Below, one piece after another: positions 1 through 60,221 of a stretch of DNA of 60,221 nucleotides. The position numbers were made by a program, and so were the translations under genes. Below the pieces are notes generated by a model. It was not told the DNA's origin. It did no database searches and was given only the letters and a program-made list of their open reading frames with translations. The stretch spans positions 1 to 60,221 of the forward strand of contig CAJBBX010000017.1 of the NCBI GenBank assembly GCA_903951425.1, in the 5' to 3' direction. The DNA comes from an uncultured Chthonomonas sp. (GTDB lineage Bacteria > Armatimonadota > Chthonomonadetes > Chthonomonadales > CAJBBX01). How positions within the stretch are numbered: the first letter of the stretch is position 1; each line of letters opens with the position of its first letter.

Positions 1-30
1 CCTGCCGGGCTCGGGCACGGAAGCGCGGCG

Positions 31-66
31 GCGTATGCGACCGTGGCCTCGATACGCCTGTCCGCC
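31..66 (+). repeat. Dispersed intergenic repeat, copy A
   Basis: This stretch reads gcgta-tgcgaccgtgg-c-ctcgatacgcctg. The reverse complement of 60173-60203 is almost the same, with about three differences. The two copies lie in opposite orientation at the two ends of the window, both outside genes. They look like members of a dispersed intergenic repeat family; two copies are too few to define the unit. Confidence 0.55.
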
Positions 67-151
67 CGGTGGCGAACAGGCACTCGACCGACGGTCTGGG
101 GCTTACGGCCATGCAACCGGTGGCGCGTGTGGTCGCCGGTTGCCCTTGATG

Positions 152-178
152 GTCGTCCTGAACGAAGTGCAGGACCCC
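152..178 (+). repeat. Degenerate GTCATCCTGA-type intergenic repeat
   Basis: The sequence gtcgtcctgaacgaag followed by tgcaggacccc is a diverged version of the unit at 59995-60026 (gtcatcctgacgcgaagcgg, then aaggatcccc). It lies in the gene-free stretch 1-210. I see no coding capacity there, although the readthrough frame of the HepT-like gene runs down to 211. Confidence 0.4.
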
Positions 179-300
179 GACTCAGTCGCAGCGGTGGCTT
201 GCCATGGCGGTTACGCCTCGTCCCCGGCAGCATCGGCAACAGCAGGGAGTAGGGCGCGCACGGCTACCGCGATCGGGGGCACGGTCCGGACGGCAGTCTG

Positions 301-570
301 TCACACGATGCCGTAGTCGATGCCGTGGTAGGCGTGGATGTACAGGTTGCGCAGCCGCGCCAGGTCTCGCCAGGGAATGTCGGGGTTGGCCAGCTTGGAG
401 GGTTCAGGCAACTGGGGCGATGCCTCGCCGCTGATCTCAATCTCCCGGACAACTGCGGCCTGCGTCTTCCTGTCGGCCATGAAGTCGGCGCGGGACATGC
501 CGGCAGTGTAGTCGGCCATGCGCGCCGACGCCTCGACGATGTCCAGCAGGAACGCGTCACTGCTGCGCAT
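301..570 (-). CDS. HepT-like HEPN RNase toxin, truncated by an in-frame TGA
   Basis: This 89-residue product matches the HEPN/HepT (DUF86) toxins, RNases that are neutralised by a partner nucleotidyltransferase. The RX4HXY active-site motif is present as RNLYIHAY (Arg74, His79, Tyr81). The gene overlaps the 3' end of the MNT gene by 14 bases, the usual arrangement. Translation stops at TGA 303-301, just after GIDYGIV, where relatives normally continue with Trp and a last helix. Reading on in the same frame gives QTAVRTVPPIAVAVRALLPA and a TAA at 213-211, for about 119 residues in total, the normal family length. A single TGG-to-TGA change, or a sequencing error, therefore explains the truncation. 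Activity is uncertain. Confidence 0.75.
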   Translation of the reverse strand: MRSSDAFLLDIVEASARMADYTAGMSRADFMADRKTQAAVVREIEISGEASPQLPEPSKLANPDIPWRDLARLRNLYIHAYHGIDYGIV

Positions 571-874
571 AGACCGCCCTGGACGTGCCGAGAACCTCGC
601 CGCGGACGATGGCGTTGCAGCTCTGCTCCAGCCCTGCCCGGCTGACCAGGTCCACGGGCCGCCCCAGGATCGCTGCCGCATCGTCCTGCATGTGCAGCAG
701 GTCGAGCAAGTCCCACTCGGCATCCGGCGTGAAGGTGACCAGGAGGTCAACGTCGCTGTCGCGGCGGAAGTCGTCGCGAAGCACGGAACCGAAGACGGCA
801 AGCTCAGTGATGGCCCATCGCCGACGGAAACGGCGCATCTCCGGGCTATCGAGGTCGATCCCATGAGGTTGCAT
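557..874 (-). CDS. MntA-like minimal nucleotidyltransferase antitoxin
   Basis: This 105-residue protein has the minimal nucleotidyltransferase signature: Gly29-Ser30, ten residues, then Asp41-Val-Asp43-Leu-Leu-Val. In characterised MntA-HepT pairs the enzyme adds AMP to the Tyr of the HepT RX4HXY motif and silences the RNase; that role is inferred here from the neighbour. The start at 874 is preceded by GGAG at good spacing; longer upstream extensions in this frame lack homology. Stop and start overlap the HepT-like gene, which supports co-translation. The antitoxin frame is intact while the toxin frame is interrupted. Confidence 0.8.
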   Translation of the reverse strand: MQPHGIDLDSPEMRRFRRRWAITELAVFGSVLRDDFRRDSDVDLLVTFTPDAEWDLLDLLHMQDDAAAILGRPVDLVSRAGLEQSCNAIVRGEVLGTSRAVYAQQ

Positions 875-1042
875 TCCTTGCTCCCGGCACATTATACAGC
901 GGGAAGGGCGGCCGCGCGATACGGACGGCCCTCCCGCCGGCGCCGCGCCGCACCACGGCGCCGAACGACGCTTGCGCGCGCCGCGTATGGGACCGTTGTG
1001 GCCCTTGCTCGAACGTGTGCGGCCCCACGAAAGGATCAACGG

Positions 1043-2215
1043 ATGAACCCTCTTGCACCGATCCTCGCCCTCGCGCTGATCTCGCCCGCCAACCAGCCGT
1101 CCCGAGGCGCCGACCAGTCGTTTCTGGGCATCTTCGCGGAGACCTCCGTGATGAAGATGGCGGGCATGCCGGCCATGCCCGAAATCCCCGACATGCCGGA
1201 GTTGCCTGACCTCTCCGACCTCAAGCTGCCGGATGGCGTGAAGCTGCCGGGAGGGCTCAAGCTGCCCGGCGGCGGGGCGCCCGCGGGCATGATGATCCCC
1301 GGCAAGCCGCAGCGCAAGCTGGAGGTCCGCCTCTGGTCTCCGGGCCTCGCACCGGCCGACGCGACGGCGGCTCTCGCGGTGCCGGGGGGCCTGAAGCTGG
1401 GCAAGAAGCTCGACCTGGCGCTCTACCGCCCGAAGCCCGAGGAGTCGGCCGGCGGCGGAAGCGAAACGCCGGGCGGCATGGCGGCGAGCTTCACCATCAA
1501 GCGCTACTGGGGCTCGTCACCCACCGTGAAGCCCGGCCAGCCCGAGGTCATCACGTTCGACGGCCTCACCGCCGAGCAGAAGGCGGCCTTCCGAGAGCAG
1601 GCCCGGCAGCCCAACGCGGCCCGCTCCTACTTCTACAAGCCCGACTGGACCACCGGCTACTGGCCCGCGGGCAAGGCGCCGGCCGGGATCGCCAAGGGCG
1701 CCGAGTTGGAGGGCCACTACGTCCTGGCAAGCACCTACACCGGCAACGTCGAGATCGATGTGCCGGCAAAGGTGAACTTCCTGGACCCCATCGAGTTCAG
1801 CGCGCCGGACCTCGCCGAACTGCCCGACCTGACGGCCGCGCTGGGGTTCCGCTGGAAGGCCGTGCCCAACGTCCTCGGCTACCACATGCAGGTCATGGGT
1901 ATCCAGGGCAAGAACACCCTCATCATCTGGAGCTCGTCGGAGATCAAGACCGCGCCCGGCAACACGGTGGACTACATGCAGATGGCCGATGTCATCAAGG
2001 GCGTGAAGGAGACCTCCATGATGGCGCAGGACCGCGTGGACGTCACCGTGCCGGCCGACATCTTCGCCGACTGCGACATGGTCTTCGGCACGATGGTGGG
2101 CTTCGGCCCCGGCGCGGCGCTCCCCGAGGGTCAGCCGCTGCCCCGCGTCCAGACCAAGTCCACCGTGCAGCTCATGCTCGGAGGGAAGCTGATGAAGGAG
2201 GGCATGAAGCCCTGA
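1043..2215 (+). CDS. Secreted protein with proline-every-third segment and Fn3-like motif
   Basis: I do not recognise the family. The 390-residue product starts at an ATG preceded by AAAGGA. It has a short hydrophobic N-terminus (LAPILALALI) that could be a signal peptide. Residues 42-55 run MPAMPEIPDMPELP, with proline at every third position, followed by two GxKLPG units, so a stiff extended linker is likely. Later, FRWKAVPNVLGYHMQVMG resembles the fibronectin type III pattern W-x-x-V-x-x-x-x-x-Y. The reading frame extends upstream to 518 without a stop, but that part is out-of-frame overlap with the HEPN/MNT genes and is not credible. The last 53 codons and 30 bases beyond the stop are duplicated at 8699-8872. 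Confidence 0.65.
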   Translation: MNPLAPILALALISPANQPSRGADQSFLGIFAETSVMKMAGMPAMPEIPDMPELPDLSDLKLPDGVKLPGGLKLPGGGAPAGMMIPGKPQRKLEVRLWSPGLAPADATAALAVPGGLKLGKKLDLALYRPKPEESAGGGSETPGGMAASFTIKRYWGSSPTVKPGQPEVITFDGLTAEQKAAFREQARQPNAARSYFYKPDWTTGYWPAGKAPAGIAKGAELEGHYVLASTYTGNVEIDVPAKVNFLDPIEFSAPDLAELPDLTAALGFRWKAVPNVLGYHMQVMGIQGKNTLIIWSSSEIKTAPGNTVDYMQMADVIKGVKETSMMAQDRVDVTVPADIFADCDMVFGTMVGFGPGAALPEGQPLPRVQTKSTVQLMLGGKLMKEGMKP

Positions 2216-2245
2216 CGGCCGCGGACCGCCGACGCGGGGGCGCGG
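2054..2245 (+). repeat. Segmental duplication, source copy (192 bp)
   Basis: This segment covers the last 53 codons of the 1043-2215 gene and 30 bases past its stop. It matches 8699-8872 except for one G-to-A change and an 18-base segment (from about 2096) that the second copy lacks. The missing segment is bounded by the short direct repeat cttcgg, a typical slippage deletion. Confidence 0.9.
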
Positions 2246-2285
2246 AGCCCGCCCGGTGACGTGCCGCGCCGGGCTGATCCACCTT

Positions 2286-2349
2286 CGGGCGCGTCGCCCG
2301 GGCCGTACTCACCGGACGCCGGGCAGGGGCGTGCAGCGCACTGCCCGGC
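2286..2349. terminator. Two hairpins between convergent genes
   Basis: Between the convergent ends at 2215 (plus) and 2349 (minus) lie two hairpins. One is CGGGCG-cgt-CGCCCG at 2286-2300. The other is GCCGGGCA at 2318-2325 pairing with TGCCCGGC at 2342-2349 over a 16-base loop, and it reaches the pseudopilin stop codon. There is no clear U-tract, so termination is an inference from position and symmetry. Confidence 0.45.
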
Positions 2350-3098
2350 TACCAATCGCCTGTGATGGACTGGTGGTAGTGGGCATCCGAGGCCGGGAGG
2401 TCGAGGACCCAGTTGCCATACTCGATGGCGCCGAGGGTCCGGTGTGTCGCGTGTCCGTCCGCGAAGACAAGATCGATGCCGCCGAGATGCCAGGCGGTTG
2501 GTTTGGTGCAATCCCCCTCGTAGCAGCCGCGACCGATGCGGTCCCAGATCAGGCTGGAACAACCGCCAGTACAGCTGGAGCAACCGGTGTGGCAGTCGAT
2601 CCACGGATTGTAGCCGTCACAGAACAACACCAACCGCGCCGGCTGATCGATGCGCGCCGCGGGTATGTCGGCGAGGTCGTAGTTGCACGAGTAGCTCCCT
2701 CGCCGGGGCCGATGTGTATCGAGCGCCGGGTTGGTGGTGCTGAGGTCCCATCCGAGCCGCGAGGGGCAACCGAACAGCGCCTCGGTTCTCAGGTATGGAA
2801 CAAGGGCCCAGAGCGTCGTGTACCGTTTGCCGTCGGGACCGGCGCCGGACGACCCGGCGAAGGCTGTGTATGCCCCACCGGGCGTCCGGTCGTCGTAATC
2901 CTGAACGTACATAAGCCAGGCCTGCGCCATTTGCCGGAGGTTCGAGACGCACGCGGCCCGGCGTGCCGTCTCCCGCGCCGCCGCGAAGGCCGGGAACAGC
3001 AGAGCAGCCAGCACGGCGATCACCGCGACCACGGTCAGCAGCTCGACGAGGGTGAGCCCCGACGAGGCGATGCGTCTAGTCGTTGGCAGGGCGGGCAT
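2349..3098 (-). CDS. Cysteine-rich pseudopilin with prepilin-type N-terminus
   Basis: This 249-residue protein has a type II secretion/type IV pilus prepilin N-terminus: a basic leader, then SG-LTLVELL with Glu5, then a 20-residue hydrophobic helix ending FPAFAAARE. The following NLRQMAQAWLMYVQDYDDR and the late WHLGGIDLVFADGHA are typical of the abundant pseudopilins of Armatimonadota and Planctomycetota. Unusual here is a dense cysteine block around residues 180-207 (CHTGCSSCTGGC, then GCYEGDC), suggesting disulfide or metal binding. The ATG at 3098 lies inside the end of the upstream transglycosylase gene (23-base overlap), so the two are probably co-translated. It is the last gene of the cluster starting with the DsbA-like gene. 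Confidence 0.85.
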   Translation of the reverse strand: MPALPTTRRIASSGLTLVELLTVVAVIAVLAALLFPAFAAARETARRAACVSNLRQMAQAWLMYVQDYDDRTPGGAYTAFAGSSGAGPDGKRYTTLWALVPYLRTEALFGCPSRLGWDLSTTNPALDTHRPRRGSYSCNYDLADIPAARIDQPARLVLFCDGYNPWIDCHTGCSSCTGGCSSLIWDRIGRGCYEGDCTKPTAWHLGGIDLVFADGHATHRTLGAIEYGNWVLDLPASDAHYHQSITGDW

Positions 3099-4074
3099 CG
3101 TTCCGCTCCCAAGCGAATGTGAGTTCCGCGAGGCGAGCCCGTTCAAGCTCGGCTTCGGAGTACCGAGACGGACGGTAGCGCCGCAAGCGGGCGAGCGCCC
3201 GAGAGCGACAGGCATCGACGAGCCTGTGCGTCACCTCCGGCACGGCCCTGGGCGGACGGGGCGGCAGAGATGCGAGAAATGCCGCCTCCGACAGAGTGAG
3301 GTTGATCGCCTTCTTGCCGAAGTAGGTGCGCGCCGCATCGCGGACACCCATCGCGCCCAGGCCGAAGTCGGTATGACCCAGGTAGAGCACGAGTACCTCC
3401 TCCTTGGTCAGTAGATGATCCACACAGAGCGCGAGCGGTACCTCACACAGCTTGCGCCAGACGGTCCGGTCCCTGGTCAGGAACTCGCAGCGCGTCGCCT
3501 GCATGGTGATCGTCGAGCCGCCGCGACGGAAGGAGCCCGCCTGGATATTAAACCGGATGGCGCGATGGAGGGCCACCCAGTCGACGCCGGAATGCCGGTA
3601 GTAGTGGCGGTCCTCGCTCGCGACAATGCTGTCGAGCATGGGCGCCGACACCTCCGACAACTGAACCCACCCCGGTCCTGCGACCGCGTCTCGGCATGCC
3701 AGGACACGCCGTCGGACAACCGCGTACGCTCCACCGCATCCAGCCGCGGCAACAACCGCCAAGACGATCAGCGTAAGCGGGCGCCTCGCCCGCCGGGACC
3801 GGCAGGCGCGACCTGACTGCCGCTGTGGACGAACCAGGCGGAGGACACAGCCGGTCGTGATGGTGACACCGAGCAACGGGACCAGAGCCGTGTAGGGGAA
3901 TGGCGCATCGATCGGCCACAGAGCCCACGCCCCTGCCTGCCATATGACGCCCGCCGCGGTCGCGCCAACGCCGACGGTGCGGCCAATGTGGCGCTGACGT
4001 GACGGGCCGTGTCGCGTCGCCGTTCCTGCGTCCGCCCGAGGCGGGTCAGGTTGTGGTCTGTCTCGGCTCATCAC
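3076..4074 (-). CDS. Monofunctional GT51 peptidoglycan transglycosylase
   Basis: This 332-residue product belongs to glycosyltransferase family 51, which polymerises lipid II into glycan strands at the outer face of the inner membrane. Diagnostic motifs are ASEDRHYYRHSGVDW with catalytic Glu154, RRGGSTITMQ, RKLCE with the second conserved Glu211, and the YLG...FGLGAMGVRDAARTYFGK segment. There is no transpeptidase domain. The N-terminus seems to carry two or three membrane segments (about 35-52, 60-80, 99-120) instead of the single anchor usual for MtgA. Start is GTG 4074 or ATG 4071; both lie inside the upstream ligase gene. Its place between a glycan-ligase homologue and a pseudopilin suggests local wall remodelling rather than bulk synthesis. 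Confidence 0.85.
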   Translation of the reverse strand: MMSRDRPQPDPPRADAGTATRHGPSRQRHIGRTVGVGATAAGVIWQAGAWALWPIDAPFPYTALVPLLGVTITTGCVLRLVRPQRQSGRACRSRRARRPLTLIVLAVVAAAGCGGAYAVVRRRVLACRDAVAGPGWVQLSEVSAPMLDSIVASEDRHYYRHSGVDWVALHRAIRFNIQAGSFRRGGSTITMQATRCEFLTRDRTVWRKLCEVPLALCVDHLLTKEEVLVLYLGHTDFGLGAMGVRDAARTYFGKKAINLTLSEAAFLASLPPRPPRAVPEVTHRLVDACRSRALARLRRYRPSRYSEAELERARLAELTFAWERNDARPAND

Positions 4075-5383
4075 AGGCGGCGCCCACCCTCATAGTGAGA
4101 CCAAGCAGAGACCCGATGAGCATATTGCCGCAACTGAAGTCGCTGAGGCCGAAGAGGGTGTTGAACATGCCGGCGCAGGCAACAGAGACCCAGACGGCGG
4201 CGACGCCGTCAGCCCATGGCGACTGCGAGTCTCGCAACGTCCGGCACACGAACCAGGCCAAACCCGCGATCAGCAACGCGCCTACGATGCCCATTTCGGC
4301 AAGCCAGAACAGGGCTTGGTTGTGTGGGTCAATCAGCGAGACGTTGGTTGGCCTTCCGGCTATCTCGATCTGTACTGGAAGGGACAGTCGGCCCACGCCG
4401 ACGCCTTCAAACCAGTGGTGACCAAACGCCAGGGCGCCGGCCTTCATGAGCTCGGCGCGGCCCTTAACTGATCGAGCCGAGGAGGCGGCATTGACCGGGC
4501 CGGTACCTCGCACGAGGAACACGACGAGTAGCACACCGAGGGCCATGATCCAACCCACCCAACGGCGACGGGCCGGCACACGCCTGCTCACGAGCCACAG
4601 CATGGCCGCCAGGCCGGCGGCCACGCCGGAGCGCTCCCACGTGAGCATCAACGCCGCCAGCAGGGCCGCAGTGGCGACCATCGTGAACGTCCTTGCACCC
4701 GTCGTGGGCGCCGCCAAGACGCCCTGAACCGCGAGCGGCAGGACGAACACGGGCACCAGGAAGAGCATGGCGGGTGTTCCGAACGACCCGCCGGCACGGA
4801 TCACGTCGCCGGACACGAACCGGTCCAACCCCATAATCCGATAGGTGATCGCGATGACGCTTTGGAGCAGCCCGCACGCGACCAACGCTAGGAGGTAGCC
4901 CTCGATGCGGGGCAAGAGACGGGCGGCGGCGAGACCGCACGCATAGCCCAGAAGAAGGCAGCCCTCCCGAAGCACCACCGAATCGGGTGAAGACGGCGCC
5001 AGGATGACCGCCGCGGTCAGGCTCAGCCACGCGCCGGTTGCCAGCCAGAGGCCGAACGGGCCCTGTCGTCTGGACGAGATCGGGTAGTAGGACCCAAAGG
5101 CCAGCGTGGCCAGGGCGAGCGCGGCTGCGCCAGCGCCGCGGGCGCCCCCGAGGCCGAAGTAGTGAAGATGAACGTCGCGCCACTGGTCGAGCCACCGCGG
5201 GACCGTGTTCGGCGCCAGGTAAGCTCGAAAGATCAGTAGCACAACGACCGCGCTGACCGCCGTTCGACCGAACCGAACAAGCTTTGGGGCGAGGTGACGA
5301 CCAGGGCCATGATGCGCTTCACCCGTACCCGATGCGAACGCGGCGCCGGTCTGTCTCAGATCGGTGGACAGAACGCCGCTCAA
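4046..5383 (-). CDS. O-antigen ligase / Wzy-like polytopic membrane protein
   Basis: The 445-residue product is almost entirely hydrophobic, with about ten to twelve predicted membrane segments. Near the C-terminus it carries the family motif in SLIDPHNQALFWLAEMGIVG, seen in O-antigen ligases, Wzy polymerases and pilin-glycosylating PglL enzymes. They move undecaprenol-linked glycans to an acceptor outside the membrane. The best start is TTG 5383, overlapping the TGA of the upstream gene (TTGA) and preceded by GAAGAGG; no ATG or GTG exists in frame until far into the protein. Longer upstream readings run through the previous gene and are spurious. With pseudopilin and cysteine-rich proteins beside it, protein glycosylation is as likely as lipopolysaccharide ligation. 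Confidence 0.8.
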   Translation of the reverse strand: MSGVLSTDLRQTGAAFASGTGEAHHGPGRHLAPKLVRFGRTAVSAVVVLLIFRAYLAPNTVPRWLDQWRDVHLHYFGLGGARGAGAAALALATLAFGSYYPISSRRQGPFGLWLATGAWLSLTAAVILAPSSPDSVVLREGCLLLGYACGLAAARLLPRIEGYLLALVACGLLQSVIAITYRIMGLDRFVSGDVIRAGGSFGTPAMLFLVPVFVLPLAVQGVLAAPTTGARTFTMVATAALLAALMLTWERSGVAAGLAAMLWLVSRRVPARRRWVGWIMALGVLLVVFLVRGTGPVNAASSARSVKGRAELMKAGALAFGHHWFEGVGVGRLSLPVQIEIAGRPTNVSLIDPHNQALFWLAEMGIVGALLIAGLAWFVCRTLRDSQSPWADGVAAVWVSVACAGMFNTLFGLSDFSCGNMLIGSLLGLTMRVGAACDEPRQTTT

Positions 5384-6459
5384 GGCGTCTGCCTCTTCCG
5401 CCAGACACCCCAAACTACCGCGAGAACCGCGAGGACACAGAGGCCGACGACACCGGTGTTGATGGGGGGGCGGACGCGCCTGGCGGCTTCGCTCGCGACA
5501 TCGACTCCCCTGCTCCGCTGCTCTTGCAGCGGCCCCTGGCCAGGCTCGTACAGGAAGGTCCGGACGGCGCTTCCGGCCGCGTCGGTCACGTTCGCGTGCC
5601 TTGACAGGTACGTGGCCGGGTCGTAGGCGTTCGGTTGGAGTGGCCGTTCGACGGCATGCTCCAGCTCGTATGTCACCTCTCGGACGAGGTCGGTTGGACC
5701 AGCGGCCGTCCGGACTCCGTATCCACGGAGCCTGGCACTCGTGGCCAGCCAGACACCGGAGAACCGCTTGTGACTGAAGAACTCCCAAAGGGACCCAATA
5801 TGCGGTGAAGGTATCTCGAAGGTCGTGTACCACAGCACCTTCGGGGCGCCGTGCGTGGGGACAAGGGCTACAGACGCGGCGTGATTCCAGGCCCTGGTGC
5901 GCGCCGCCATGCCGTCGTCGGCCCACATGCCGTACTCGCGCTCCAGCCCTGGCGCGTTGAACAGGGACGGCGAGACATACCTGCTTTCCGTCGCCAGTTG
6001 CGGGGCGAGCGCCTTCGCGACGCCCGCCAGGTGCTTCGAAGGGATGCCATGGGTGAGCATGGGCGCAAACGGGATGCCGACACCCGGGAGCGGACAGAGC
6101 CACAGGCGATGGACATCGAAGCCGGGTTGGATCATGGCGATCCGGGAACCGGTCTCGGCTTCGTAGGTCTCCCTTCCGTCGAACAACTCCGTGACCGTGC
6201 GCCCGGTGGATAGGTCCTCGCGCCGGTACAGCAGGCTCTTGCCATCAAAGGAAAGCGTCAGGCGCAGACGGTACGCATGGAACGAGCCGTCATGGAAAGC
6301 CCTGGCACGCACGCCGTAAGCCAGCGTGAAGGGCTGCCTGAGCTGAAGGCGGCGCATTCTGGGGGCTGGAGGTACGGCCATGCTCCGGTGCTGACCGAAC
6401 CCCGGGGCCGGCAGCAACGCACCGATCGCGCACACAACGGCTACTGCGGACCCTCTCAT
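5380..6459 (-). CDS. Secreted protein with C-terminal membrane anchor, unknown family
   Basis: I do not recognise this 359-residue protein. It has a signal peptide (AVAVVCAIGALLPAPGFGQ), a large soluble region, and a C-terminal hydrophobic helix (residues about 332-350) ending in a basic tail RKRQTP, so the body should sit outside the membrane with a short cytoplasmic tail. The soluble part has repeated beta-like patches such as YRLRLTLSFDGKSLLYRRED that recall LolA-type folds, but this is weak. A strong GGGAGGTG ribosome site precedes the ATG. Its stop overlaps the ligase start, so the two are translationally coupled. Confidence 0.7.
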   Translation of the reverse strand: MRGSAVAVVCAIGALLPAPGFGQHRSMAVPPAPRMRRLQLRQPFTLAYGVRARAFHDGSFHAYRLRLTLSFDGKSLLYRREDLSTGRTVTELFDGRETYEAETGSRIAMIQPGFDVHRLWLCPLPGVGIPFAPMLTHGIPSKHLAGVAKALAPQLATESRYVSPSLFNAPGLEREYGMWADDGMAARTRAWNHAASVALVPTHGAPKVLWYTTFEIPSPHIGSLWEFFSHKRFSGVWLATSARLRGYGVRTAAGPTDLVREVTYELEHAVERPLQPNAYDPATYLSRHANVTDAAGSAVRTFLYEPGQGPLQEQRSRGVDVASEAARRVRPPINTGVVGLCVLAVLAVVWGVWRKRQTP

Positions 6460-6633
6460 GTGATCGACACCTCCCTCACCTGCCCGAGGAACGGTTCACG
6501 GCCAACCGTCGCCCACTCAGGATGCAGGCTGTCACTGCCGTGCCGTCGAGCGGTTGATGGCAACGTCTCGGGCAAGCGTCCTGACGTGGGCTGCGGGGCC
6601 GGCGTACCGACACGTCCCGCGCGGAAACCGCAT

Positions 6634-6674
6634 GACTGCCCTTCTGGGGCGGTACCACAGCCATCAGGGCAGTC
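6634..6674 (-). terminator. Hairpin at the stop codon of the 12-cysteine gene
   Basis: GACTGCCCT at 6634-6642 and AGGGCAGTC at 6666-6674 form a perfect 9-bp stem with a 23-base loop. The stop codon of the cysteine-rich gene (6675-6673) lies in the stem. The next gene starts 213 bases later. A partial terminator or an mRNA-stabilising end that raises the amount of the cysteine-rich protein relative to downstream genes is plausible. There is no U-tract. Confidence 0.45.
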
Positions 6675-7137
6675 ACTCCGAGCAGCGACCGGCGGGGTCG
6701 TTGTACCAAGCTGTGTAGCAGTAGGCAGTCTGCGAGCCGTTCGGCATGCACGCCCAGTCGGTCACTGGGTGCCAAGGCACATTCCAGCACTCCCCCCCAA
6801 TGCCGACGTAGTAGCAGTTGAAAGTCCACGACTGGGTCTGCCATCGGTTCTGAGTCCAGGGCGACTGGCTGCCGGTACACCAGAGGCCCGTCCCCGGCTC
6901 TGCGCATCGCCCCGGAACACATAAATCGTTGCTGCATTCAATGGCCGAGTGTACATAGAACTGTTGAGAGCAGTAGGTGTCGCTGAAGCAATTAGGCGCC
7001 GCGGTCAGGATTGCGCCACCTGGACCGCCAGGGACCCTTTGGGATGGATAGGCCGTAAGGCATCCGTCCGCCCAGGCAGCAACCGATATCGCCAGCATGA
7101 CGGATACGTATAGCGATGTAGCTGTTGTATATTTCAA
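6673..7137 (-). CDS. Small secreted protein with 12 cysteines
   Basis: This 154-residue protein has a signal peptide ending AAWA and then a mature part of about 130 residues with 12 cysteines, an even number that could form six disulfides. It is also rich in Trp, Tyr and Gly and poor in Lys, as in tightly cross-linked extracellular domains. I do not recognise the family. The start is TTG 7137, supported by a very strong AGGAGGG site eight bases upstream; no in-frame ATG lies nearby. The preceding gene, 36 bases upstream, encodes a DsbA-like oxidoreductase, an obvious candidate for its oxidative folding. The upstream sequence is AT-rich compared with its surroundings. It may be the main product of the cluster. 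Confidence 0.75.
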   Translation of the reverse strand: MKYTTATSLYVSVMLAISVAAWADGCLTAYPSQRVPGGPGGAILTAAPNCFSDTYCSQQFYVHSAIECSNDLCVPGRCAEPGTGLWCTGSQSPWTQNRWQTQSWTFNCYYVGIGGECWNVPWHPVTDWACMPNGSQTAYCYTAWYNDPAGRCSE

Positions 7138-7173
7138 ATGTGTATCCCTCCTATTGCCGATGGTCTCGCTGCT

Positions 7174-7878
7174 CTAGTGCGCGTTCTCTTCGTCCTGTCC
7201 TACGCCGAGCCGAGGCGCGGGTCTCGCGGCAAGCAGATTCTCGACATCCTCAAGCGCACCCACTCTGCGCACGATGCTGCCGGGGCAGAGCAACACATAT
7301 GCTGGCGTCCCGCCGATCCCGAGCGATCTTGCGGCACGGATCGACTGGCTGACCCGGTCGGTGGCACCGCTCTCCGGTAGTGCGGGACGGCCTGTCTTCT
7401 CCAAGTTGGCCTCTGCCCTCCGTAACAGCGCTCCGTCGATTCCGTCCGAGTACAGGAGATCGTGGGTTGCCCAGTAGTCAACCGCATTCCCGGCGCGGTT
7501 TGCCAGCACCGCCGCGTTCATTGCGAGCGGGTGAATACTCGTAAGCGGTAGATCCCGGAAGACGAAGCTCAGGTCCCTCTCGTGTCGTCGGAGGAGGGCT
7601 CTGACCTTTGGCGCGGCCGCCCTGCAAGGCCCGCATTGGTAGTCGCCAAACTCGACCAGGGTGAACTGCGCCCCCGCCCACCCACGAATGTGGGGTTCGT
7701 TGCCCATCACCTCAGCCGGACAGGCATTGTACCGACCTACGGCGGCAAGCCGCCTTGTTTCCCGCGCCCAGCCGTACTGCCTTACCGCCATTCCCGCAAA
7801 CACGCCCGTGAGCATCACGAATAGGACAACGATGGCACAGTCCCCTCTGCCAAGCCGGGCCGTCTCGGAGTCCTGCAT
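7174..7878 (-). CDS. Membrane-anchored DsbA-like thiol oxidoreductase
   Basis: The 234-residue protein has one N-terminal membrane segment (about 14-33) and then a thioredoxin-fold domain outside the membrane. The active site is FGDYQCGPC (Cys82, Cys85), and the cis-proline loop is GGTPAYVL (Pro192). The insert between them and the HPLAMNAA helix match DsbA/DsbG-type proteins rather than cytoplasmic thioredoxin. A CGPC active site is more reducing than the CPHC of classic DsbA, so it could be an oxidase or an isomerase. A GGAGAGC site precedes the ATG. The clear candidate clients are the 12-cysteine protein and the cysteine-rich pseudopilin of the same cluster. Confidence 0.82.
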   Translation of the reverse strand: MQDSETARLGRGDCAIVVLFVMLTGVFAGMAVRQYGWARETRRLAAVGRYNACPAEVMGNEPHIRGWAGAQFTLVEFGDYQCGPCRAAAPKVRALLRRHERDLSFVFRDLPLTSIHPLAMNAAVLANRAGNAVDYWATHDLLYSDGIDGALLRRAEANLEKTGRPALPESGATDRVSQSIRAARSLGIGGTPAYVLLCPGSIVRRVGALEDVENLLAARPAPRLGVGQDEENAH

Positions 7879-7914
7879 GCTCTGCTCTCCAACTCGACAT
7901 ACTTACCGGCATCC

Positions 7915-7959
7915 GGTGCGGCGCCGATCCAGCCGCGCCGCGTTACGTGGCGCCGCACC
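7915..7959. promoter_or_regulatory. Inverted repeat GGTGCGGCGCC between regulator and dsbA-like gene
   Basis: GGTGCGGCGCC at 7915-7925 and its exact reverse complement at 7949-7959 flank a 23-base spacer. The repeat lies between the LuxR-type gene and the dsbA-like gene, 37 to 81 bases ahead of the latter's start. The same 10-mer, GTGCGGCGCC, occurs at 8319-8328, 78 bases ahead of the regulator gene. This fits a binding site of the regulator; an RNA hairpin is the alternative. Confidence 0.5.
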
Positions 7960-8028
7960 AAGAATAACGGTCGGCCCATTGGGCAGTCCATAGGCGAATG
8001 ACCTATTTCCGGCACCCAGTGGCCGAGC

Positions 8029-8241
8029 TCAAGGCGTGCCGTTCACCCAGCCGACCCGAAGGGCATGGACGACCAGTTGCACACGGTGCTCCAATCCGGC
8101 CTTTTCGCGCAGGTGTTCGAGATGGCAGTTAACGGTGCCAACCGAGACGCAGAGGAACGCGGCCGTCGCGCTGACACTTCCGAACCGCATATAGGCGGAC
8201 AGAACCTCCAACTCCCGGTCGCTCGGCAACGCGTTATCCAT
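8029..8241 (-). CDS. Stand-alone LuxR/GerE-type HTH regulator
   Basis: The 70-residue protein is little more than a LuxR C-terminal helix-turn-helix: LPSDRELEVLSAY, then SVSATAAFLCVSVGTVNCHL with the recognition helix, then HLREKAGLEHRVQLVVHAL. It has no receiver or autoinducer domain, like GerE. GGAG lies eight bases before the ATG. It is the first gene on this strand ahead of the dsbA-like cluster, 150 bases apart, and copies of a GTGCGGCGCC motif flank it. Regulation of the cluster is an inference from position. Confidence 0.8.
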   Translation of the reverse strand: MDNALPSDRELEVLSAYMRFGSVSATAAFLCVSVGTVNCHLEHLREKAGLEHRVQLVVHALRVGWVNGTP

Positions 8242-8698
8242 AGCGTTCTCCAGATTATCAACTCGGCATTTAAACCATCGTCGATGACATGATCGGCCGC
8301 CACGCCACAGGCATATCAGTGCGGCGCCACCTCGCCGCTGACGTTACCGAAGTGTCTCCCCGAGCGGGGGAACCGCCGGGCACACCAGGCCCGGAGGCCA
8401 CATAGATGGCCGTGAGAAGCCGGCCCGTCGCGCAATGCACATGCGACCTGTGTCGTCCGCGGTTGCGTCATCCTCCGCCTCACCCAGAAGATCATTGATC
8501 CATTGTAGATAAGCGTGGATGGGCGTCTTCTAGAGTACCGTGCTTGTGGCCGAGTCTTAGTGCCATTCGAGCCCGCGCGAATGGTAACAGGCAAGCACCC
8601 GACCATGGGGATTTCCAAGCCTGGCAAGTAGCGGTCGCAGTCGATGGCACCGAATGCCGCGTGGAGGGAAAGGGAGGCGGCCCAAAGGCGTGCCGCCA
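8242..8698. other. Gene-free stretch upstream of the LuxR-type gene
   Basis: I find no credible gene in these 457 bases. They hold one copy of GTGCGGCGCC at 8319-8328, the likely promoter region of the minus-strand cluster. A relatively AT-rich patch lies around 8485-8520. The far end borders the duplicated fragment. No clear -35/-10 pair could be assigned. Confidence 0.5.
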
Positions 8699-8872
8699 GC
8701 CGACATCTTCGCCGACTGCGACATGGTCTTCGGCCCCGGCGCGGCGCTCCCCGAGGGTCAACCGCTGCCCCGCGTCCAGACCAAGTCCACCGTGCAGCTC
8801 ATGCTCGGAGGGAAGCTGATGAAGGAGGGCATGAAGCCCTGACGGCCGCGGACCGCCGACGCGGGGGCGCGG
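8699..8872 (+). pseudogene. Duplicated 3' fragment of the 1043-2215 gene
   Basis: These 174 bases repeat 2054-2245 almost exactly, with an 18-base deletion that removes TMVGFG from the protein and one G-to-A change. The copy keeps the original stop codon (8840-8842) and 30 bases beyond it. There is no 5' part and no ribosome site, so it is not expected to be expressed. The near identity indicates a recent DNA-level duplication across about 6.6 kb. A 62-residue frame from 8654 is only the chance extension of this fragment. Confidence 0.85.
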
Positions 8873-8886
8873 CCGATGCTTCGCCC

Positions 8887-10011
8887 CTACGGCCCCGGTC
8901 TCAGCGCCGCGCCCTGGCCGGCGGGCATCCCTTCGTGATCTCCGTCCTGACCCGGCGCATCCGAGGGCCGAACCAGGGTCTGGGTCTGAGCAGCGCCCAT
9001 GCCTGCGGGACGGAGCAGGAGATCGGCGTCCGGCGCCGACGCCGGGCGCAAGAGGACGCCGGCCAGCGCAGTCCGGAGGGCGCTGGCCTCGATGGCGGGC
9101 AAGGCCTCGAGAGCCGCCGCCCTCACCTGCGTGTCTTTCGTCGAAGCGACCAGTCGTCGGACGGCGGCGGCGCTTCTCTCGTCGCCAATCTGCGTAAGGG
9201 CACTCAGTATGGCGAGTACGAGCTTCGGGTTCCTGTGCTTCAGGCCGGCATGGAGGCCTTGCAGCGCCTCAGGGCCAAAGTGCGGCGCGTCATGTGCTCG
9301 CACACGCTGCAGGCCCTGGTCGAGCCCCGCTGCCGCGACGTGCGCAGCGCCTTTGTCGTCGAGGTGCGCCGCCAACATGGCCACGACGCGCACATCGTCG
9401 ACCTGCGCAAGATCCTTGAGCAGGCCGGCGCGAAAGGCCAGTTCCCGGTCCGCGAGCACGAGGCTCGCCAGTTGGGTGTATAGATTCAGGTAGCCGATCC
9501 GGCCTTCGAGGACCTTGGGAAGGCCCAGCCACCCGAGCCCGTCGAGAGCAAACAACAGCCCGACCGCCGCCAAGGGGCCCCATACAACGGCAAGACGAAC
9601 CCTGTTCATGGTTCGGCTCGCTCGCAGCCAACCCCGCACGACCTCACGGAGGGCGTCCAGTGACGTCGGCGTGCAGATCCGGAGGATGGTCCCGAGCGCT
9701 CCTGACCGGACGTCTCTCCGACGTGAGCGAAGCAGCCGCACCAGGGCCGACGTGGCAGGATCGCCGATCAGCTCAAGCGCTTTGAATGCCGCATTCCGAG
9801 TTCTCTCGGTCCTCGATCTGCACAACCGCTCAAGCGCCACGACTGCCGGCACGCCGAGGGCCGCAGCGGCCGCGATGCGCCGGTCGCGGTCGGGTTGCGG
9901 CAGCAGGTACATACCATCCAACTGCCGGACGGCCCTCTCGACGTCAGTTACCTGCTTCAACCCGTCTGCCTCCGAACAACGCCGAATGGGCGCCCGCGCC
10001 TTGCGTGCCAC
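8887..10011 (-). CDS. HEAT-repeat membrane protein
   Basis: The 374-residue protein has HEAT-like helical repeats before and after one hydrophobic segment (about residues 138-160, VWGPLAAVGLLFALDGLG). Examples are ALELIGDPATSALVRLL and ALTQIGDERSAAAVRRL. HEAT arrays are protein-binding scaffolds; no enzymatic motif is seen. The C-terminus has PDADLLLRPA and then LVRP, which is shared with the HEAT protein at 18038-19543. The start shown is GTG 10011, 51 bases after cinA; ATG 9912 is an alternative and neither has a strong ribosome site. Very likely co-transcribed with cinA. Confidence 0.7.
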   Translation of the reverse strand: MARKARAPIRRCSEADGLKQVTDVERAVRQLDGMYLLPQPDRDRRIAAAAALGVPAVVALERLCRSRTERTRNAAFKALELIGDPATSALVRLLRSRRRDVRSGALGTILRICTPTSLDALREVVRGWLRASRTMNRVRLAVVWGPLAAVGLLFALDGLGWLGLPKVLEGRIGYLNLYTQLASLVLADRELAFRAGLLKDLAQVDDVRVVAMLAAHLDDKGAAHVAAAGLDQGLQRVRAHDAPHFGPEALQGLHAGLKHRNPKLVLAILSALTQIGDERSAAAVRRLVASTKDTQVRAAALEALPAIEASALRTALAGVLLRPASAPDADLLLRPAGMGAAQTQTLVRPSDAPGQDGDHEGMPAGQGAALRPGP

Positions 10012-10062
10012 GTTGCGCTACCTACGGGACCGGCCAATGCCGGCGCCCCTACGGCCCCGGCA

Positions 10063-11313
10063 TCAGCGCCGCACCCTCGCCAACACCCGGGTCCGTAGCT
10101 GCGCCAGCGCCGACTGGGTAGCTCTCCATCGCACGTCCTTGCGCTGCCCGAAGAAGAGGCAGCGCTCGGCTTCGGCACCCTCTGGGTCGGCTACAGCCAC
10201 GTAGACGAGGCCCGCCGGCTTCTCGGCGGTGCCGCCGTCGGGGCCGGCCACGCCGGTGATGCCGATGCCGTAGTCCGCGCCGAAGCGCCTGCGGATGCCG
10301 TCGGCCATGGCGCAGGCCACCTCGGGGCTGACGGCGCCGTGGGCGGCGATGAGATCGGCCGGTACGGCGGCAAGGTCGGTCTTGGCCGCATTGGTGTAGG
10401 TGATGGCGCCGCCGAGGAACGCGGTCGAGCTGCCCGGCACGTCGGTGATGCGCGAGCCCAGCAGGCCACCTGTGCAGCTTTCGGCGACGGCGACGGTCAG
10501 CTTGCTCTTGGTGAGCAGCTTCACCACCGCGGCCTCCAGCGTCTCGTCGTCGAAGGCGTAGACGTGGTCGCCCAGCCGCTCGATGATGCGGGCCACCATG
10601 GGCTCGATCAGCGCGTCCGCCGCCTCGGCCGAGGACTCCCTGGCCGTCACGCGGAGGTGGACCTCGCCGGTCTTGGCGTAGGGGGCCACCGTGGGCGCCT
10701 CAGAGGCCATCAGGTCCTTCAGCCGGTCCTCGGCCACCGACTCGCCCATGCCGCAGACGCGCAGCACGCGCGACCGGATCGTCCGGCCGCCGGTCCGCTC
10801 GGCCAGCCAGGGGACGATCTGGTTGTCCACCATGGGCACGAACTCATTGGGCGGGCCGGGCAGGGCGATGCCGGTCTTGCCGCCCATCTCGATGAGGATG
10901 CCCGGCGCCGTGCCGTTGGGGTTTGGGATGGCGCGGCCGTGGTCGGGCACGTAGGCCTGCCGCAGGTTGCTCTCCAGCACGCTCATGCCGCGCTTGGCGA
11001 AGAACTGCCGCAAGCCGTCGGCGATCCCCTCGTCCATGTGCAAGGTGTCGCCCATGGCCTCGGCCAGGGTCTCGCGGGAGATGTCGTCCATGGTGGGGCC
11101 GAGACCGCCGATGGTGAAGACCACATCGTTCTGCTCGACGGCCTCGCGGAGGACGGCCAGCAGACGGTCGTGGTTATCGCCAATGGTGACGCGGCGGTAG
11201 ACGGAGACGCCGTACTGCGAGAGCACCCGCGCCAGATACGCGGCGTCGGTGTCCACGATCTGCCCGAGCAGCAGTTCGGTACCTACGGAGACGATCTCGG
11301 CCCTGAGGTCCAT
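10063..11313 (-). CDS. cinA: CinA, two-domain nicotinamide-nucleotide amidohydrolase
   Basis: This 416-residue protein matches CinA over its full length. The N-terminal molybdopterin-binding-like (COG1058) domain opens EIVSVGTELLLGQIVDTDA and has FTIGGLGPTMDD. The C-terminal PncC-type domain has VAVAESCTGG, the catalytic Ser-Cys region, and GITGVAGPDGGTAEKPAG. The enzyme hydrolyses NMN in pyridine nucleotide recycling; some CinA proteins also act on ADP-ribose. A TAGGAG site precedes the ATG. It follows the GH130-like gene by 12 bases. Confidence 0.93.
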   Translation of the reverse strand: MDLRAEIVSVGTELLLGQIVDTDAAYLARVLSQYGVSVYRRVTIGDNHDRLLAVLREAVEQNDVVFTIGGLGPTMDDISRETLAEAMGDTLHMDEGIADGLRQFFAKRGMSVLESNLRQAYVPDHGRAIPNPNGTAPGILIEMGGKTGIALPGPPNEFVPMVDNQIVPWLAERTGGRTIRSRVLRVCGMGESVAEDRLKDLMASEAPTVAPYAKTGEVHLRVTARESSAEAADALIEPMVARIIERLGDHVYAFDDETLEAAVVKLLTKSKLTVAVAESCTGGLLGSRITDVPGSSTAFLGGAITYTNAAKTDLAAVPADLIAAHGAVSPEVACAMADGIRRRFGADYGIGITGVAGPDGGTAEKPAGLVYVAVADPEGAEAERCLFFGQRKDVRWRATQSALAQLRTRVLARVRR

Positions 11314-11325
11314 GGTTGGCTGCTC

Positions 11326-12316
11326 CTACGTGTGGTTGCGCTTCAGCCAGTCGATCAGCTCATCGGCCTGCGCGAAGCAGAGGCCGGTGACCGTGTCGGC
11401 GCAGCCGTAGTACATGGCGATGCGGCCCGTGGGCGCGTCGCAGAGGGCGGCGCAGGGGAAGGCCACGTTCGGCACGTCACCCACGCACTCGTAGAGCGTC
11501 TGCGGCGACATGATGTAGGGCGCCGAGCGGTAGATCACCTTCCAGGGGCCGGTCGATGTCCAGCAGCGCCACGCCGGTGCTGTAGACGAAGCCGTTGCAG
11601 CTCGTCAGCACGCCGTGGTAGACCAGCAGCCATCCCTCGTTGGTCTCGATGGGGATGGGGCCGGCGCCGATCTTGGTCGACTGCCAGCCGCCGCAGGGGC
11701 TCATGACGTGCCGGTGGCATCCCCAGTGGGCCATGTCCGGGCTCACGCTGTAGTAGATGTCGCCGAAGGGCGTGTGGCCGTTGTCGCTGGGCCGGGAGAG
11801 CATGGCGTACTTGCCGTTGATCTTCCGCGGGAAGAGGACCCCGTTGCGGTTGAAGGGCAGGTAGGCGTTCTCAAGCTGGTGGAAGGTCCTGAAGTCGAAG
11901 GTGTAGCCCACGCCGATGGTGGGGCCGTGGTAGCCGTTGCACCAGGTGATGTAGTATCGGTCGTCGATCCAGCAGACGCGCGGGTCGTAGCCGTACTCCC
12001 AGTGGCCGATCTCCGGGTCGTCGCACTGCCAGTGGATGCGCTCGGGCTCCAGCTCCCAGCTGATGCCGTCCTTGCTGCGCCCGGCGTGGAGCTGCATGTT
12101 CCGCTGGTTATCGTCGCAGCGGAAGACGCCCGCGAACTCGCTGCCGAAGGGCACCACGGCGCTGTTGAAGATGGAGTTGGAAGTGGGGATGAGATCCCGG
12201 GGGATCACCGGGTTCCCGGAGTAGCGCCAGACGACGGCGTTGCTCCCGGCCGGCTTCTCTTCCCACGGGATATTGGGCAGCGGATCGCCCATTACGGTCT
12301 TGCTCTCTGTCGGCAT
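11326..12316 (-). CDS. GH130-like glycosidase/phosphorylase, single-base frameshift
   Basis: The protein resembles glycoside hydrolase family 130 (mannoside phosphorylases and related hydrolases), a five-bladed propeller: [68 protein letters not shown]. The frame breaks at a run of four Cs (11548-11545 on the minus strand). Removing one C joins [10 protein letters not shown] to [14 protein letters not shown] and restores a 329-residue protein of normal length that ends at 11326. The upstream part alone would stop at 11477. The ATG at 12316 is preceded by GGGAG. Either a recent mutation or a sequencing error; the downstream part shows no other decay. Confidence 0.8.
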
Positions 12317-12534
12317 CGGTCGCTCCCTGCGCTGCGGTCTCGCGCCAGGCCCGCGGGCGGCGCTGCAGCCACTGCGGCCAGATTCGCCGCCAATGCGCCC
12401 GACTCCTTTGCCGGCCACGGGCGATAGGGCCGGGCGTGGCTGGGATAGCCCATATAATGGGATATACAGCGAAGCGTGGACGCTGCCGTGCAGGTCTGGT
12501 CCCGCGTGAGCACCAGAAGGGCGGAGTCGACCTC

Positions 12535-15500
12535 ATGATCACTAGAGCCTTATACGCGGCGGTCGTGGCAGCCTGCATGGCCGGCCGGGCCAGCGCTCAG
12601 CCGCAAGCCGGGGGCCAACCGGTGACATGGGGAGCCGGCACCTATGGACAGCTCGGGAGCGGCCTTACCTCCGATCGCCTGTCTCCGGGCGATACGATCA
12701 GACTGCCGAAGTGCACCGCGGCTGCGAGCGGCGTGTACCACACGCTGTTCCTCACCTCGGACGGCCGCGTCCTCGCCGCAGGCCACAACGAGTACGGGCA
12801 GTTGGGCGACGGCTCAGCCCTGGGGTCGAGCCGAGCGGCCCCGCTGGCCGTACCGGGAATCACGAACGCGGTGGCGGTGGCCGCAGGCGCGTACCACAGT
12901 CTGGCCCTTCTTGCTGACGGCACCGTGATGGCCTGGGGATACAACGCCCACGGGCAGCTTGGCGATGGGACAACCACAGACAGGGCCACGCCCACGCCGG
13001 CGAGCGGTCTGGCCTCCGTGACCCATCTCGCGGCAGGCGGGCACCACTCGGTGGCCGTCCTGTCCGGCGGCGCCGTCTATACATGGGGCTACAACGCGGA
13101 CGGACAGGTTGGCAACGGGACCACTACAGACCGACCAAATCCCGGCCCTGTAGTTGGCCTGACGGGTGTCGTTGCCGTTGCCGCGGGCGCCGCGCACACG
13201 TTGGCGCTGAAGTCGGACGGCGCCATGCGAGCGTGGGGCCACAACGGCCATGGCCAGCTCGGAGATGGATCGACGACGAACGCGAGCACGCCGGTCGCGG
13301 TGAGCGGGATCACCGCGGCAGTGTCGATTGGCGCGGGCAGCAACCACAGTCTAGCCGTCCTGGTCGCCGGCGCCGTTCAGGCGTGGGGCAGTAACAGCGG
13401 CGGTCAACTCGGCGATGGATCCACCACCAGCAGGCCGCTCCCAGTGGCCGCCCTGGGCATCACGACCGCTACGGCCGTCGCGGCCGGAGAGGCCCACAGC
13501 GCGGCGAGACTGAGCAACGGCACGGTTGCGACCTGGGGCGCAGACACAAACGGGGTACTGGGGAACGGTGCGGGCGGCGACACGTTGGTACCGCAGCCGG
13601 TGCCGGGCCTAAGCGGAATAGCCTCGATCTGCTCATCGAACATGCAGTGCCATGCCGTAACGGCGGGCGGGGCGGCCTTCGGCTGGGGTTCGGATGCATA
13701 CGGGAGTCTCGGGGAAGGCGGCAGCAACTTCCGTTCGGCTCCCGCACCGATCTGCGCGCTGGATTCGGCGGTCCAGGTGGCCATGGGCGAATACCACACT
13801 CTCGCGGTGCGGGAGGACGGCGCTCTGTTCGCCTGGGGACACAACGGGTTTGGGCAGTTGGGAGACGGCACGTTGGACTCGAGCGTCTCGCCGCGCTACA
13901 TCGGCGACCTACCGCCCGTCACCGCTGTGGCCGCCGGCTCTCACCACTCCGTGCTGCTCATAAACGACGGTACCTTGCGGACGTTCGGATACGGTGGCGA
14001 CGGCCAGTTGGGCCACGGGCTCATGGTCGACAGCAGCGTCCCGGTTGTTGTGCCGGGCATCACCACCGCGACACAAGTCTCCGCGTCGGTCGGCGCCAGC
14101 TATGCGCTCTTGGCCGACGGAACGGTCTGGGCCTGGGGTGACAATACCTATGGCCAGTTGGGCGACCCGTCGGTGCTCCTCTCGACCGCGATGCCCGTCG
14201 CAGTGGTCGGGCTGTCGGGTGTGAAAGCAATCGCCGCAGGCCCGTACCACGTGCTGGCACTGCTGACAAACGGAACGGTCGTCGCCTGGGGTCTCAACGG
14301 CGACGGGCAGTTGGGCGACGGCGGGTACACCACTTCGTACGTACCCGTTCCGGTATTGGGGCTCACCAACGTGGTCGGTATCGCGGCGGGCCTCCACCAT
14401 AGCCTCGCGGTACTGGCTGACGGCACCGTGCGCGCATGGGGGTACAACGGCGACGGTCAGCTTGGCGACGGGACCGGAGTGTCCAGCCCCACTCCCGTAG
14501 TGGTCACCGGTCTCTTCAGCGTCACGGCGGTCGCCTCCCGCCATAAGACCAGTCTGGCACTGCACGCAGACGGAGAGGTCTCTGCGTGGGGATACAACGG
14601 CTCCGGCCAGATCGGCGACGGCACCACCACTCAGTATCTCGCACCGGTGTGGGTGCCCGACCTGCGGCATGTGACCGCGGTCGCGAGCAGTACCCTTGGC
14701 GGCATCGCGATCTCACATTGGCCCAGCACAACGCTGACGGTACCCAGCAAGTCCGGCGCCCGAGGGCAGAGCATCACCCTCGGCGCGGTGCTCCTGGCGT
14801 TCACCGGACCGGTGGTGGGGCGGACCGTTACGTTCAAAGTGAACGGCTCCGCCGTGGGTTCGGCGGTCACCGATGGCGCCGGCATCGCAGGGCTGGCCTA
14901 CACCATCCCGGACGCGCTGCCGACCGACAACGCCATCGTGGCGCGGTTCGTCGGCGACGATGAGTACAAGGGCAGTGCCGGCGCCGGCACTCTCACGCTC
15001 CCGCAGCGGGTCCCGACCAGCGTGTTCACGGTGGACCGGACCGGCATCATTACCACCACTGTGGCTCTGAAGGGTTACCTCAAGCGCACCAGCGACAACG
15101 CGTGGCTCGTCGCCAAGACGGTCGGCTTCACCGTGGCGGGCTCGAACGTCGGCTCTGCCACAACCGATGCGGGCGGCCAGGCCATTCTGAACTACGTGAT
15201 CACCACATCGGCGGGACCGCACACAATCGGCGCTTCCTTCGCCGGTGATGCTCAGTACCAACCGTCATCCTCGTCAGCCACGCTCACGGCCACCACGACC
15301 AACACCAAGGTCTATGTGGTGGATCGGACGGCCAAGATCAAGACCTACGTGGTGCTCAAGTCCTACCTCTACACCCCGACCAACGCGATCATCCCCGGCA
15401 AGCCCATGACCCTCAAGCTGGACGGGACCGTGCTCGGGTCGGGTACCACCAACGCATCGGGGTACTACCAGTTCGGCTATACGGTGGCGGAGGGTTCTGG

Positions 15501-15885
15501 AACGGGCATTCGCATCATCCGGGGCGAGTTCCCCGGCGACGGCGGGTACATGGCTTCCGCCAACACCGGCAAGCTGACCGTGACAGCGGGTGACCTCTAC
15601 ATCTGGCCCTACGTTCGCAGCGGCAAGGTTGGGACCGCCCATCCGCTCCGGGCTTACGTACGAAGCCTGCCGGACTACGTAATCCAGCCCGGCAAGTCCA
15701 TCACGTTCAAGGTGAACGGTTCAACCATCGGATCCGCGGCGGTTGCCGCCGACGGCTGGGCTGCGGTGACCTGGGCAATACCCCCGGGCGAGCCTTCAGG
15801 TGGCCACACGGCCAATGCCGAGTTCGCGGGAGACGCGTGGTATGCAGGGGTCACTGCAAACACTACGTTCAATGTCGTGCCGTAG
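12535..15885 (+). CDS. Secreted RCC1-repeat protein: 14 repeats plus four Ig-like domains
   Basis: The 1116-residue protein has a signal peptide (MITRALYAAVVAACMAGRASA). Residues about 28-725 contain 14 repeats of the RCC1 type with the core WGxNxxGQLGDG. Since RCC1 propellers have seven blades, this is probably two propellers in tandem. Residues about 730-1116 form four Ig-like domains of some 95 residues, each with VTFKVNGSxVGSA-like strands and a FxGDxxY end motif. Such domains occur in large adhesins and surface proteins. GGAG lies ahead of ATG 12535; earlier in-frame starts lack a signal peptide. The following gene is a shorter paralogue, 14 bases away. Confidence 0.85.
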   Translation: MITRALYAAVVAACMAGRASAQPQAGGQPVTWGAGTYGQLGSGLTSDRLSPGDTIRLPKCTAAASGVYHTLFLTSDGRVLAAGHNEYGQLGDGSALGSSRAAPLAVPGITNAVAVAAGAYHSLALLADGTVMAWGYNAHGQLGDGTTTDRATPTPASGLASVTHLAAGGHHSVAVLSGGAVYTWGYNADGQVGNGTTTDRPNPGPVVGLTGVVAVAAGAAHTLALKSDGAMRAWGHNGHGQLGDGSTTNASTPVAVSGITAAVSIGAGSNHSLAVLVAGAVQAWGSNSGGQLGDGSTTSRPLPVAALGITTATAVAAGEAHSAARLSNGTVATWGADTNGVLGNGAGGDTLVPQPVPGLSGIASICSSNMQCHAVTAGGAAFGWGSDAYGSLGEGGSNFRSAPAPICALDSAVQVAMGEYHTLAVREDGALFAWGHNGFGQLGDGTLDSSVSPRYIGDLPPVTAVAAGSHHSVLLINDGTLRTFGYGGDGQLGHGLMVDSSVPVVVPGITTATQVSASVGASYALLADGTVWAWGDNTYGQLGDPSVLLSTAMPVAVVGLSGVKAIAAGPYHVLALLTNGTVVAWGLNGDGQLGDGGYTTSYVPVPVLGLTNVVGIAAGLHHSLAVLADGTVRAWGYNGDGQLGDGTGVSSPTPVVVTGLFSVTAVASRHKTSLALHADGEVSAWGYNGSGQIGDGTTTQYLAPVWVPDLRHVTAVASSTLGGIAISHWPSTTLTVPSKSGARGQSITLGAVLLAFTGPVVGRTVTFKVNGSAVGSAVTDGAGIAGLAYTIPDALPTDNAIVARFVGDDEYKGSAGAGTLTLPQRVPTSVFTVDRTGIITTTVALKGYLKRTSDNAWLVAKTVGFTVAGSNVGSATTDAGGQAILNYVITTSAGPHTIGASFAGDAQYQPSSSSATLTATTTNTKVYVVDRTAKIKTYVVLKSYLYTPTNAIIPGKPMTLKLDGTVLGSGTTNASGYYQFGYTVAEGSGTGIRIIRGEFPGDGGYMASANTGKLTVTAGDLYIWPYVRSGKVGTAHPLRAYVRSLPDYVIQPGKSITFKVNGSTIGSAAVAADGWAAVTWAIPPGEPSGGHTANAEFAGDAWYAGVTANTTFNVVP

Positions 15886-15899
15886 ACCAGGAGATCACG

Positions 15900-17942
15900 A
15901 TGGCAAACTGTATTCAGCGAGTGCAAGCGGCGGCGCATCGGCGGCGCGCCTTCGCCGGCCCGGTCCTGGCGGCACTGTGTTGGGGTCTGGTGACGGCGTG
16001 CTCCCAAGCGATCGCAGGTGGCACAGGCTGGGCGTGGGGTGACGGTTCGGGCGGCGCGCTGGGTAACGGGTCAGGCGCCACCAGCTTGACACCGGTGCAG
16101 GTGGCGGGCCTTGCAGACGGCGTCGCCATAGCCGGCGGAGGGTGGCACAGCATGGCTCTCCGGTCCGATGGCACAGTGTGGACGTGGGGGAACAACGACT
16201 TCGGCCAGCTCGGAGCTGACTGGAACGAATCGCGTACGACACCCGGGCAGGTTGCGGGCATCGCGGACGTGGTCACGATCGCCAGCGGGCCGAACCACTG
16301 CCTGGCGCTTAAGGCGGACGGAACGGTATGGGCCTGGGGGAGCAACGACTACGGGCAGGTGGGCGACGGTACCACGACAAACCGTAACGCACCGGTCCAG
16401 GTAACCGGCATCGGTGACATCACCGCCATTGCCGGCGGCGACTTCCACAGCCTGGCCCTCAAGTCGGACGGAACCGTTTGGGCGTGGGGAGACAACTATA
16501 CCGGCGCTCTCGGTGACGACACCAACACGTCACGATCCACGGCCGGTATCGTCCCCGGCCTCACCGGCGTGATCGCTATCTCTGCTGGGGGCTCGGACAG
16601 TCTTGCCCTAAAGTCGGATGGTACGGTCTGGGCTTGGGGATGGAACTGGTTCGGTCAGATCGGGAACGACAGCTGGCGGACCCAGTACACCCCTGTCAAG
16701 GTGATCGGCCTGACGGACGTTACGGCGATTGCCTCTGGCGTCTGGCACAATCTTGCAGTAAAGTCCGACGGAACGGTCTGGGCTTGGGGTTACAACGGAG
16801 CCGGAGTCCTGGGCGACGGTACCGATACCGAACGCTTCACGCCTGTCCAGGTCATGGGCCTGAACGGCGTGACAGCGATTGCTGGGGGGAGCGGACACAG
16901 TCTGGCGCTCAGGTCCGATGGAACGGTCTGGGGATGGGGATGGAACACGTACGGCCAGGTGGGCGACGGTACCACTACCGACAGATGGGTGCCAACTCTG
17001 ATCCCCGCGCTGTCGGGCGTCACCGCCATCTCGTGCGGAGACCAGTACAGCCTGGCTCTGGGCCGCACAAGCACGGCCCTATACGCTCCTGACCGCACCG
17101 GCACGGAGGCATCATCCGTGACGCTCAAGGGCTACCTTTGGAGCGTTCCGGACAATGCTTGGATCGGTGGGCGCGTCCTAGCCTTCGCAATCGACGGTAC
17201 CGATGTGGGCTCCGCTACAACCGACGCGAACGGTCAGGGCGCCCTCACCTGGACCATCTCAGCCGGCCCGACCGGCAGAACTATCGCGGTCCGGTTCGCC
17301 GGCGATGTCGCCTATAACCCATCGTCCACAGTGGCTTCGCTCACAACACAGACCCTATCGACCAAGGTGTACGTCGTCGACCGGACCGCCAAGGTCAAGG
17401 GCTACGTTGTCCTCAAGGCCTACCTCTACCTGCTGAACAACACGCCCGTGGCCGGCAAGCCGATGACCATCAAGCTGGACGGGACCGTGCTCGGGTCGGG
17501 TACCACCAACGCATCGGGGTACTACCAGTTCGGCTATACGGTCGCTGAGGGCGCCGGCTCCGGAACCCGCGTGGTTCGGAGCGAGTGGGCCGGCGACGCG
17601 GGCTACCTTGCCTCCGCCAACAACGGCATGCTGACCGTCACCAAGGGAGACCTCTACATCTGGCCCTACGTCCGCAGCGGCAAGGTCGGCACCGCGCATC
17701 CGCTTCGGGCCTATGTGCGAAGCCTGCCGGACTACGTGATCCAGCCCGGCAAGAGCATCACGTTCAAGGTAGAAGGTTCCACCGTCGGCACAGCGGCGGT
17801 AGCCGCCGACGGTTGGGCTGCTGTCACGTGGCACATACCCATCGGCGAGGCCACGGGCAGCCACACGGCCACCGCCGAGTTCGCCGGAGACGCCTGGTAC
17901 AAACCCATCACATCAAGCACCGCGTTCAACGTGGTGCCGTAG
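15900..17942 (+). CDS. Secreted RCC1-repeat protein: seven repeats plus three Ig-like domains
   Basis: The 680-residue protein has an N-terminal signal sequence (PVLAALCWGLVTACSQAIAG), seven RCC1-type repeats (about 40-388; AWGSNDYGQVGDG and similar), hence one propeller, and three Ig-like domains (about 391-680). The Ig domains correspond to the second to fourth domains of the preceding protein and share a 73-base stretch of identical DNA with it. AGGAG precedes the ATG. The two genes surely arose by duplication and are probably transcribed together. Confidence 0.87.
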   Translation: MANCIQRVQAAAHRRRAFAGPVLAALCWGLVTACSQAIAGGTGWAWGDGSGGALGNGSGATSLTPVQVAGLADGVAIAGGGWHSMALRSDGTVWTWGNNDFGQLGADWNESRTTPGQVAGIADVVTIASGPNHCLALKADGTVWAWGSNDYGQVGDGTTTNRNAPVQVTGIGDITAIAGGDFHSLALKSDGTVWAWGDNYTGALGDDTNTSRSTAGIVPGLTGVIAISAGGSDSLALKSDGTVWAWGWNWFGQIGNDSWRTQYTPVKVIGLTDVTAIASGVWHNLAVKSDGTVWAWGYNGAGVLGDGTDTERFTPVQVMGLNGVTAIAGGSGHSLALRSDGTVWGWGWNTYGQVGDGTTTDRWVPTLIPALSGVTAISCGDQYSLALGRTSTALYAPDRTGTEASSVTLKGYLWSVPDNAWIGGRVLAFAIDGTDVGSATTDANGQGALTWTISAGPTGRTIAVRFAGDVAYNPSSTVASLTTQTLSTKVYVVDRTAKVKGYVVLKAYLYLLNNTPVAGKPMTIKLDGTVLGSGTTNASGYYQFGYTVAEGAGSGTRVVRSEWAGDAGYLASANNGMLTVTKGDLYIWPYVRSGKVGTAHPLRAYVRSLPDYVIQPGKSITFKVEGSTVGTAAVAADGWAAVTWHIPIGEATGSHTATAEFAGDAWYKPITSSTAFNVVP

Positions 17943-18033
17943 CCGCCCGAGGGTGGAGCCGGCGGCAGCTACGGCATCGGGGGCGGCGGCCCCATGGTCC
18001 TGCGTGCCGCAAACTGGGGTCAGCCCGGTCAAC

Positions 18034-18052
18034 AACGTCAGCCCTTGACGTT
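18034..18052. terminator. Short hairpin at the end of the HEAT gene
   Basis: AACGTCA-gccct-TGACGTT is a perfect 7-bp hairpin covering the stop codon of the minus-strand HEAT gene. It lies between convergent gene ends (17942 plus, 18038 minus). Few uracils follow on either strand, so its role as terminator is uncertain. Confidence 0.4.
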
Positions 18053-19543
18053 ACTGACCTCGCTGACATCACTGACCGAGGCGACGCCTTCGGCGGGGCG
18101 CACCAGTAGCGCTGTGTCGCCGGCGGGGCCGGGCGGGGCCGGGCGAACCAGGATGTCGGCGTCGGGGCCGGGGGCGTGGGCGGCTCGGAGGAGCGTCTGG
18201 CTCTGCTGGTTGGCGTCGGCGCAGAGGCGCAGGTAGGGCAGGCAACGGCCGGCCGCCTCCACCACGTGGCGCTCGCGGGCCGAGCGGGCCTCCGTCTCGG
18301 CCAGAGCCTGCACCAGCGGCAGGGCCGAGGTGTCGCCCACCTGCTCCAGCGCGGCCAGCAGGGCGATGACGAAGTCGGGGTGGCTCCGGGCGGCGTCGCG
18401 GTTCAGGTAGCCGTTCAGGATGGCGCGGGCCGAGGTGCTCAGCAGCCTGCCTTCGCCGGCCTTCAGGCGCGGTAGGAGCCGGGTCAGGCCGTCGCGGGCC
18501 ACGGCGCGGAGGCCCTCTTCGGGCCACGCCAGGGCCTCGACCAGCGGGCCCACGGCGGAGGGGTCGGCCGCCCGCGCCAGCTCCAGCGCCCGCCGGGTGT
18601 GGCGCCCTGTGAGGGCCAGCCGGTGGAGTTGCGTGCCGAACGCGCCCAAGGCCAGGGTGACGGGCATGAACCAGTAGGCCCGCTCGTTCCAAGCCTGCCA
18701 CGTGAGGTAGAGCGACCCCGGAACGATGACCAGCCAGCCGGCGATGACGTAGATGATCCGCACCATCGGCGTCTCCCGCTTCGCCTCGGCGCGGCGCACC
18801 AGCTCCCGGGTCATCTCGTCCTGCGCTACCGTGGAGGCGGCGGAGCGCCCGCCGGCGTCGGCTCGCAACACGGCGGCAGCGTCGAGCCCGGCCGCGCGCA
18901 ACTGCAGGATGCGCTCCTCCAGACCCGGCAGGGCGCCCCTGGCCTGCTGCCGAACCCGGTTCAGGCCCATGGTCCACGCGGGCATGGTCGCCAGCCTCCG
19001 GGCGGCGTCCAACGCCTGCGAGTTGCCCAGCCGGGGCAGCGCCCGCAGGGCGGCGGTGACGAAGGCCTCGTTCCGGTGCGCCTCGCGCGGGGTGAGCGCA
19101 TCGAATAGCGTCGCCGTCTGCGTGGGGGTCAGGGCGGCGATGTCGGCGTCGGAGAGGCTCGGCAGCAGCGTCACCAGCCGGAGCCGCGCCACCTCGCGCA
19201 CCCGGCGTTGCGGCCAGTTGAGCGCCTGCATGAGCGGGCCGGCCGCGGCGGGACCCAGTTCGGCGCACTGCAGCGCCGCCCGGGCCGCGTCCAGCCCGCC
19301 GATGAGCCGCCGCACGCGCGCCGCCACCCACCAGAGCGGCAGCGCCGCGGCCTTGACCCAGCCGTCGATGGTGTTGCTGGTCAGCAGATCGATCCCGGCG
19401 ACGATGGCGTAGCTCCAGGCGACGCCGTTCAGCATCCAGTCCAGGCAACCCGGCCGCACGCCGGTGCGCGTAGCGCCGATGGCGCGGATCACCTCGTCAA
19501 GCGTCGCCTGCTCGTCAGGCTCGTGCCGGCCGGTCTGGCTCAT
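18038..19543 (-). CDS. HEAT-like repeat membrane protein of the sigma operon
   Basis: The 501-residue protein alternates helical HEAT-like repeats (GPLMQALNWPQRRVREVARLR; VGPLVEALAWPEEGLRAVA) with hydrophobic segments near residues 43-75 and 265-300 (IIYVIAGWLVIVPGSLYLTW). The C-terminus carries PDADILVRPA and LLVRPA, the same signature as the HEAT protein at 8887-10011. The start lies three bases after the stop of the anti-sigma-like gene, so it is the third gene of the ECF operon. Function unknown; a scaffold acting on or with the anti-sigma protein is a reasonable guess. Confidence 0.75.
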   Translation of the reverse strand: MSQTGRHEPDEQATLDEVIRAIGATRTGVRPGCLDWMLNGVAWSYAIVAGIDLLTSNTIDGWVKAAALPLWWVAARVRRLIGGLDAARAALQCAELGPAAAGPLMQALNWPQRRVREVARLRLVTLLPSLSDADIAALTPTQTATLFDALTPREAHRNEAFVTAALRALPRLGNSQALDAARRLATMPAWTMGLNRVRQQARGALPGLEERILQLRAAGLDAAAVLRADAGGRSAASTVAQDEMTRELVRRAEAKRETPMVRIIYVIAGWLVIVPGSLYLTWQAWNERAYWFMPVTLALGAFGTQLHRLALTGRHTRRALELARAADPSAVGPLVEALAWPEEGLRAVARDGLTRLLPRLKAGEGRLLSTSARAILNGYLNRDAARSHPDFVIALLAALEQVGDTSALPLVQALAETEARSARERHVVEAAGRCLPYLRLCADANQQSQTLLRAAHAPGPDADILVRPAPPGPAGDTALLVRPAEGVASVSDVSEVSNVKG

Positions 19544-19545
19544 GC

Positions 19546-21093
19546 TTACGGTTGCGGCGTGACCACGACGGAGGTGGGAGCTACCAGGTCGCCGAAGCTG
19601 TCCATCTGGGCCGCCTTGCTCGCCGGGCTCGACCCGCTACTCTGGTTCGTGATAGGCATCCCCTGGTTGTCGGCACAGTTGGGACCCACGCTGTAGAGCA
19701 CGTAGTCCTTCCCAACCTTGCGGTAGCGCAGGTCGAGGCTCGATCCGTAGCCGGCGAACGGATCCTGGGTATCCCGGCAACCTACCTCGGTCAGCGCGAA
19801 GAGCCCGGCCGGGTACGCGCCGTGGCGCAGGCGGTGGATGCGCAACGCCAGCGCGGATCGGAGCAGGGCGTCGTCGGCGCGGTTCAGCGTGTCCTTGAAC
19901 GAGGCCTGGCTGAAGGTCGGCATCAGCATGCGGGTGATAGGGTCAGGGCCCAGTAGGTTCTCGTCCTCTTCCCAGGCGTTGTAACTGCGCACGTTGGGCA
20001 GATAGGGTTGCCCGGCGGCGCCGATCTCCTCGTCGTAGGCGCGCATCAGGTTGGCCATGACCTCCCGCTTGGGGTAGCGCATCGACAGCAGCGCCAGCGC
20101 ACCCCGCGGCGCCAGAGACTCGCTGCCGATGAGCTGTCCTGCTGAGCCCGTCCAGTCTCGGCTCCGCATCAGCTCCTGCAGGCCGGCCACCGTTATCCAC
20201 TTCTCCTCGGTCAGCACGTCGCGGTAGGGCACGAAGCGCGGGCGCAGCCGCTCCAGCCGGGCCAGCGCGGCGGCCGCCTCGGCGTCGGTCAGATGCTCAA
20301 CACAGTTCCAGGCCTGCAACCGGCCGATGCTCTCGCAGGCCACGCCCACCAGGAAGCCCATCATCGGGGCGCCTTTGGGGAGCATGCGGCCCATCTCCAC
20401 GGCGTCCAGCGACCGGTCCATGGCCTCGCCCCATCGTCCCTGCTCGGACGCGGAGGCCGACGCCAGCGCGCAGAACCGGGCCATACTTCGGAAGCGGGCC
20501 AGTTCGGGGAAGGCGGTGTTGAAGGAGCGGCCCGGCTTGGCCAGGTAGGGCTGGTGGAAGCCGGTATGCAGGAGGTCCAGCGTCGGCGAGTTGGCGGCCA
20601 CCAGGGCCGCGCGGTCGGCGGCGGCGTAGCGCTTCTCGTCGGCCGCAACCACTTTGGTCGGGTCCGTCTGCTTCAGCGCAGCCTCGATTTCGTTGTCACC
20701 CGCCAGCCGCTGGGCGGCTGCGTCGAAGGTGTCGTAGGCGTTGGGCGAAGGAAGATGGACGGCGGGCACGGCGATGCCGGGGTCCTCCAGGCAGTAGTGC
20801 ACTCGTCCGGCCATGGCCACCACCAGCAGCGCCGCCAGGCCCAGGGCCGCCTGCCGTAGCCGCTTGTACGAGACGCCGGCCCTCTCGGCCACGGTCCGGG
20901 CCGACTGGGCATCCAGTGTGAGGCTCCGGAGCATGGCCTCCATCCGCTCCACGGGCAGCGGCTGGGCCTTCATGCACTCCACGGCCAGGCGGATGCGGGC
21001 GTCGGCGGCCGAGGCCTTGCGGCACTCGGCGCAGGCCAGGCGATGCCAGAGCGGCGCCTTGCCCAGTTCGCTTGCGGTCCATCGGCATGCCAT
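19546..21093 (-). CDS. Anti-sigma-like membrane protein with GspG-like C-terminus
   Basis: The 515-residue protein starts with a zinc-finger-like HRLACAEC motif (His-x3-Cys-x2-Cys), as in ZAS anti-sigma factors, followed by one membrane segment (about 83-100). A large extracytoplasmic region comes next. The C-terminus, DPFAGYGSSLDLRYRKVGKDYVLYSVGPN in two pieces, is like the calcium-binding end of type II secretion pseudopilin GspG. It follows the ECF sigma gene by four bases and has an AGGAGGG site. By analogy it should hold the sigma factor at the membrane until an outside signal arrives. Confidence 0.75.
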   Translation of the reverse strand: MACRWTASELGKAPLWHRLACAECRKASAADARIRLAVECMKAQPLPVERMEAMLRSLTLDAQSARTVAERAGVSYKRLRQAALGLAALLVVAMAGRVHYCLEDPGIAVPAVHLPSPNAYDTFDAAAQRLAGDNEIEAALKQTDPTKVVAADEKRYAAADRAALVAANSPTLDLLHTGFHQPYLAKPGRSFNTAFPELARFRSMARFCALASASASEQGRWGEAMDRSLDAVEMGRMLPKGAPMMGFLVGVACESIGRLQAWNCVEHLTDAEAAAALARLERLRPRFVPYRDVLTEEKWITVAGLQELMRSRDWTGSAGQLIGSESLAPRGALALLSMRYPKREVMANLMRAYDEEIGAAGQPYLPNVRSYNAWEEDENLLGPDPITRMLMPTFSQASFKDTLNRADDALLRSALALRIHRLRHGAYPAGLFALTEVGCRDTQDPFAGYGSSLDLRYRKVGKDYVLYSVGPNCADNQGMPITNQSSGSSPASKAAQMDSFGDLVAPTSVVVTPQP

Positions 21094-21097
21094 CTCG

Positions 21098-21655
21098 CTA
21101 ACCCTCCTGGGGCCGCTCCGGCGCGAGCGCCCGCTCCCCTGCCGCGGGCGGCGGGGCGAGCATCTCCCGGAGGCGCGCCCGGGCGGTGAAGAGGCGGCTC
21201 TTCACGGTGCCCAGCGGCGCCTCGGTGAGCGCGGCGATCTCGCGCAAGGGCATCCCCTGCATATAGAAGCAGAGGAAGGGCGTTCGGAACTCCTCCGGCA
21301 ACGCGCGCAGCGCCTGGCCCACGGCGATGGTGTCCAGGTCGGCGGCGTGTCGGAGGTCCGGCACGGAGGCGGCGTCGTCCAGCGGCAAGTCGGCCTTGCG
21401 GTCGCGGAGCCAGTGGGTGTACTCATGATACGCGATGCGCCGGAGCCAGGTCCGCAGCGACGAGCCGCCTCGGAACCCGGCCAGGGCGCCCCACGCATGC
21501 ATGAAGGCCTGCTGCGTCAGGTCGGCTCCCGCCTCGCGATCGCCGGTGAGGGCCGTGAGCATGCGGAAGATGCCCGGGTACTCCCGGAGCGCCCACCGCT
21601 CGCCCGCGGCCCGGTCGCCGTTCGCAATCTTCTGGGCCAGCCGCCTGTCGAACAC
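21098..21655 (-). CDS. ECF-type RNA polymerase sigma factor
   Basis: The 185-residue protein has both ECF domains. Region 2 contains DLTQQAFMHAWGAL and the RTWLRRIAYHEYTHWLR helix. Region 4 contains LPEEFRTPFLCFYMQGMPLREIA and then APLGTVKSRLFTARARLREML, the -35-binding helix-turn-helix. The start is GTG 21655 with a near-perfect AGGAGG at seven bases. It leads a three-gene operon with an anti-sigma-like and a HEAT protein. Confidence 0.93.
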   Translation of the reverse strand: MFDRRLAQKIANGDRAAGERWALREYPGIFRMLTALTGDREAGADLTQQAFMHAWGALAGFRGGSSLRTWLRRIAYHEYTHWLRDRKADLPLDDAASVPDLRHAADLDTIAVGQALRALPEEFRTPFLCFYMQGMPLREIAALTEAPLGTVKSRLFTARARLREMLAPPPAAGERALAPERPQEG

Positions 21656-21744
21656 GCCTCGCCTCCTGCCCTTCTTCTCCTATAGAGCCCGCGGGGGAGC
21701 GAAAGGTTGGCGTGCCGGCAAAACTCCGCAGGAAATGGCCAGGG

Positions 21745-22752
21745 TCAGGCCCACGGGTCTAGCAACACCTTGCCGCAGGCGCCGGTCATCTGCAGCTCCC
21801 AGGCCTCGCCCACGCGGCTCATGGGGAACCGGTGCGTGATGAGCAGGTCCAGTTGCGAGCGCACCTCGCGGATGAGCCGGAGCATCCGGGGCGTCTGCGT
21901 GAGGTTCCAGTGCCAGACGCCGTGGAGCGTGAGGCCGCCCGGGCACATGTTGCCCAGCTCGACGTGGCCGCCCCAGCCCACAAAGGCCATCTGGCCGCGC
22001 CGCCGCGTGAGGCCGATGGCCATCTCCTGCGCCGCAGGCACGCCCGTACAATCCACCGACTTGTCCACGCCCCGCGGGCCCGCCGCGGCCTTCACCTGCT
22101 CGAGCAGGTCGGGGTCGTAGGGGTTGAACGCGGCAACGGCGCCCAGTTCCAGCGCCAGGTTGCGGCGATACTCGTAGCTGTCGATGGCCAGGACCCGCGC
22201 GCCGCGATGCACCGCGTTGACGATGCCGCCCAGCCCCACCGGGCCCAGGCCGACCACGGCCACCGTGTCGAAGCTGTCCACGGCCATGCGGTGCATGGCG
22301 TTGAACGTGGGTCCAAGCCCGCAGCAGGCCATGGAGGCGTGCTCGGTTGAGATGTCGTCCGGAATGGGGATCAAGAGCCAATCCTGCTTGATGGTGTACT
22401 GCGCGTAGGTCGCCGTGCCGCATGCGCTGCCGCAGAGGGCCGTCGGGTCCACGCACCGCTCGCAGTGGATGTAGTCGCCCTCGGCGCAGAGGTCGCACTT
22501 GCCGCAGGGGTACTGGGGCATCACCACCACGCGGTCGCCCACCTTCACCTTGCCGGGCTGCGACACCTCGGCAACCTCTCCGGCTGCTTCGTGGCCCAGG
22601 CAGTCGCCGGTCCAACCCTCGGCGTAGCCGTGGTACTCGGTGCACATGGGCACGACGGTGTTGCGCACCAGCGCGAAGTCCTCGCGGACCGTGGGCATGG
22701 GCTTCTCGACCAGCGCGCAAAGCTGCCGGCCGGTGACGGCTGCGACTTTCAT
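21745..22752 (-). CDS. Zinc-dependent alcohol/sorbitol dehydrogenase family (MDR)
   Basis: This 335-residue medium-chain dehydrogenase has catalytic-zinc residues (CTEYHG and GHEAAGEV), structural-zinc cysteines in CGKCDLCAEGDYIHC, and the Rossmann motif VAVVGLGPVGLGG followed by RVLAIDSYEYRR. It should oxidise a secondary alcohol or polyol with NAD(P). The substrate cannot be read from sequence; a sugar alcohol or threonine-like substrate is typical. ATG 22752 is preceded by GGAGGAA at eight bases. An upstream extension to 22842 lacks conservation. Confidence 0.88.
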   Translation of the reverse strand: MKVAAVTGRQLCALVEKPMPTVREDFALVRNTVVPMCTEYHGYAEGWTGDCLGHEAAGEVAEVSQPGKVKVGDRVVVMPQYPCGKCDLCAEGDYIHCERCVDPTALCGSACGTATYAQYTIKQDWLLIPIPDDISTEHASMACCGLGPTFNAMHRMAVDSFDTVAVVGLGPVGLGGIVNAVHRGARVLAIDSYEYRRNLALELGAVAAFNPYDPDLLEQVKAAAGPRGVDKSVDCTGVPAAQEMAIGLTRRRGQMAFVGWGGHVELGNMCPGGLTLHGVWHWNLTQTPRMLRLIREVRSQLDLLITHRFPMSRVGEAWELQMTGACGKVLLDPWA

Positions 22753-22877
22753 GGTAGGGTTCCTCCGTGTCGGTAGTGTACTTCCTGCGGGGCGCTCCCG
22801 GGCGCCTTGCATAGTCGTCCCGGTTGTGTTACCATTTGCCACTGGTGCAGCCGCAGCGACTCTTGGGGAGGGCGCCG

Positions 22878-23867
22878 ATGCTCTGGTGGGGCCGCAAGGA
22901 CGGTGAGGGAGCCGCGCGAAGCGGCCGCGGGCTGGATCATCTGGTACAGGCCGTGACGGAACGGTTCGACGGGGCCGCTGCCGGGGAGCTGCAGCGGCGT
23001 GGCTGGCGGCCGCTGACGCAGCACCAGCGGATCGGCTGGGCCGTCGCCACGGGCGACTACGCCGACCTGGTCCACTACCCCGAAGACGCAGTCGAGGCTG
23101 TACAGCGCTCCGAACACATGCACGAGTGGTGTACTCCCGTGCTGCACGCCCTGGATACCATCAACACCGACCACGCCCGCGCCCTGCTGGTGCAGGCCGT
23201 TCGGAACCGGTGGCGCGCCGGCGATTGGGACGCCTTCTGCGGCCAGTCACTCCGCGACGCCGACGTGGCGGCCGGCATGGCCGACGAACTGGCGGAGGGG
23301 TTCGATGGCCGCGTCGCGCGAGCGCTGGCCGAGGTCGGCTGGAACCCCGCCACCATGGACCAGTACGTGAGCCTGGCCATCGCCAACCGCGACCTGGCCA
23401 GGGCGGCCGCCTGCGGCTCCGAGGCCGTGCCCGCGCTGGTCCGCGCCATGGGCTGCCTCTCCGACACGCACGACATCGTTGAGGCCCTGGCGTCCATCCG
23501 CACGCCCGAAGCCGCCGCGGCCGTGGTGGCTGCCCTGCGGGAGAGCTGGGCCAAGGGCCGCGCACGCTGGACCGACTTCGATACCGTCACCGGGTGCGGA
23601 GCCGCCGCGGTGCCGCCGCTCATCGACCTCATGGTCAACGACCCCACGCACACCACCATCGCCATGGAGATGCTCACCGCGCTGGCCGGGCAACCGCAGG
23701 CCCTCGACGAGGCCGCCCTGCAGGCCCTCGCCGCCATGCCGGACGTCCACCATATCCACTATATGCCCGAAGACCCGCGCGGCTACGACGAGGTCCTGGA
23801 CTGCTCCGGCCTCCGCGCGGGCGCCCTGGCGGAGATGGAGAGGCGACAGATACAAGCGCAGGGCTGA
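22878..23867 (+). CDS. HEAT-like repeat protein
   Basis: The 329-residue protein is soluble, with no signal or membrane segment. It is made of repeated amphipathic helices such as AVPALVRAMGCLSDTHDIVEAL and AVPPLIDLMVNDPTHTTIAMEML, which look like HEAT repeats. No catalytic motif is seen, and the C-terminal LVRP signature of the other two HEAT proteins is absent. GGGGAGGG lies at seven bases from ATG 22878. It is divergent from the dehydrogenase gene and followed by the methyltransferase gene. Confidence 0.6.
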   Translation: MLWWGRKDGEGAARSGRGLDHLVQAVTERFDGAAAGELQRRGWRPLTQHQRIGWAVATGDYADLVHYPEDAVEAVQRSEHMHEWCTPVLHALDTINTDHARALLVQAVRNRWRAGDWDAFCGQSLRDADVAAGMADELAEGFDGRVARALAEVGWNPATMDQYVSLAIANRDLARAAACGSEAVPALVRAMGCLSDTHDIVEALASIRTPEAAAAVVAALRESWAKGRARWTDFDTVTGCGAAAVPPLIDLMVNDPTHTTIAMEMLTALAGQPQALDEAALQALAAMPDVHHIHYMPEDPRGYDEVLDCSGLRAGALAEMERRQIQAQG

Positions 23868-23968
23868 AGCGGCGCAGGCCGGGCCTGGCGCCGAACTCCG
23901 GTAAGATGAAGCCGGTCCGTGCAAGCCCGGCGACCGGTTCGCATCTCGACGACAGGTGAGGGTCTGAT

Positions 23969-24724
23969 ATGGCATCTGGACTGCGCGAAATGCTCGCGGT
24001 GGCGCGCACCGTGCGGCGCGACCTGGGGCTGGGGCGCGCCCTGGCCGTGCTGGCGCACAAGTGGTGGCGCAAGCTCCGGCGCCAGAGGCCGCCCAACACC
24101 GTGGAGGCCAACCTCGAGGTCTGGGAGACCCACGACTGGTCGGAGGCCGGCGACGAGTGGACCCCTTCGCCCGAGTGGAAGCAGGCCGTACTCTACGAGT
24201 TCCTCTATGAGTACATGCCCCGCCAGGGAGCCCTGCTGGAGATCGGCCCCGGCGGCGGACGCTGGACCGAGCACCTGGCGCCGCTGGCCCGGTCGCTCAC
24301 GCTGGTGGACCTGACGCCCGCCTGCATCGGCCTCTGCCGGTCGCGCTTCGCCGAGCACAAGCATATCGAATACCATGTCAACGACGGCCGCTCGCTCCCC
24401 TTCGTGCCCAACGCGAGCATCGACGGCATCTGGTCATTCGACACCTTCGTCCACATCGCGCCGCCGGACATCCACAGCTACGTCAAGGAGTTCGCGCGCA
24501 TCCTGAAGCCCCACGGCGTCGCGGTGATCCACCACGCCCGAGCCGGCGCCTACAGCCGAAGCTGGCGCAGCGATATGACCTCCGAGCACATGCAGGAGTT
24601 CTGCCGCGACTGCCGGCTCCAGATCATGCTGCAGCAGGACAGCCTGGCCGGCGGCGCCATCGCGCTCTACCAGATGACGACCAGGACCAAGCCCGACGTG
24701 GTTACCGTGATCCGGAAGGGGTAG
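23969..24724 (+). CDS. SAM-dependent class I methyltransferase
   Basis: The 251-residue protein has a methyltransferase fold: LLEIGPGGGRWTEHLAP is the SAM-binding glycine loop, LTLVDLTPACI motif II, and DGIWSFDTFVHI with FARILKPHGVAVIHH later motifs. The N-terminal 50 residues are basic and amphipathic and resemble those of methyltransferases in glycan clusters, but the acceptor is unknown. The C-terminus borders an insertion sequence remnant yet seems complete. Confidence 0.85.
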   Translation: MASGLREMLAVARTVRRDLGLGRALAVLAHKWWRKLRRQRPPNTVEANLEVWETHDWSEAGDEWTPSPEWKQAVLYEFLYEYMPRQGALLEIGPGGGRWTEHLAPLARSLTLVDLTPACIGLCRSRFAEHKHIEYHVNDGRSLPFVPNASIDGIWSFDTFVHIAPPDIHSYVKEFARILKPHGVAVIHHARAGAYSRSWRSDMTSEHMQEFCRDCRLQIMLQQDSLAGGAIALYQMTTRTKPDVVTVIRKG

Positions 24725-25028
24725 GCGCCGGATCGCCGGCAAGGTGCGCGACGATCTTGCGTGGTCCCCAGTGCTTGTGGGCCTTGCGGGTCTCCAGGTC
24801 AATCGCCCTGATCCCGTCCGGCAAGGCGTTTGGGCACGAATGCGGCGCACGGCTTCGGTCCTGCAGCGTCGCCAGGTCCAGGCCGTCGTACCGGCCGAGC
24901 CACTTGTAGGCCGTCTTCCGGCTGATGCCGTAATGCTCGCACAGCTGGGTGATGCTGAACTGGCCGCTCGATGCGACTACCACATACTGGGCTCGTTCTT
25001 GCATGGGCTCCACTCGTCTCCAGGGCAT
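24702..25028 (-). pseudogene. IS481-type transposase, N-terminal fragment
   Basis: The 108-residue reading starts MPWRRVEPM, then has the helix-turn-helix FSITQLCEHYGISRKTAYKWLGRY and HKHWGPRKIVAHL, the typical first 100 residues of IS481-family transposases. It then runs out of homology: the whole DDE integrase catalytic domain is missing. The end overlaps the 3' end of the methyltransferase gene by 23 bases. It cannot be active. Confidence 0.85.
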
Positions 25029-25117
25029 GGCGTAGGAGGTGGATACGCCATGTCAGGACGGCACCGAGTGTCACCGATGTCACCGGTCTACGTGTTACCC
25101 ATGTCTCCGGTCTGTAC
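24735..25117 (-). mobile_element. IS481-family remnant with one terminal end
   Basis: Besides the truncated transposase, 25049-25117 (read on the minus strand) begins GTACAGACCGGAGACATGGG and has the spaced ccggtgacatcggtgaca units usual at the ends of IS481-type elements. Only this end survives; the other end and most of the element are gone. Confidence 0.65.
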
Positions 25118-25474
25118 CCCCGGCAAGAACCCCCACCCCAACCCTCCCCCTCCCGCTCCGCGGCAAGGGGAGGGAGTAGGTGGGCGCCGCTCGACCGGCG
25201 GCGGCGTTCCGGTGAGGTCCGGCCTGCCCGAGTTGGGGCCGTGGCACGAGACGCAGCGCCGGTCGAGGACGGCGACTGAAGTCGCGGCCTACGGACGGCA
25301 CGAAGCGCCCCTCCGGGCGCTCCAGAACGCTCATGGCGTCGTATGCCGTGCCCAGTCGCCGAAGGGCGACTTCCCGCTGTTCGTTGCCGCGGTTTCAGCC
25401 GCCGGTTCCACCCGCGGTTAACACGTACCCGGCCGTGGGTTATAGCGGTGTACTAACGAGCAGGAGATATCGTC
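25118..25474. repeat. Intergenic repeat patch with hairpins
   Basis: These 357 bases hold no credible gene. They contain a C-rich/G-rich pair (cctccccctcccgct and aaggggaggga, about 25142-25175), the palindrome cgactgaagtcg near 25274-25285, and a perfect hairpin AGCGCCC-ctcc-GGGCGCT at 25304-25321. They look like stacked intergenic repeats next to the IS remnant, with the short promoter of the AbrB gene at the end. Confidence 0.5.
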
Positions 25475-25702
25475 ATGACGCGCACCTTGCAGCGCCACGG
25501 CAACAGCGTGGCCCTGGTCTTCGACCGGACGATTCCTGATGCACTCCACATGACCGCGGACACGCCCGTGCACATCACGCTTCACGGTGGCGCCCTGGTG
25601 ATCACCCCTGCCGATACCGGCGTGCCTGCGCAGGAGTTGGGCCAAGCCATGGCGCGGCTCCGCCCGCGCTACACCCGGATGCTGGAGAACCTGGCGAAGT
25701 GA
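25475..25702 (+). CDS. AbrB/MazE-type antitoxin
   Basis: The 75-residue protein fits the swapped-hairpin SpoVT-AbrB DNA-binding fold: TRTLQRHGNSVALVFDRTI, then VHITLHGGALVITPAD. AGGAG precedes the ATG. Its stop overlaps the GTG of a following frame in the GTGA pattern usual for toxin-antitoxin pairs, but that downstream toxin is broken. It may still repress its own promoter. Confidence 0.78.
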   Translation: MTRTLQRHGNSVALVFDRTIPDALHMTADTPVHITLHGGALVITPADTGVPAQELGQAMARLRPRYTRMLENLAK

Positions 25703-25896
25703 GCCTGACGGCCGTCCGGTTCTTGAGCCTGGTCAACGTCCTCGCCATAAACGACGACACACTGGCTACGGAGGGAGGATGCACGGGGGTTCGGTACTGC
25801 GCGGTCGTTAGACCCGTCAGCGCGCACCATCCCTCTCCAAGCACCCACCAGCATCCGATTCCGCGGAGATTGCACGCCGCGAGTGGGTTGGGGTAA
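25699..25896 (+). pseudogene. Doc/Fic-like toxin remnant
   Basis: The frame starts at GTG 25699 and reads VRFLSLVNVLAINDDTLATEGG, which resembles the first 25 residues of Doc (death-on-curing) toxins, where RFLTxxEVLAIHxxxIxxxGG is typical. After GCTGVR the homology stops, and the HPFxDGNKR active-site motif of Fic/Doc proteins is absent. The pair AbrB plus Doc is a known arrangement. The toxin therefore seems to have been lost by truncation. Confidence 0.6.
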
Positions 25897-26047
25897 CGGC
25901 CAGATCCTGCGCACAGGCCGGTGATATCGGCAACACTCCGAACGTAGATGAGGTTGGCCTCGCCCCCTGCGGAGCCGGCCAGCTACGCCGCATATTGTAT
26001 ACTCTGTCGCACTTCTGCGGCGCCGACGCGTTTTCAGTACGGCGCGC

Positions 26048-29000
26048 GTGATGATTGAACTTGGTCTACCCCTTATCAGGACTGCGCTCTGTTTCGCGGT
26101 CCGGCGCGCTGAAGCCGCGCCTGAGCCGGGCCGGGGTATGACGCTCGCCCATCGACGGGCGGCATTGCACTTATTGTGTTGGGCTTGGAGGCGACTATTG
26201 GCACTACCACAGGCCGTGCGCGACATTCGGGTTGCGTCGCCGCTACTTGCGGCGACCGCGGCAATGGCCATCGGGGCTATCGCCGTCGGTTGGGTGGCCG
26301 GCGGGTACCAGGCCAAGGCCTTGGACCAGCATATGCGCGCGGCCCTGATCCAGCGCGCGGAACGCATCGCTGGCGGTGTTAATCCCGGGTTCGTCGGCAG
26401 GCTCACGTTCACGTCTGCTGACCGCGGCACGCCGGCAGACGAGTTCGTCAGGACAAGCCTGAAGTCGTCGGCGCACATGGGCGACGTCCGCGGCGTCTTC
26501 TCGGTCCAGCGCCGCGGAGGCCGCTACTTCTTCGGGCCGGAGACCTACCCCGCCGGCGATCCCATGGCCAGCGCCCCCGGCGATGAGTACCGGCGCCCCC
26601 CCCCTGCATTGGTACAGGTCTTCACCCGTCGCCGGACACGGGTAGTGGGCCCCTACACCGACGAGTTCGGTTCCTTCGTATCGGTATTCGCACCCGTAAG
26701 AGCGTCGGGCGGCAACGCCGTCATAGCCGTGCTCGGTATCGACGTGCTGGCCACCGAGTGGGAATCGCGACTAGCGGCCGAGCGTTGGAGCCCAATACGT
26801 AATGCGGGTGGGCCGCTATGCCTGCTGCTGCTGAGCGCCGCGGCGGCGTGGCGCTATAGGCGGCTCGGCAACGCCCGGCCCAGGCTCCGACGCTGGGTCA
26901 TGGCGCCGACGCTGGCGGCGGTTCTGGTGACGCTGGCAGCCTACGCTAGAAACGTAACGATGCGCTTCGATGCCGACGCGGCAGCCGATGTTGCGGCGTT
27001 CGCGGAGCATGCCGAGGATGTCTGGGTTCGTGGAATCGCCGGCAACACACTGCTCCTCAGGGCGCACACGGACGATATCCTGCAAGACGCGGCTCTGACG
27101 GGAGCATTGGACCGGCGCGATCTGCCCGCGATCAGATCACGGTCCGCGTTTCTGCTTGACCGTCTGAGGGCCGCTTACGGCGCCTCGGACCTATCCCTGT
27201 ATGACGCGAGCGGCGTGGCCCTGTGGGGTGGGCATGGCTCCGCGCATCGGGGCGACGGTATCGGCTGCGTCTCGCTGGTTGCCGCCCAGCGCACCCGAGA
27301 GGACGCTTGGGGCGTGGAGCCGGGCGCCGAGGGTCTTATCACGCTACGGGTTGTGCGGCCCTTCAGCCTCCACGGAAGGCTCGCGGGCTTCCTCGAGGTA
27401 GGAATGCCGTTGGACGGCGCCCTGGACCATCTCGCCAAGGACGTGCAGGAGGACCTACTCATCGCCGTCCGGAAGCAGCCCTTGACGCGGCCTGAACTCG
27501 CCCTGGTTCAGCAAGCCGTCGGCGCCGGACAGGTGTGGCATGACTACCGGAATGCCGGTGTGATCGGCCCGGCCGGCTTGATGATGCCCCGGGAACTGGC
27601 CGCGTGGTACGGTAGCCGCGGCAGTTCGGACGCGCCGATGCCTGGGATGCAGATACGGGTTGGGCGACGGTACGTCGTATGCAGCTCGATCCCGGTCCAG
27701 GACGGAGCCGGCCGCATCGCGGCGGACCTGATCGTGATGCGCGATGTGACCGATCAGACCTATGGCGCGGCCGCAAGCCTGATATCAGGCCTCGCCATGG
27801 CCGTGCTCCTCTTCGGGACTGTGTTCTTCCTGCTCTGGGCGGTGACCGGTCAGGCCGAGGACCGGCTTGATGCTGTGATAGCCGACCTTACCGCCAGCGA
27901 GAGCCGCATACGGGCCATCACGAACTCCGCGCAGGACGCGATCATGATGATCGACGCGAATGGGCTGATCAGCTACTGGAACCCGGCGGCCGAGAGCACC
28001 CTCGGCTACACGGCAGAGGAGGCACTGGGCCAGAATCTACACAACCTGTTCTGCCCGGAGCGGACCAGGGCCGCGGCGGCCGCGGCCCACGGCGCCTTCG
28101 TGCTGACCGGCACTGGGCCGGTGGTGGGGCAGACACGGGAGATGACCGCAATCCGCAAGGACGGCGTTGAGATCTCCGTTCGCCTGTCACTCTCCGCCGT
28201 CCGCATGGACGACGCTTGGCACGCGGTGGGTATCGTGACCGATATCACGGAGCGGATTCGGGCCGAACAGCGGATCGCGGAGGCCAATGCCCAACTGGCA
28301 CGCGCGGCCGAGGAGGCCCGGGCCCTTACCGAGCAGGCCAACGCGGCGAACCAGGCCAAGAGCGAGTTCCTGGCGAGCATGAGCCACGAGATCCGGACGC
28401 CGATGAACGGCGTGATCGGCATGACGGGGCTCTTGTTGGATACGGAGCTGACGCCCGACCAGCGGCAGTACGCGCAGATCGTCCGGTCCAGCGGCGACTC
28501 CCTGCTGGCGCTTATCAACGATATCCTGGACTTCTCCAAGATCGAGGCGCGCAAGCTGGAACTTGAGCCAATCGAGTTCGACCTCCGCACCGCCATGGAG
28601 GACGCCGCCGAGGTTGTGGCCGTCAAAGCGCAGCAGAAGGGCCTGGAACTCGTCTGCATGGTCGACTGCGACCTGCCCGCACTGGTGCGCGGCGATGCCG
28701 GCAGGCTTCGGCAGGTTGCCGTGAACCTCTGCAGCAACGCCGTGAAGTTCACAAGCGCCGGTAGCGTGACCCTCAGGGCGGCCAAGGAGTCGGAGACCGA
28801 TACGGACATCACCGTTCGCTTCACAGTGGCGGACACCGGGATCGGTATTCCGCCGGAGAAGCACGCACATATCTTCGGCGCGTTCAACCAGGCGGATCAG
28901 TCCACCACGCGCAACTTCGGCGGCACCGGGCTGGGGTTGGCCATCAGCAGGCATCTCGCGGAGCTCATGGGCGGCGCCATAGGTGTTGAGAGCGTCGTGG

Positions 29001-29926
29001 GTAGCGGCTCAACCTTCTGGTTCACCGTCGTTCTGGGCCGCGCAAGCATCACGGGCGACAACGGATCGGAGCCGGGAACCGCGCTGCAGGGCGTACGCGT
29101 GCTGGTGGTCGATGACAACGCGGTGAACCGTCTGTTGGTCGGCACGCTTCTCGAGACCTGGGGTTGCGACCACGCCGAGGCCGAGGACGGCGCCGCCGCG
29201 TTGCATATTCTGAGGAGAGCCGCGGACGCGCGCCGGCCCTTCCAGCTGGCGATCCTGGACGTGCATATGCCCGGCATGGGTGGCGAGGAGCTGGCGGCCG
29301 TCATCAAGGCCGACCCGGAGCTCCAGGGCACGCTGCTGGTGATGCTCACCTCGCTGGCGGGGCTGGCTGTCGCGCAGCGGCTGGCGACTACCGGAGTGGC
29401 GAGGTGCCTGTCGAAGCCGGTGCGCCAGGCGGCGCTGCGGTCGTGCCTTGCTGAGATGATGACAGCGAGCCGTTCGGCCGCCCAGTCCGGCGCCTCGGAA
29501 CCCACGCATGCGGAGCAACAGCCCACAGGCCGCATCCTGGTCGCCGAGGACAACCCCACGAACCAGATGGTGGCGCTGATGATCCTGCGGAAGCTGGGCT
29601 ACCGCGCCGACGCGGTGGCCAACGGGCTCGAGGCGCTGGCCGCACTGGGTACCACACCTTACGACCTGGTCCTGATGGACTGCCAGATGCCCGAGATGGA
29701 TGGCTTTGAGGCGGCACAGCACGTGCGCGACGCCGCATCGGATGTACTTAACCACTCCGTACCGATTGTCGCCATGACGGCCGGGGCCATGCGCGGCGAC
29801 CGCGACGCCTGCCTGCAGGCAGGGATGAATGACTACATCACCAAACCCGTAAGGCCGGTCGAGCTGTCCGCGGTCGTCAGGCGATGGCTGGTCACGAGGA
29901 GCGACGGCCCGGCTCAGACTGAGTGA
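26048..29926 (+). CDS. Hybrid histidine kinase with two extracytoplasmic sensors and two receivers
   Basis: The 1292-residue protein has a membrane segment at about 64-84, a first outside sensor (85-255, PDC/CHASE-like, with [11 protein letters not shown]), two membrane segments (256-300), a second outside sensor (300-570), another membrane segment (574-602), a PAS domain (615-740), a short coiled coil, HisKA with phospho-acceptor His780 in [10 protein letters not shown], and a HATPase with N, G1 and G2 boxes ([16 protein letters not shown]). Two receiver domains follow, with Asp1071 and Asp1211. No Hpt domain and no partner response regulator lie nearby, so the next phosphotransfer step is elsewhere. 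The start is GTG 26048 or ATG 26051; neither has a strong ribosome site, and ATG 26138 is possible. Confidence 0.9.
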
Positions 29927-29950
29927 GCCGTCGCCCCTCGGGGCCGCCGC

Positions 29951-30871
29951 CTACTTCATTCCGATCCCCTCCAGTAGCGGCCGGGCGTAGGCCCCGCTGC
30001 GGCGGTGGGCTTCCACGGGGTCGAGGGTCTTCGGAGTGCCCTGCTCCACGGCCTGCTCCAGCACCACATGCGGGCGCAGCTTCAGGGCGCGGAGGGCTGC
30101 GGCAAGGCGCGGGTAGTCGAGGTCGCCCTCGCCGAAGTCCTCGGCCCAGACCCCGCCGCGTGACTGCCGCAGGTGCAATTCGGCCACCCTCGTGCCGTAG
30201 AGCTTCACGATGTCGAAAAGAGCCACCTGCGAGTTGCCTGCGCCCCGATAGATCCAGTGGGCGTCGAGGCAGAGCTTCACCAGCGCCGGATCGGTGCCCG
30301 CCATCATGTGGTGGAACTCGCGGGCCGAGGCGCGCATTTCCGGATCGTGGTTGTGGTAGGCCAGGATCATGCCCAGCTCCTTCAGCGCCTTGCCCAGCCG
30401 GTTCATGGCCGCCGACTGGGTGGTGAGCTGGGCGTCGTCCTTGTCCTGCGTCCCGCCCCACTGGATAGGGTTGGGGTTCGTGACGATGATCTGAGTGCCG
30501 TAGCCCTTGGCCCGCGCCGCGATGGCGGCGATCCGCGAGATGCTCTTGTCGGCCTCCTCGGCGATGTGCAGCGTGGAGTTTACGTAGAGCGAGCGCATGC
30601 CCAGCTTGTGCTTCTTGAGCGCCGTGCCGATGCGGTCCACATCCTCCGGCGTCTCGGCGATGGTCTCCAGACCGTCCAGACCCGACGCGACGACATCATC
30701 CAGCCCCTTGTCCAGATCGGCGCTGAAATCCCTGCCCTCCCGGCCGTAAAAGACCGACCAGGAGTAGATGTTTGTGGCCAGGTGGAACCCTTGTGCGTCC
30801 ATGGTCGGCTCCTTTGCGGTGGGTTGCGCGATCAGCGCCCAGAGGATCGGCGCCAGCGCCCAGGTCGGCAT
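29951..30871 (-). CDS. Sugar phosphate isomerase/epimerase-like TIM barrel
   Basis: The 306-residue protein matches the AP-endonuclease-2/xylose-isomerase-like barrel family: ASGLDGLETIAE, ILAYHNHDPEM, LVKLCLDAHWIYRGAG (metal-binding Asp and His), VAELHLRQS and HVVLEQAV. These enzymes isomerise or epimerise free or phosphorylated sugars. Two starts are supported equally: ATG 30871 with AAAGGAG gives a hydrophobic N-terminus, and ATG 30802 with AAGGAG gives a cytoplasmic form. It follows the alpha-galactosidase-like gene by 18 bases, so sugar release and conversion are linked. Confidence 0.83.
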   Translation of the reverse strand: MPTWALAPILWALIAQPTAKEPTMDAQGFHLATNIYSWSVFYGREGRDFSADLDKGLDDVVASGLDGLETIAETPEDVDRIGTALKKHKLGMRSLYVNSTLHIAEEADKSISRIAAIAARAKGYGTQIIVTNPNPIQWGGTQDKDDAQLTTQSAAMNRLGKALKELGMILAYHNHDPEMRASAREFHHMMAGTDPALVKLCLDAHWIYRGAGNSQVALFDIVKLYGTRVAELHLRQSRGGVWAEDFGEGDLDYPRLAAALRALKLRPHVVLEQAVEQGTPKTLDPVEAHRRSGAYARPLLEGIGMK

Positions 30872-30889
30872 GGTGATGCTCCTTTCGGC

Positions 30890-33838
30890 TCAGCGTTGCA
30901 GGATGGCGTCGGCCCAGTCAGCGTGGTCGGCCGCCAAACCGTTGCCACCGTCCCCCACGATCAGCTCCAGCTTCTTCGCGCCCTTCAGGCTCACGTCCAC
31001 GCGCTGGGCGGCGCTCTCACGGGTCAGGACGCCCGGCGATTTCCAGACAAGCTTACCGTCGACGCGGACCTCCATGGCGATGGTGGGTCCCGTGGCCTGG
31101 TCCGCGCCCGCCCAGGCGGTGAAGCGACGCCACTTGCCGTCGAGGTCGTACACGGTGCGCGCCGGGGCGTGCGTGCCGACGCCGCGCTGGAAGCTGCGCC
31201 CGCCGACCATCATGGGCTTCTCCCAGACGCTTCGGTTGCGCTCCAGCTTGCCGTAGCCCTGGGTGTTGGCGGCCGGCTCCACCGTGTCCAGGTAGACGCC
31301 GTCGATGCGCTCCACCGGTCCCTCGCCCCGCTCCACCGGAAGGTCTCCCTCGCCCACGGAGCCGAAGAGGCGGACAGAGCGGAGCCACCGCTCGTCGGGT
31401 TGCGGTAGGCCGGGTCCGATGAAGAGCCGGCCGGCGGTGGGGCTCATGAGCGACGACTGTGGGCGCGACATGGGCGCGCGCTGTACGAGCCACGCGGCGA
31501 CGCGAGCACCCTCGCCGCCGGCCATCACGTCGGCCTCGATCCGCGGTGCGCGGCCCTTGACGGGGACGATGAGCCAGACCCAGTGCTCCGGATCGGGTAG
31601 CCCGGTGGCCTTCCAGCCCTGGGCGGAGCCGGAGATGACCGGCGTCACGGGCTTGCCGTCGATCCGGATGTCCGCGAACGGCTGCCCGACCGCCGCCGGC
31701 CCCTCGGCCAGGATGGCCAGCTCCCAGCCCCTGCCTCCGCCGGTCTCCAGGTCACCGCTGAGCCGCACGCGGAGCGCCTTGTCGCCGTCGGCCAGCAGGC
31801 GGGTGGCGTCCGGCGCGAAGCGCGGCCCGCCGCCCACGGCCTCGAAGCGCGAGGCCCGAACCGTTAGTCCCGGCTGGGCGGGCGCCGTGTAGATCGGCCG
31901 TGGCGCCGGTAACCGGCCCGGCCGCTTGTCTAGTTCCAGCAGCAGCGTCTCGTAGGGCCGCAGCGATACGTGGAGCGGAGAGTCCGCGCCCGCCCCGGTC
32001 GCCACGAGGCGTGTCTCCGGGTAGATGCTCCGCACGGCGAGGCCCGCGGCGTTCGGCGGGGCGCCCAGGTCGCGCTGGAGGTCCAGTTCCATCTCGGCCG
32101 GCTCGATCCACGGGTTGCGGAGGCAGGCCAGCCCGCGCCCCTCGTGCCAGTGGCTGTAGCCATAGGGCTGGCGGGGCATGACGGCCTCGGCTTTGCCCTT
32201 CGCGTCGGCGGCGACGTCGCGCCACGCCTGCGGCAGGATGGGCCGCGTGTGACCGAGGATGGCCTGGTTCCGCTTCGCCCAGGCCATGAGCGAGCCCAGG
32301 AACCGCCACCGCTCCGGGTTCATATACTTCGGGTTGACGTAGAGCGAGATGAACCGGTTGCCGCGCATGACGGTGGTCACCATGTCGTCCTCGGGCGCCT
32401 CGTCGGTCTGGTGCAGGATACCCAGGACCTCCTGACCGGCGATGGGCATGAGGATGTCGCGCTGGCCGCGCAGGTTGTAGTAGTCGCGGCCCGTGGTGGC
32501 GCTCTGGCGGTAGGTGGGGCACGGGACCCGCCCGGGGGGCGAGTCGTCGCCGAACGCTCCGGTAACCGAGTCGCACCAGGCGTACCACCAGGGGCTCGGG
32601 TCCGGCCCGAAGCAGGTGGGCTCCAGCCAGATCTCCGGCGAGGTCGCTCGCACGGCCTCCATCGCTCGGATGAAGCCGTCGGCGATGGGCTCGATCGAGA
32701 GCGGGCCGGGCTCGTGGCCGTGGTCCGTGGCGTCGCAGCTCGGCACGTAGCCGTCCAGCTTCACCTGACGCAGGCCGTAGCGGGTCGTCATGTCCACCAG
32801 AGACCGCGTGAACGCCTGTCGGTAGCGCGGCCCACCCAGACAGGCCTTTGCGTCGGCCTCGTACCCTGTCTTCTTGGCCCAGGCCAGGTCCAGAGCCTGA
32901 CCGTAGACTCCGCTGGGCGAGATCCAGAGGCCCGGGTTGGAGCCCATGGCGGCGCAGGCATCGCGGATCGGCCCGAAACCGTCGGGGAAGAGCTTGGGGT
33001 CGATTCCCCAGAGCGTGTCGTTCTTCGCCCAGCCCATGTCGATGGTGAACGAGTCCGGCGCCACCTTGCCGATCGCGTAGAGGTTCCAGCGGAATTCGTC
33101 CAGGATCTTCACGATGTCGAACTCGGTGTAGGGCACCGGCGAAGTCCACCAGCTGTTGTAGTTGAAGTGGAGCCCCGGCCGCTTGGGCCGTAGCGCCTCG
33201 CAGTAGGCCAGGAACTCCTCGCGGCTCCGGCCCGACCGCGTGGCTCCGATGACCGCCGTGCGGGAGGCGTATCGCTCGCCCGGCTTCGGCCGCACCCCCG
33301 GCGCGTGGCTCAGCACGATGCTCTCGCCATCCAGCCGCGTGGTGGCCACGGGGAACTCGACGCCGGCGAAGAAGGAGCGACAGAGGACGGGGTAGCTCAT
33401 CCAGCCGGTCCGGGCCACCGGAGCCATGCCCGAGGCGTCCGCCGTGGCGATGGTGACCGAGCGGAGTAGGCCCAGCGCCTTCGCGGGTCGGATGGTGGCG
33501 CGGAGGCGGCAGAGCCCCGCGGCGGGCGCCTCGGTGAGCTCAAGCTCAAGGGCCGCGTCGTCGGCCTGCCAGCGGCCCAGCCATCCAGAGCCAGTGCGTT
33601 CCCAGGCGCCGGGCCCGGCGGCCGCTCCGCCCACGGCGCCGCCCTCGAACTCGAAGCGGGGAGCCCGCGCCGCCAGCCGCATGGCCTCCCCGGAGAGCCC
33701 GTTCCGCAGCATGAAGCCGCCATCTGAGCGCTCCAGGGCCAGAGGGGGCCCATCAACCCTCCCCCGCCGCTCGGCCAGCGCCGACGCGGCCGCCAATCCG
33801 GCGGGCAGCGAGATCACAGAGCGACGGGAAATGGACAT
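30890..33838 (-). CDS. Tat-exported GH36/GH31-like alpha-galactosidase with NPCBM-type domain
   Basis: The 982-residue protein has a twin-arginine signal (SRRSVISLPAGLAAA). The middle is an alpha-galactosidase-like barrel (clan GH-D): FNYNSWW, FTIDMGWAKND, GLWISPSGVYG, and the nucleophile strand RQVKLDGYVP with Asp362. A C-terminal domain with RGVGTHAPARTVYDLDGKW is an NPCBM-type galactose-binding module. It should cleave terminal alpha-linked galactose or a related sugar outside the cytoplasm. The acid/base residue may lie in WCDSVTGAFGDD but I am not sure. It precedes the sugar isomerase-like gene in the same direction. Confidence 0.8.
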   Translation of the reverse strand: MSISRRSVISLPAGLAAASALAERRGRVDGPPLALERSDGGFMLRNGLSGEAMRLAARAPRFEFEGGAVGGAAAGPGAWERTGSGWLGRWQADDAALELELTEAPAAGLCRLRATIRPAKALGLLRSVTIATADASGMAPVARTGWMSYPVLCRSFFAGVEFPVATTRLDGESIVLSHAPGVRPKPGERYASRTAVIGATRSGRSREEFLAYCEALRPKRPGLHFNYNSWWTSPVPYTEFDIVKILDEFRWNLYAIGKVAPDSFTIDMGWAKNDTLWGIDPKLFPDGFGPIRDACAAMGSNPGLWISPSGVYGQALDLAWAKKTGYEADAKACLGGPRYRQAFTRSLVDMTTRYGLRQVKLDGYVPSCDATDHGHEPGPLSIEPIADGFIRAMEAVRATSPEIWLEPTCFGPDPSPWWYAWCDSVTGAFGDDSPPGRVPCPTYRQSATTGRDYYNLRGQRDILMPIAGQEVLGILHQTDEAPEDDMVTTVMRGNRFISLYVNPKYMNPERWRFLGSLMAWAKRNQAILGHTRPILPQAWRDVAADAKGKAEAVMPRQPYGYSHWHEGRGLACLRNPWIEPAEMELDLQRDLGAPPNAAGLAVRSIYPETRLVATGAGADSPLHVSLRPYETLLLELDKRPGRLPAPRPIYTAPAQPGLTVRASRFEAVGGGPRFAPDATRLLADGDKALRVRLSGDLETGGGRGWELAILAEGPAAVGQPFADIRIDGKPVTPVISGSAQGWKATGLPDPEHWVWLIVPVKGRAPRIEADVMAGGEGARVAAWLVQRAPMSRPQSSLMSPTAGRLFIGPGLPQPDERWLRSVRLFGSVGEGDLPVERGEGPVERIDGVYLDTVEPAANTQGYGKLERNRSVWEKPMMVGGRSFQRGVGTHAPARTVYDLDGKWRRFTAWAGADQATGPTIAMEVRVDGKLVWKSPGVLTRESAAQRVDVSLKGAKKLELIVGDGGNGLAADHADWADAILQR

Positions 33839-34166
33839 GGCGGCGCCTCCGTCCCGGCAAGCGCGGCCCGGAGGCCGCAGTGGCCCAAGTCTACCTGTCA
33901 GGGAGGAGGCGATGCATGGTGTGGTCCACGGAGGCTACGACGTGTAGATGCTCCTCAGCTCAGCCGGGGTCGCGACGGTGGTCAGGGCGTCCTATACGCG
34001 CTTCAGTGTCTCAACGCCCTCGATCCGGCATGTACAACCGATCCGGGTAGGCAACGGCTCACCGAACCGCTCGCCTACATGCGTATGGCAACGGAACCCA
34101 CAGAGGGGTCCCATGGGCCACACTCCGCCGCCGATCAGCAGTTGCGGCATACCGGCTCAACCCGCG
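33839..34166. other. Gene-free stretch between GH36-like and J-domain genes
   Basis: I see no supported gene. A short frame at 33912-33947 (MHGVVHGGYDV) has a fine GGGAGGAGG site and could be a leader or a remnant, but eleven codons cannot be judged. The start region of the glycosidase gene occupies the lower end. Confidence 0.4.
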
Positions 34167-35510
34167 CTATCCGCTCACGAACTGGATGACCGAGCCGACC
34201 AGCGCGACCACACCGACGAGTGCGAGGCATGTCGGGATCAGGCAGCCGCCGCTGGCCGGAGGCGTGGATGTGGAGGGCCTCGCCACCGGGGCCTGCGGTG
34301 GCGGCGCGGCCGCACGGGCCATCGCGTCCCTCGCCCTGGCGTGCCACTGGTCGTAGTCCTCGCGGCCCAGTCTGTAGGTTGCCGGATAGCGCTTCTTGGC
34401 TAGCTCAAGCGCCGCGGCGACGGCTGCATTGGTCATCTCGCCGATGTTGCTGGTCGCGCGGCTGTAGTGGGTCTTGGCCTCGTCCAGGTCGAGAGTTCCG
34501 AGCTCCAGCAATGAGCGCGCGCCCATGGCCCCCTTGATGGGCGCTGGAAGCGCAGCATCGTGCTGCATACGCTCGAATTCGTCCTCCAGCTTGGCGAGTC
34601 GCTTGCAGGTCTTCTGGAGTTCCTTGAGCTCATTGTCGGTTCGGTCACACACTACTGCCGCGTCGGCGCAACGGTGCGCCGCCTCGTAGGCCTTGATCTC
34701 GAGCAGCTCGGCCGCCATGCGCGCGAACCGATAGGCGCAATGGCTCTTGGCCTCATCACCCAGGTCGGCGACTACACCCAGGATGCGTTCGGCGTCGACC
34801 TTGATCTTGGGCAACTCGCCGGCGCACACGCGCAAAACCGGTAGCTCGAACAGCGTGTCCAGGTCCTGCAGGTCCAGCCGGCCGTCGGTGAACAACGCGA
34901 ACTCGATTTCGCGCTCGGCCTCGGCGAACTGCCGGGCACGCCGCAGTCCATGCGCCAGGGCGACATGGTAGTCGGCGTCGTGCGGTTCGAGCGCCACGGC
35001 TTGCCTGAGGTGCTGGATGGATTCCTCGATGCGCCGGTCGGTGCCGGGCCCATCCAGTTCCCAGAGCATGGTGCCCAGGTTGTGCCGGTAGAGCGCCACG
35101 TCCGGCGCCCGCTCCACCAGCCCGCGCAGGATCTGCACCGCTTTCTGCACATCGCCCGCCCGCTTGGTAGCCAGCCCAAGCAAGTTGCGGACCGGGTGGG
35201 ACTCCGGGTCAAGCGCCAGCGCCTCGCGGTAGGCGGCCGCGGCCACGGCGTGGTTGTCGGCCTCGGCGGCGGCGAATGCCCGGGCCAGCGCCTCGCGAAT
35301 CGCTCCGCCATGCAACAGCAAGGTGTCGTACTGCTTGCGCGCCAGTGGGTCGAGGAGTGTCTGCTTGGCCTCGTTGATCGCCTGGTTGCCGGCCGGGTCC
35401 TTGTCCGGCGGATGCTCGCGCATCTTCCGGGCCCACGCGCGCTTGATCTCGTCCGCCGTCGCGGTGGGCGCGACGGCGAGTAGGTCGTAGTGGGTGACAC
35501 TGGGTGGCAC
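34167..35510 (-). CDS. Tail-anchored J-domain/TPR co-chaperone
   Basis: The 447-residue protein starts with a J domain (about 1-65): THYDLLAVAPTATADEIKRA, then HPPDKDP in place of the canonical HPDKNP, then LLDPLARKQYD. TPR-like helical repeats follow (about 70-230, e.g. AAAAYREALALDPESHPVRN) and a Pro-rich linker. A C-terminal hydrophobic helix (about 424-445, CLIPTCLALVGVVALVGSVI) anchors the protein with the bulk in the cytoplasm. J proteins stimulate the Hsp70 ATPase; the neighbouring gene, 12 bases upstream, encodes an Hsp70. The extra Pro in the HPD motif is a notable deviation. Confidence 0.82.
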   Translation of the reverse strand: MPPSVTHYDLLAVAPTATADEIKRAWARKMREHPPDKDPAGNQAINEAKQTLLDPLARKQYDTLLLHGGAIREALARAFAAAEADNHAVAAAAYREALALDPESHPVRNLLGLATKRAGDVQKAVQILRGLVERAPDVALYRHNLGTMLWELDGPGTDRRIEESIQHLRQAVALEPHDADYHVALAHGLRRARQFAEAEREIEFALFTDGRLDLQDLDTLFELPVLRVCAGELPKIKVDAERILGVVADLGDEAKSHCAYRFARMAAELLEIKAYEAAHRCADAAVVCDRTDNELKELQKTCKRLAKLEDEFERMQHDAALPAPIKGAMGARSLLELGTLDLDEAKTHYSRATSNIGEMTNAAVAAALELAKKRYPATYRLGREDYDQWHARARDAMARAAAPPPQAPVARPSTSTPPASGGCLIPTCLALVGVVALVGSVIQFVSG

Positions 35511-35522
35511 AGGCGCCCGTCC

Positions 35523-37241
35523 CTACGCGTCGGCCAGCAGCTCAATGAGCCGGCCGCGGGCCTCTTCTGCCTGGGTTGCGTCGTTCATCGAGATGTGCGT
35601 CTTAAGTGATACGAGGGCGGTACTCAGCGCCTCGGCGTTTGGCGGGTCGGTCGCTAGATGCTCCTCCGCCCGGCGAACCCAGGTTGCGTGCTTCTGCGCC
35701 AGCGGCGCTTGGTCCCAGAGCTCGTCCACGCGGTCCAGCGATGCACTGGGTGTCGAGGTGCCGGCGCGCAGTTGATGCTGAAGCGTAAGCTGCTTCTCGA
35801 GCGAAGGCAGGGATGCGGTCAGGACGACGATCCCGTTCGTGTCGTATGAGAACTGCAGCTCGACCTCGTGGGGTTCGCTGGTGCGCGACGGAGGGATCCC
35901 AACCAGCTCGCCCTCGGTGATGCAGTGTGTCTCATCGGGACGAACGGCGGAGCCATCGGGAGTGATGTCCTGAACCAATGAGACGTGCATGGCGTCCTGG
36001 TCGAGGCGCTGGAGGTGGTACCCACCACACGTAGTGGTAAAGGGCACCGGGGTGTTGGGCGGCATCAGCTCATCATAGGCCAGCACCCTGCGCCCGCCGA
36101 TATCGGTCACCATCAGCGTGCCGAGCCCGTAGGTGCTGACGTCCTGCACCACGAGGCCCTTCTCGGGGCTGATGTAGCCTGCGCCAATGGCGGCTGAGAC
36201 GCACGCGCCCAGCGACACTGCCAGGTCTGGGTCGCACCCCGCCACCGCCGGCCGGCCCATATGGTCAATGACGGCGTTGCGCACGGCCGGTACCCAGGTG
36301 GCGCCTCCGACCAACAGGACCTGGCTGATCTCCGACCTGCCCACACCGGCCCGTTCCAGAGCCTCATCGACGGCAGTCAGCGATTTTGCGATGAGGTCGG
36401 CGATCAGCTGCTCGAACTGCGGCCGGGTGATCGGCTCGTCGAGATCGACGTCGCTTCCGCCATCCTCGGCGTAGTTGTCCACGTGCACCGAGGCGCTCAG
36501 CACGCTGGACAGGTCCTTCTTGGCCTCCTCGGCGGCGCGCTTCAGCATCTTCTCGGCGGCAGGCACGGTCTGCGCCGTCGGGTGGGCTGCCATGAAGCGT
36601 GCATGCGCCCACTCCATGATCCTTTCGTCGAAGTCCTTGCCGCCGAGTTCCTCGACGCCCCACGAGGTCTTTACCTCCAGGACGCCGGCGATCATCTCCA
36701 GCACCGTGACGTCGAGGGTGCCGCCGCCGAAGTCATAGACCAGGAAGAGCCCCTCCTTGTCCTGGTTGTCGATGCCGAAGGCCATGGCGGCGGCCGTGGG
36801 CTCGTTGACGAGGCGCACGACATTCAGGTCCGCCATGGCTGCCGCGGCCATGGTCGCCTTGCGGCGCTCGTCGGTGTAGTTCGCCGGGACCGTGAGCACA
36901 ACATCGCGAACCGGCCGGCCGACGCGCCCCTCGGCGATGCCCTTGAGGTACCGCAGGACGACGGCCGCCACCTCCTCGGCCGAGTAGCTCTGATTGCCGA
37001 GCTGGTACCGGTTGCCCTTGCCCATCCCGCGCTTGGCCTCGCGAACCTCCATGTTGTCGAAGCTGCGGTCAATGGCCCGCTGCCCGACGAGCAGTTCACC
37101 GGAGCGCGTAAGGCCCACCACCGACGGCACGATGGGGGTCTTGGTCTGTGGGTCGGGTATCGGTACGGGCTTGCCGTCCACGAAGTAGGAGACGATCGAC
37201 GTTGATGTCCCGAGGTCGATGCCGATGGGTGGGTGGCTCAT
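35523..37241 (-). CDS. Hsp70-family chaperone, DnaK-like
   Basis: The 572-residue protein has a full nucleotide-binding domain: GIDLGTSTSIVSYF, VNEPTAAAMAFG, LVYDFGGGTLDVTVLE, and LLVGGATWVPAV (LVGGxxxxP). A beta substrate-binding domain follows (VELQFSYDTNGIVVLTA), then a shortened helical lid; DnaK is about 640 residues. ATG 37241 overlaps the upstream stop (ATGA) and has GGAGGAG at six bases. The upstream reading frame continues to 37490 but is spurious. It is flanked by membrane-anchored GrpE-like and J-domain genes, so it is probably a dedicated paralogue rather than the housekeeping DnaK. Confidence 0.9.
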   Translation of the reverse strand: MSHPPIGIDLGTSTSIVSYFVDGKPVPIPDPQTKTPIVPSVVGLTRSGELLVGQRAIDRSFDNMEVREAKRGMGKGNRYQLGNQSYSAEEVAAVVLRYLKGIAEGRVGRPVRDVVLTVPANYTDERRKATMAAAAMADLNVVRLVNEPTAAAMAFGIDNQDKEGLFLVYDFGGGTLDVTVLEMIAGVLEVKTSWGVEELGGKDFDERIMEWAHARFMAAHPTAQTVPAAEKMLKRAAEEAKKDLSSVLSASVHVDNYAEDGGSDVDLDEPITRPQFEQLIADLIAKSLTAVDEALERAGVGRSEISQVLLVGGATWVPAVRNAVIDHMGRPAVAGCDPDLAVSLGACVSAAIGAGYISPEKGLVVQDVSTYGLGTLMVTDIGGRRVLAYDELMPPNTPVPFTTTCGGYHLQRLDQDAMHVSLVQDITPDGSAVRPDETHCITEGELVGIPPSRTSEPHEVELQFSYDTNGIVVLTASLPSLEKQLTLQHQLRAGTSTPSASLDRVDELWDQAPLAQKHATWVRRAEEHLATDPPNAEALSTALVSLKTHISMNDATQAEEARGRLIELLADA

Positions 37242-38716
37242 GACTGCTCCTCCGGTACTCCAAGCGAGGCGGGATCGGTGGCGATGACTTCGGCGGGCCG
37301 GTAGAGGCGGCTGCCGTTCTGGTAGCCCCAGCTCACGCATACGGCGATGACCGTGGCTGCGCGGCGGTCGCCCATGATCTCGGTTACCTTGTGCAGCCCC
37401 TCGACGTACGGTTCGCCGGGCTGCGGGGCGATGACGGCGAGGCCCTGCCGCTGGGCCAACCGGATGAAGGCATCGCCGGCGCGCTTCCACGCCTGGCGCC
37501 GGCTCTCGTCGAGGCCCGGCATACTGAGGGCGGCCTGGACGGCATCGAGGTAGTCGATGGCGCTCTTGTCCCAGTCGGTGATCTGCCTGTTCAGGCCCGC
37601 GACCTCGGTTCGCAACCGGCCAATCTCCTCGCCGGACTGGGCTGAGGCGACCAGGGCGTCGAGCTTGTCGACCGAGTCGGTCATGCCCTCGCGCAGCAGG
37701 CGAAGCACCCTGGCGTGCTTGGCGGCGTCGTCCAGCAGGTGCGCCACCTCGGCCGGCCTGGCATCGGTGTCCGCCTGAGCGGGCTCAACCGCCGCCACCG
37801 GGGCCTCGTCCGGCCCCACGGGCGGGCGGGGCCGCCGCAGGACCAACGCCACGCCGCCGCCGCCGACCGCGAGGGCCATCACGATGCCGAGCGCCACGGC
37901 CCAGGGCGGCAGGCTTGCGCCCTGCTGCGGTTGGGCGAGCAGAGGAGGCGCTGGCGGAGCGCCTTGCGTTCCCATGGGCCGGTAGGCTTCGGGCGCCCAC
38001 GTTTCGGGGCTGAAGCGGGCGCGGGTTACGCTCGCCGTTGCAGGCGCGACGCCCCCCTTGCCGCTCAACGTGCAGCCCGCGACGTAGACATCGCGCCGGT
38101 AGCCGCCATCCGGCACGCTGAAGACCGCGCGACGGACCTCCGTGCATCCGAGGCGCCGGAGCCGTTCCTCTGGAGACGGCACGTCTGCCGGGGCGTCGTC
38201 GGCCTGGGTCCAGCTGTTCGAGATGACCGCGAGCACGACGGGGCCGCCTGCGGGGGATGCGCGTTCGGCCAGGTCCGCCAGGATGGCTTCCAAGTCCTTG
38301 CCGCCCCGTGAGCCCGGCTTGGGGCCGGTGGGAAGGCTGCTGAAGACGCGCTCACGGCTGTCGCCCGCCGCAAGGGTAACGGGCTCGCCAAGGCGCCAGA
38401 CACGCCTCTCGGCGGCGGCTACCTGGACGGTGTCGCCGGGCGCCATGCTCTGGTTGAGCCAGACGGAGAAGACGCGGCGCATGGCGTTTGCGTGGACCGG
38501 GTCGCGCCGCATGTGGCCCGTGGTGAGGGCGGCCATGATCCGGTATGACCCGGACGGCGGCCCGCCTCCGGCCTCGGCCATGCGTGCGACCATCCACTGG
38601 TCGATCGCAGCTGCAGGCACGTCGTCGGCGCTCTGCGCCCGTGCGCCACCGGCCATCAGCCAAAAGGCCATGCAAACAACCGCAGCAAGCTTCACAACAG
38701 CCTCCAGCCTGCACAT
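37238..38716 (-). CDS. Membrane protein with extracytoplasmic domain and cytoplasmic GrpE-like tail
   Basis: The 492-residue protein has a signal peptide (1-27), an outside domain of about 240 residues with vWA-like alternation (ERVFSSLPTG, RGGKDLEAILADL, VVLAVISNSWTQ) but no MIDAS DxSxS motif, a Pro-rich linker, one membrane helix (271-293) and an RRPRPP stop-transfer. The cytoplasmic part ends in a GrpE-like domain (about 355-480): a coiled-coil segment, then GLAVIAPQPGEPYVEGLHKV and GYQNGSRLYRPAEV, matching the beta domain of GrpE (GxxxxxPxxGxxFxxxxHxAV...LRPAxV). GrpE is the nucleotide exchange factor of Hsp70, whose gene overlaps this one by four bases. This is a membrane-bound exchange factor with a possible outside sensor. 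Confidence 0.75.
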   Translation of the reverse strand: MCRLEAVVKLAAVVCMAFWLMAGGARAQSADDVPAAAIDQWMVARMAEAGGGPPSGSYRIMAALTTGHMRRDPVHANAMRRVFSVWLNQSMAPGDTVQVAAAERRVWRLGEPVTLAAGDSRERVFSSLPTGPKPGSRGGKDLEAILADLAERASPAGGPVVLAVISNSWTQADDAPADVPSPEERLRRLGCTEVRRAVFSVPDGGYRRDVYVAGCTLSGKGGVAPATASVTRARFSPETWAPEAYRPMGTQGAPPAPPLLAQPQQGASLPPWAVALGIVMALAVGGGGVALVLRRPRPPVGPDEAPVAAVEPAQADTDARPAEVAHLLDDAAKHARVLRLLREGMTDSVDKLDALVASAQSGEEIGRLRTEVAGLNRQITDWDKSAIDYLDAVQAALSMPGLDESRRQAWKRAGDAFIRLAQRQGLAVIAPQPGEPYVEGLHKVTEIMGDRRAATVIAVCVSWGYQNGSRLYRPAEVIATDPASLGVPEEQS

Positions 38717-38964
38717 TGCGGCAACCGGACCATCCCGAGGCAGATGCCGTTAGCCGAAAGCCTGCATCCGAATGGCCACGTCCGCGTATGGAGTGTACCG
38801 AACTGGATACTATCGCCGGTGCGACAGAACCGGAAGGTGTGCAGCACGAATCTGGGGAACCGGCGCGTTTGGCGGAGTGGCGAGGCGTCGGGCCGGGCCG
38901 ATGCGGGGGCTGGGGGCGTCTCGCGGCGCCCCCAGGAGTTCCGCTACGGCTACCGGGGCACTAC

Positions 38965-40989
38965 CTACTTTCCTTCCAGCAGGACGTAGTCCAGGCCGAA
39001 CATGTAGCTCTTAACCGCCTTGGTGTTGGCGCCGGTGATCTCCACTGTGAACCTGTGAGCGCCGGCCGTTAGCTCGACGTCACCCAGGACCTGCTCGCCG
39101 GTGGGCGCGACGCCCTCGTTGAAGAAGTCGGTCTCGCCGCCCAGGGGCTTGCCGTCCAGGCTGAAGCGCATGATGCCGTAGTCGATGGCCTTGGTGAAGT
39201 TGGCCTTGACGGTGTACTTGCCGGCCTTGGCGGCGGTGACCTCCACCGTCAGCTTGTCGCCGGGCTTGGCCTCGGTCCACCAGAGCTGCTTGTCGCCGCT
39301 GTAGTCCGGCCCGAAGCCGCCCATGTCCTGCGGCTCGGTCTTGCCGGCGGTGCGCTCGACGATGCGGATGGTCTCGCCCTCGGTGGCGCCCTTCACCTTC
39401 TTCGGCTCGGGCACGGTCAGGTCGAAGTAGCCCAGGCGCTGGTCCAGCGGCGCGGCCTGGTAGGGGTCGGTCCCGCCCGGAGCCAGGTAGAAGTAGACCG
39501 TGGCGGCGTGGTTCTGGGGCAGTTTGTTCGGGAAGTACTTCTCGATGCTGCCGAAGAAGGATGTCTGGAACGGCACGTTGTCGGTGATCTGCCACCGGTT
39601 CACTGAGGCATGGCCGCGGTTGTTGCCGCTGTTGAAGGGCTGGTTGTGGTAGGCGTTATAGAAGAGGGCCGGGTTGCACCAGGCGTAGCCGAAGTAGTCC
39701 TCGGAGCCGGTGCCGAAGGTGGATGGGAACTTCTCGCCGTCGACGTAGAAGAGCTCGTCGCCCTCGCCCCACCAGCCGCCGCGCGGGTTCCAGACGTGGA
39801 GCTGCACGCCGCACCAGCGGCCCTTGCCCTGGGCCTGCAGCATGGTCCACTCGATGCCGCGCTCGGGCTCGGCGGGCAGCAGGGCGTCGCGGTGCCACTT
39901 GGCGTGGAAGCGCAGGTACTCACTTGCGGGCCTCTCCAGCGGCGCGTGCGTGACGGAGGCCGTGATGGCGCGCGCCGTCGGCCCGTCGTTGACGATCTCG
40001 ACCTTCGCGCTCTTGCCGAACGGCATGTACCAGAAGCTGTAGTAGCCCTCCTCGGTCATGCCCAGCGGTAGCGACTTGTAGAGATTGACGCCCGGCGCGG
40101 TGCCGAAGAAGTCGCCCAGCGGCGACCAGACCGCCGGCTCCTTGTCGCCGTCGAAGGTGATCTTCAGGGCCAGCTCGCGGAGGGCCATGATCTGGTCCTT
40201 GCGGTCGGCAAGGTCCACCTTGATGCGGAGCGCGGTGATGGCGCGGGCGCCTCGGATGTCGGCCAGCCGCACGCTCTTGCCGGGCTGTGCCTTCACGCGG
40301 GACTTGACGGTCCGCTCGCCCTTGCGGAGGCCGGCGGGGTCGGAGCCCAGGCCGTCGCGAAGCTGCAGGTCGGCCGCGGCCAGGGCCTCCATCTCCTCGG
40401 CGGTGAGTGTGCGCTTGAAGGTGGGCACCTTGGCCGCCTTGGGCAGGGCCTCGTAGGTGAACTGGTAGTAGGCGCCCCAGTCAGGGTCGGCCGTGATCTT
40501 GCAGGACTTCTGGAACGGGATCGGCACGTAGCAGTTCTTGCCGCTCGCGGCGTCATGCACGAGCGCCGGGGTGTTGAAGGGCAGGTGCTTGCCGTCGAAC
40601 CACTGCTCGAAGGGCAGGTCGATGGCCGGCTCCGTTGCGCCGTCCAGATAGACGCGGACATGGCCCTTGGTGGGCATGGCGGACCAGGTGCGCCAGATGA
40701 TGCCGGGCCCCTCGAGCTCGGCCATGACGACCTTGCCGCCCTCGCGCCGGATGATGCCGCCGCCGTCGCCGTTGGCATCCCACGCGATGTACTTACCCGC
40801 GACCTCGTCGTACTTGCTGGCGCGATCGTAGCTGGAGGCCTGGGCGCACTTGACGCCGGGCTGCGGCGGGAGCGCCAGAGCCTGCAGATCGGTCAGCTTC
40901 TTAACAAGGTCGACGTAAGTGTAGGTCTGTGCGTTGGCCGTGGCGCAGGCCAGCACGAGGAGAAGCGCCAGGGCTCTTCCAACTCGCAT
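38965..40989 (-). CDS. Secreted DUF2961 / GH172-family glycosidase
   Basis: The 674-residue protein has a signal peptide (ALALLLVLACATANA) and the DUF2961 core: GPGIIWRTWS, LPFEQWFDG, FWYMPFGKSAKVEIVNDG, and FGTGSEDYFGYAWCNP. DUF2961 is glycoside hydrolase family 172, whose known members act on D-fructofuranosyl or D-arabinofuranosyl linkages. A C-terminal beta-sandwich (about 560-672) looks like a carbohydrate-binding module. GGAGGAA precedes ATG 40989. It is followed on the same strand by the Hsp70 operon after 250 bases, with no evident link. Confidence 0.85.
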   Translation of the reverse strand: MRVGRALALLLVLACATANAQTYTYVDLVKKLTDLQALALPPQPGVKCAQASSYDRASKYDEVAGKYIAWDANGDGGGIIRREGGKVVMAELEGPGIIWRTWSAMPTKGHVRVYLDGATEPAIDLPFEQWFDGKHLPFNTPALVHDAASGKNCYVPIPFQKSCKITADPDWGAYYQFTYEALPKAAKVPTFKRTLTAEEMEALAAADLQLRDGLGSDPAGLRKGERTVKSRVKAQPGKSVRLADIRGARAITALRIKVDLADRKDQIMALRELALKITFDGDKEPAVWSPLGDFFGTAPGVNLYKSLPLGMTEEGYYSFWYMPFGKSAKVEIVNDGPTARAITASVTHAPLERPASEYLRFHAKWHRDALLPAEPERGIEWTMLQAQGKGRWCGVQLHVWNPRGGWWGEGDELFYVDGEKFPSTFGTGSEDYFGYAWCNPALFYNAYHNQPFNSGNNRGHASVNRWQITDNVPFQTSFFGSIEKYFPNKLPQNHAATVYFYLAPGGTDPYQAAPLDQRLGYFDLTVPEPKKVKGATEGETIRIVERTAGKTEPQDMGGFGPDYSGDKQLWWTEAKPGDKLTVEVTAAKAGKYTVKANFTKAIDYGIMRFSLDGKPLGGETDFFNEGVAPTGEQVLGDVELTAGAHRFTVEITGANTKAVKSYMFGLDYVLLEGK

Positions 40990-41043
40990 TCGTTCCTCCA
41001 GGGCGGGCGTTCGGCCCGCAGTTCGATGTTAGGTGCAACGGTC

Positions 41044-43206
41044 TTACGGTCGCTTGCGGCCCAGCGTGCGCTCGAAGAAGACGGTCATGTGCGTGTAGAG
41101 GTAGAGATGCCGGTCCTCGATCCCGTGGTGCTTGCCGGGGTAGATCATGAGCTCGCAGGGCTTCCCTGCGTCGTGCATGGCCGTGAGCATCCGCGCCGTG
41201 TTCTGCCAGTGTACATTGTCGTCCATCGTCCCGTGCATGAGGAGCAACCGGCCCGTCACGTCGGCGGCGAAGTGGACCGGCGCCCCCTCGCGGTAGCCAT
41301 CGGGGTTCTCGGCCGGCGTGGTCATATACCTTTCAGTATAGATGGTGTCGTAGAGCCTGTAGTCGGTCACCGGAGCCACCGCCACCGCGGCCTTGAAGGC
41401 GTTGCCGCCCTTGACCATGCACATGCAGGCCATGTAGCCGCCGTAGCTCCAGCCCCAGATGCCGATGCGCCCGGGGTCGATGCCCGGTTGCGCGGCCAGC
41501 CAGCGCGCGGCGCCGACCTGGTCCGCGGTCTCCAACCGCCCCAGCTTCCTCGAGACGGCCTTCCGGAAGGCCCTGCCGCGGAAGCCGGCTCCCCGGTTGT
41601 CAACGAGCAGGATGACGTAGCCCCTGCAGGCCATCATCTGGTGCCAGAGGCCGCCCTTCCCGCCCCACTGGTCGGTGGTAACCTGCGAGCCCGGACCGCC
41701 ATAGACGTGCATGATGGCCGGGTGCGGCCGCGACGGGTCGAAGTTGCGCGGCTTCAGCATCCGCGCGTGGAGGCTCACGCCCTCGTCTGTCGTGATCTCC
41801 AGTAGCTCCCACCGCTCGTCGGCCCGGTCCGGTGACAGCGCGTAGGAGCGGAGGGCAGGCAGGGGATCGGTCACGAGGCTCAGCGGCTCGACGCCCGGCG
41901 TGCGCAGGTCCCATTCAGTGGGGTGGTGCAGGTCGCTCCACGTGTGGACCCAGGCCCCGCCCTTCGGCGCGCAGAGGGCGCCGTGGCGGCCCGCGCCTCC
42001 CGCCAGCACCGTGTGCGGCCCGCTGGCCGGCGGCACGCTGCAGACCGACCGGCAGCGCGCATCGGGCAGCGCCGCCACGAAGACCACATCGCCCTGGTCG
42101 GGACGGACGGCTGAGATCGATTCGACATCGAACTCGCCGCAGGTGATCGCCACGGGCTCCCCGCCATCGAGGCTGCAGCGGTAGAGGTGCGTCCAGCCGC
42201 TCCGGTCCGACATCCAGAGGAACTCGCGCGTCTCGCCCACGAACCTGACCGTGGTGGAGCTGTCCACCCAGGCCTCGTCGGCCTCCTCCAGCACGACGCG
42301 CGAGGCGCCCGTGGCCGGGTCGGCGGCGAGGAGCACCAGGCGCGTCTGGAGCCGAGGCAGCCACTGCACCAAGAGGTCGCGGCCGTCGGGCGACCACTGC
42401 ACTCCGGAGATCATATGGTCGCCGGAGCCCGCCGGGCTCGTGTCGACCCACGTCACCTCGCCTCCCGCGAGGTCGATGACGCCCACGCGGGTCTCGGGGT
42501 TGGGGTCGCCGGCCTTTGGGTATCGCGTCATGCGCGGCTCGGCGTGCGGCTCCTCGTAGCGGGGAAGGACGTACTCGGGCACGGCGGCCTCGTCCTGGCG
42601 GCAGAAGGCGATCCTACCGCCGTCGGGCGACCACCACCATGCCTTGGCCAGGCCCAGCTCCTCCTCGTAGACCCAGCCGCAACGTCCGTTGTACACGGCC
42701 CCGCCGCCATCATGTGTCAACCGCGTCTCCGCACCGGTGGCGACATCGATGGTCCAGAGGTCCTCGTCGCGCACGACGCCCAGCTTCGATCCATCGGGCG
42801 AGAGCTCGGGATGGCGGAGTTCGCCGGTGGCCGGGCTCAGCCTCCGCAGCGTCAGGGCCTCGGTATCGAACAGGAGGATGCGTCCGCTGCCCTTGAAGCG
42901 GGCGGGTGCATCGGCGGTGAGCAGGAGGCGCCGACCGTCCTGCGACCAGCGGATGGCGTGGATCGGCACGGGCTTCTCGTCGTCGGGCTCCTTCACCAGC
43001 GCCGGGTCGAACAGGGGCGCCCTGTCGCCGGTGGCCGGGTCCAGCGCCCACACGGTGGCTGCCTCGGTTCCCGGGTACTTGTCCAGGTAGGTGAGCTTGG
43101 AGCCGTCGGGTAGCCAGACGGGCCCGCGCAGCGTCTTCTCGGTGGGCGCAGAGGCGCCGAAGATGGCATCCAACGTGAGGCGACGACGCCCGGGGCGCGT
43201 TGACAA
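41044..43206 (-). CDS. S9 family dipeptidyl peptidase IV-like serine peptidase
   Basis: The 720-residue protein has the two-part S9B layout: an N-terminal beta-propeller (WLPDGSKLTYL, WSPDGGRIAFCRQDE) and a C-terminal alpha/beta hydrolase domain. The catalytic triad can be placed as Ser587 in GWSYGG, Asp662 in GTMDDNVHW and His694 in KHHGI. There is no signal peptide, so it should act in the cytoplasm on short proline- or alanine-containing peptides. The start is TTG 43206 with a strong GGGGAGG site. It lies divergent from the plus-strand glycosidase-like cluster. Confidence 0.92.
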   Translation of the reverse strand: MSTRPGRRRLTLDAIFGASAPTEKTLRGPVWLPDGSKLTYLDKYPGTEAATVWALDPATGDRAPLFDPALVKEPDDEKPVPIHAIRWSQDGRRLLLTADAPARFKGSGRILLFDTEALTLRRLSPATGELRHPELSPDGSKLGVVRDEDLWTIDVATGAETRLTHDGGGAVYNGRCGWVYEEELGLAKAWWWSPDGGRIAFCRQDEAAVPEYVLPRYEEPHAEPRMTRYPKAGDPNPETRVGVIDLAGGEVTWVDTSPAGSGDHMISGVQWSPDGRDLLVQWLPRLQTRLVLLAADPATGASRVVLEEADEAWVDSSTTVRFVGETREFLWMSDRSGWTHLYRCSLDGGEPVAITCGEFDVESISAVRPDQGDVVFVAALPDARCRSVCSVPPASGPHTVLAGGAGRHGALCAPKGGAWVHTWSDLHHPTEWDLRTPGVEPLSLVTDPLPALRSYALSPDRADERWELLEITTDEGVSLHARMLKPRNFDPSRPHPAIMHVYGGPGSQVTTDQWGGKGGLWHQMMACRGYVILLVDNRGAGFRGRAFRKAVSRKLGRLETADQVGAARWLAAQPGIDPGRIGIWGWSYGGYMACMCMVKGGNAFKAAVAVAPVTDYRLYDTIYTERYMTTPAENPDGYREGAPVHFAADVTGRLLLMHGTMDDNVHWQNTARMLTAMHDAGKPCELMIYPGKHHGIEDRHLYLYTHMTVFFERTLGRKRP

Positions 43207-43512
43207 GGCCGGACCTCCCCATGGGACCGTCGAGGCCCCGCGATGCGCCAGAGATTCGCCGCGGGGGCGGCGGAGTCCTGTAATCCGTCATTCGCACCGA
43301 CCGGCACGCTGGAATCCGGCGCCACAGGGCATTGAGCCGCTCGTCCCATCACCCAAGCGCCGTGCAGGTATCATCCGGCTACGCTACCGCATGGGCCGAG
43401 GCGCATGCCCTCCTTGGTCGGGCCGCCTACTTGTGGCGAGCCCTGGAGTGCAACGCAGAGGTAGTACTGAGGGGCATCGATGCACGTACCCGTCCGCAGG
43501 GAGGTGTCCGCC
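43207..43512. other. Intergenic region between divergent genes
   Basis: These bases separate the minus-strand S9 peptidase and the plus-strand barrel proteins. They must hold promoters for both, but I could not assign convincing -35/-10 boxes. An alternative start of the downstream gene at 43480 lies here. Confidence 0.4.
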
Positions 43513-44973
43513 ATGGCCCGCACCATCGTCCCGTTGCTCCTTCTCGGCATGGTTGCCGCCCGCGGCTCCGGCTCACCCGTAGCGGACCCACACGCCGCCG
43601 CCCGCCTGCCGGCGCCTGAAGAGCCCAGATACCTCCTTCTCTGGAGGCCGCCGGAGGCCGTCGCAGGGATGGTCCGCAGGATAGGCGCCACAGGCGACGG
43701 CACGACGCGGCTGCTCGGCTTCGGCCTGCCGTGCTCGACCTTTGCGGCGGAGAAGCAGGTGCCGGACATGGTGCGTTCGGCGTTCGCGGCCGCTCGCCGA
43801 AACAACGTGGCCGTGATGCTGCAGTTCGACTTCCATGTGGAGTGGAGGAACCGACCCGACCTCTGGAACTGGTTCGACCCCGCGAAGCCCGGCTACAACC
43901 CGAACAACAGGGCGAACGTCGAGTGGTTCGGATGGAACGGGCCGGTGGCGCAGGTGCGGTACCTGAACTGGGGCGCCCCCGAGCGGATGGCGCCCCCCGT
44001 CTGTTTCACGAGCAAGCGCGTCCGCGCCGAGTGGCGGCGGCTGATCGGCAAGGTCATCGTGCCCGCCATACTGCCCGAGTTAGCGCAGCTTCGGCGGGAG
44101 GGCAAGGGCCGCCTCTTCGCGGGCATCCTCGTCGGCTCGGAACCCACCGTCGACAACTACCGCAAGACCGACCCCGACACCGCCAGGATGATCGACGCAG
44201 ACCGGGCGCCGCGAGGGCAACTCGGGTACCGGGCGCTACTGGACCGTGGGTACAGCGCGTCGAAGCCCCCGCCCGACATGGTCAAGGCGCTCGCGGGCAT
44301 CGTGCAGGAGACCGTCGCCTTCTGGTGCCGTGCGTTTGTAGAGGCGGGTATTTCGCCTTCGAAGCTCTACCCCCACATCCCGGCCGGCGCTGACGATGCG
44401 GTTACCTGTACGCCCGCGTGGACCGCGTTCAACCAGTGGTCGCGCCCGGGTTGGTCCACCTATGGCGTCGGCCCGCTCAGGGAGGGGTTCGGTCCGCTGT
44501 ACACGGAGCTCCGAAAGCACGGCGGCCCCGCCTGGGGCGGCGTCGAGGCCAATGTGGGTTTCCCCGGGACGCTGGCAGACTGGGAAACCTACCTGGCATG
44601 GCATTACAACCACGGCGCGGTACTGGTCGGCATCAACACCGGCGCCACCGGGACCGAACTGCCGGGCCTGCTGGAGAAGAGCGCGTTCAGCCCCGACGCC
44701 ATCGCGGCCTATCGCAAGTTCCTCTCCGGCGCCAAGCTCGTGGCCAAGCCCCTGCCGGGCGTCGACGCCACGAAGCGCATACGGGCCAAGATGGCGACGC
44801 TACAGGCGGGCTTCCAATCGTGGTTGAAGGATAGGCGCGATCCATCACCGATTGCGCGGGACGTGGAGCGCGTGCTGCCGGCGCTGCTGCAGGCCGGCAA
44901 GCTGCCCGAAGCCGAGGCGGTCATCGACGCGGCCATACGCAAGGTAGCCGACAAGGGCGGGGCGAAGCCGTGA
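43513..44973 (+). CDS. Secreted TIM-barrel-like protein, paralogue A
   Basis: The 486-residue protein has a signal peptide (MARTIVPLLLLGMVAARGSG). The rest looks like a glycosidase-type barrel: LLGFGLPCSTF, NNVAVMLQFDFHVEW, LFAGILVGSEPTVDNY, GPAWGGVEANVGF, and a helical C-terminus. I cannot assign a GH family; a catalytic Glu may be in SEPTVD or GVEAN. It shares its layout and LGYRALxxxGxSAxxPPxDM segment with the next protein. ATG 43513 with GGAGG is preferred; ATG 43480 with GAGGGG is possible. Its stop overlaps the next start (GTGA). Confidence 0.65.
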   Translation: MARTIVPLLLLGMVAARGSGSPVADPHAAARLPAPEEPRYLLLWRPPEAVAGMVRRIGATGDGTTRLLGFGLPCSTFAAEKQVPDMVRSAFAAARRNNVAVMLQFDFHVEWRNRPDLWNWFDPAKPGYNPNNRANVEWFGWNGPVAQVRYLNWGAPERMAPPVCFTSKRVRAEWRRLIGKVIVPAILPELAQLRREGKGRLFAGILVGSEPTVDNYRKTDPDTARMIDADRAPRGQLGYRALLDRGYSASKPPPDMVKALAGIVQETVAFWCRAFVEAGISPSKLYPHIPAGADDAVTCTPAWTAFNQWSRPGWSTYGVGPLREGFGPLYTELRKHGGPAWGGVEANVGFPGTLADWETYLAWHYNHGAVLVGINTGATGTELPGLLEKSAFSPDAIAAYRKFLSGAKLVAKPLPGVDATKRIRAKMATLQAGFQSWLKDRRDPSPIARDVERVLPALLQAGKLPEAEAVIDAAIRKVADKGGAKP

Positions 44974-46463
44974 GAGGGGCGGCAAGCATTGCGGGGATTG
45001 CTCCGCACACGACGCTGGCGCTCGTTGCCGCGGCGGTCATGGTCTGCCCCAACGGGGCGTGGGCAGGTTCGCTGGCCGCCGGCGGCACAGGCGCCACCGA
45101 GACCCGGTACCTCACCTTCCAGCTGATGACCGGACTGCCGGGGTACGCGGGCCCACCGCCGATGCCCGGCCGGTTCTCGCTCAGCAAGGCCCAGGTGGCG
45201 GACTTTGTTCGCAGTGTCGTCAAGGCCATCGGCACAACGGGCAATGCTCGCCATCAGCTGGGCTTCGCCGTGGGGCCCCTCTGTTTCGATATGTCCGATG
45301 TCGAGACGCGGCAGTTCATCCGCGACGCCTTTTCCGTCGCGCGGGAGGCCGATGTGGCCGTCGGCTTCCACATCGACGACTCCATGTCATGGGGACATCG
45401 CAAGGACCTATTGGCCAACCCAGACAACCTCGAGACGGCCGACTGGCGACAGCTATCCAACACCGGCAGGCGCGCGGACTGGGGCCCCACGCCCACCCGG
45501 TTCCCACCCCAGATGTGCTTCAACAGCCCCGAGGTCGTGGCCGCCGTCCGGAAGAGAGCCGCCGTCATCGGCGCCGAGATCGCGAAGGAACTGAAGGGGC
45601 TATCGGCGGCGGGCAAGGCGCACCTCTTTGCCGGTGTCATCGCCGGATGGGAGACCGGCATCGGACGCGACTTCGAAACCGGCCGGACGCTCGGGTACCG
45701 GGCGTTGCGCCATCAGGGCTTCAGTGCCGGCGAGCCGCCCAAGGACGCGGACATGGAGCGCGTGCGCGTCGTCAAGGAGTTCATGGAGCTCTGGGGCCGT
45801 TCGCTGACCGTGGCCGGCGTCCCACGGCAACGGGTCTTCTGCCACGTCGCGTTCACGGATCAGGGCCTGCGCGCCGCCGACGCCAAGTCCTCCCGCGCCG
45901 AGCGCGTGCAGTTCGCACTGCCGGAGGTCGCCTTCAGCCCAGCCTATCGCCCTGGCTTCTCAACCTACCCCGAGGGGGCAACGTTCAGGGACATCCATGC
46001 GATCCTGGCCCGGCAGGGCAGTCCCGGCTGGATATCCGCCGAGGGAACCAACGTATCGCCCACCGGGATGCCCGGCGAGCCCACGATGGAGACCTACCTG
46101 GGGCGCATGTTCAACCACGGCGCGGTATGGGTCAACCTCTTCTCGTGGGGCATGGGCGGTGAAGCCATGCGTGACAACTTCTTCCGGAAGGCGACAGAGG
46201 GCCCCGAAGCCCTCGCCGCATACGCCAGGTTCCTTCGGGGCGCGCCGTTGGCGGAGGCCGCCGGGGGCTTCACGGTGCAGGGCTTCCAGGGCAAAGTGCG
46301 TCGCATCCAGAGGGAGCTCTCTGACTGGGCCGGCAGATCGGGCAGGCAGGAGCAGCTGCGTGCGACGGCCCTGTCACAGCGGCTGGAGCAGCTAATAAAG
46401 GAGAGGCAGTGGCAGGAGGCGGACATGGTCGCCGACCAAATCCTCGGCCTGATAGCCCGCTGA
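44970..46463 (+). CDS. Secreted TIM-barrel-like protein, paralogue B
   Basis: The 497-residue protein has a signal peptide (TLALVAAAVMVCPNGAWA) and the same overall plan as the preceding protein: VAVGFHIDDSMSWG, LFAGVIAGWETGIGRDF, SPGWISAEGTNVS, FNHGAVWVNLFSWGMGG, and a helical end. The family is not recognised. The GTG start overlaps the stop of paralogue A, so both are made together. Tandem paralogues with diverged active-site regions suggest different linkages in one substrate. Confidence 0.65.
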   Translation: MRGAASIAGIAPHTTLALVAAAVMVCPNGAWAGSLAAGGTGATETRYLTFQLMTGLPGYAGPPPMPGRFSLSKAQVADFVRSVVKAIGTTGNARHQLGFAVGPLCFDMSDVETRQFIRDAFSVAREADVAVGFHIDDSMSWGHRKDLLANPDNLETADWRQLSNTGRRADWGPTPTRFPPQMCFNSPEVVAAVRKRAAVIGAEIAKELKGLSAAGKAHLFAGVIAGWETGIGRDFETGRTLGYRALRHQGFSAGEPPKDADMERVRVVKEFMELWGRSLTVAGVPRQRVFCHVAFTDQGLRAADAKSSRAERVQFALPEVAFSPAYRPGFSTYPEGATFRDIHAILARQGSPGWISAEGTNVSPTGMPGEPTMETYLGRMFNHGAVWVNLFSWGMGGEAMRDNFFRKATEGPEALAAYARFLRGAPLAEAAGGFTVQGFQGKVRRIQRELSDWAGRSGRQEQLRATALSQRLEQLIKERQWQEADMVADQILGLIAR

Positions 46464-46627
46464 GCCCCGCCGATTGACCATGCGCGGGAGTTGCTCCAGT
46501 ACCGCCTTGCGCCGGACGGTGCGCTCCCGCATTCAGGCCCTGCAAGCGTGCGGCGCAGGAGCCTCCGGCGGCGGCGTCGAACTACGGCAAACGCGCGGGA
46601 CGAACCGCGCCCATGGGAGATCGATAC

Positions 46628-47719
46628 GTGAGCCTTTCGCCTGAGATGGTCTGCGCCCTGCTCGTCGTCGCCGCGTTGCCGGCGGCCCTGGCCGGCACGC
46701 CCGACATCAAGACCGTCCGCCCCGACGGAACGCCCAACCGGGCTGCCTGGATGGCTCAGGGCGCCTTCGGGGTCATGACGCACTACCTCTTCCACCCCAG
46801 GGGCGACACGCCGGAGGAGCGCACCGCCGACCTGAACCGGACCGTGGATGCCTTCGACGTGCCGTCTTACGTCAAACAGGTCAAGGCGACCGGCGCCGAC
46901 TGGGTCATCTTCACCCTGGGCCAGACCACGGGCGCTCTCTGCAGTCCCAACCCGGTGCTGGACCCCAGGGCGCCGGGTATGACCCCGAAGCGCGACCTCG
47001 CGCTCGAGCTGGCCAAGGCGCTCCACCGGGCGGGTAAGCGCCTGATCCTATACATCCCGTCGGAACAGAACTCCGAGCAGGCCATCCAGACCGCGCTCCG
47101 GTCCGACCAGCCGGGCTACGCCGAGCGCTACTTCGAGTTCCTCAAGGCCTACTCGCTCAAGTTCGGGAAGCTGTGCGACGGCTGGTGGTTCGACTCCTGC
47201 GGCCCGCACGACGACGCCTACTGGAACGCCTGGCTAACCGCCCTGCGCGCCGGCAACCCGGACACGGCGGTGGCCTTCAGCGGCGCCGAGTTCTGCTGCG
47301 GCGGACCCGAAGGCCCGATCTGCAAGCTGGAGGACTACCACGCCGGCGAGATCCACCTGCTGGAGGAGGGGAAGATACGCCGCGACTTCCTGCCGCCCGG
47401 CGGCGACATCGTGGTGGTGGACCAGAAGCTGCGGAAGCGCGGCCAGGAGGCCCGCACCTACATGCCCGACGGCCAGTTCATCGACGGAGTGCAGTGGCAC
47501 TGCCTGTTGCCGCTGGACCTCACCTTCAACCCGGCGGTCCCCAACCAGTACTGCAACTACACCGACAAGGAGCTCTTCGGCTTCGTGGGTGCGGTGAAGT
47601 CCGTGGGCGGCGCCGTCACCATTAACGTGCCCATCGAGATCGAGACAGGCCGCATCCCCACCGACAGCCACGCCCAGCTTGTGCGCCTGGGCAAGTCGAT
47701 GAAGACGGCGGGGAAGTAG
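46628..47719 (+). CDS. Secreted GH29-like alpha-L-fucosidase
   Basis: The protein of about 363 residues has a signal peptide (EMVCALLVVAALPAALA) and GH29-like barrel strands: AWMAQGAFGVMTHYLFHP, FDVPSYVKQVKATGADWVIF and LCDGWWFDSCGP, where the Asp of WFD is the nucleophile position. It is a minimal catalytic domain without a C-terminal beta-sandwich. GH29 enzymes release alpha-L-fucose. GTG 46628 has GGGAGA at nine bases; ATG 46613 is an alternative in the same frame. It follows the paralogue pair. Confidence 0.75.
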   Translation: MSLSPEMVCALLVVAALPAALAGTPDIKTVRPDGTPNRAAWMAQGAFGVMTHYLFHPRGDTPEERTADLNRTVDAFDVPSYVKQVKATGADWVIFTLGQTTGALCSPNPVLDPRAPGMTPKRDLALELAKALHRAGKRLILYIPSEQNSEQAIQTALRSDQPGYAERYFEFLKAYSLKFGKLCDGWWFDSCGPHDDAYWNAWLTALRAGNPDTAVAFSGAEFCCGGPEGPICKLEDYHAGEIHLLEEGKIRRDFLPPGGDIVVVDQKLRKRGQEARTYMPDGQFIDGVQWHCLLPLDLTFNPAVPNQYCNYTDKELFGFVGAVKSVGGAVTINVPIEIETGRIPTDSHAQLVRLGKSMKTAGK

Positions 47720-47723
47720 GCGC

Positions 47724-49685
47724 GTGCCCCGCCACCGCCTCCTGTCTGCCGCGCTCCTGGCGCTGGCCTCGGCGCCTTCCGCGGCGGCGGCTGTAACGCT
47801 CTCCGGGATGGTGGGCGCTCAGCGGCTCTCGTTCCGGGTGACGCGGGTGGCCGACGAGGCCTCCTTCGCGGTGGCGCCTCGGGCGGCTGCGTATGTGGCG
47901 GTCACCGAGGTGCACGCGGGCGCAACGACACCGGCGCCGGTGCGGTACCTGGTCACGGGCGACGGCCTGGCGCCCTTTGAGCGGGCCTATGCCGCGCGGG
48001 GCTTCGGGCCAGTGACCTTCTTCATCCCCGTGGCGGGCGGGCGGGCGGGCGCGGTGCGAATCCGCAACCTGGCGGGAGCGGATCGCTCGCCATGCATCCT
48101 GGGCGTGCGCGGCGTGACGCGGGCCGAGATCGACGCCGCTCGGGCCGCCGACCGGTTCGCGCTCTGCGGCACGGTCATCAACCCCCTCCTCGGCATGCCG
48201 GAGGAGGAGCAGGCCCAGCGCCTGGCCACAGGCCTGCCGCCTATGCCGGGCCGCGCCGCGGGGCCGGGCTTCTCCTATGAGGTCTACTACGCGGCATGGA
48301 CACCGGAAGCCGTGCGGGCGCAGATCGTCAAGGCGCGGGACTGGGCTCGGCGGCACCGGATGAAGGCGTTGCTGGGGTTCGTCTCGTGGTGGAACGGGAC
48401 GCCGCGCCGCGTACCGGATGGCCAGGGCGGAGCCCTTGACGACCTGAAGTACCAGCAGGTCTGCTACACGCCCGGCTCCGAGCACCCGGAGAACCCCGAG
48501 CTGCGCACGCTGCTGGGGGCGCGGTACAACCGCCACTACCGGCTCTCGGTGCCCAACATCTGGAGCAACACGCCCTGGCTCACCATGAACAGCGCGACGC
48601 TCAACGCCTACCGGGCGCGGCGGATGGCCGAGGCCGTGCAGGCGCTGAAGGAGGTCTCCGGCGGCGACGCCTCGTGGGTGGCGGGCCTCTTCCTCGAGAA
48701 CGAGCCGCGCTACTGGGACACGCAGTCGACCCAGGGCACGCCGCAGTGGGCCGGAGAGCAGTGGGCCGACTTCAACCCCATGGCCGTGGCCGACGCGGCC
48801 GAGGAGGGCGTGACGCTGGACCCGGCCGACGGCATGTCGCAGGCCGAGTTGGTCTGGCTGCAGGGCAACGTGGCGCGCTACTTCCAGCAGACGGCCGACG
48901 CGGCCAACCGTGCCCTGCGCTCGGCGGGCATGGCCGGACGCGTATCGGTCTATACGCACTCATTGCAGCTTGCGGTCCTCTTCCCTTGCGGTGCGCTGAA
49001 CCAGTCCCCGGCGGACTGGGCACGGGCCTCGGGCGCGCGCACGGGCATCGAGGGCATCTGGAGCAACCTGTCGGACTTCGACCGTGTGCGCGAGTGGGGC
49101 CCTTGGTGCAACCTGAATCGCGAGGAGACCGACGGCCTGCCGCTGGAGACGCACCTCTGGGACCTGCGCGCGACCTATGCCGCGGGCGGCGAGTTCTACA
49201 ACAGCTATAACTGGCACACGCTGAAGGGCGACGGTTATCCCGGCTACGCTCGCGGCTTCGCGGCGGCGTTGCCCGTGGCGCAAGCGAACCCGCTGGAGGC
49301 GGCGCGGGCAACGGACACGGAGTTGACCATCAAGCCGCCCCAGGCGCTGCAGGCCTTCGGAGAGATGGAGGTGTCAGTGGAGGCCGCAGGCGCCGCGTCA
49401 GTCGCGCTGGAGATGGTCTCGAACGCCGGAACGACGTTTTCGGCTCGGCGCGCTCCAGCGAAGGCCGAATCCACGCGCTTCGCGTTCCCCGTGCCGGCGG
49501 AGGTTCACTGGTCCGCCACGGCGAGGCTATGCCTGCATGCTTACGACCCCAAGGGCCGCGAACTCACCACCGGAGCCCGCTTCGCCCCCGGCGCCGAGAA
49601 GGCCGTCCAGCTACGCCTGGACCTCGGCGCGAGCAGGGCGCTGAGTCTCGTAGTCGTACGACGCGGGGTGGCCGCGGCTCGGTGA
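47724..49685 (+). CDS. Secreted glycosidase-like protein, unknown family
   Basis: The 653-residue protein starts at GTG, four bases after the GH29-like gene, with a signal peptide (LLSAALLALASAPSAAAA). An N-terminal beta-rich part (about 20-150) precedes a barrel-like region with HRMKALLGFVSWWNG, SWVAGLFLENEPRYWD (possible acid/base Glu) and GIEGIWSNLSDF. A C-terminal beta domain follows. I cannot name the family; beta-galactosidase or GH5/GH42-like barrels are the nearest in feel. Part of the 43513-49685 operon. Confidence 0.6.
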   Translation: MPRHRLLSAALLALASAPSAAAAVTLSGMVGAQRLSFRVTRVADEASFAVAPRAAAYVAVTEVHAGATTPAPVRYLVTGDGLAPFERAYAARGFGPVTFFIPVAGGRAGAVRIRNLAGADRSPCILGVRGVTRAEIDAARAADRFALCGTVINPLLGMPEEEQAQRLATGLPPMPGRAAGPGFSYEVYYAAWTPEAVRAQIVKARDWARRHRMKALLGFVSWWNGTPRRVPDGQGGALDDLKYQQVCYTPGSEHPENPELRTLLGARYNRHYRLSVPNIWSNTPWLTMNSATLNAYRARRMAEAVQALKEVSGGDASWVAGLFLENEPRYWDTQSTQGTPQWAGEQWADFNPMAVADAAEEGVTLDPADGMSQAELVWLQGNVARYFQQTADAANRALRSAGMAGRVSVYTHSLQLAVLFPCGALNQSPADWARASGARTGIEGIWSNLSDFDRVREWGPWCNLNREETDGLPLETHLWDLRATYAAGGEFYNSYNWHTLKGDGYPGYARGFAAALPVAQANPLEAARATDTELTIKPPQALQAFGEMEVSVEAAGAASVALEMVSNAGTTFSARRAPAKAESTRFAFPVPAEVHWSATARLCLHAYDPKGRELTTGARFAPGAEKAVQLRLDLGASRALSLVVVRRGVAAAR

Positions 49686-49688
49686 GGC

Positions 49689-49970
49689 TTAACCCCCGAT
49701 CACCACCGTCCATGGCCGGATCTCCCAGCGCTTCACCAGCCCGTTGGCGACGTAGGGGTCGCTTGCCACGAAGGCCTCGATCGGGTCCGGGCCGTCGGTT
49801 CGCCAGATGAGTAGCGCCGTGTCGGCCGGGTCGGCGAAGGCGCCTCCGAGGAGCAGTTCGCCGCGCTCGTGGGCCGCCTGCGCCAGGGCCAGGTGCTCCG
49901 AACGAAAGGCCGGCCGGCGCTCCATGTAGTCGTCGGCCACGTGGTAGATCAGGGCGTAGAGCGCCGTCAT
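49689..49970 (-). CDS. YciI-like protein
   Basis: The 93-residue protein matches the YCII family: RPAFRSEHLALAQAAHERGELLLGG, then DPYVANGLVKRWEIRPW. These small ferredoxin-like dimers have a conserved His and Asp and mostly unknown roles. ATG 49970 overlaps the stop of the GH2 gene (ATGA) and has GGAGGAGA. It ends three bases from the convergent plus-strand gene. Confidence 0.82.
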   Translation of the reverse strand: MTALYALIYHVADDYMERRPAFRSEHLALAQAAHERGELLLGGAFADPADTALLIWRTDGPDPIEAFVASDPYVANGLVKRWEIRPWTVVIGG

Positions 49971-52900
49971 CGCTTCTCCTCCGCCGGGGCGGAGGCCCAG
50001 CGCAGCAGGTTGCGGAGCAGCCGGTCCGCGGCCGGGTGCGAGCCGAGGTTCCCGGTGATGCGCAGCGTGTTTAGCACGATCTGCCCCTTGCCCACGCGGT
50101 ATACGCTGAGCATCAGCCCCGAGGCGTAGTCCTGCGAGGCCTTGATCGCGCCCGCCACGGCTTCGGACGGCGGGTCCTGGCCCGTGAAGACCAGGTCCGG
50201 GATCACCTCGCGGTAGAAGGTCGTGTCCATGAGCCCGCCGGTGGGCAGGCCGGCAAAGATGGGGTGCGTCTTGGCCCACTCGTCCTTCAGGTAGAGCCAG
50301 CCGTGGATGCCCACGAGCGCCCCCTTGCGCTCGAGAGGCAGCCGGGCCACGGGGTCGTCGCCCACGCGGAAGGCCTCGGGCGCGAGGAAGGCCGCCGTGG
50401 CCCCCTGGCGCACGCGCTCCAGTAGCGCCTGCCACGCGGCCTCGTCAGCCGGTGCGCCTGAGCCGACGAGGATGACCTCCGACGTCCGGTCGAACGGTCT
50501 GGCCGCGCAACCGTGCGCCGCGAGCCACGCCGTCAGCTTCTCGTCGGCGCCCCAGAGGGCCACTTGCGGCGGGAGCGCGGGCATGGCGGCCGGGTTATCC
50601 AGGTCGAACCGGATGTCGCCGCCGGTGGGCGCCCCGCCCTGCTCCATGGTGGCCGTGAACCGGTAGGCTCCTGCGGGGCCGTCCACCGTGACCTCCTCGC
50701 TGAAGAAGGGCAAGGCGAGGGGCGCCTCGGCTCCGGGCGTCGAGGGCGGCACGGTGACCGTCACGGTGCGGTCAAGCAGGCGGCGCATGTCCGGCCCGAT
50801 CATCTGCAGCCGCACGGGGTAGCTACCTGCGGGCAGGGCGTCCTCGTTGGCCAGCACGGCCTCCAGCCGCGCCTTGCCGCCGCGATAGAGGTTGCGCGGC
50901 TCGGCGAAGAGGCAGAAGCGGAGCGGCGCGAAGGCCTCGTAGAAGGCGTCCGTGGAGCCGGGCTTCAGGTCGCGGAAGAGCGTGAAAATGCCCTCGCCGC
51001 AGTTCACATGGTCCATCATGCCCGTGACGTTGTGGCCGATGATCTTCGGGTTGGACCGGATCGCGTCGAGGCCCAGCCTCCGCTGGTCGGCCACCTTGGC
51101 GAGGCTGGCCGCGAAGAAGGCCTGCGGGTCGGCGAAGGTGTCGGCGAGGCTCCAGGCGGTCCAGTCGCCCATGAAGCGCCGGAGGAGGCCTGAGTAGTAG
51201 AGGGCATCCTCGGCGTCGGCGTGGCCGATCTGCTCGAAGCGCCGCGTTACGCGCCAGAGGTCCACGGCGCTACCGATGCCGTACTCGCTGAGCAGCACCG
51301 GGCCGCTCGCCGCGCCCAGCTCACGGAGCCATGCCACGTCGGCTGCGGAGTGGGGTACGTGCGGGTAGGCGTGGACGTCGCCCATGTCGGTGGCGTAGCC
51401 ACCGGGGTAGGCCATGCCGGTGGGGCCCTTGCCGGGGCCTTCGCCGCCCAGGTAGCCGTCCCAGCCCTCGGCGCCGGGGTTGCAGACGGAGCCGAAATCG
51501 CGCTGCCCATCCCAGCGCCCGCTGTTAAGCATCACCGCGCGGGTCTGGTCCAGCGACCGCACCAGCGGCAGCGAGGCGGCGGCATGGCGGAAGACGGCGT
51601 TGTCGAAGGTTTCGTTGAGCAGGCCCCAGATCACGACCGAGGGGTGGTTGCGGTCGCGCAGGATGGTCTCGCCCAGCGAGAGGTCGAACCTCGCCGCCAT
51701 CTGCGGGCCATCCTCCATGGGGTTCGACGCGGCGTGCTCCTGGTACACCATGAGGCCCATCTCGTCGCACACGTCCAGTTGCGCCCGCGTGGCGCCGCCC
51801 CAGATGAAGCGGATGCAGTTGAAGCCCATGGTCTTGAGGTAGAGCGCGTCCTTGCGGAAGAGGTCCGGCTCCATGGCGATCTGCTGGCCGACCGGGTAGG
51901 CGTTGACGGTATGCGTGGAGCGCAGGAAGAGGCGGCGGCCGTTCAGCCGGAAGGCGCTGCGCTCCAGGCGGAAGTCGCGGAAGCCGATCCGCACCGACCG
52001 CTCATCGCGCGATCGGCCCGTCGTAACGCCCACCGTGACGCGGTAGAGGAACGGGTCCCGCACATCCCAGAGCCGGTGGCGCGGCGCCTGCAGGCGAAGC
52101 GTGACAACGGACGCGCCGGGGGCGACCTGCTTCCGCGCCGCCACCCGGTCCACCGTGCAGCCCACGGCGGCGGGAGCCAACGCGGCCTCCACCGCCACCG
52201 GCGCCGATCCCGCCGCGCTGCTCGCGAGGCTCACCCGCACGTCGACGGAGCCGCTCTTCCAGTCCGGCACGGCGTAGAGGTCGGTGATGTGTATAGCGGG
52301 CGTGCAGGCCAGTTCGACCTCGCCCACCACGCCGCCGTGATTGTACGACGCCCCCGCCGAGTAGGGGATCACCTTGGCGCGGCGCGGCGTGGTGTTGAGC
52401 GTCATGCCCTCGATGGGCGTGTGCGTCGGGTTCAGGACGCGGACGGCCAGCAGATTGTCGGCTCCGGGCTTCACTGCCGCGGTGGCGTCCAGCTCAAAGG
52501 GCGTCTCGCCGCCCTCGTGTCGGCCAAGCGGCTTACCGTTGAGCCAGGCCTCGGCCAGGTAGTCCACAGCCTCGAACCGGAGTAGCGTCCGGCCGCCGGG
52601 GTGCGGGTTGGCGGGCGCGTTGAACCTCCGCCAGTACCATGCCACGCCGTGGTAGCCGGGGAAAGCCTCCTGCAGCGCGCCGGGCGCCCGTAACGCTCGG
52701 GCCTCCTTGCGGGGCGCGGCGAACCAGCGGCCGGTTCGGCCCGCGTTGTCAGGATCGGTGGCGGCCATCCACCGGCCGGAGAGGTGCAGCGTGGAGCTGA
52801 GCGTGGTGCGGCCCGGCGTCGGCATGGCGATCCTCCTCTGGCCGCACTCGGGTGCGTCGGCCCGGCCCAGCACGGCGAACCGCACGGAGCCCTGCGCCAG

Positions 52901-53914
52901 CGCCAGCGGTCCCTGCGGCGTGGGACACACGGGCTTCCAGGCGAGCGTGTAGAGCCCCGGTGCGGAGGGCATCGGCAAGGGCGCCGTGAACCCGCCGCCT
53001 CGGGTCAGCCGGGCTGTGCCCTGCCCGCCGCCGCCGGGGCCCGACAGGGCAAGCGCCACGTCGATGGCCTCCACCGCGGGAGGCACGCACTCCGGCTCCA
53101 CCGAGAGCGTCGCCCGCATCGGGAGCTTGCCTGGCCGGATGAGCCCCCAGCGCGACGGCAGCGCGCACTCCAGCCGCGCCGACCGGGCGAAGGCCTCCTG
53201 CTGCTTCCGGGGCGAGCCCACCGGGGTCAGCGGGCAGGGGCGGTCCCAGACCCGCAGCTCGGCCAACGCGCCCTTGAAGTGGCGTTGCTCCCCCGCGATG
53301 CCCAGTCCCAGCAGCATCGGCGTGGAGCTGGGCTTCAGGGGTGCGGGAGCGACGACCCGGTCCACCTGCAGGCCGTCTACATAGAACCGCATGACGCCCC
53401 GCGCCTTGACGATGGCCACGTGCTGCCACACGTCGGGCGTGAGCTGCACCGTGCGCGAGTAGACCCACGCCGTCCCCGTGCCGTAGGTGAAGTAGTAGGC
53501 GTTGTCCTTGGCGCCGTCCTGCTGCAGGGCGAAGCCGACGAACTCGGTACGGTGGTTCCCCAGGATGTCGGCGTACTTGCGCTGCCCCGGCGCGGGCCGG
53601 ACCCAGCACTCGATGGCGAAGCTGTCCGTGAGGCCCGGCAGCGTGCTGGGAGCCTCGACGTGCGCGTCGGCGCCGTCCAACGCCAGGCAGGGCCGCCCGT
53701 CGATGTTTGCCCACGCCACGGCTCCCACGGTGCGCCCGTGCAGCCCGCCGCCGCCGCTGTCCGACGCGTCCACGCCGAAGCGGTACTCCAGGACCAGCCC
53801 CGGCCGGGCGGCCGCCTGGGCCGCGCACGCGGAGGGCAAGAGCGCGGCGAGTAGGGCCAGGCCCGTCCCGCACAAGGGGACGAGCGATCGGCAGGCATCA
53901 GGACCGAAGGACAT
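49967..53914 (-). CDS. Secreted LamG-GH2 multidomain beta-glycosidase
   Basis: The 1315-residue protein has a signal peptide (LALLAALLPSACAAQA), a LamG-type jelly roll (about 40-220; FAIECWVRPAPGQRKYADIL, MRFYVDGLQV), a linker, then a GH2 core: sugar-binding domain (WYWRRFNAP, AEAWLNGKPLG), Ig-like domain, and barrel (RFIWGGATRAQLDVCDEMGL). The acid/base is Glu768 in WGLLNETFD and the nucleophile Glu877 in LLSEYGIG. A further 350 residues include a glutamine-amidotransferase-like fold near the end. GH2 members cleave beta-galactosides, glucuronides or mannosides. It is coupled to the YciI-like gene. Confidence 0.87.
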   Translation of the reverse strand: MSFGPDACRSLVPLCGTGLALLAALLPSACAAQAAARPGLVLEYRFGVDASDSGGGGLHGRTVGAVAWANIDGRPCLALDGADAHVEAPSTLPGLTDSFAIECWVRPAPGQRKYADILGNHRTEFVGFALQQDGAKDNAYYFTYGTGTAWVYSRTVQLTPDVWQHVAIVKARGVMRFYVDGLQVDRVVAPAPLKPSSTPMLLGLGIAGEQRHFKGALAELRVWDRPCPLTPVGSPRKQQEAFARSARLECALPSRWGLIRPGKLPMRATLSVEPECVPPAVEAIDVALALSGPGGGGQGTARLTRGGGFTAPLPMPSAPGLYTLAWKPVCPTPQGPLALAQGSVRFAVLGRADAPECGQRRIAMPTPGRTTLSSTLHLSGRWMAATDPDNAGRTGRWFAAPRKEARALRAPGALQEAFPGYHGVAWYWRRFNAPANPHPGGRTLLRFEAVDYLAEAWLNGKPLGRHEGGETPFELDATAAVKPGADNLLAVRVLNPTHTPIEGMTLNTTPRRAKVIPYSAGASYNHGGVVGEVELACTPAIHITDLYAVPDWKSGSVDVRVSLASSAAGSAPVAVEAALAPAAVGCTVDRVAARKQVAPGASVVTLRLQAPRHRLWDVRDPFLYRVTVGVTTGRSRDERSVRIGFRDFRLERSAFRLNGRRLFLRSTHTVNAYPVGQQIAMEPDLFRKDALYLKTMGFNCIRFIWGGATRAQLDVCDEMGLMVYQEHAASNPMEDGPQMAARFDLSLGETILRDRNHPSVVIWGLLNETFDNAVFRHAAASLPLVRSLDQTRAVMLNSGRWDGQRDFGSVCNPGAEGWDGYLGGEGPGKGPTGMAYPGGYATDMGDVHAYPHVPHSAADVAWLRELGAASGPVLLSEYGIGSAVDLWRVTRRFEQIGHADAEDALYYSGLLRRFMGDWTAWSLADTFADPQAFFAASLAKVADQRRLGLDAIRSNPKIIGHNVTGMMDHVNCGEGIFTLFRDLKPGSTDAFYEAFAPLRFCLFAEPRNLYRGGKARLEAVLANEDALPAGSYPVRLQMIGPDMRRLLDRTVTVTVPPSTPGAEAPLALPFFSEEVTVDGPAGAYRFTATMEQGGAPTGGDIRFDLDNPAAMPALPPQVALWGADEKLTAWLAAHGCAARPFDRTSEVILVGSGAPADEAAWQALLERVRQGATAAFLAPEAFRVGDDPVARLPLERKGALVGIHGWLYLKDEWAKTHPIFAGLPTGGLMDTTFYREVIPDLVFTGQDPPSEAVAGAIKASQDYASGLMLSVYRVGKGQIVLNTLRITGNLGSHPAADRLLRNLLRWASAPAEEKR

Positions 53915-53996
53915 GCTGGTTCTCCGTTCATCTGTCGCGACGCCGATAGGTTCACCCCCGCCGCGCCCGGCACCTGCCCGGCGTCCGGCGCCGCGC

Positions 53997-55448
53997 CTAT
54001 CCCCAGCCGCGCTCCGCCGTCGCCGGCGCCCTCCGTGCGATCTGGGACTTGAGCTCCTCTACCCGGCTGATGCCGATCCAGATGCGCAGGCGGCGACCGT
54101 CGGCGGACCGGACCTCGACGAATGTGAGCAGGTCGTCGCCCACCACGCGATAGCCCCGCACGTCGCGCCACTCGATGCGCGACGCTCCGCCAAAGCCGTG
54201 CTTCGTGACGCCCGTCTCGTCCACCGTCACCAGCGCCGCCCGTTGCCGCCAGAGCCCCCACGCCCAATCGGCCAGCATCACACCGGCCAGGCCGAACTGG
54301 GCCGACGGGTCGTCGGAGCCGACGTACATGCGCGCCGCTCCCGCGGCCGCACCGCACACGGCGATGGCAAGCTGCAGCAGGAGCAACGCGCGCACCGGCC
54401 TTGTGCGGTAGTGGAAGACCTGCGCCACTGCGGCCATGGTGTGCGTTGCCGGCGGCGGTCCCAGGTCGTCGGGCTCCGCACCGCGCTGCCAGGCCCACTC
54501 CTTCGTGGCGGCATCCGTCGCCAGGGCGGCGATCATCCGCTTCAGCCGGTGGACGCCCGTTATGGCCGGATCGAACGAGAAATCGCCGTGGCGGGTGGTC
54601 ACGCGGTACCTGTGCCCTGTGAGGACGCCTGTGCGCACGGGCTCTATGGCGAAGGCGGTCACGTCGGCCCATTCCGCCTCCACCGATCCGGCGGCGCTCC
54701 GGAATGCGAGGCCCCGGCAGGTGGCGGTCACGCTCTCGCCCCTGCGCCCTGCGCCGCCCCCCATGGAGCAGGCCACGAGCAGGGGCATCGCACCCGTGCC
54801 GACAGCCACCAGCACGAACGTCCCCAGCGCGCCGAGGGCGTATCCCAGGCCCATCTCGGCCGTTAGCGCCGCGGCCCGCGGAACCACCACGTCGGCGACC
54901 ATGGCCATCGACGCGGCCAGTGCTGCCAGCCCGATGCGGCGCATCGCGGGTGAGTAGGCGAAGAGGGCCACCTCGCCGTCAGCGAGGCGCCCGGCCCCGT
55001 CAGACCACGCCGTCGAGGCGGCCGACGCGGCGCGCTCCCGCACGGCCGCCTTCAACGCCGCCAAACGGCTCCATTCCGGCCCCAGGGCGACCCGGCCCGA
55101 CCTCGTGATGATCACGGCGAGCTTGCCGGATCTGGGGAGCGCCTCCTCGTAGTAATCGACCACATCGGCCCAGCCGGCCTTTCCCGATCCGCGGAACGAG
55201 CGCCAGCGGAGCCCCGCCGCATCGGCCCGCACGAAGCAGACCACTCCCCACGACGCGGCGGCCAGGGCGCCGGCGCCCAGGGCCGCGGCCAACCATAGGT
55301 ACCCGGCGGCGTCCGACGGCGCCGGGCCGCCCGAGTATGCGGTCCAGGCCATCCCGGCGGCGGGCAGCACGCAGAGCCCGGCCAGAGCCGCCGCCGCTCC
55401 GGCGGGCCTGCTGGTAATGACGTTCTCGGTTGCGCCTCCTACAGCCAT
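53997..55448 (-). CDS. Polytopic membrane protein with PH-like repeats, unknown
   Basis: The 483-residue protein has two similar halves, each a membrane hairpin followed by a beta-rich domain: first LRWRSFRGSGKAGWADVVDYYEE..., later VTKHGFGGASRIEWRDVRGYRVV. These look like bacterial PH-like (bPH) domains attached to membrane pairs. There is no catalytic motif. ATG 55448 has GGGAGG at seven bases; longer readings reach 55682 without support. Part of the 5' end was copied to 58470-58630. Confidence 0.65.
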   Translation of the reverse strand: MAVGGATENVITSRPAGAAAALAGLCVLPAAGMAWTAYSGGPAPSDAAGYLWLAAALGAGALAAASWGVVCFVRADAAGLRWRSFRGSGKAGWADVVDYYEEALPRSGKLAVIITRSGRVALGPEWSRLAALKAAVRERAASAASTAWSDGAGRLADGEVALFAYSPAMRRIGLAALAASMAMVADVVVPRAAALTAEMGLGYALGALGTFVLVAVGTGAMPLLVACSMGGGAGRRGESVTATCRGLAFRSAAGSVEAEWADVTAFAIEPVRTGVLTGHRYRVTTRHGDFSFDPAITGVHRLKRMIAALATDAATKEWAWQRGAEPDDLGPPPATHTMAAVAQVFHYRTRPVRALLLLQLAIAVCGAAAGAARMYVGSDDPSAQFGLAGVMLADWAWGLWRQRAALVTVDETGVTKHGFGGASRIEWRDVRGYRVVGDDLLTFVEVRSADGRRLRIWIGISRVEELKSQIARRAPATAERGWG

Positions 55449-55743
55449 CGGGCCTCCCTCGTCTGTGTCGCTTCGGTCGGTCGTAGATACGGCCCCGCCG
55501 CCCGCGGCACCTGCCAATCCTCCCCCACGGTGCAGGAAGACGGGCCCGGCGCGTTGAACTGCGCAGCGAAGCGCGACGGCAGGGCGGGCAAGACCACCGC
55601 GTTCCTGCCCGCACTGGATGCGGCGCGCAGTCGTAACCAGCCCCGATCCGCCTTGAGTTGATATGGGCGCTCTGGGAACCAACGCTTGCTACACAGCGAT
55701 CCGGGCGTCGGCCTCAGCGCGGCGCCGATGGAGGGGCCGCGTC

Positions 55744-58455
55744 ATGTACCAGAAGCCGAGCGTCTGCATAGCGGTCAGAGCATGGGTATGTGCCGTGCGG
55801 TTGCTTGTGCATGGTATGACACCGTCGATCTGTGGGGCCCAGGTATCCACGGCGTCCGTCTCGACACCCAATCAGCTTCGCATCACCAACGGCGACTTCA
55901 GGGACCTCGGCGGCCTGACTGACGCCAATGCCAACGGTTGGCATCACGGCATCCCGCATGGCTGGGAATCCACAGCTACCGACATGCGGTACAGCGTGAA
56001 CCGGCTCGACGGACCGACGCCGCCGACCTGCAATGTGTCGCAACTGGGCAAGCTCGAGCAGGCGGTGGGTCTCCTCGCGGCCGATTCGGATGTGGTACTC
56101 ACCATCGACGTCTCAGAGCCCTGGGGGTTCGACGGCGGGGTAGGGGCCGCGATCCTGGACGGCGCCGGCGCTGTGTTGGCGAGCTCGACCTACCAGGCAG
56201 GCGCGGGTCAGACGCTGGTCGCGGCCAACGTGCCGGCCGGCACGGCGATCAAGGTCCAGTTCCATGCGTTGTGGGACACGACGCCTGGGCTCGACAATGT
56301 GACGCTGGTCGCGTTCCCGCCCGGGTCACGATCGACGCGTGCCAAGCCGAGGCCGCCCGCGCGCGGCGTCATGGGTGCCCTCGACGCGGCGTTCCGCGAT
56401 CCGCCCAACGCGTACCGGATTGTCCAGTACAGCGGCCACAACGGCGCGCTGATGCCGATCGACAAAATGCAGAGCTATGGCATCGGCGGGTTAATGCTAT
56501 TCATGAGCATGCAAAACTACATGCAAAATGAGCAAGCATGGGAGAACATGAAGGCCAATATCCGCCTGGCGAGGCAGGCGGGGATGCAGGTATGGGTTGC
56601 AGACGACAACGGGTATCCCAGCGGACAGGCCGGCGGACGCGTCGTCGAAGGTGATCCGGCGCTGGAGCTACGCGGCTTGCGTCCGCTGACACGGAGCGGG
56701 GAGGGCCCGGACGCCGTCCGGATCGACCTGCCCAAGGAGGCCCAGGGCTTCGTCTCGGCCGCGATCTACCCGATGAAGGACGGGCGGCCCGATTACGCTG
56801 CAGGCAAGCCGGTGGCGCCTTCGGCGACCTGCGTGGAGGCGGTCGGCCTCGCGGGTCCGTGGGAGCTACGCGCCTTCGCGCTGCAGGTGAACAACGACGA
56901 GGGTAGCCCGGCGCGAGGCACCATGGCGGGCTTCGGCACGACCGGGCGCTACCCCAACCTGCTCGATCCGCGCGCAGGTGAGAAGTACGTTGACCTGACG
57001 CACGCCGAGTACGTCCGGCGCCTCGGCACGCTCAAGGGCAAGATCGATGCCTTCTACACCAACGAGCCCCACCTCGGGCTGACATGGCACGCCGGGGGAG
57101 AGCGGCCCGGCGGCATTCAGTATGTTCCGTGGCACGAGGGGCTCCCGGCGCGGTTCCGGCGTGACCACGGGTACGACCTGCTCCCGCTGCTTCCGGCGCT
57201 CTTCGGCGGCGCCACGGACGAAGCGAAGCTCACGCGCCGGCACTTCCACCAGACGGTGGGGAACCTCTACTCGGACAATGTGTCGGGTCGGATCGGCCGC
57301 TGGGCCGACGCGAACGGCGTGCTCTCAGGCGGCCATCTGCTCCTCGAGGAGCGGATGGACATGCACGTCGTCGAGTACGGCAACTTCCTCAAGGCCATCG
57401 GCGACCAGCAGGCGCCCGGATGCGACGTGCCCATGCCCGACCCCGGCGCCTACTGGAACTTCTGGATGCCCCGCCTCATCAGTTCGGCAGCAGAACTCCG
57501 CGGCCGCACTACCGTCAGCGTCCTCATCGACCCGATCATCGATCGGGCGAAGCCCTGCCTGAACCCGACGCCCGAGCGAACCATGCGGATCGTGAACATG
57601 GCCGCGCTGGCGGGCGCCAATCTGGTTACCAGCTACTGTATCTGGGACCGGTACGCGCCCGACGCGTACCGTCGCCTGAACGATCAGGTGGGCCGGCTCT
57701 GCGCCATGCTCCGTGGGGCGCGCAGGGCAGCCACCGTCGCCCTCTACTACCCGATCGAGACCTTCCAGGCGTGGGTGTGTCCCACGCACAAGAACTGGGG
57801 AGACGCCATCTTCGGCCGCCCCGACGCGATGAAGTCGCTGTTCCAGATCCAGGATCCCCTCATCCGCGGCCTGTACAACCAGCAGATCGACTTCGGATGG
57901 GTGGATGGCGATGCCGTCCTGGCCGGCGCGCTGAGGGGCGGTCGCCTCGTCATCGGCCACCAGGAGTACGCCGCCATTGTCATGCCACAGGTAGAGCTCC
58001 TTCCCGTGGCCGTCATGCGCAAGCTGCAGTCGTTCGAGCGGGCGGGCGGGAAGGTGATCTGGGTGGGTTGCGTCCCGAGCCTTGGCGATGCGCCGTCGGA
58101 GCATGCGGTCGTGCGCCGGGCCGTCGCGTCCCAGGCTGCTGCGACGCCCGCCCAGGTGCCGGGACTGCTCGGCCCATGCACGCCGCCGGGGTTCCGGCTC
58201 CGCGTGGATGCGACCGGCGAGGGCCTGTACGTCGGACGGTACTTGCGCGACTCCCGTCGTCTCAACTACATCGTTAACAACAGCGCGGATCGCGTGTCGT
58301 TCCGGGTGCGCCTGTCAGGCGCCGGGCCGTCTATCGTTTGGATATACAACCCGGCGGACGGCAGCATCCAGCGTCGACCTGCCCCTGCGACCCTGAGCCT
58401 CGGGCCGTTCAGCAGCCTCTTCGTCGTGGAAGGGCCCCGAGTCGCCGCGAAGTGA
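55744..58455 (+). CDS. Secreted GH106-like alpha-L-rhamnosidase
   Basis: The 903-residue protein has an N-terminal hydrophobic stretch, a jelly-roll module (about 45-200), and a long barrel resembling alpha-L-rhamnosidase-type GH106 and related proteins: FYTNEPHLGLTWHAG, GGIQYVPWHEGLPARFRRDHGYDL, SGGHLLLEE, CDVPMPDPGAYWNFWMPRL, followed by a glutamine-amidotransferase-like and a beta domain. It would remove rhamnose from a polysaccharide or glycan. ATG 55744 with GGAGGGG is preferred over an earlier frame start. Confidence 0.75.
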   Translation: MYQKPSVCIAVRAWVCAVRLLVHGMTPSICGAQVSTASVSTPNQLRITNGDFRDLGGLTDANANGWHHGIPHGWESTATDMRYSVNRLDGPTPPTCNVSQLGKLEQAVGLLAADSDVVLTIDVSEPWGFDGGVGAAILDGAGAVLASSTYQAGAGQTLVAANVPAGTAIKVQFHALWDTTPGLDNVTLVAFPPGSRSTRAKPRPPARGVMGALDAAFRDPPNAYRIVQYSGHNGALMPIDKMQSYGIGGLMLFMSMQNYMQNEQAWENMKANIRLARQAGMQVWVADDNGYPSGQAGGRVVEGDPALELRGLRPLTRSGEGPDAVRIDLPKEAQGFVSAAIYPMKDGRPDYAAGKPVAPSATCVEAVGLAGPWELRAFALQVNNDEGSPARGTMAGFGTTGRYPNLLDPRAGEKYVDLTHAEYVRRLGTLKGKIDAFYTNEPHLGLTWHAGGERPGGIQYVPWHEGLPARFRRDHGYDLLPLLPALFGGATDEAKLTRRHFHQTVGNLYSDNVSGRIGRWADANGVLSGGHLLLEERMDMHVVEYGNFLKAIGDQQAPGCDVPMPDPGAYWNFWMPRLISSAAELRGRTTVSVLIDPIIDRAKPCLNPTPERTMRIVNMAALAGANLVTSYCIWDRYAPDAYRRLNDQVGRLCAMLRGARRAATVALYYPIETFQAWVCPTHKNWGDAIFGRPDAMKSLFQIQDPLIRGLYNQQIDFGWVDGDAVLAGALRGGRLVIGHQEYAAIVMPQVELLPVAVMRKLQSFERAGGKVIWVGCVPSLGDAPSEHAVVRRAVASQAAATPAQVPGLLGPCTPPGFRLRVDATGEGLYVGRYLRDSRRLNYIVNNSADRVSFRVRLSGAGPSIVWIYNPADGSIQRRPAPATLSLGPFSSLFVVEGPRVAAK

Positions 58456-58469
58456 GGACGCTCCGATCG

Positions 58470-58630
58470 CCCTGCTGGTGATCACGTCGGCGGCTACGCC
58501 TCCTGCAGCCATCGGGCCTTCCTCGCCTGTATCGCTTCGGGCGCTCGTAGGTCCACCCCCGCCGACGGCGGCGCCTGCCCTGCTTCCGGCGTGATGCAGG
58601 AACACCGGCCGGGTGCGTCGAACTGCGGGG
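58470..58630 (-). pseudogene. Degenerate copy of the 5' region of the PH-like membrane gene
   Basis: Read on the minus strand, this stretch matches the leader and first 13 or so codons of the gene at 53997-55448: gttcctgca and gtgg/ggcgg blocks, cgaagcgatacaggcgag, gaaggcccgatggctgcagg, then an ITSR-encoding segment. Identity is perhaps three quarters. The rest of the gene is missing. It is an old partial duplication placed between two plus-strand genes. Confidence 0.65.
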
Positions 58631-58656
58631 CATCGGCGGCTCCAGGAGGGTGCGAT

Positions 58657-59970
58657 ATGGGTTCTGATCAGGAGTTCACGCGGCGGCAGGTGGTGCGCGG
58701 GGCGGCGTTGGCGGCTGCGGTGGCGTTGCCGGCGACCTCGCAGGGAGGTGTGGCCATGGCAGGCAAGGCGGCGCCCACCGGGCGCTTGAACGTGCGCGAC
58801 TTCGGCGCGAAGGGCGACGGCAAAGCGGACGAGACCTCCGCGTTCCAGGCCGCCCTCGATGCGGCGGGCAAGGCCGGCGGCGGCGAGGTCTACGCGCCTC
58901 CGGGACGCTACCGGTTCGCCGGAAGCCTTCGCGTGCCGGTCTCGACGACGCTGCTCGGCTCCTTCCACACCGTGCCGGCGCACAACGGCATCCGCGACGC
59001 GGGCCTGCCCAAGCCCGGTGATGACGGCACCACGCTCATGCCCACCTCCGGCGCGGGCAAGGAGGATGGGCCGGCCTTCATCACGCTGGCCACGAACAGC
59101 GTCCTGCAGGGCGTCACCGTCTACTACCCCGACCAGGACCCCAAGGCCACCCCGAAGCCCTATCCTTGGGCCGTGGCCATGACAGGCAAGAACCCGGCGG
59201 TGCTCGATACCGAGCTGCTCAACCCCTACAACGGCATTGACACCACGGGCACCGAGCGGCACCTGATCCGCTGCGTCCACGGCCAGCCGTTGCGCCGGGG
59301 CATCAAGGTGGACCAGATCTACGACATCGGCCGCATCGAGGATGTCCACTGGAACCCCTGGTGGAGCATGTCGCCGCCGGTGATGAAGCTGATGGAGACC
59401 GAGGGCGAGGGCTTCATCCTTGCCAAGACCGACTGGGAGTACATGGTCAACTGCTTCTGCATCATGTACTCGGTGGGCTTCCGCTTCACCGCGTTCAAGC
59501 ACGGCCCCGGCAACGTAGACCTGACGCAGTGTGGCTCCGACGTCGGGCCCATCGCCGTGCTGGTGGAGGAGTGCCAGCCGCACGCGGGCATAGCCTTCAA
59601 CAACAGCCAGTTCATGGCGACCATCAAGGTGGCCCCAACCAACAGCGGCCCGGTAAAGTTCGGCAACTGCGGCTTCTGGCCCATCCCGACGACGGACCTG
59701 CACGCCGACCTCGCCGGCTCGGGGCAGGTGACCTTCAACGGGTGCCACTTCTCCGACTGGGCCCAGAAGACACCCGGCACGCCCTGCATCCGCGCCAAGT
59801 GCAGCGGCCTCACCGTGATGGCCTGCGACTTCATGGCAGCGGGCAAGAACCAGATCGAGATCGACGCCGCAGTGAAGAGCGCCATCGTCGTCGGCAACCG
59901 GCTACGGGGCGGCGAGAAGGTCGTCAACCGCTCGCAGGGGGCGCAGATAGGCCTGAACACGACGGCGTAG
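58657..59970 (+). CDS. Tat-exported pectate-lyase-3-type beta-helix protein
   Basis: The 437-residue protein has a twin-arginine signal (FTRRQVVRGAALAAAVAL) and the entry segment of pectate-lyase superfamily (Pfam Pectate_lyase_3) proteins: LNVRDFGAKGDGKADETSAFQAAL, then GGGEVYAPPGRYRF (split here). Repeating short beta strands follow, as in a right-handed beta-helix (VKFGNCGFW, VTFNGCHFS, LTVMACDF). It is likely a polysaccharide lyase or glycosidase (GH28/GH55-like). AGGAGGG lies at seven bases from ATG 58657. Confidence 0.82.
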   Translation: MGSDQEFTRRQVVRGAALAAAVALPATSQGGVAMAGKAAPTGRLNVRDFGAKGDGKADETSAFQAALDAAGKAGGGEVYAPPGRYRFAGSLRVPVSTTLLGSFHTVPAHNGIRDAGLPKPGDDGTTLMPTSGAGKEDGPAFITLATNSVLQGVTVYYPDQDPKATPKPYPWAVAMTGKNPAVLDTELLNPYNGIDTTGTERHLIRCVHGQPLRRGIKVDQIYDIGRIEDVHWNPWWSMSPPVMKLMETEGEGFILAKTDWEYMVNCFCIMYSVGFRFTAFKHGPGNVDLTQCGSDVGPIAVLVEECQPHAGIAFNNSQFMATIKVAPTNSGPVKFGNCGFWPIPTTDLHADLAGSGQVTFNGCHFSDWAQKTPGTPCIRAKCSGLTVMACDFMAAGKNQIEIDAAVKSAIVVGNRLRGGEKVVNRSQGAQIGLNTTA

Positions 59971-59994
59971 GTGGGTAGCGTTACGGCCCCCGCC

Positions 59995-60221
59995 GTCATC
60001 CTGACGCGAAGCGGAAGGATCCCCCGGCGTGAGCCACCGCACCTGCGGGACCACCCCGCCCCGCGGTTCATCGCGACGCCAACGGAAGTGCCGTGCAACG
60101 CGGATGCGCGGCGGGCTACCTATGGGGGGTCCTTCGGCCAGACGGCGGCCTCAGGATGACGGCCCCGGGGGGGCAGGCGTATCGAGACCACGGTCGCACG
60201 CGCAGCGCCGTCATCCTGACG
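59995..60221. repeat. Intergenic repeat array: GTCATCCTGA units
   Basis: A plus-oriented unit runs 59995-60026 (gtcatcctgacgcgaagcgg, aaggatcccc). An inverted unit runs 60124-60160 (its complement reads gtcatcctgaggccgccgtc, tggccgaaggacccccc). A partial third unit, gtcatcctgacg, ends the window at 60210-60221. The inverted repeat at 60173-60203 matches 31-66. Similar GTCATCCTGA...GAAGGA units are, from my memory, common between genes in several bacterial phyla. There is no gene here. Confidence 0.65.

Follow-up and report, generated by a model that had tools for sequence, protein, structure and literature searches.

The locus studied here, from a gene cluster for sugar degradation in an uncultured Armatimonadota bacterium, raises the question of whether three barrel-like proteins that carry no family name are glycosidases, what kind of glycosidase they might be, and whether they work as one unit with the fucosidase-like gene among them. 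The four genes lie together in the window, the whole 60,221-nucleotide stretch of DNA analysed, and are called A, B, C and D. It is likely from our results that A, B and D are exported glycosidases, probably of the retaining type, built on a clan GH-A-like (β/α)8 barrel and representing two unnamed families. In this model the sequence family of A and B is large and reaches across many phyla, and D falls in a second, remotely homologous one. Glycosidic bonds, which we infer to be β-linked, would probably be cleaved by a two-glutamate retaining mechanism, with C serving D as an exo-acting GH29-type α-L-fucosidase-like partner.

Four genes and two gene pairs

Genes A (43513..44973, + strand, 486 aa) and B (44970..46463, +, 497 aa) are paralogues with 29% identity over 452 positions (BLAST, E 2e-40), and are followed by C (46613..47719, +, 368 aa) and D (47724..49685, +, 653 aa). 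Sugar-degradation genes adjoin them on the minus strand, namely a DUF2961 gene (38965..40989; Pfam E 4.3e-73), which we take to be GH172, and a gene whose GH2 product begins with a laminin-G-like domain (49967..53914); an S9 or dipeptidyl-peptidase-IV-like peptidase (41044..43206, −) completes the context. All four genes are real at these coordinates, since homologues are present in other genomes and changes relative to a sister species, G001, are concentrated at codon position 3 (positions 1/2/3: A 23/21/85, B 23/21/78, C 11/8/45, D 28/10/62). The latter pattern also indicates purifying selection, and together these observations rule out spurious high-GC open reading frames. Each protein starts with a hydrophobic, signal-like stretch (best 12-residue mean 2.2–2.7), our sole indication that A, B and D may be exported.

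The preliminary description treated the locus as a single operon. The A stop and the B start share four bases (GTGA), B and C are separated by 149 bases and C and D by 4. A-B is absent from G002, a genome of the same genus. There the segment 43284..46552, which holds A-B, is missing at the same site, with window position 43283 aligning to L213 position 11724 and 46553 to 11777, a clean absence between the S9 peptidase and C-D. The locus is therefore better described as two gene pairs than as one fixed operon, and a conserved four-gene operon is ruled out. An A-B-like pair also occurs in tandem in a Lloydbacteria contig (L144). The products of A to D may cooperate in glycan breakdown.

The GH29-like label given to C from the outset holds, since its score against Pfam Alpha_L_fucos (PF01120) passes the cut-off (26.3 against 25.2 bits); C also matches the α-L-fucosidase PDB 9pnj at E 4.8e-15. 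Trp192 and Asp194 are invariant (23/23 rows) and presumably form the GH29 W-x-D motif bearing the Asp nucleophile, with Asp194 (47192-47194, +) the proposed nucleophile and Glu246 (47348-47350, +), likewise conserved in all 23 rows, the candidate acid/base. C resembles GH29 α-L-fucosidases in the Pfam model passed and in the conserved Asp and Glu, and differs in the narrow margin of that pass, its short single-domain build and its divergence.

Sequence families, distribution and gene contexts

The earlier finding that A, B and D could be placed in no glycosidase family stands against every sequence collection searched. At E 1, Pfam and NCBIfam returned nothing for A and D and a single meaningless match each for B (E 0.17 and 0.15, respectively), and none of the three matched the Pfam models of GH42, GH35 or GH14 at E 1. 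Profiles A1 (A family) and A2 (D family) matched no GH42, GH35, GH14 or GH164 chain among PDB sequences at E 10, GH164 structures being present in the fold library. No PDB glycosidase was matched by the A or D sequence, and B entered the PDB comparison as one of the sequences in profile A1. Searches of the open literature returned no description of the A or D families, although nameless families are hard to search for, no activity report for any member, and nothing on DUF5722, one of the extra domains that a scan of 10 longer homologues turned up (dockerin in L207 and L211, PA14 with GLEYA in L192, B_lectin in L153, DUF5722 in L203).

Several weak matches were seen alongside. Against the PDB, the A profile gave three, all in the C-terminal helices (E 0.02–0.14), and the D profile three, the best to a dipeptidase (E 0.079); none were taken as relatives. 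Kinship was likewise not read into weak Pfam matches to TetR_C_16 (two of the 19 A1 members, E 0.0059) and GH71 (one of the 19, E 0.088), or into F5/8-type C domains in 4 of 21 A2 members.

A/B and D are not unrelated: as judged from sequence profiles, they are remote homologues forming two sequence families. Three comparisons gave probabilities of 96.8, 97.8 (global mode) and 96.2 (local mode, run with GH29-like controls), with E values of 2.7e-10, 4.1e-12 and 2e-9, respectively. The control comparison with the GH29-like family, another barrel family, gave a probability of only 0.9% for A (E 0.058) and 0.4% for D (E 0.16), which rejects the idea of A and D being distant offshoots of that family. 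In A-family members of other phyla, too, one segment is matched by the D profile, at E values as low as 1.8e-9. In the A-D profile alignment, A Glu345 falls two residues before D Glu467 and not on it.

A scan of 84,980 species genomes, run once under restrictive settings, recovered 146 stretches encoding A-family relatives, the best 80 of which were retained as 79 loci. The family covers about nine phyla, as judged from record titles and from bins that may be contaminated, and members beyond A's own subfamily are mostly just 22–33% identical to A. Within the Armatimonadota set of 291 genomes the D profile matched 30 and the A profile 28. Five of the latter (G023, G026, G258, G286, G287) match the C-terminal helical module only, so the A family is present in 23, two of them with fragmentary copies (G012, G250). 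D-profile scans outside Armatimonadota covered 205 distinct genomes together: 12 A-family-carrying genomes of other groups yielded five weak matches (72–86 profile positions, frames of 411–445 aa), and 194 genomes from the phylum to which G293 belongs (the genome of L147, titled Verrucomicrobia) yielded two, one of them at a place already matched. We read these matches as probable cross-matches to A-family genes, and the D family has so far been found only in Armatimonadota. For the two proteins compared, the A-family protein of L212 and D (P0004), presence on plasmids was rejected, as neither matched any of 72,556 plasmid records.

Gene contexts elsewhere offer hints of substrate. Around A-family genes the 134 nearest open reading frames (85 on the same strand, 49 opposite) were collected, and we scanned the 68 same-strand frames of 200–1100 aa that lay no more than 300 bases away. 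GH92 appears in only 5 of these 68, a raw count to which related species probably contribute, and its carriers confirmed one by one are the loci of Proteiniphilum L212 (SusD, DUF4959/5126/5000, DUF4998, GH92) and L178 (DUF3823, GH106, GH92). GH38 accompanies the family in L190, and a sulfatase and a sugar transporter in L172; the neighbour families considered are the top 25 of 90. Where A-family genes adjoin α-mannosidases this suggests a mannose-containing glycan as the target, not necessarily so in the window. The fucosylated or arabinogalactan substrates first proposed for the locus find nothing specific in their favour beyond the GH29-like neighbour.

That A/B and D constitute new CAZy families is plausible but unproven, as it is by Pfam, NCBIfam and PDB sequences that they are set apart. 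A rather less likely alternative is that A, B and D fall in CAZy families already created that have neither a Pfam model nor a solved structure, for example GH195 or other recent clan GH-A-like families. CAZy grows continually, with GH184, GH186, GH189, GH191 and GH193–GH195 among its additions, and GH195, like some A-family genes, has GH92 and sulfatases for neighbours (PMC13063451). GH195 is described as distantly related to GH99 (PMC13063451), whereas the A profile found no GH99 chain in PDB sequences at E 10. GH99 is also missing from the 50 best rows of either fold list for A, an absence that excludes nothing, and neither A1 nor A2 matched any PDB glycosidase chain by sequence.

Predicted folds and a conserved glutamate pair

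The glycosidase-type barrel look noted from the sequence is borne out by the predicted structures of A and D. In the A model (pLDDT 82.7, pTM 0.78) the N-terminal hydrophobic stretch precedes a (β/α)8 barrel with its eight strands in order (~34–416) and a C-terminal helical module (~417–480). The D model (pLDDT 90.6, pTM 0.91), with domains named from its strand pattern, has a barrel (146–521) flanked by N-terminal (~22–131) and C-terminal (~525–633) β-sandwiches. By homology, B is expected to share the barrel of A. The sandwiches of D and the helical module of A and B would be accessory parts.

In second-look structural alignments the nearest solved folds to A are GH42/GH35 β-galactosidases (Z 21.8, rmsd 3.5 over 308, 10% identity), with β-amylase also listed (Z 20.6). 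For D, β-amylase comes first (Z 23.7, rmsd 3.2 over 314, ~10% identity), and GH42, GH35 and GH164 (Z 20.2) are on the same list. The ranking by Foldseek is less clear. It placed GH35 first for A, where matches with E ≤0.001 include the non-glycosidase barrels D-psicose 3-epimerase, IspG and pyridoxine 5'-phosphate synthase, and placed GH66 glucanotransferase/dextranase first for D (E 9.5e-12, TM 0.23); TM-scores by query length for the two are only 0.20–0.43.

A pair of acidic residues on strands 4 and 7, set beforehand as a check, is kept in A, B and D, with strand positions in A and D assigned by strand count on the predicted models. In A, Glu210 (44140..44142, +), the proposed acid/base, lies just past strand 4 (202–207) and is E in 115/115 rows, and Glu345 (44545..44547, +), the proposed nucleophile, lies in strand 7 (341–347) and is E in 113/115 with one gap and one D. 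His288 (44374..44376, +), just past strand 5 (285–287), is near-invariant (113/115). These rows combine 27 of A4 with 88 open reading frames at E 1e-30 or better, and as eight are the same gene taken twice with different trimming they represent at most 107 distinct genes. BLAST alignment gives B Glu228 (AGWETGIG; 45651..45653, +) and Glu358 (WISAEGTN; 46041..46043, +) as the equivalents of A Glu210 and Glu345. The position of the former follows from the next codon checked, Thr229, with its context, and the codon of the latter was itself checked, as were those of the A and D glutamates and of A His288. In D the proposed acid/base Glu327 (LENEPRYW; 48702..48704, +) lies just past strand 4 (319–324) and is E in 32/33 rows, and the proposed nucleophile Glu467 (NREETDG; 49122..49124, +), at the end of strand 7 (461–467), is E in 32/33 and D in one.

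Such conservation bears on whether A, B and D might be non-catalytic carbohydrate-binding barrels, that is, glycosidase-derived lectins or surface proteins. Both glutamates are gone from L035, a homologue of D (E to G, E to D), and in same-genus G001 the B barrel has 42 other bases in place of 349 in the window, so that some copies may be inactive; the L192 homologue bears adhesin-like PA14/GLEYA domains. However, binding alone would not require the glutamates to be kept in 115/115 and 113/115 rows at 22–33% identity, and we judge a non-catalytic role improbable.

If A, B and D are glycosidases, their clan and stereochemistry can be addressed in part. Both the clan GH-A barrel and its glutamate pair, one at the end of strand 4 and one on strand 7, are found in the predicted models of A (Glu210/Glu345) and D (Glu327/Glu467). 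The Asn that directly precedes the strand-4 Glu, usual but not universal in clan GH-A, is not kept: the A family has W in 72, S in 15, H in 14 and N in 3 of 115 rows, and the D family has N in only 18/33, which is why we write clan GH-A-like and stop short of full membership. Retention is no more than probable, as β-amylase, the best fold match of D, is an inverting enzyme. The same two strand positions could thus provide a general acid and a general base, as in β-amylase, and the rarity of Asn in the A family and the presence of β-amylase on both second-look lists (at the top for D) fit such an inverting reaction. We consider it unlikely, given that GH42, GH35 and GH164, all retaining, lie within ~1 to 3.5 Z of β-amylase for D and that GH42 and GH35 come first for A. 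Retaining catalysis through the two glutamates remains our preferred reading.

A broader proposal, which we offer tentatively and below even chances, is that two glycoside hydrolase families have gone unrecognised, that of A and the Armatimonadota one of D, and that together they make up a new branch within the clan GH-A superfamily. Enzymes of the A family would be in wide, overlooked use across many phyla, in some of which they would work on mannose-rich glycans alongside α-mannosidases and sulfatases. A-B would be a two-gene module, gained and lost as a unit, whose diverged barrels act together. If enzymatic, these families would give a function to many genes now without a domain name (146 stretches in 84,980 species genomes), among them a member of a Bacteroidota SusD/GH92 locus and some dockerin-bearing proteins. 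A missing step of glycan breakdown would become testable in Verrucomicrobiota, Planctomycetota, Bacteroidota and Armatimonadota, with exact residues to mutate and named strains at hand (Proteiniphilum acetatigenes DSM 18083, Parapedobacter defluvii CGMCC 1.15342).

Comparison with known glycosidases

A is closest in architecture to the GH42/GH35 β-galactosidases, which likewise carry their second catalytic Glu on strand 7: the (β/α)8 barrel, a Glu past strand 4 and a Glu on strand 7 are shared at Z ~21–22. It differs in its ~10% identity, the lack of a Pfam or PDB sequence match, the rarity of Asn before the first Glu (3/115) and its other accessory domains. D resembles the GH14 β-amylases, whose two Glu also lie on strands 4 and 7, and they are its best second-look fold match, but identity is again ~10%, there is no sequence match, and D has an N-terminal β-sandwich. 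With GH66 dextranase and cycloisomaltooligosaccharide glucanotransferase, its first Foldseek rows, D shares the sandwich-barrel-sandwich order typical of that family, unlike them by sequence (no match), by TM (0.23) and by their absence from the 50 best second-look rows. GH164 β-mannosidase, a clan GH-A enzyme without a sequence match to D, is similar in fold (Z 20.2), and its link to mannose fits some A-family contexts. The GH195 endo-α-1,3-mannanase, compared by description, is reported to be related to GH99 and not to GH42/GH35-like barrels, and shares with some A-family loci a gene context of GH92 and sulfatases (PMC13063451).

Two modules in the gene arrangement

The proteins first noted at this locus are real and were largely read correctly; beyond that description, our analysis places A, B and D in one superfamily, locates their likely catalytic pair, finds the A family to be widespread and divides the supposed operon into two modules. 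The genes A (43513-44973, 486 aa), B (44970-46463, 497 aa), C (46613-47719, 368 aa) and D (47724-49685, 653 aa) lie in direct succession on the + strand of a contig from a 6.08 Mb assembly, and all four proteins open with a hydrophobic, signal-peptide-like stretch. The paralogues A and B overlap by GTGA, C and D are spaced by 4 bases, and 149 bases separate B from C. Sugar-degradation genes are abundant around them, and the region includes a DUF2961 protein (GH172), a GH2 protein with a laminin-G-like domain, a GH106-like protein scoring under the Pfam cut-off, a pectate-lyase-like protein and an NPCBM protein. Two neighbouring genes at 12436-17942 (1149 and 701 aa) encode mostly RCC1-like repeats with a C-terminal bacterial Ig-like domain.

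The four genes had been described as an operon, a reading replaced here by two modules, A-B and C-D, on comparison with two sister species of the same genus (genomes G001 and G002). In G002, the match running past the S9 peptidase gene (to 43283) and the match starting before C (from 46553) are separated by 52 bases, so A-B is missing there and its surroundings are intact. In G001 the S9 gene is likewise followed by A-B, and C-D sits on a different contig. Different genes lie downstream of A-B in G001, among them one for a 439-aa protein (L215 12049-13368) with a GH42 match (E 7e-9), which is one of several candidate glycosidases in this variable locus. Between G001 C and D is an extra 495-aa ORF on the - strand (L214 4596-6083), whose C-terminal half we take by eye to be ImmA/IrrE-type-peptidase-like. 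Within G001 B, 349 window bases in the first part of the barrel (45080-45428) are swapped for 42 others (L215 10870-10913), which may reflect decay or an assembly error. Differences from the sister species across A-D fall mostly at third codon positions, indicating purifying selection on the proteins. The A/B duplication is old, given that B is 42–45% identical to B-like genes elsewhere against 29% to A. A Lloydbacteria contig (L144) likewise has a B-like gene (43%) in tandem with an A-like one (40%), which indicates that their association goes back some way.

Sequence families and their distribution

In the sequence libraries covered, A, B and D have no assignable GH family, as first proposed: neither Pfam nor NCBIfam names any of them, and PDB sequences yielded nothing meaningful for A or D, alone or as profiles of the A family (homologues of A and B) and the D family. 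No shared barrel family emerged when alignment members of both families were scanned individually, with a weak GH71 match in one of 19 A-family members (E 0.088). BLAST detected no significant similarity between A and D. Profile alignment of A with D gave probabilities of 96.8, 97.8 (global mode) and 96.2 (local mode), a control in the same local-mode run, against the GH29-like family of C, giving 0.9 for A and 0.4 for D. One segment of ~50–110 positions in A-family proteins from other phyla is matched by the D profile as well. These profile matches argue that A/B and D are two families within a single superfamily. The GH29-like assignment of C is upheld by its model score and by D194 and E246, both present in 23/23 rows, from which we infer a divergent GH29 member; its closest chain by sequence is the alpha-L-fucosidase 9pnj (E 4.8e-15). 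A and B share a C-terminal helical module (A residues ~417-480; 44761-44952) that recurs in other proteins (L127-L131), including two CotH-kinase proteins (L129, L130): an accessory module of wider occurrence that Pfam does not name.

Screening 84,980 species genomes for two short peptide patterns recovered 146 stretches related to A, and on this evidence the A family is widespread. The best 80 of the 146 (79 loci) carry record titles from Armatimonadetes, Planctomycetes, Verrucomicrobia, Lentisphaerae, Bacteroidetes, Ignavibacteriales, Hydrogenedentes, Myxococcales, Paenibacillus, several Patescibacteria and an Aenigmatarchaeote, most sources being metagenome bins with possible contamination; named strains are Paenibacillus sp. 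P25, Parapedobacter defluvii and Proteiniphilum acetatigenes. Among 291 Armatimonadota genomes, the A profile matches 28, of which 23 match beyond the C-terminal module, and the D profile matches 30. Across 205 genomes beyond this set, all D-profile matches are short and look like cross-hits to A-family genes.

Neighbourhoods and fusions of the A family

Close same-strand neighbours of A-family genes (n = 68) include GH92 (5), sulfatase (4) and GH97 (2). The Proteiniphilum acetatigenes locus runs SusD, DUF4959/5126/5000, DUF4998 with an F5/8 domain, A family and GH92; Parapedobacter (L161) carries two A-family genes together with SusD, DUF3823, a BACON-like protein and a GDSL lipase. Locus L178 reads DUF3823, A family, GH106, A family, GH92, a planctomycete locus (L172) combines four A-family genes with a sulfatase and a sugar transporter, and in Victivallis (L190) GH38 lies immediately upstream. 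Some A-family genes have unrelated neighbours, such as DUF2339 (L136), FtsX (L142) and queuine tRNA-ribosyltransferase (L140). Some A-family proteins are fused to dockerin, PA14/GLEYA, B_lectin or DUF5722, and together these contexts and fusions fit extracellular glycan degradation. On raw counts of neighbours, they also hint at mannose-containing glycans as substrate in some lineages; no alpha-mannosidase was found among the subset of window proteins scanned. The barrel fused to DUF5722 (L203 2508-4946) suggests that DUF5722 too is a glycan-active domain, one that no paper in the literature searched mentions.

Predicted fold and candidate active site

AlphaFold2 models were obtained for A (27 sequences; pLDDT 82.7, pTM 0.78) and D (33 sequences; pLDDT 90.6, pTM 0.91). 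The anticipated acidic pair on strands 4 and 7 is present in both. In A, E210 lies just past strand 4 (202-207; E in 115/115 rows) and E345 within strand 7 (341-347; 113/115), the rows representing at most 107 distinct genes; E137 and H288 are near-invariant (113/115 each). In D, E327 lies just past strand 4 (319-324) and E467 at the end of strand 7 (461-467), each kept in 32/33 rows. These glutamates are likely the catalytic pair, the first as acid/base and the second as nucleophile. Two points count against this: the Asn that usually precedes the strand-4 Glu is seldom seen in the A family, and at the second Glu A and D align with an offset of two residues. A D-family homologue (L035 883-3579, genome G003) carries G and D, respectively, in place of the two glutamates and stands out as a candidate inactive member.

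Foldseek ranks GH35 first for A, with non-glycosidase barrels in the same list, and GH66 then GH35 for D, with TM-scores of only 0.20–0.43. By a separate structural alignment, in which rows less than 1 Z apart are a tie and a common fold is no proof of function, A is closest to beta-galactosidases (5e9a, Z 21.8, rmsd 3.5 over 308; GH35 7kmn, Z 21.3) and D to beta-amylase 3voc (Z 23.7, rmsd 3.2 over 314), followed by GH42 (Z 22.5), GH35 (Z 22.2) and GH164 (Z 20.2). It is the conserved strand-4 and strand-7 glutamates that would tie this glycosidase-like fold to chemistry.
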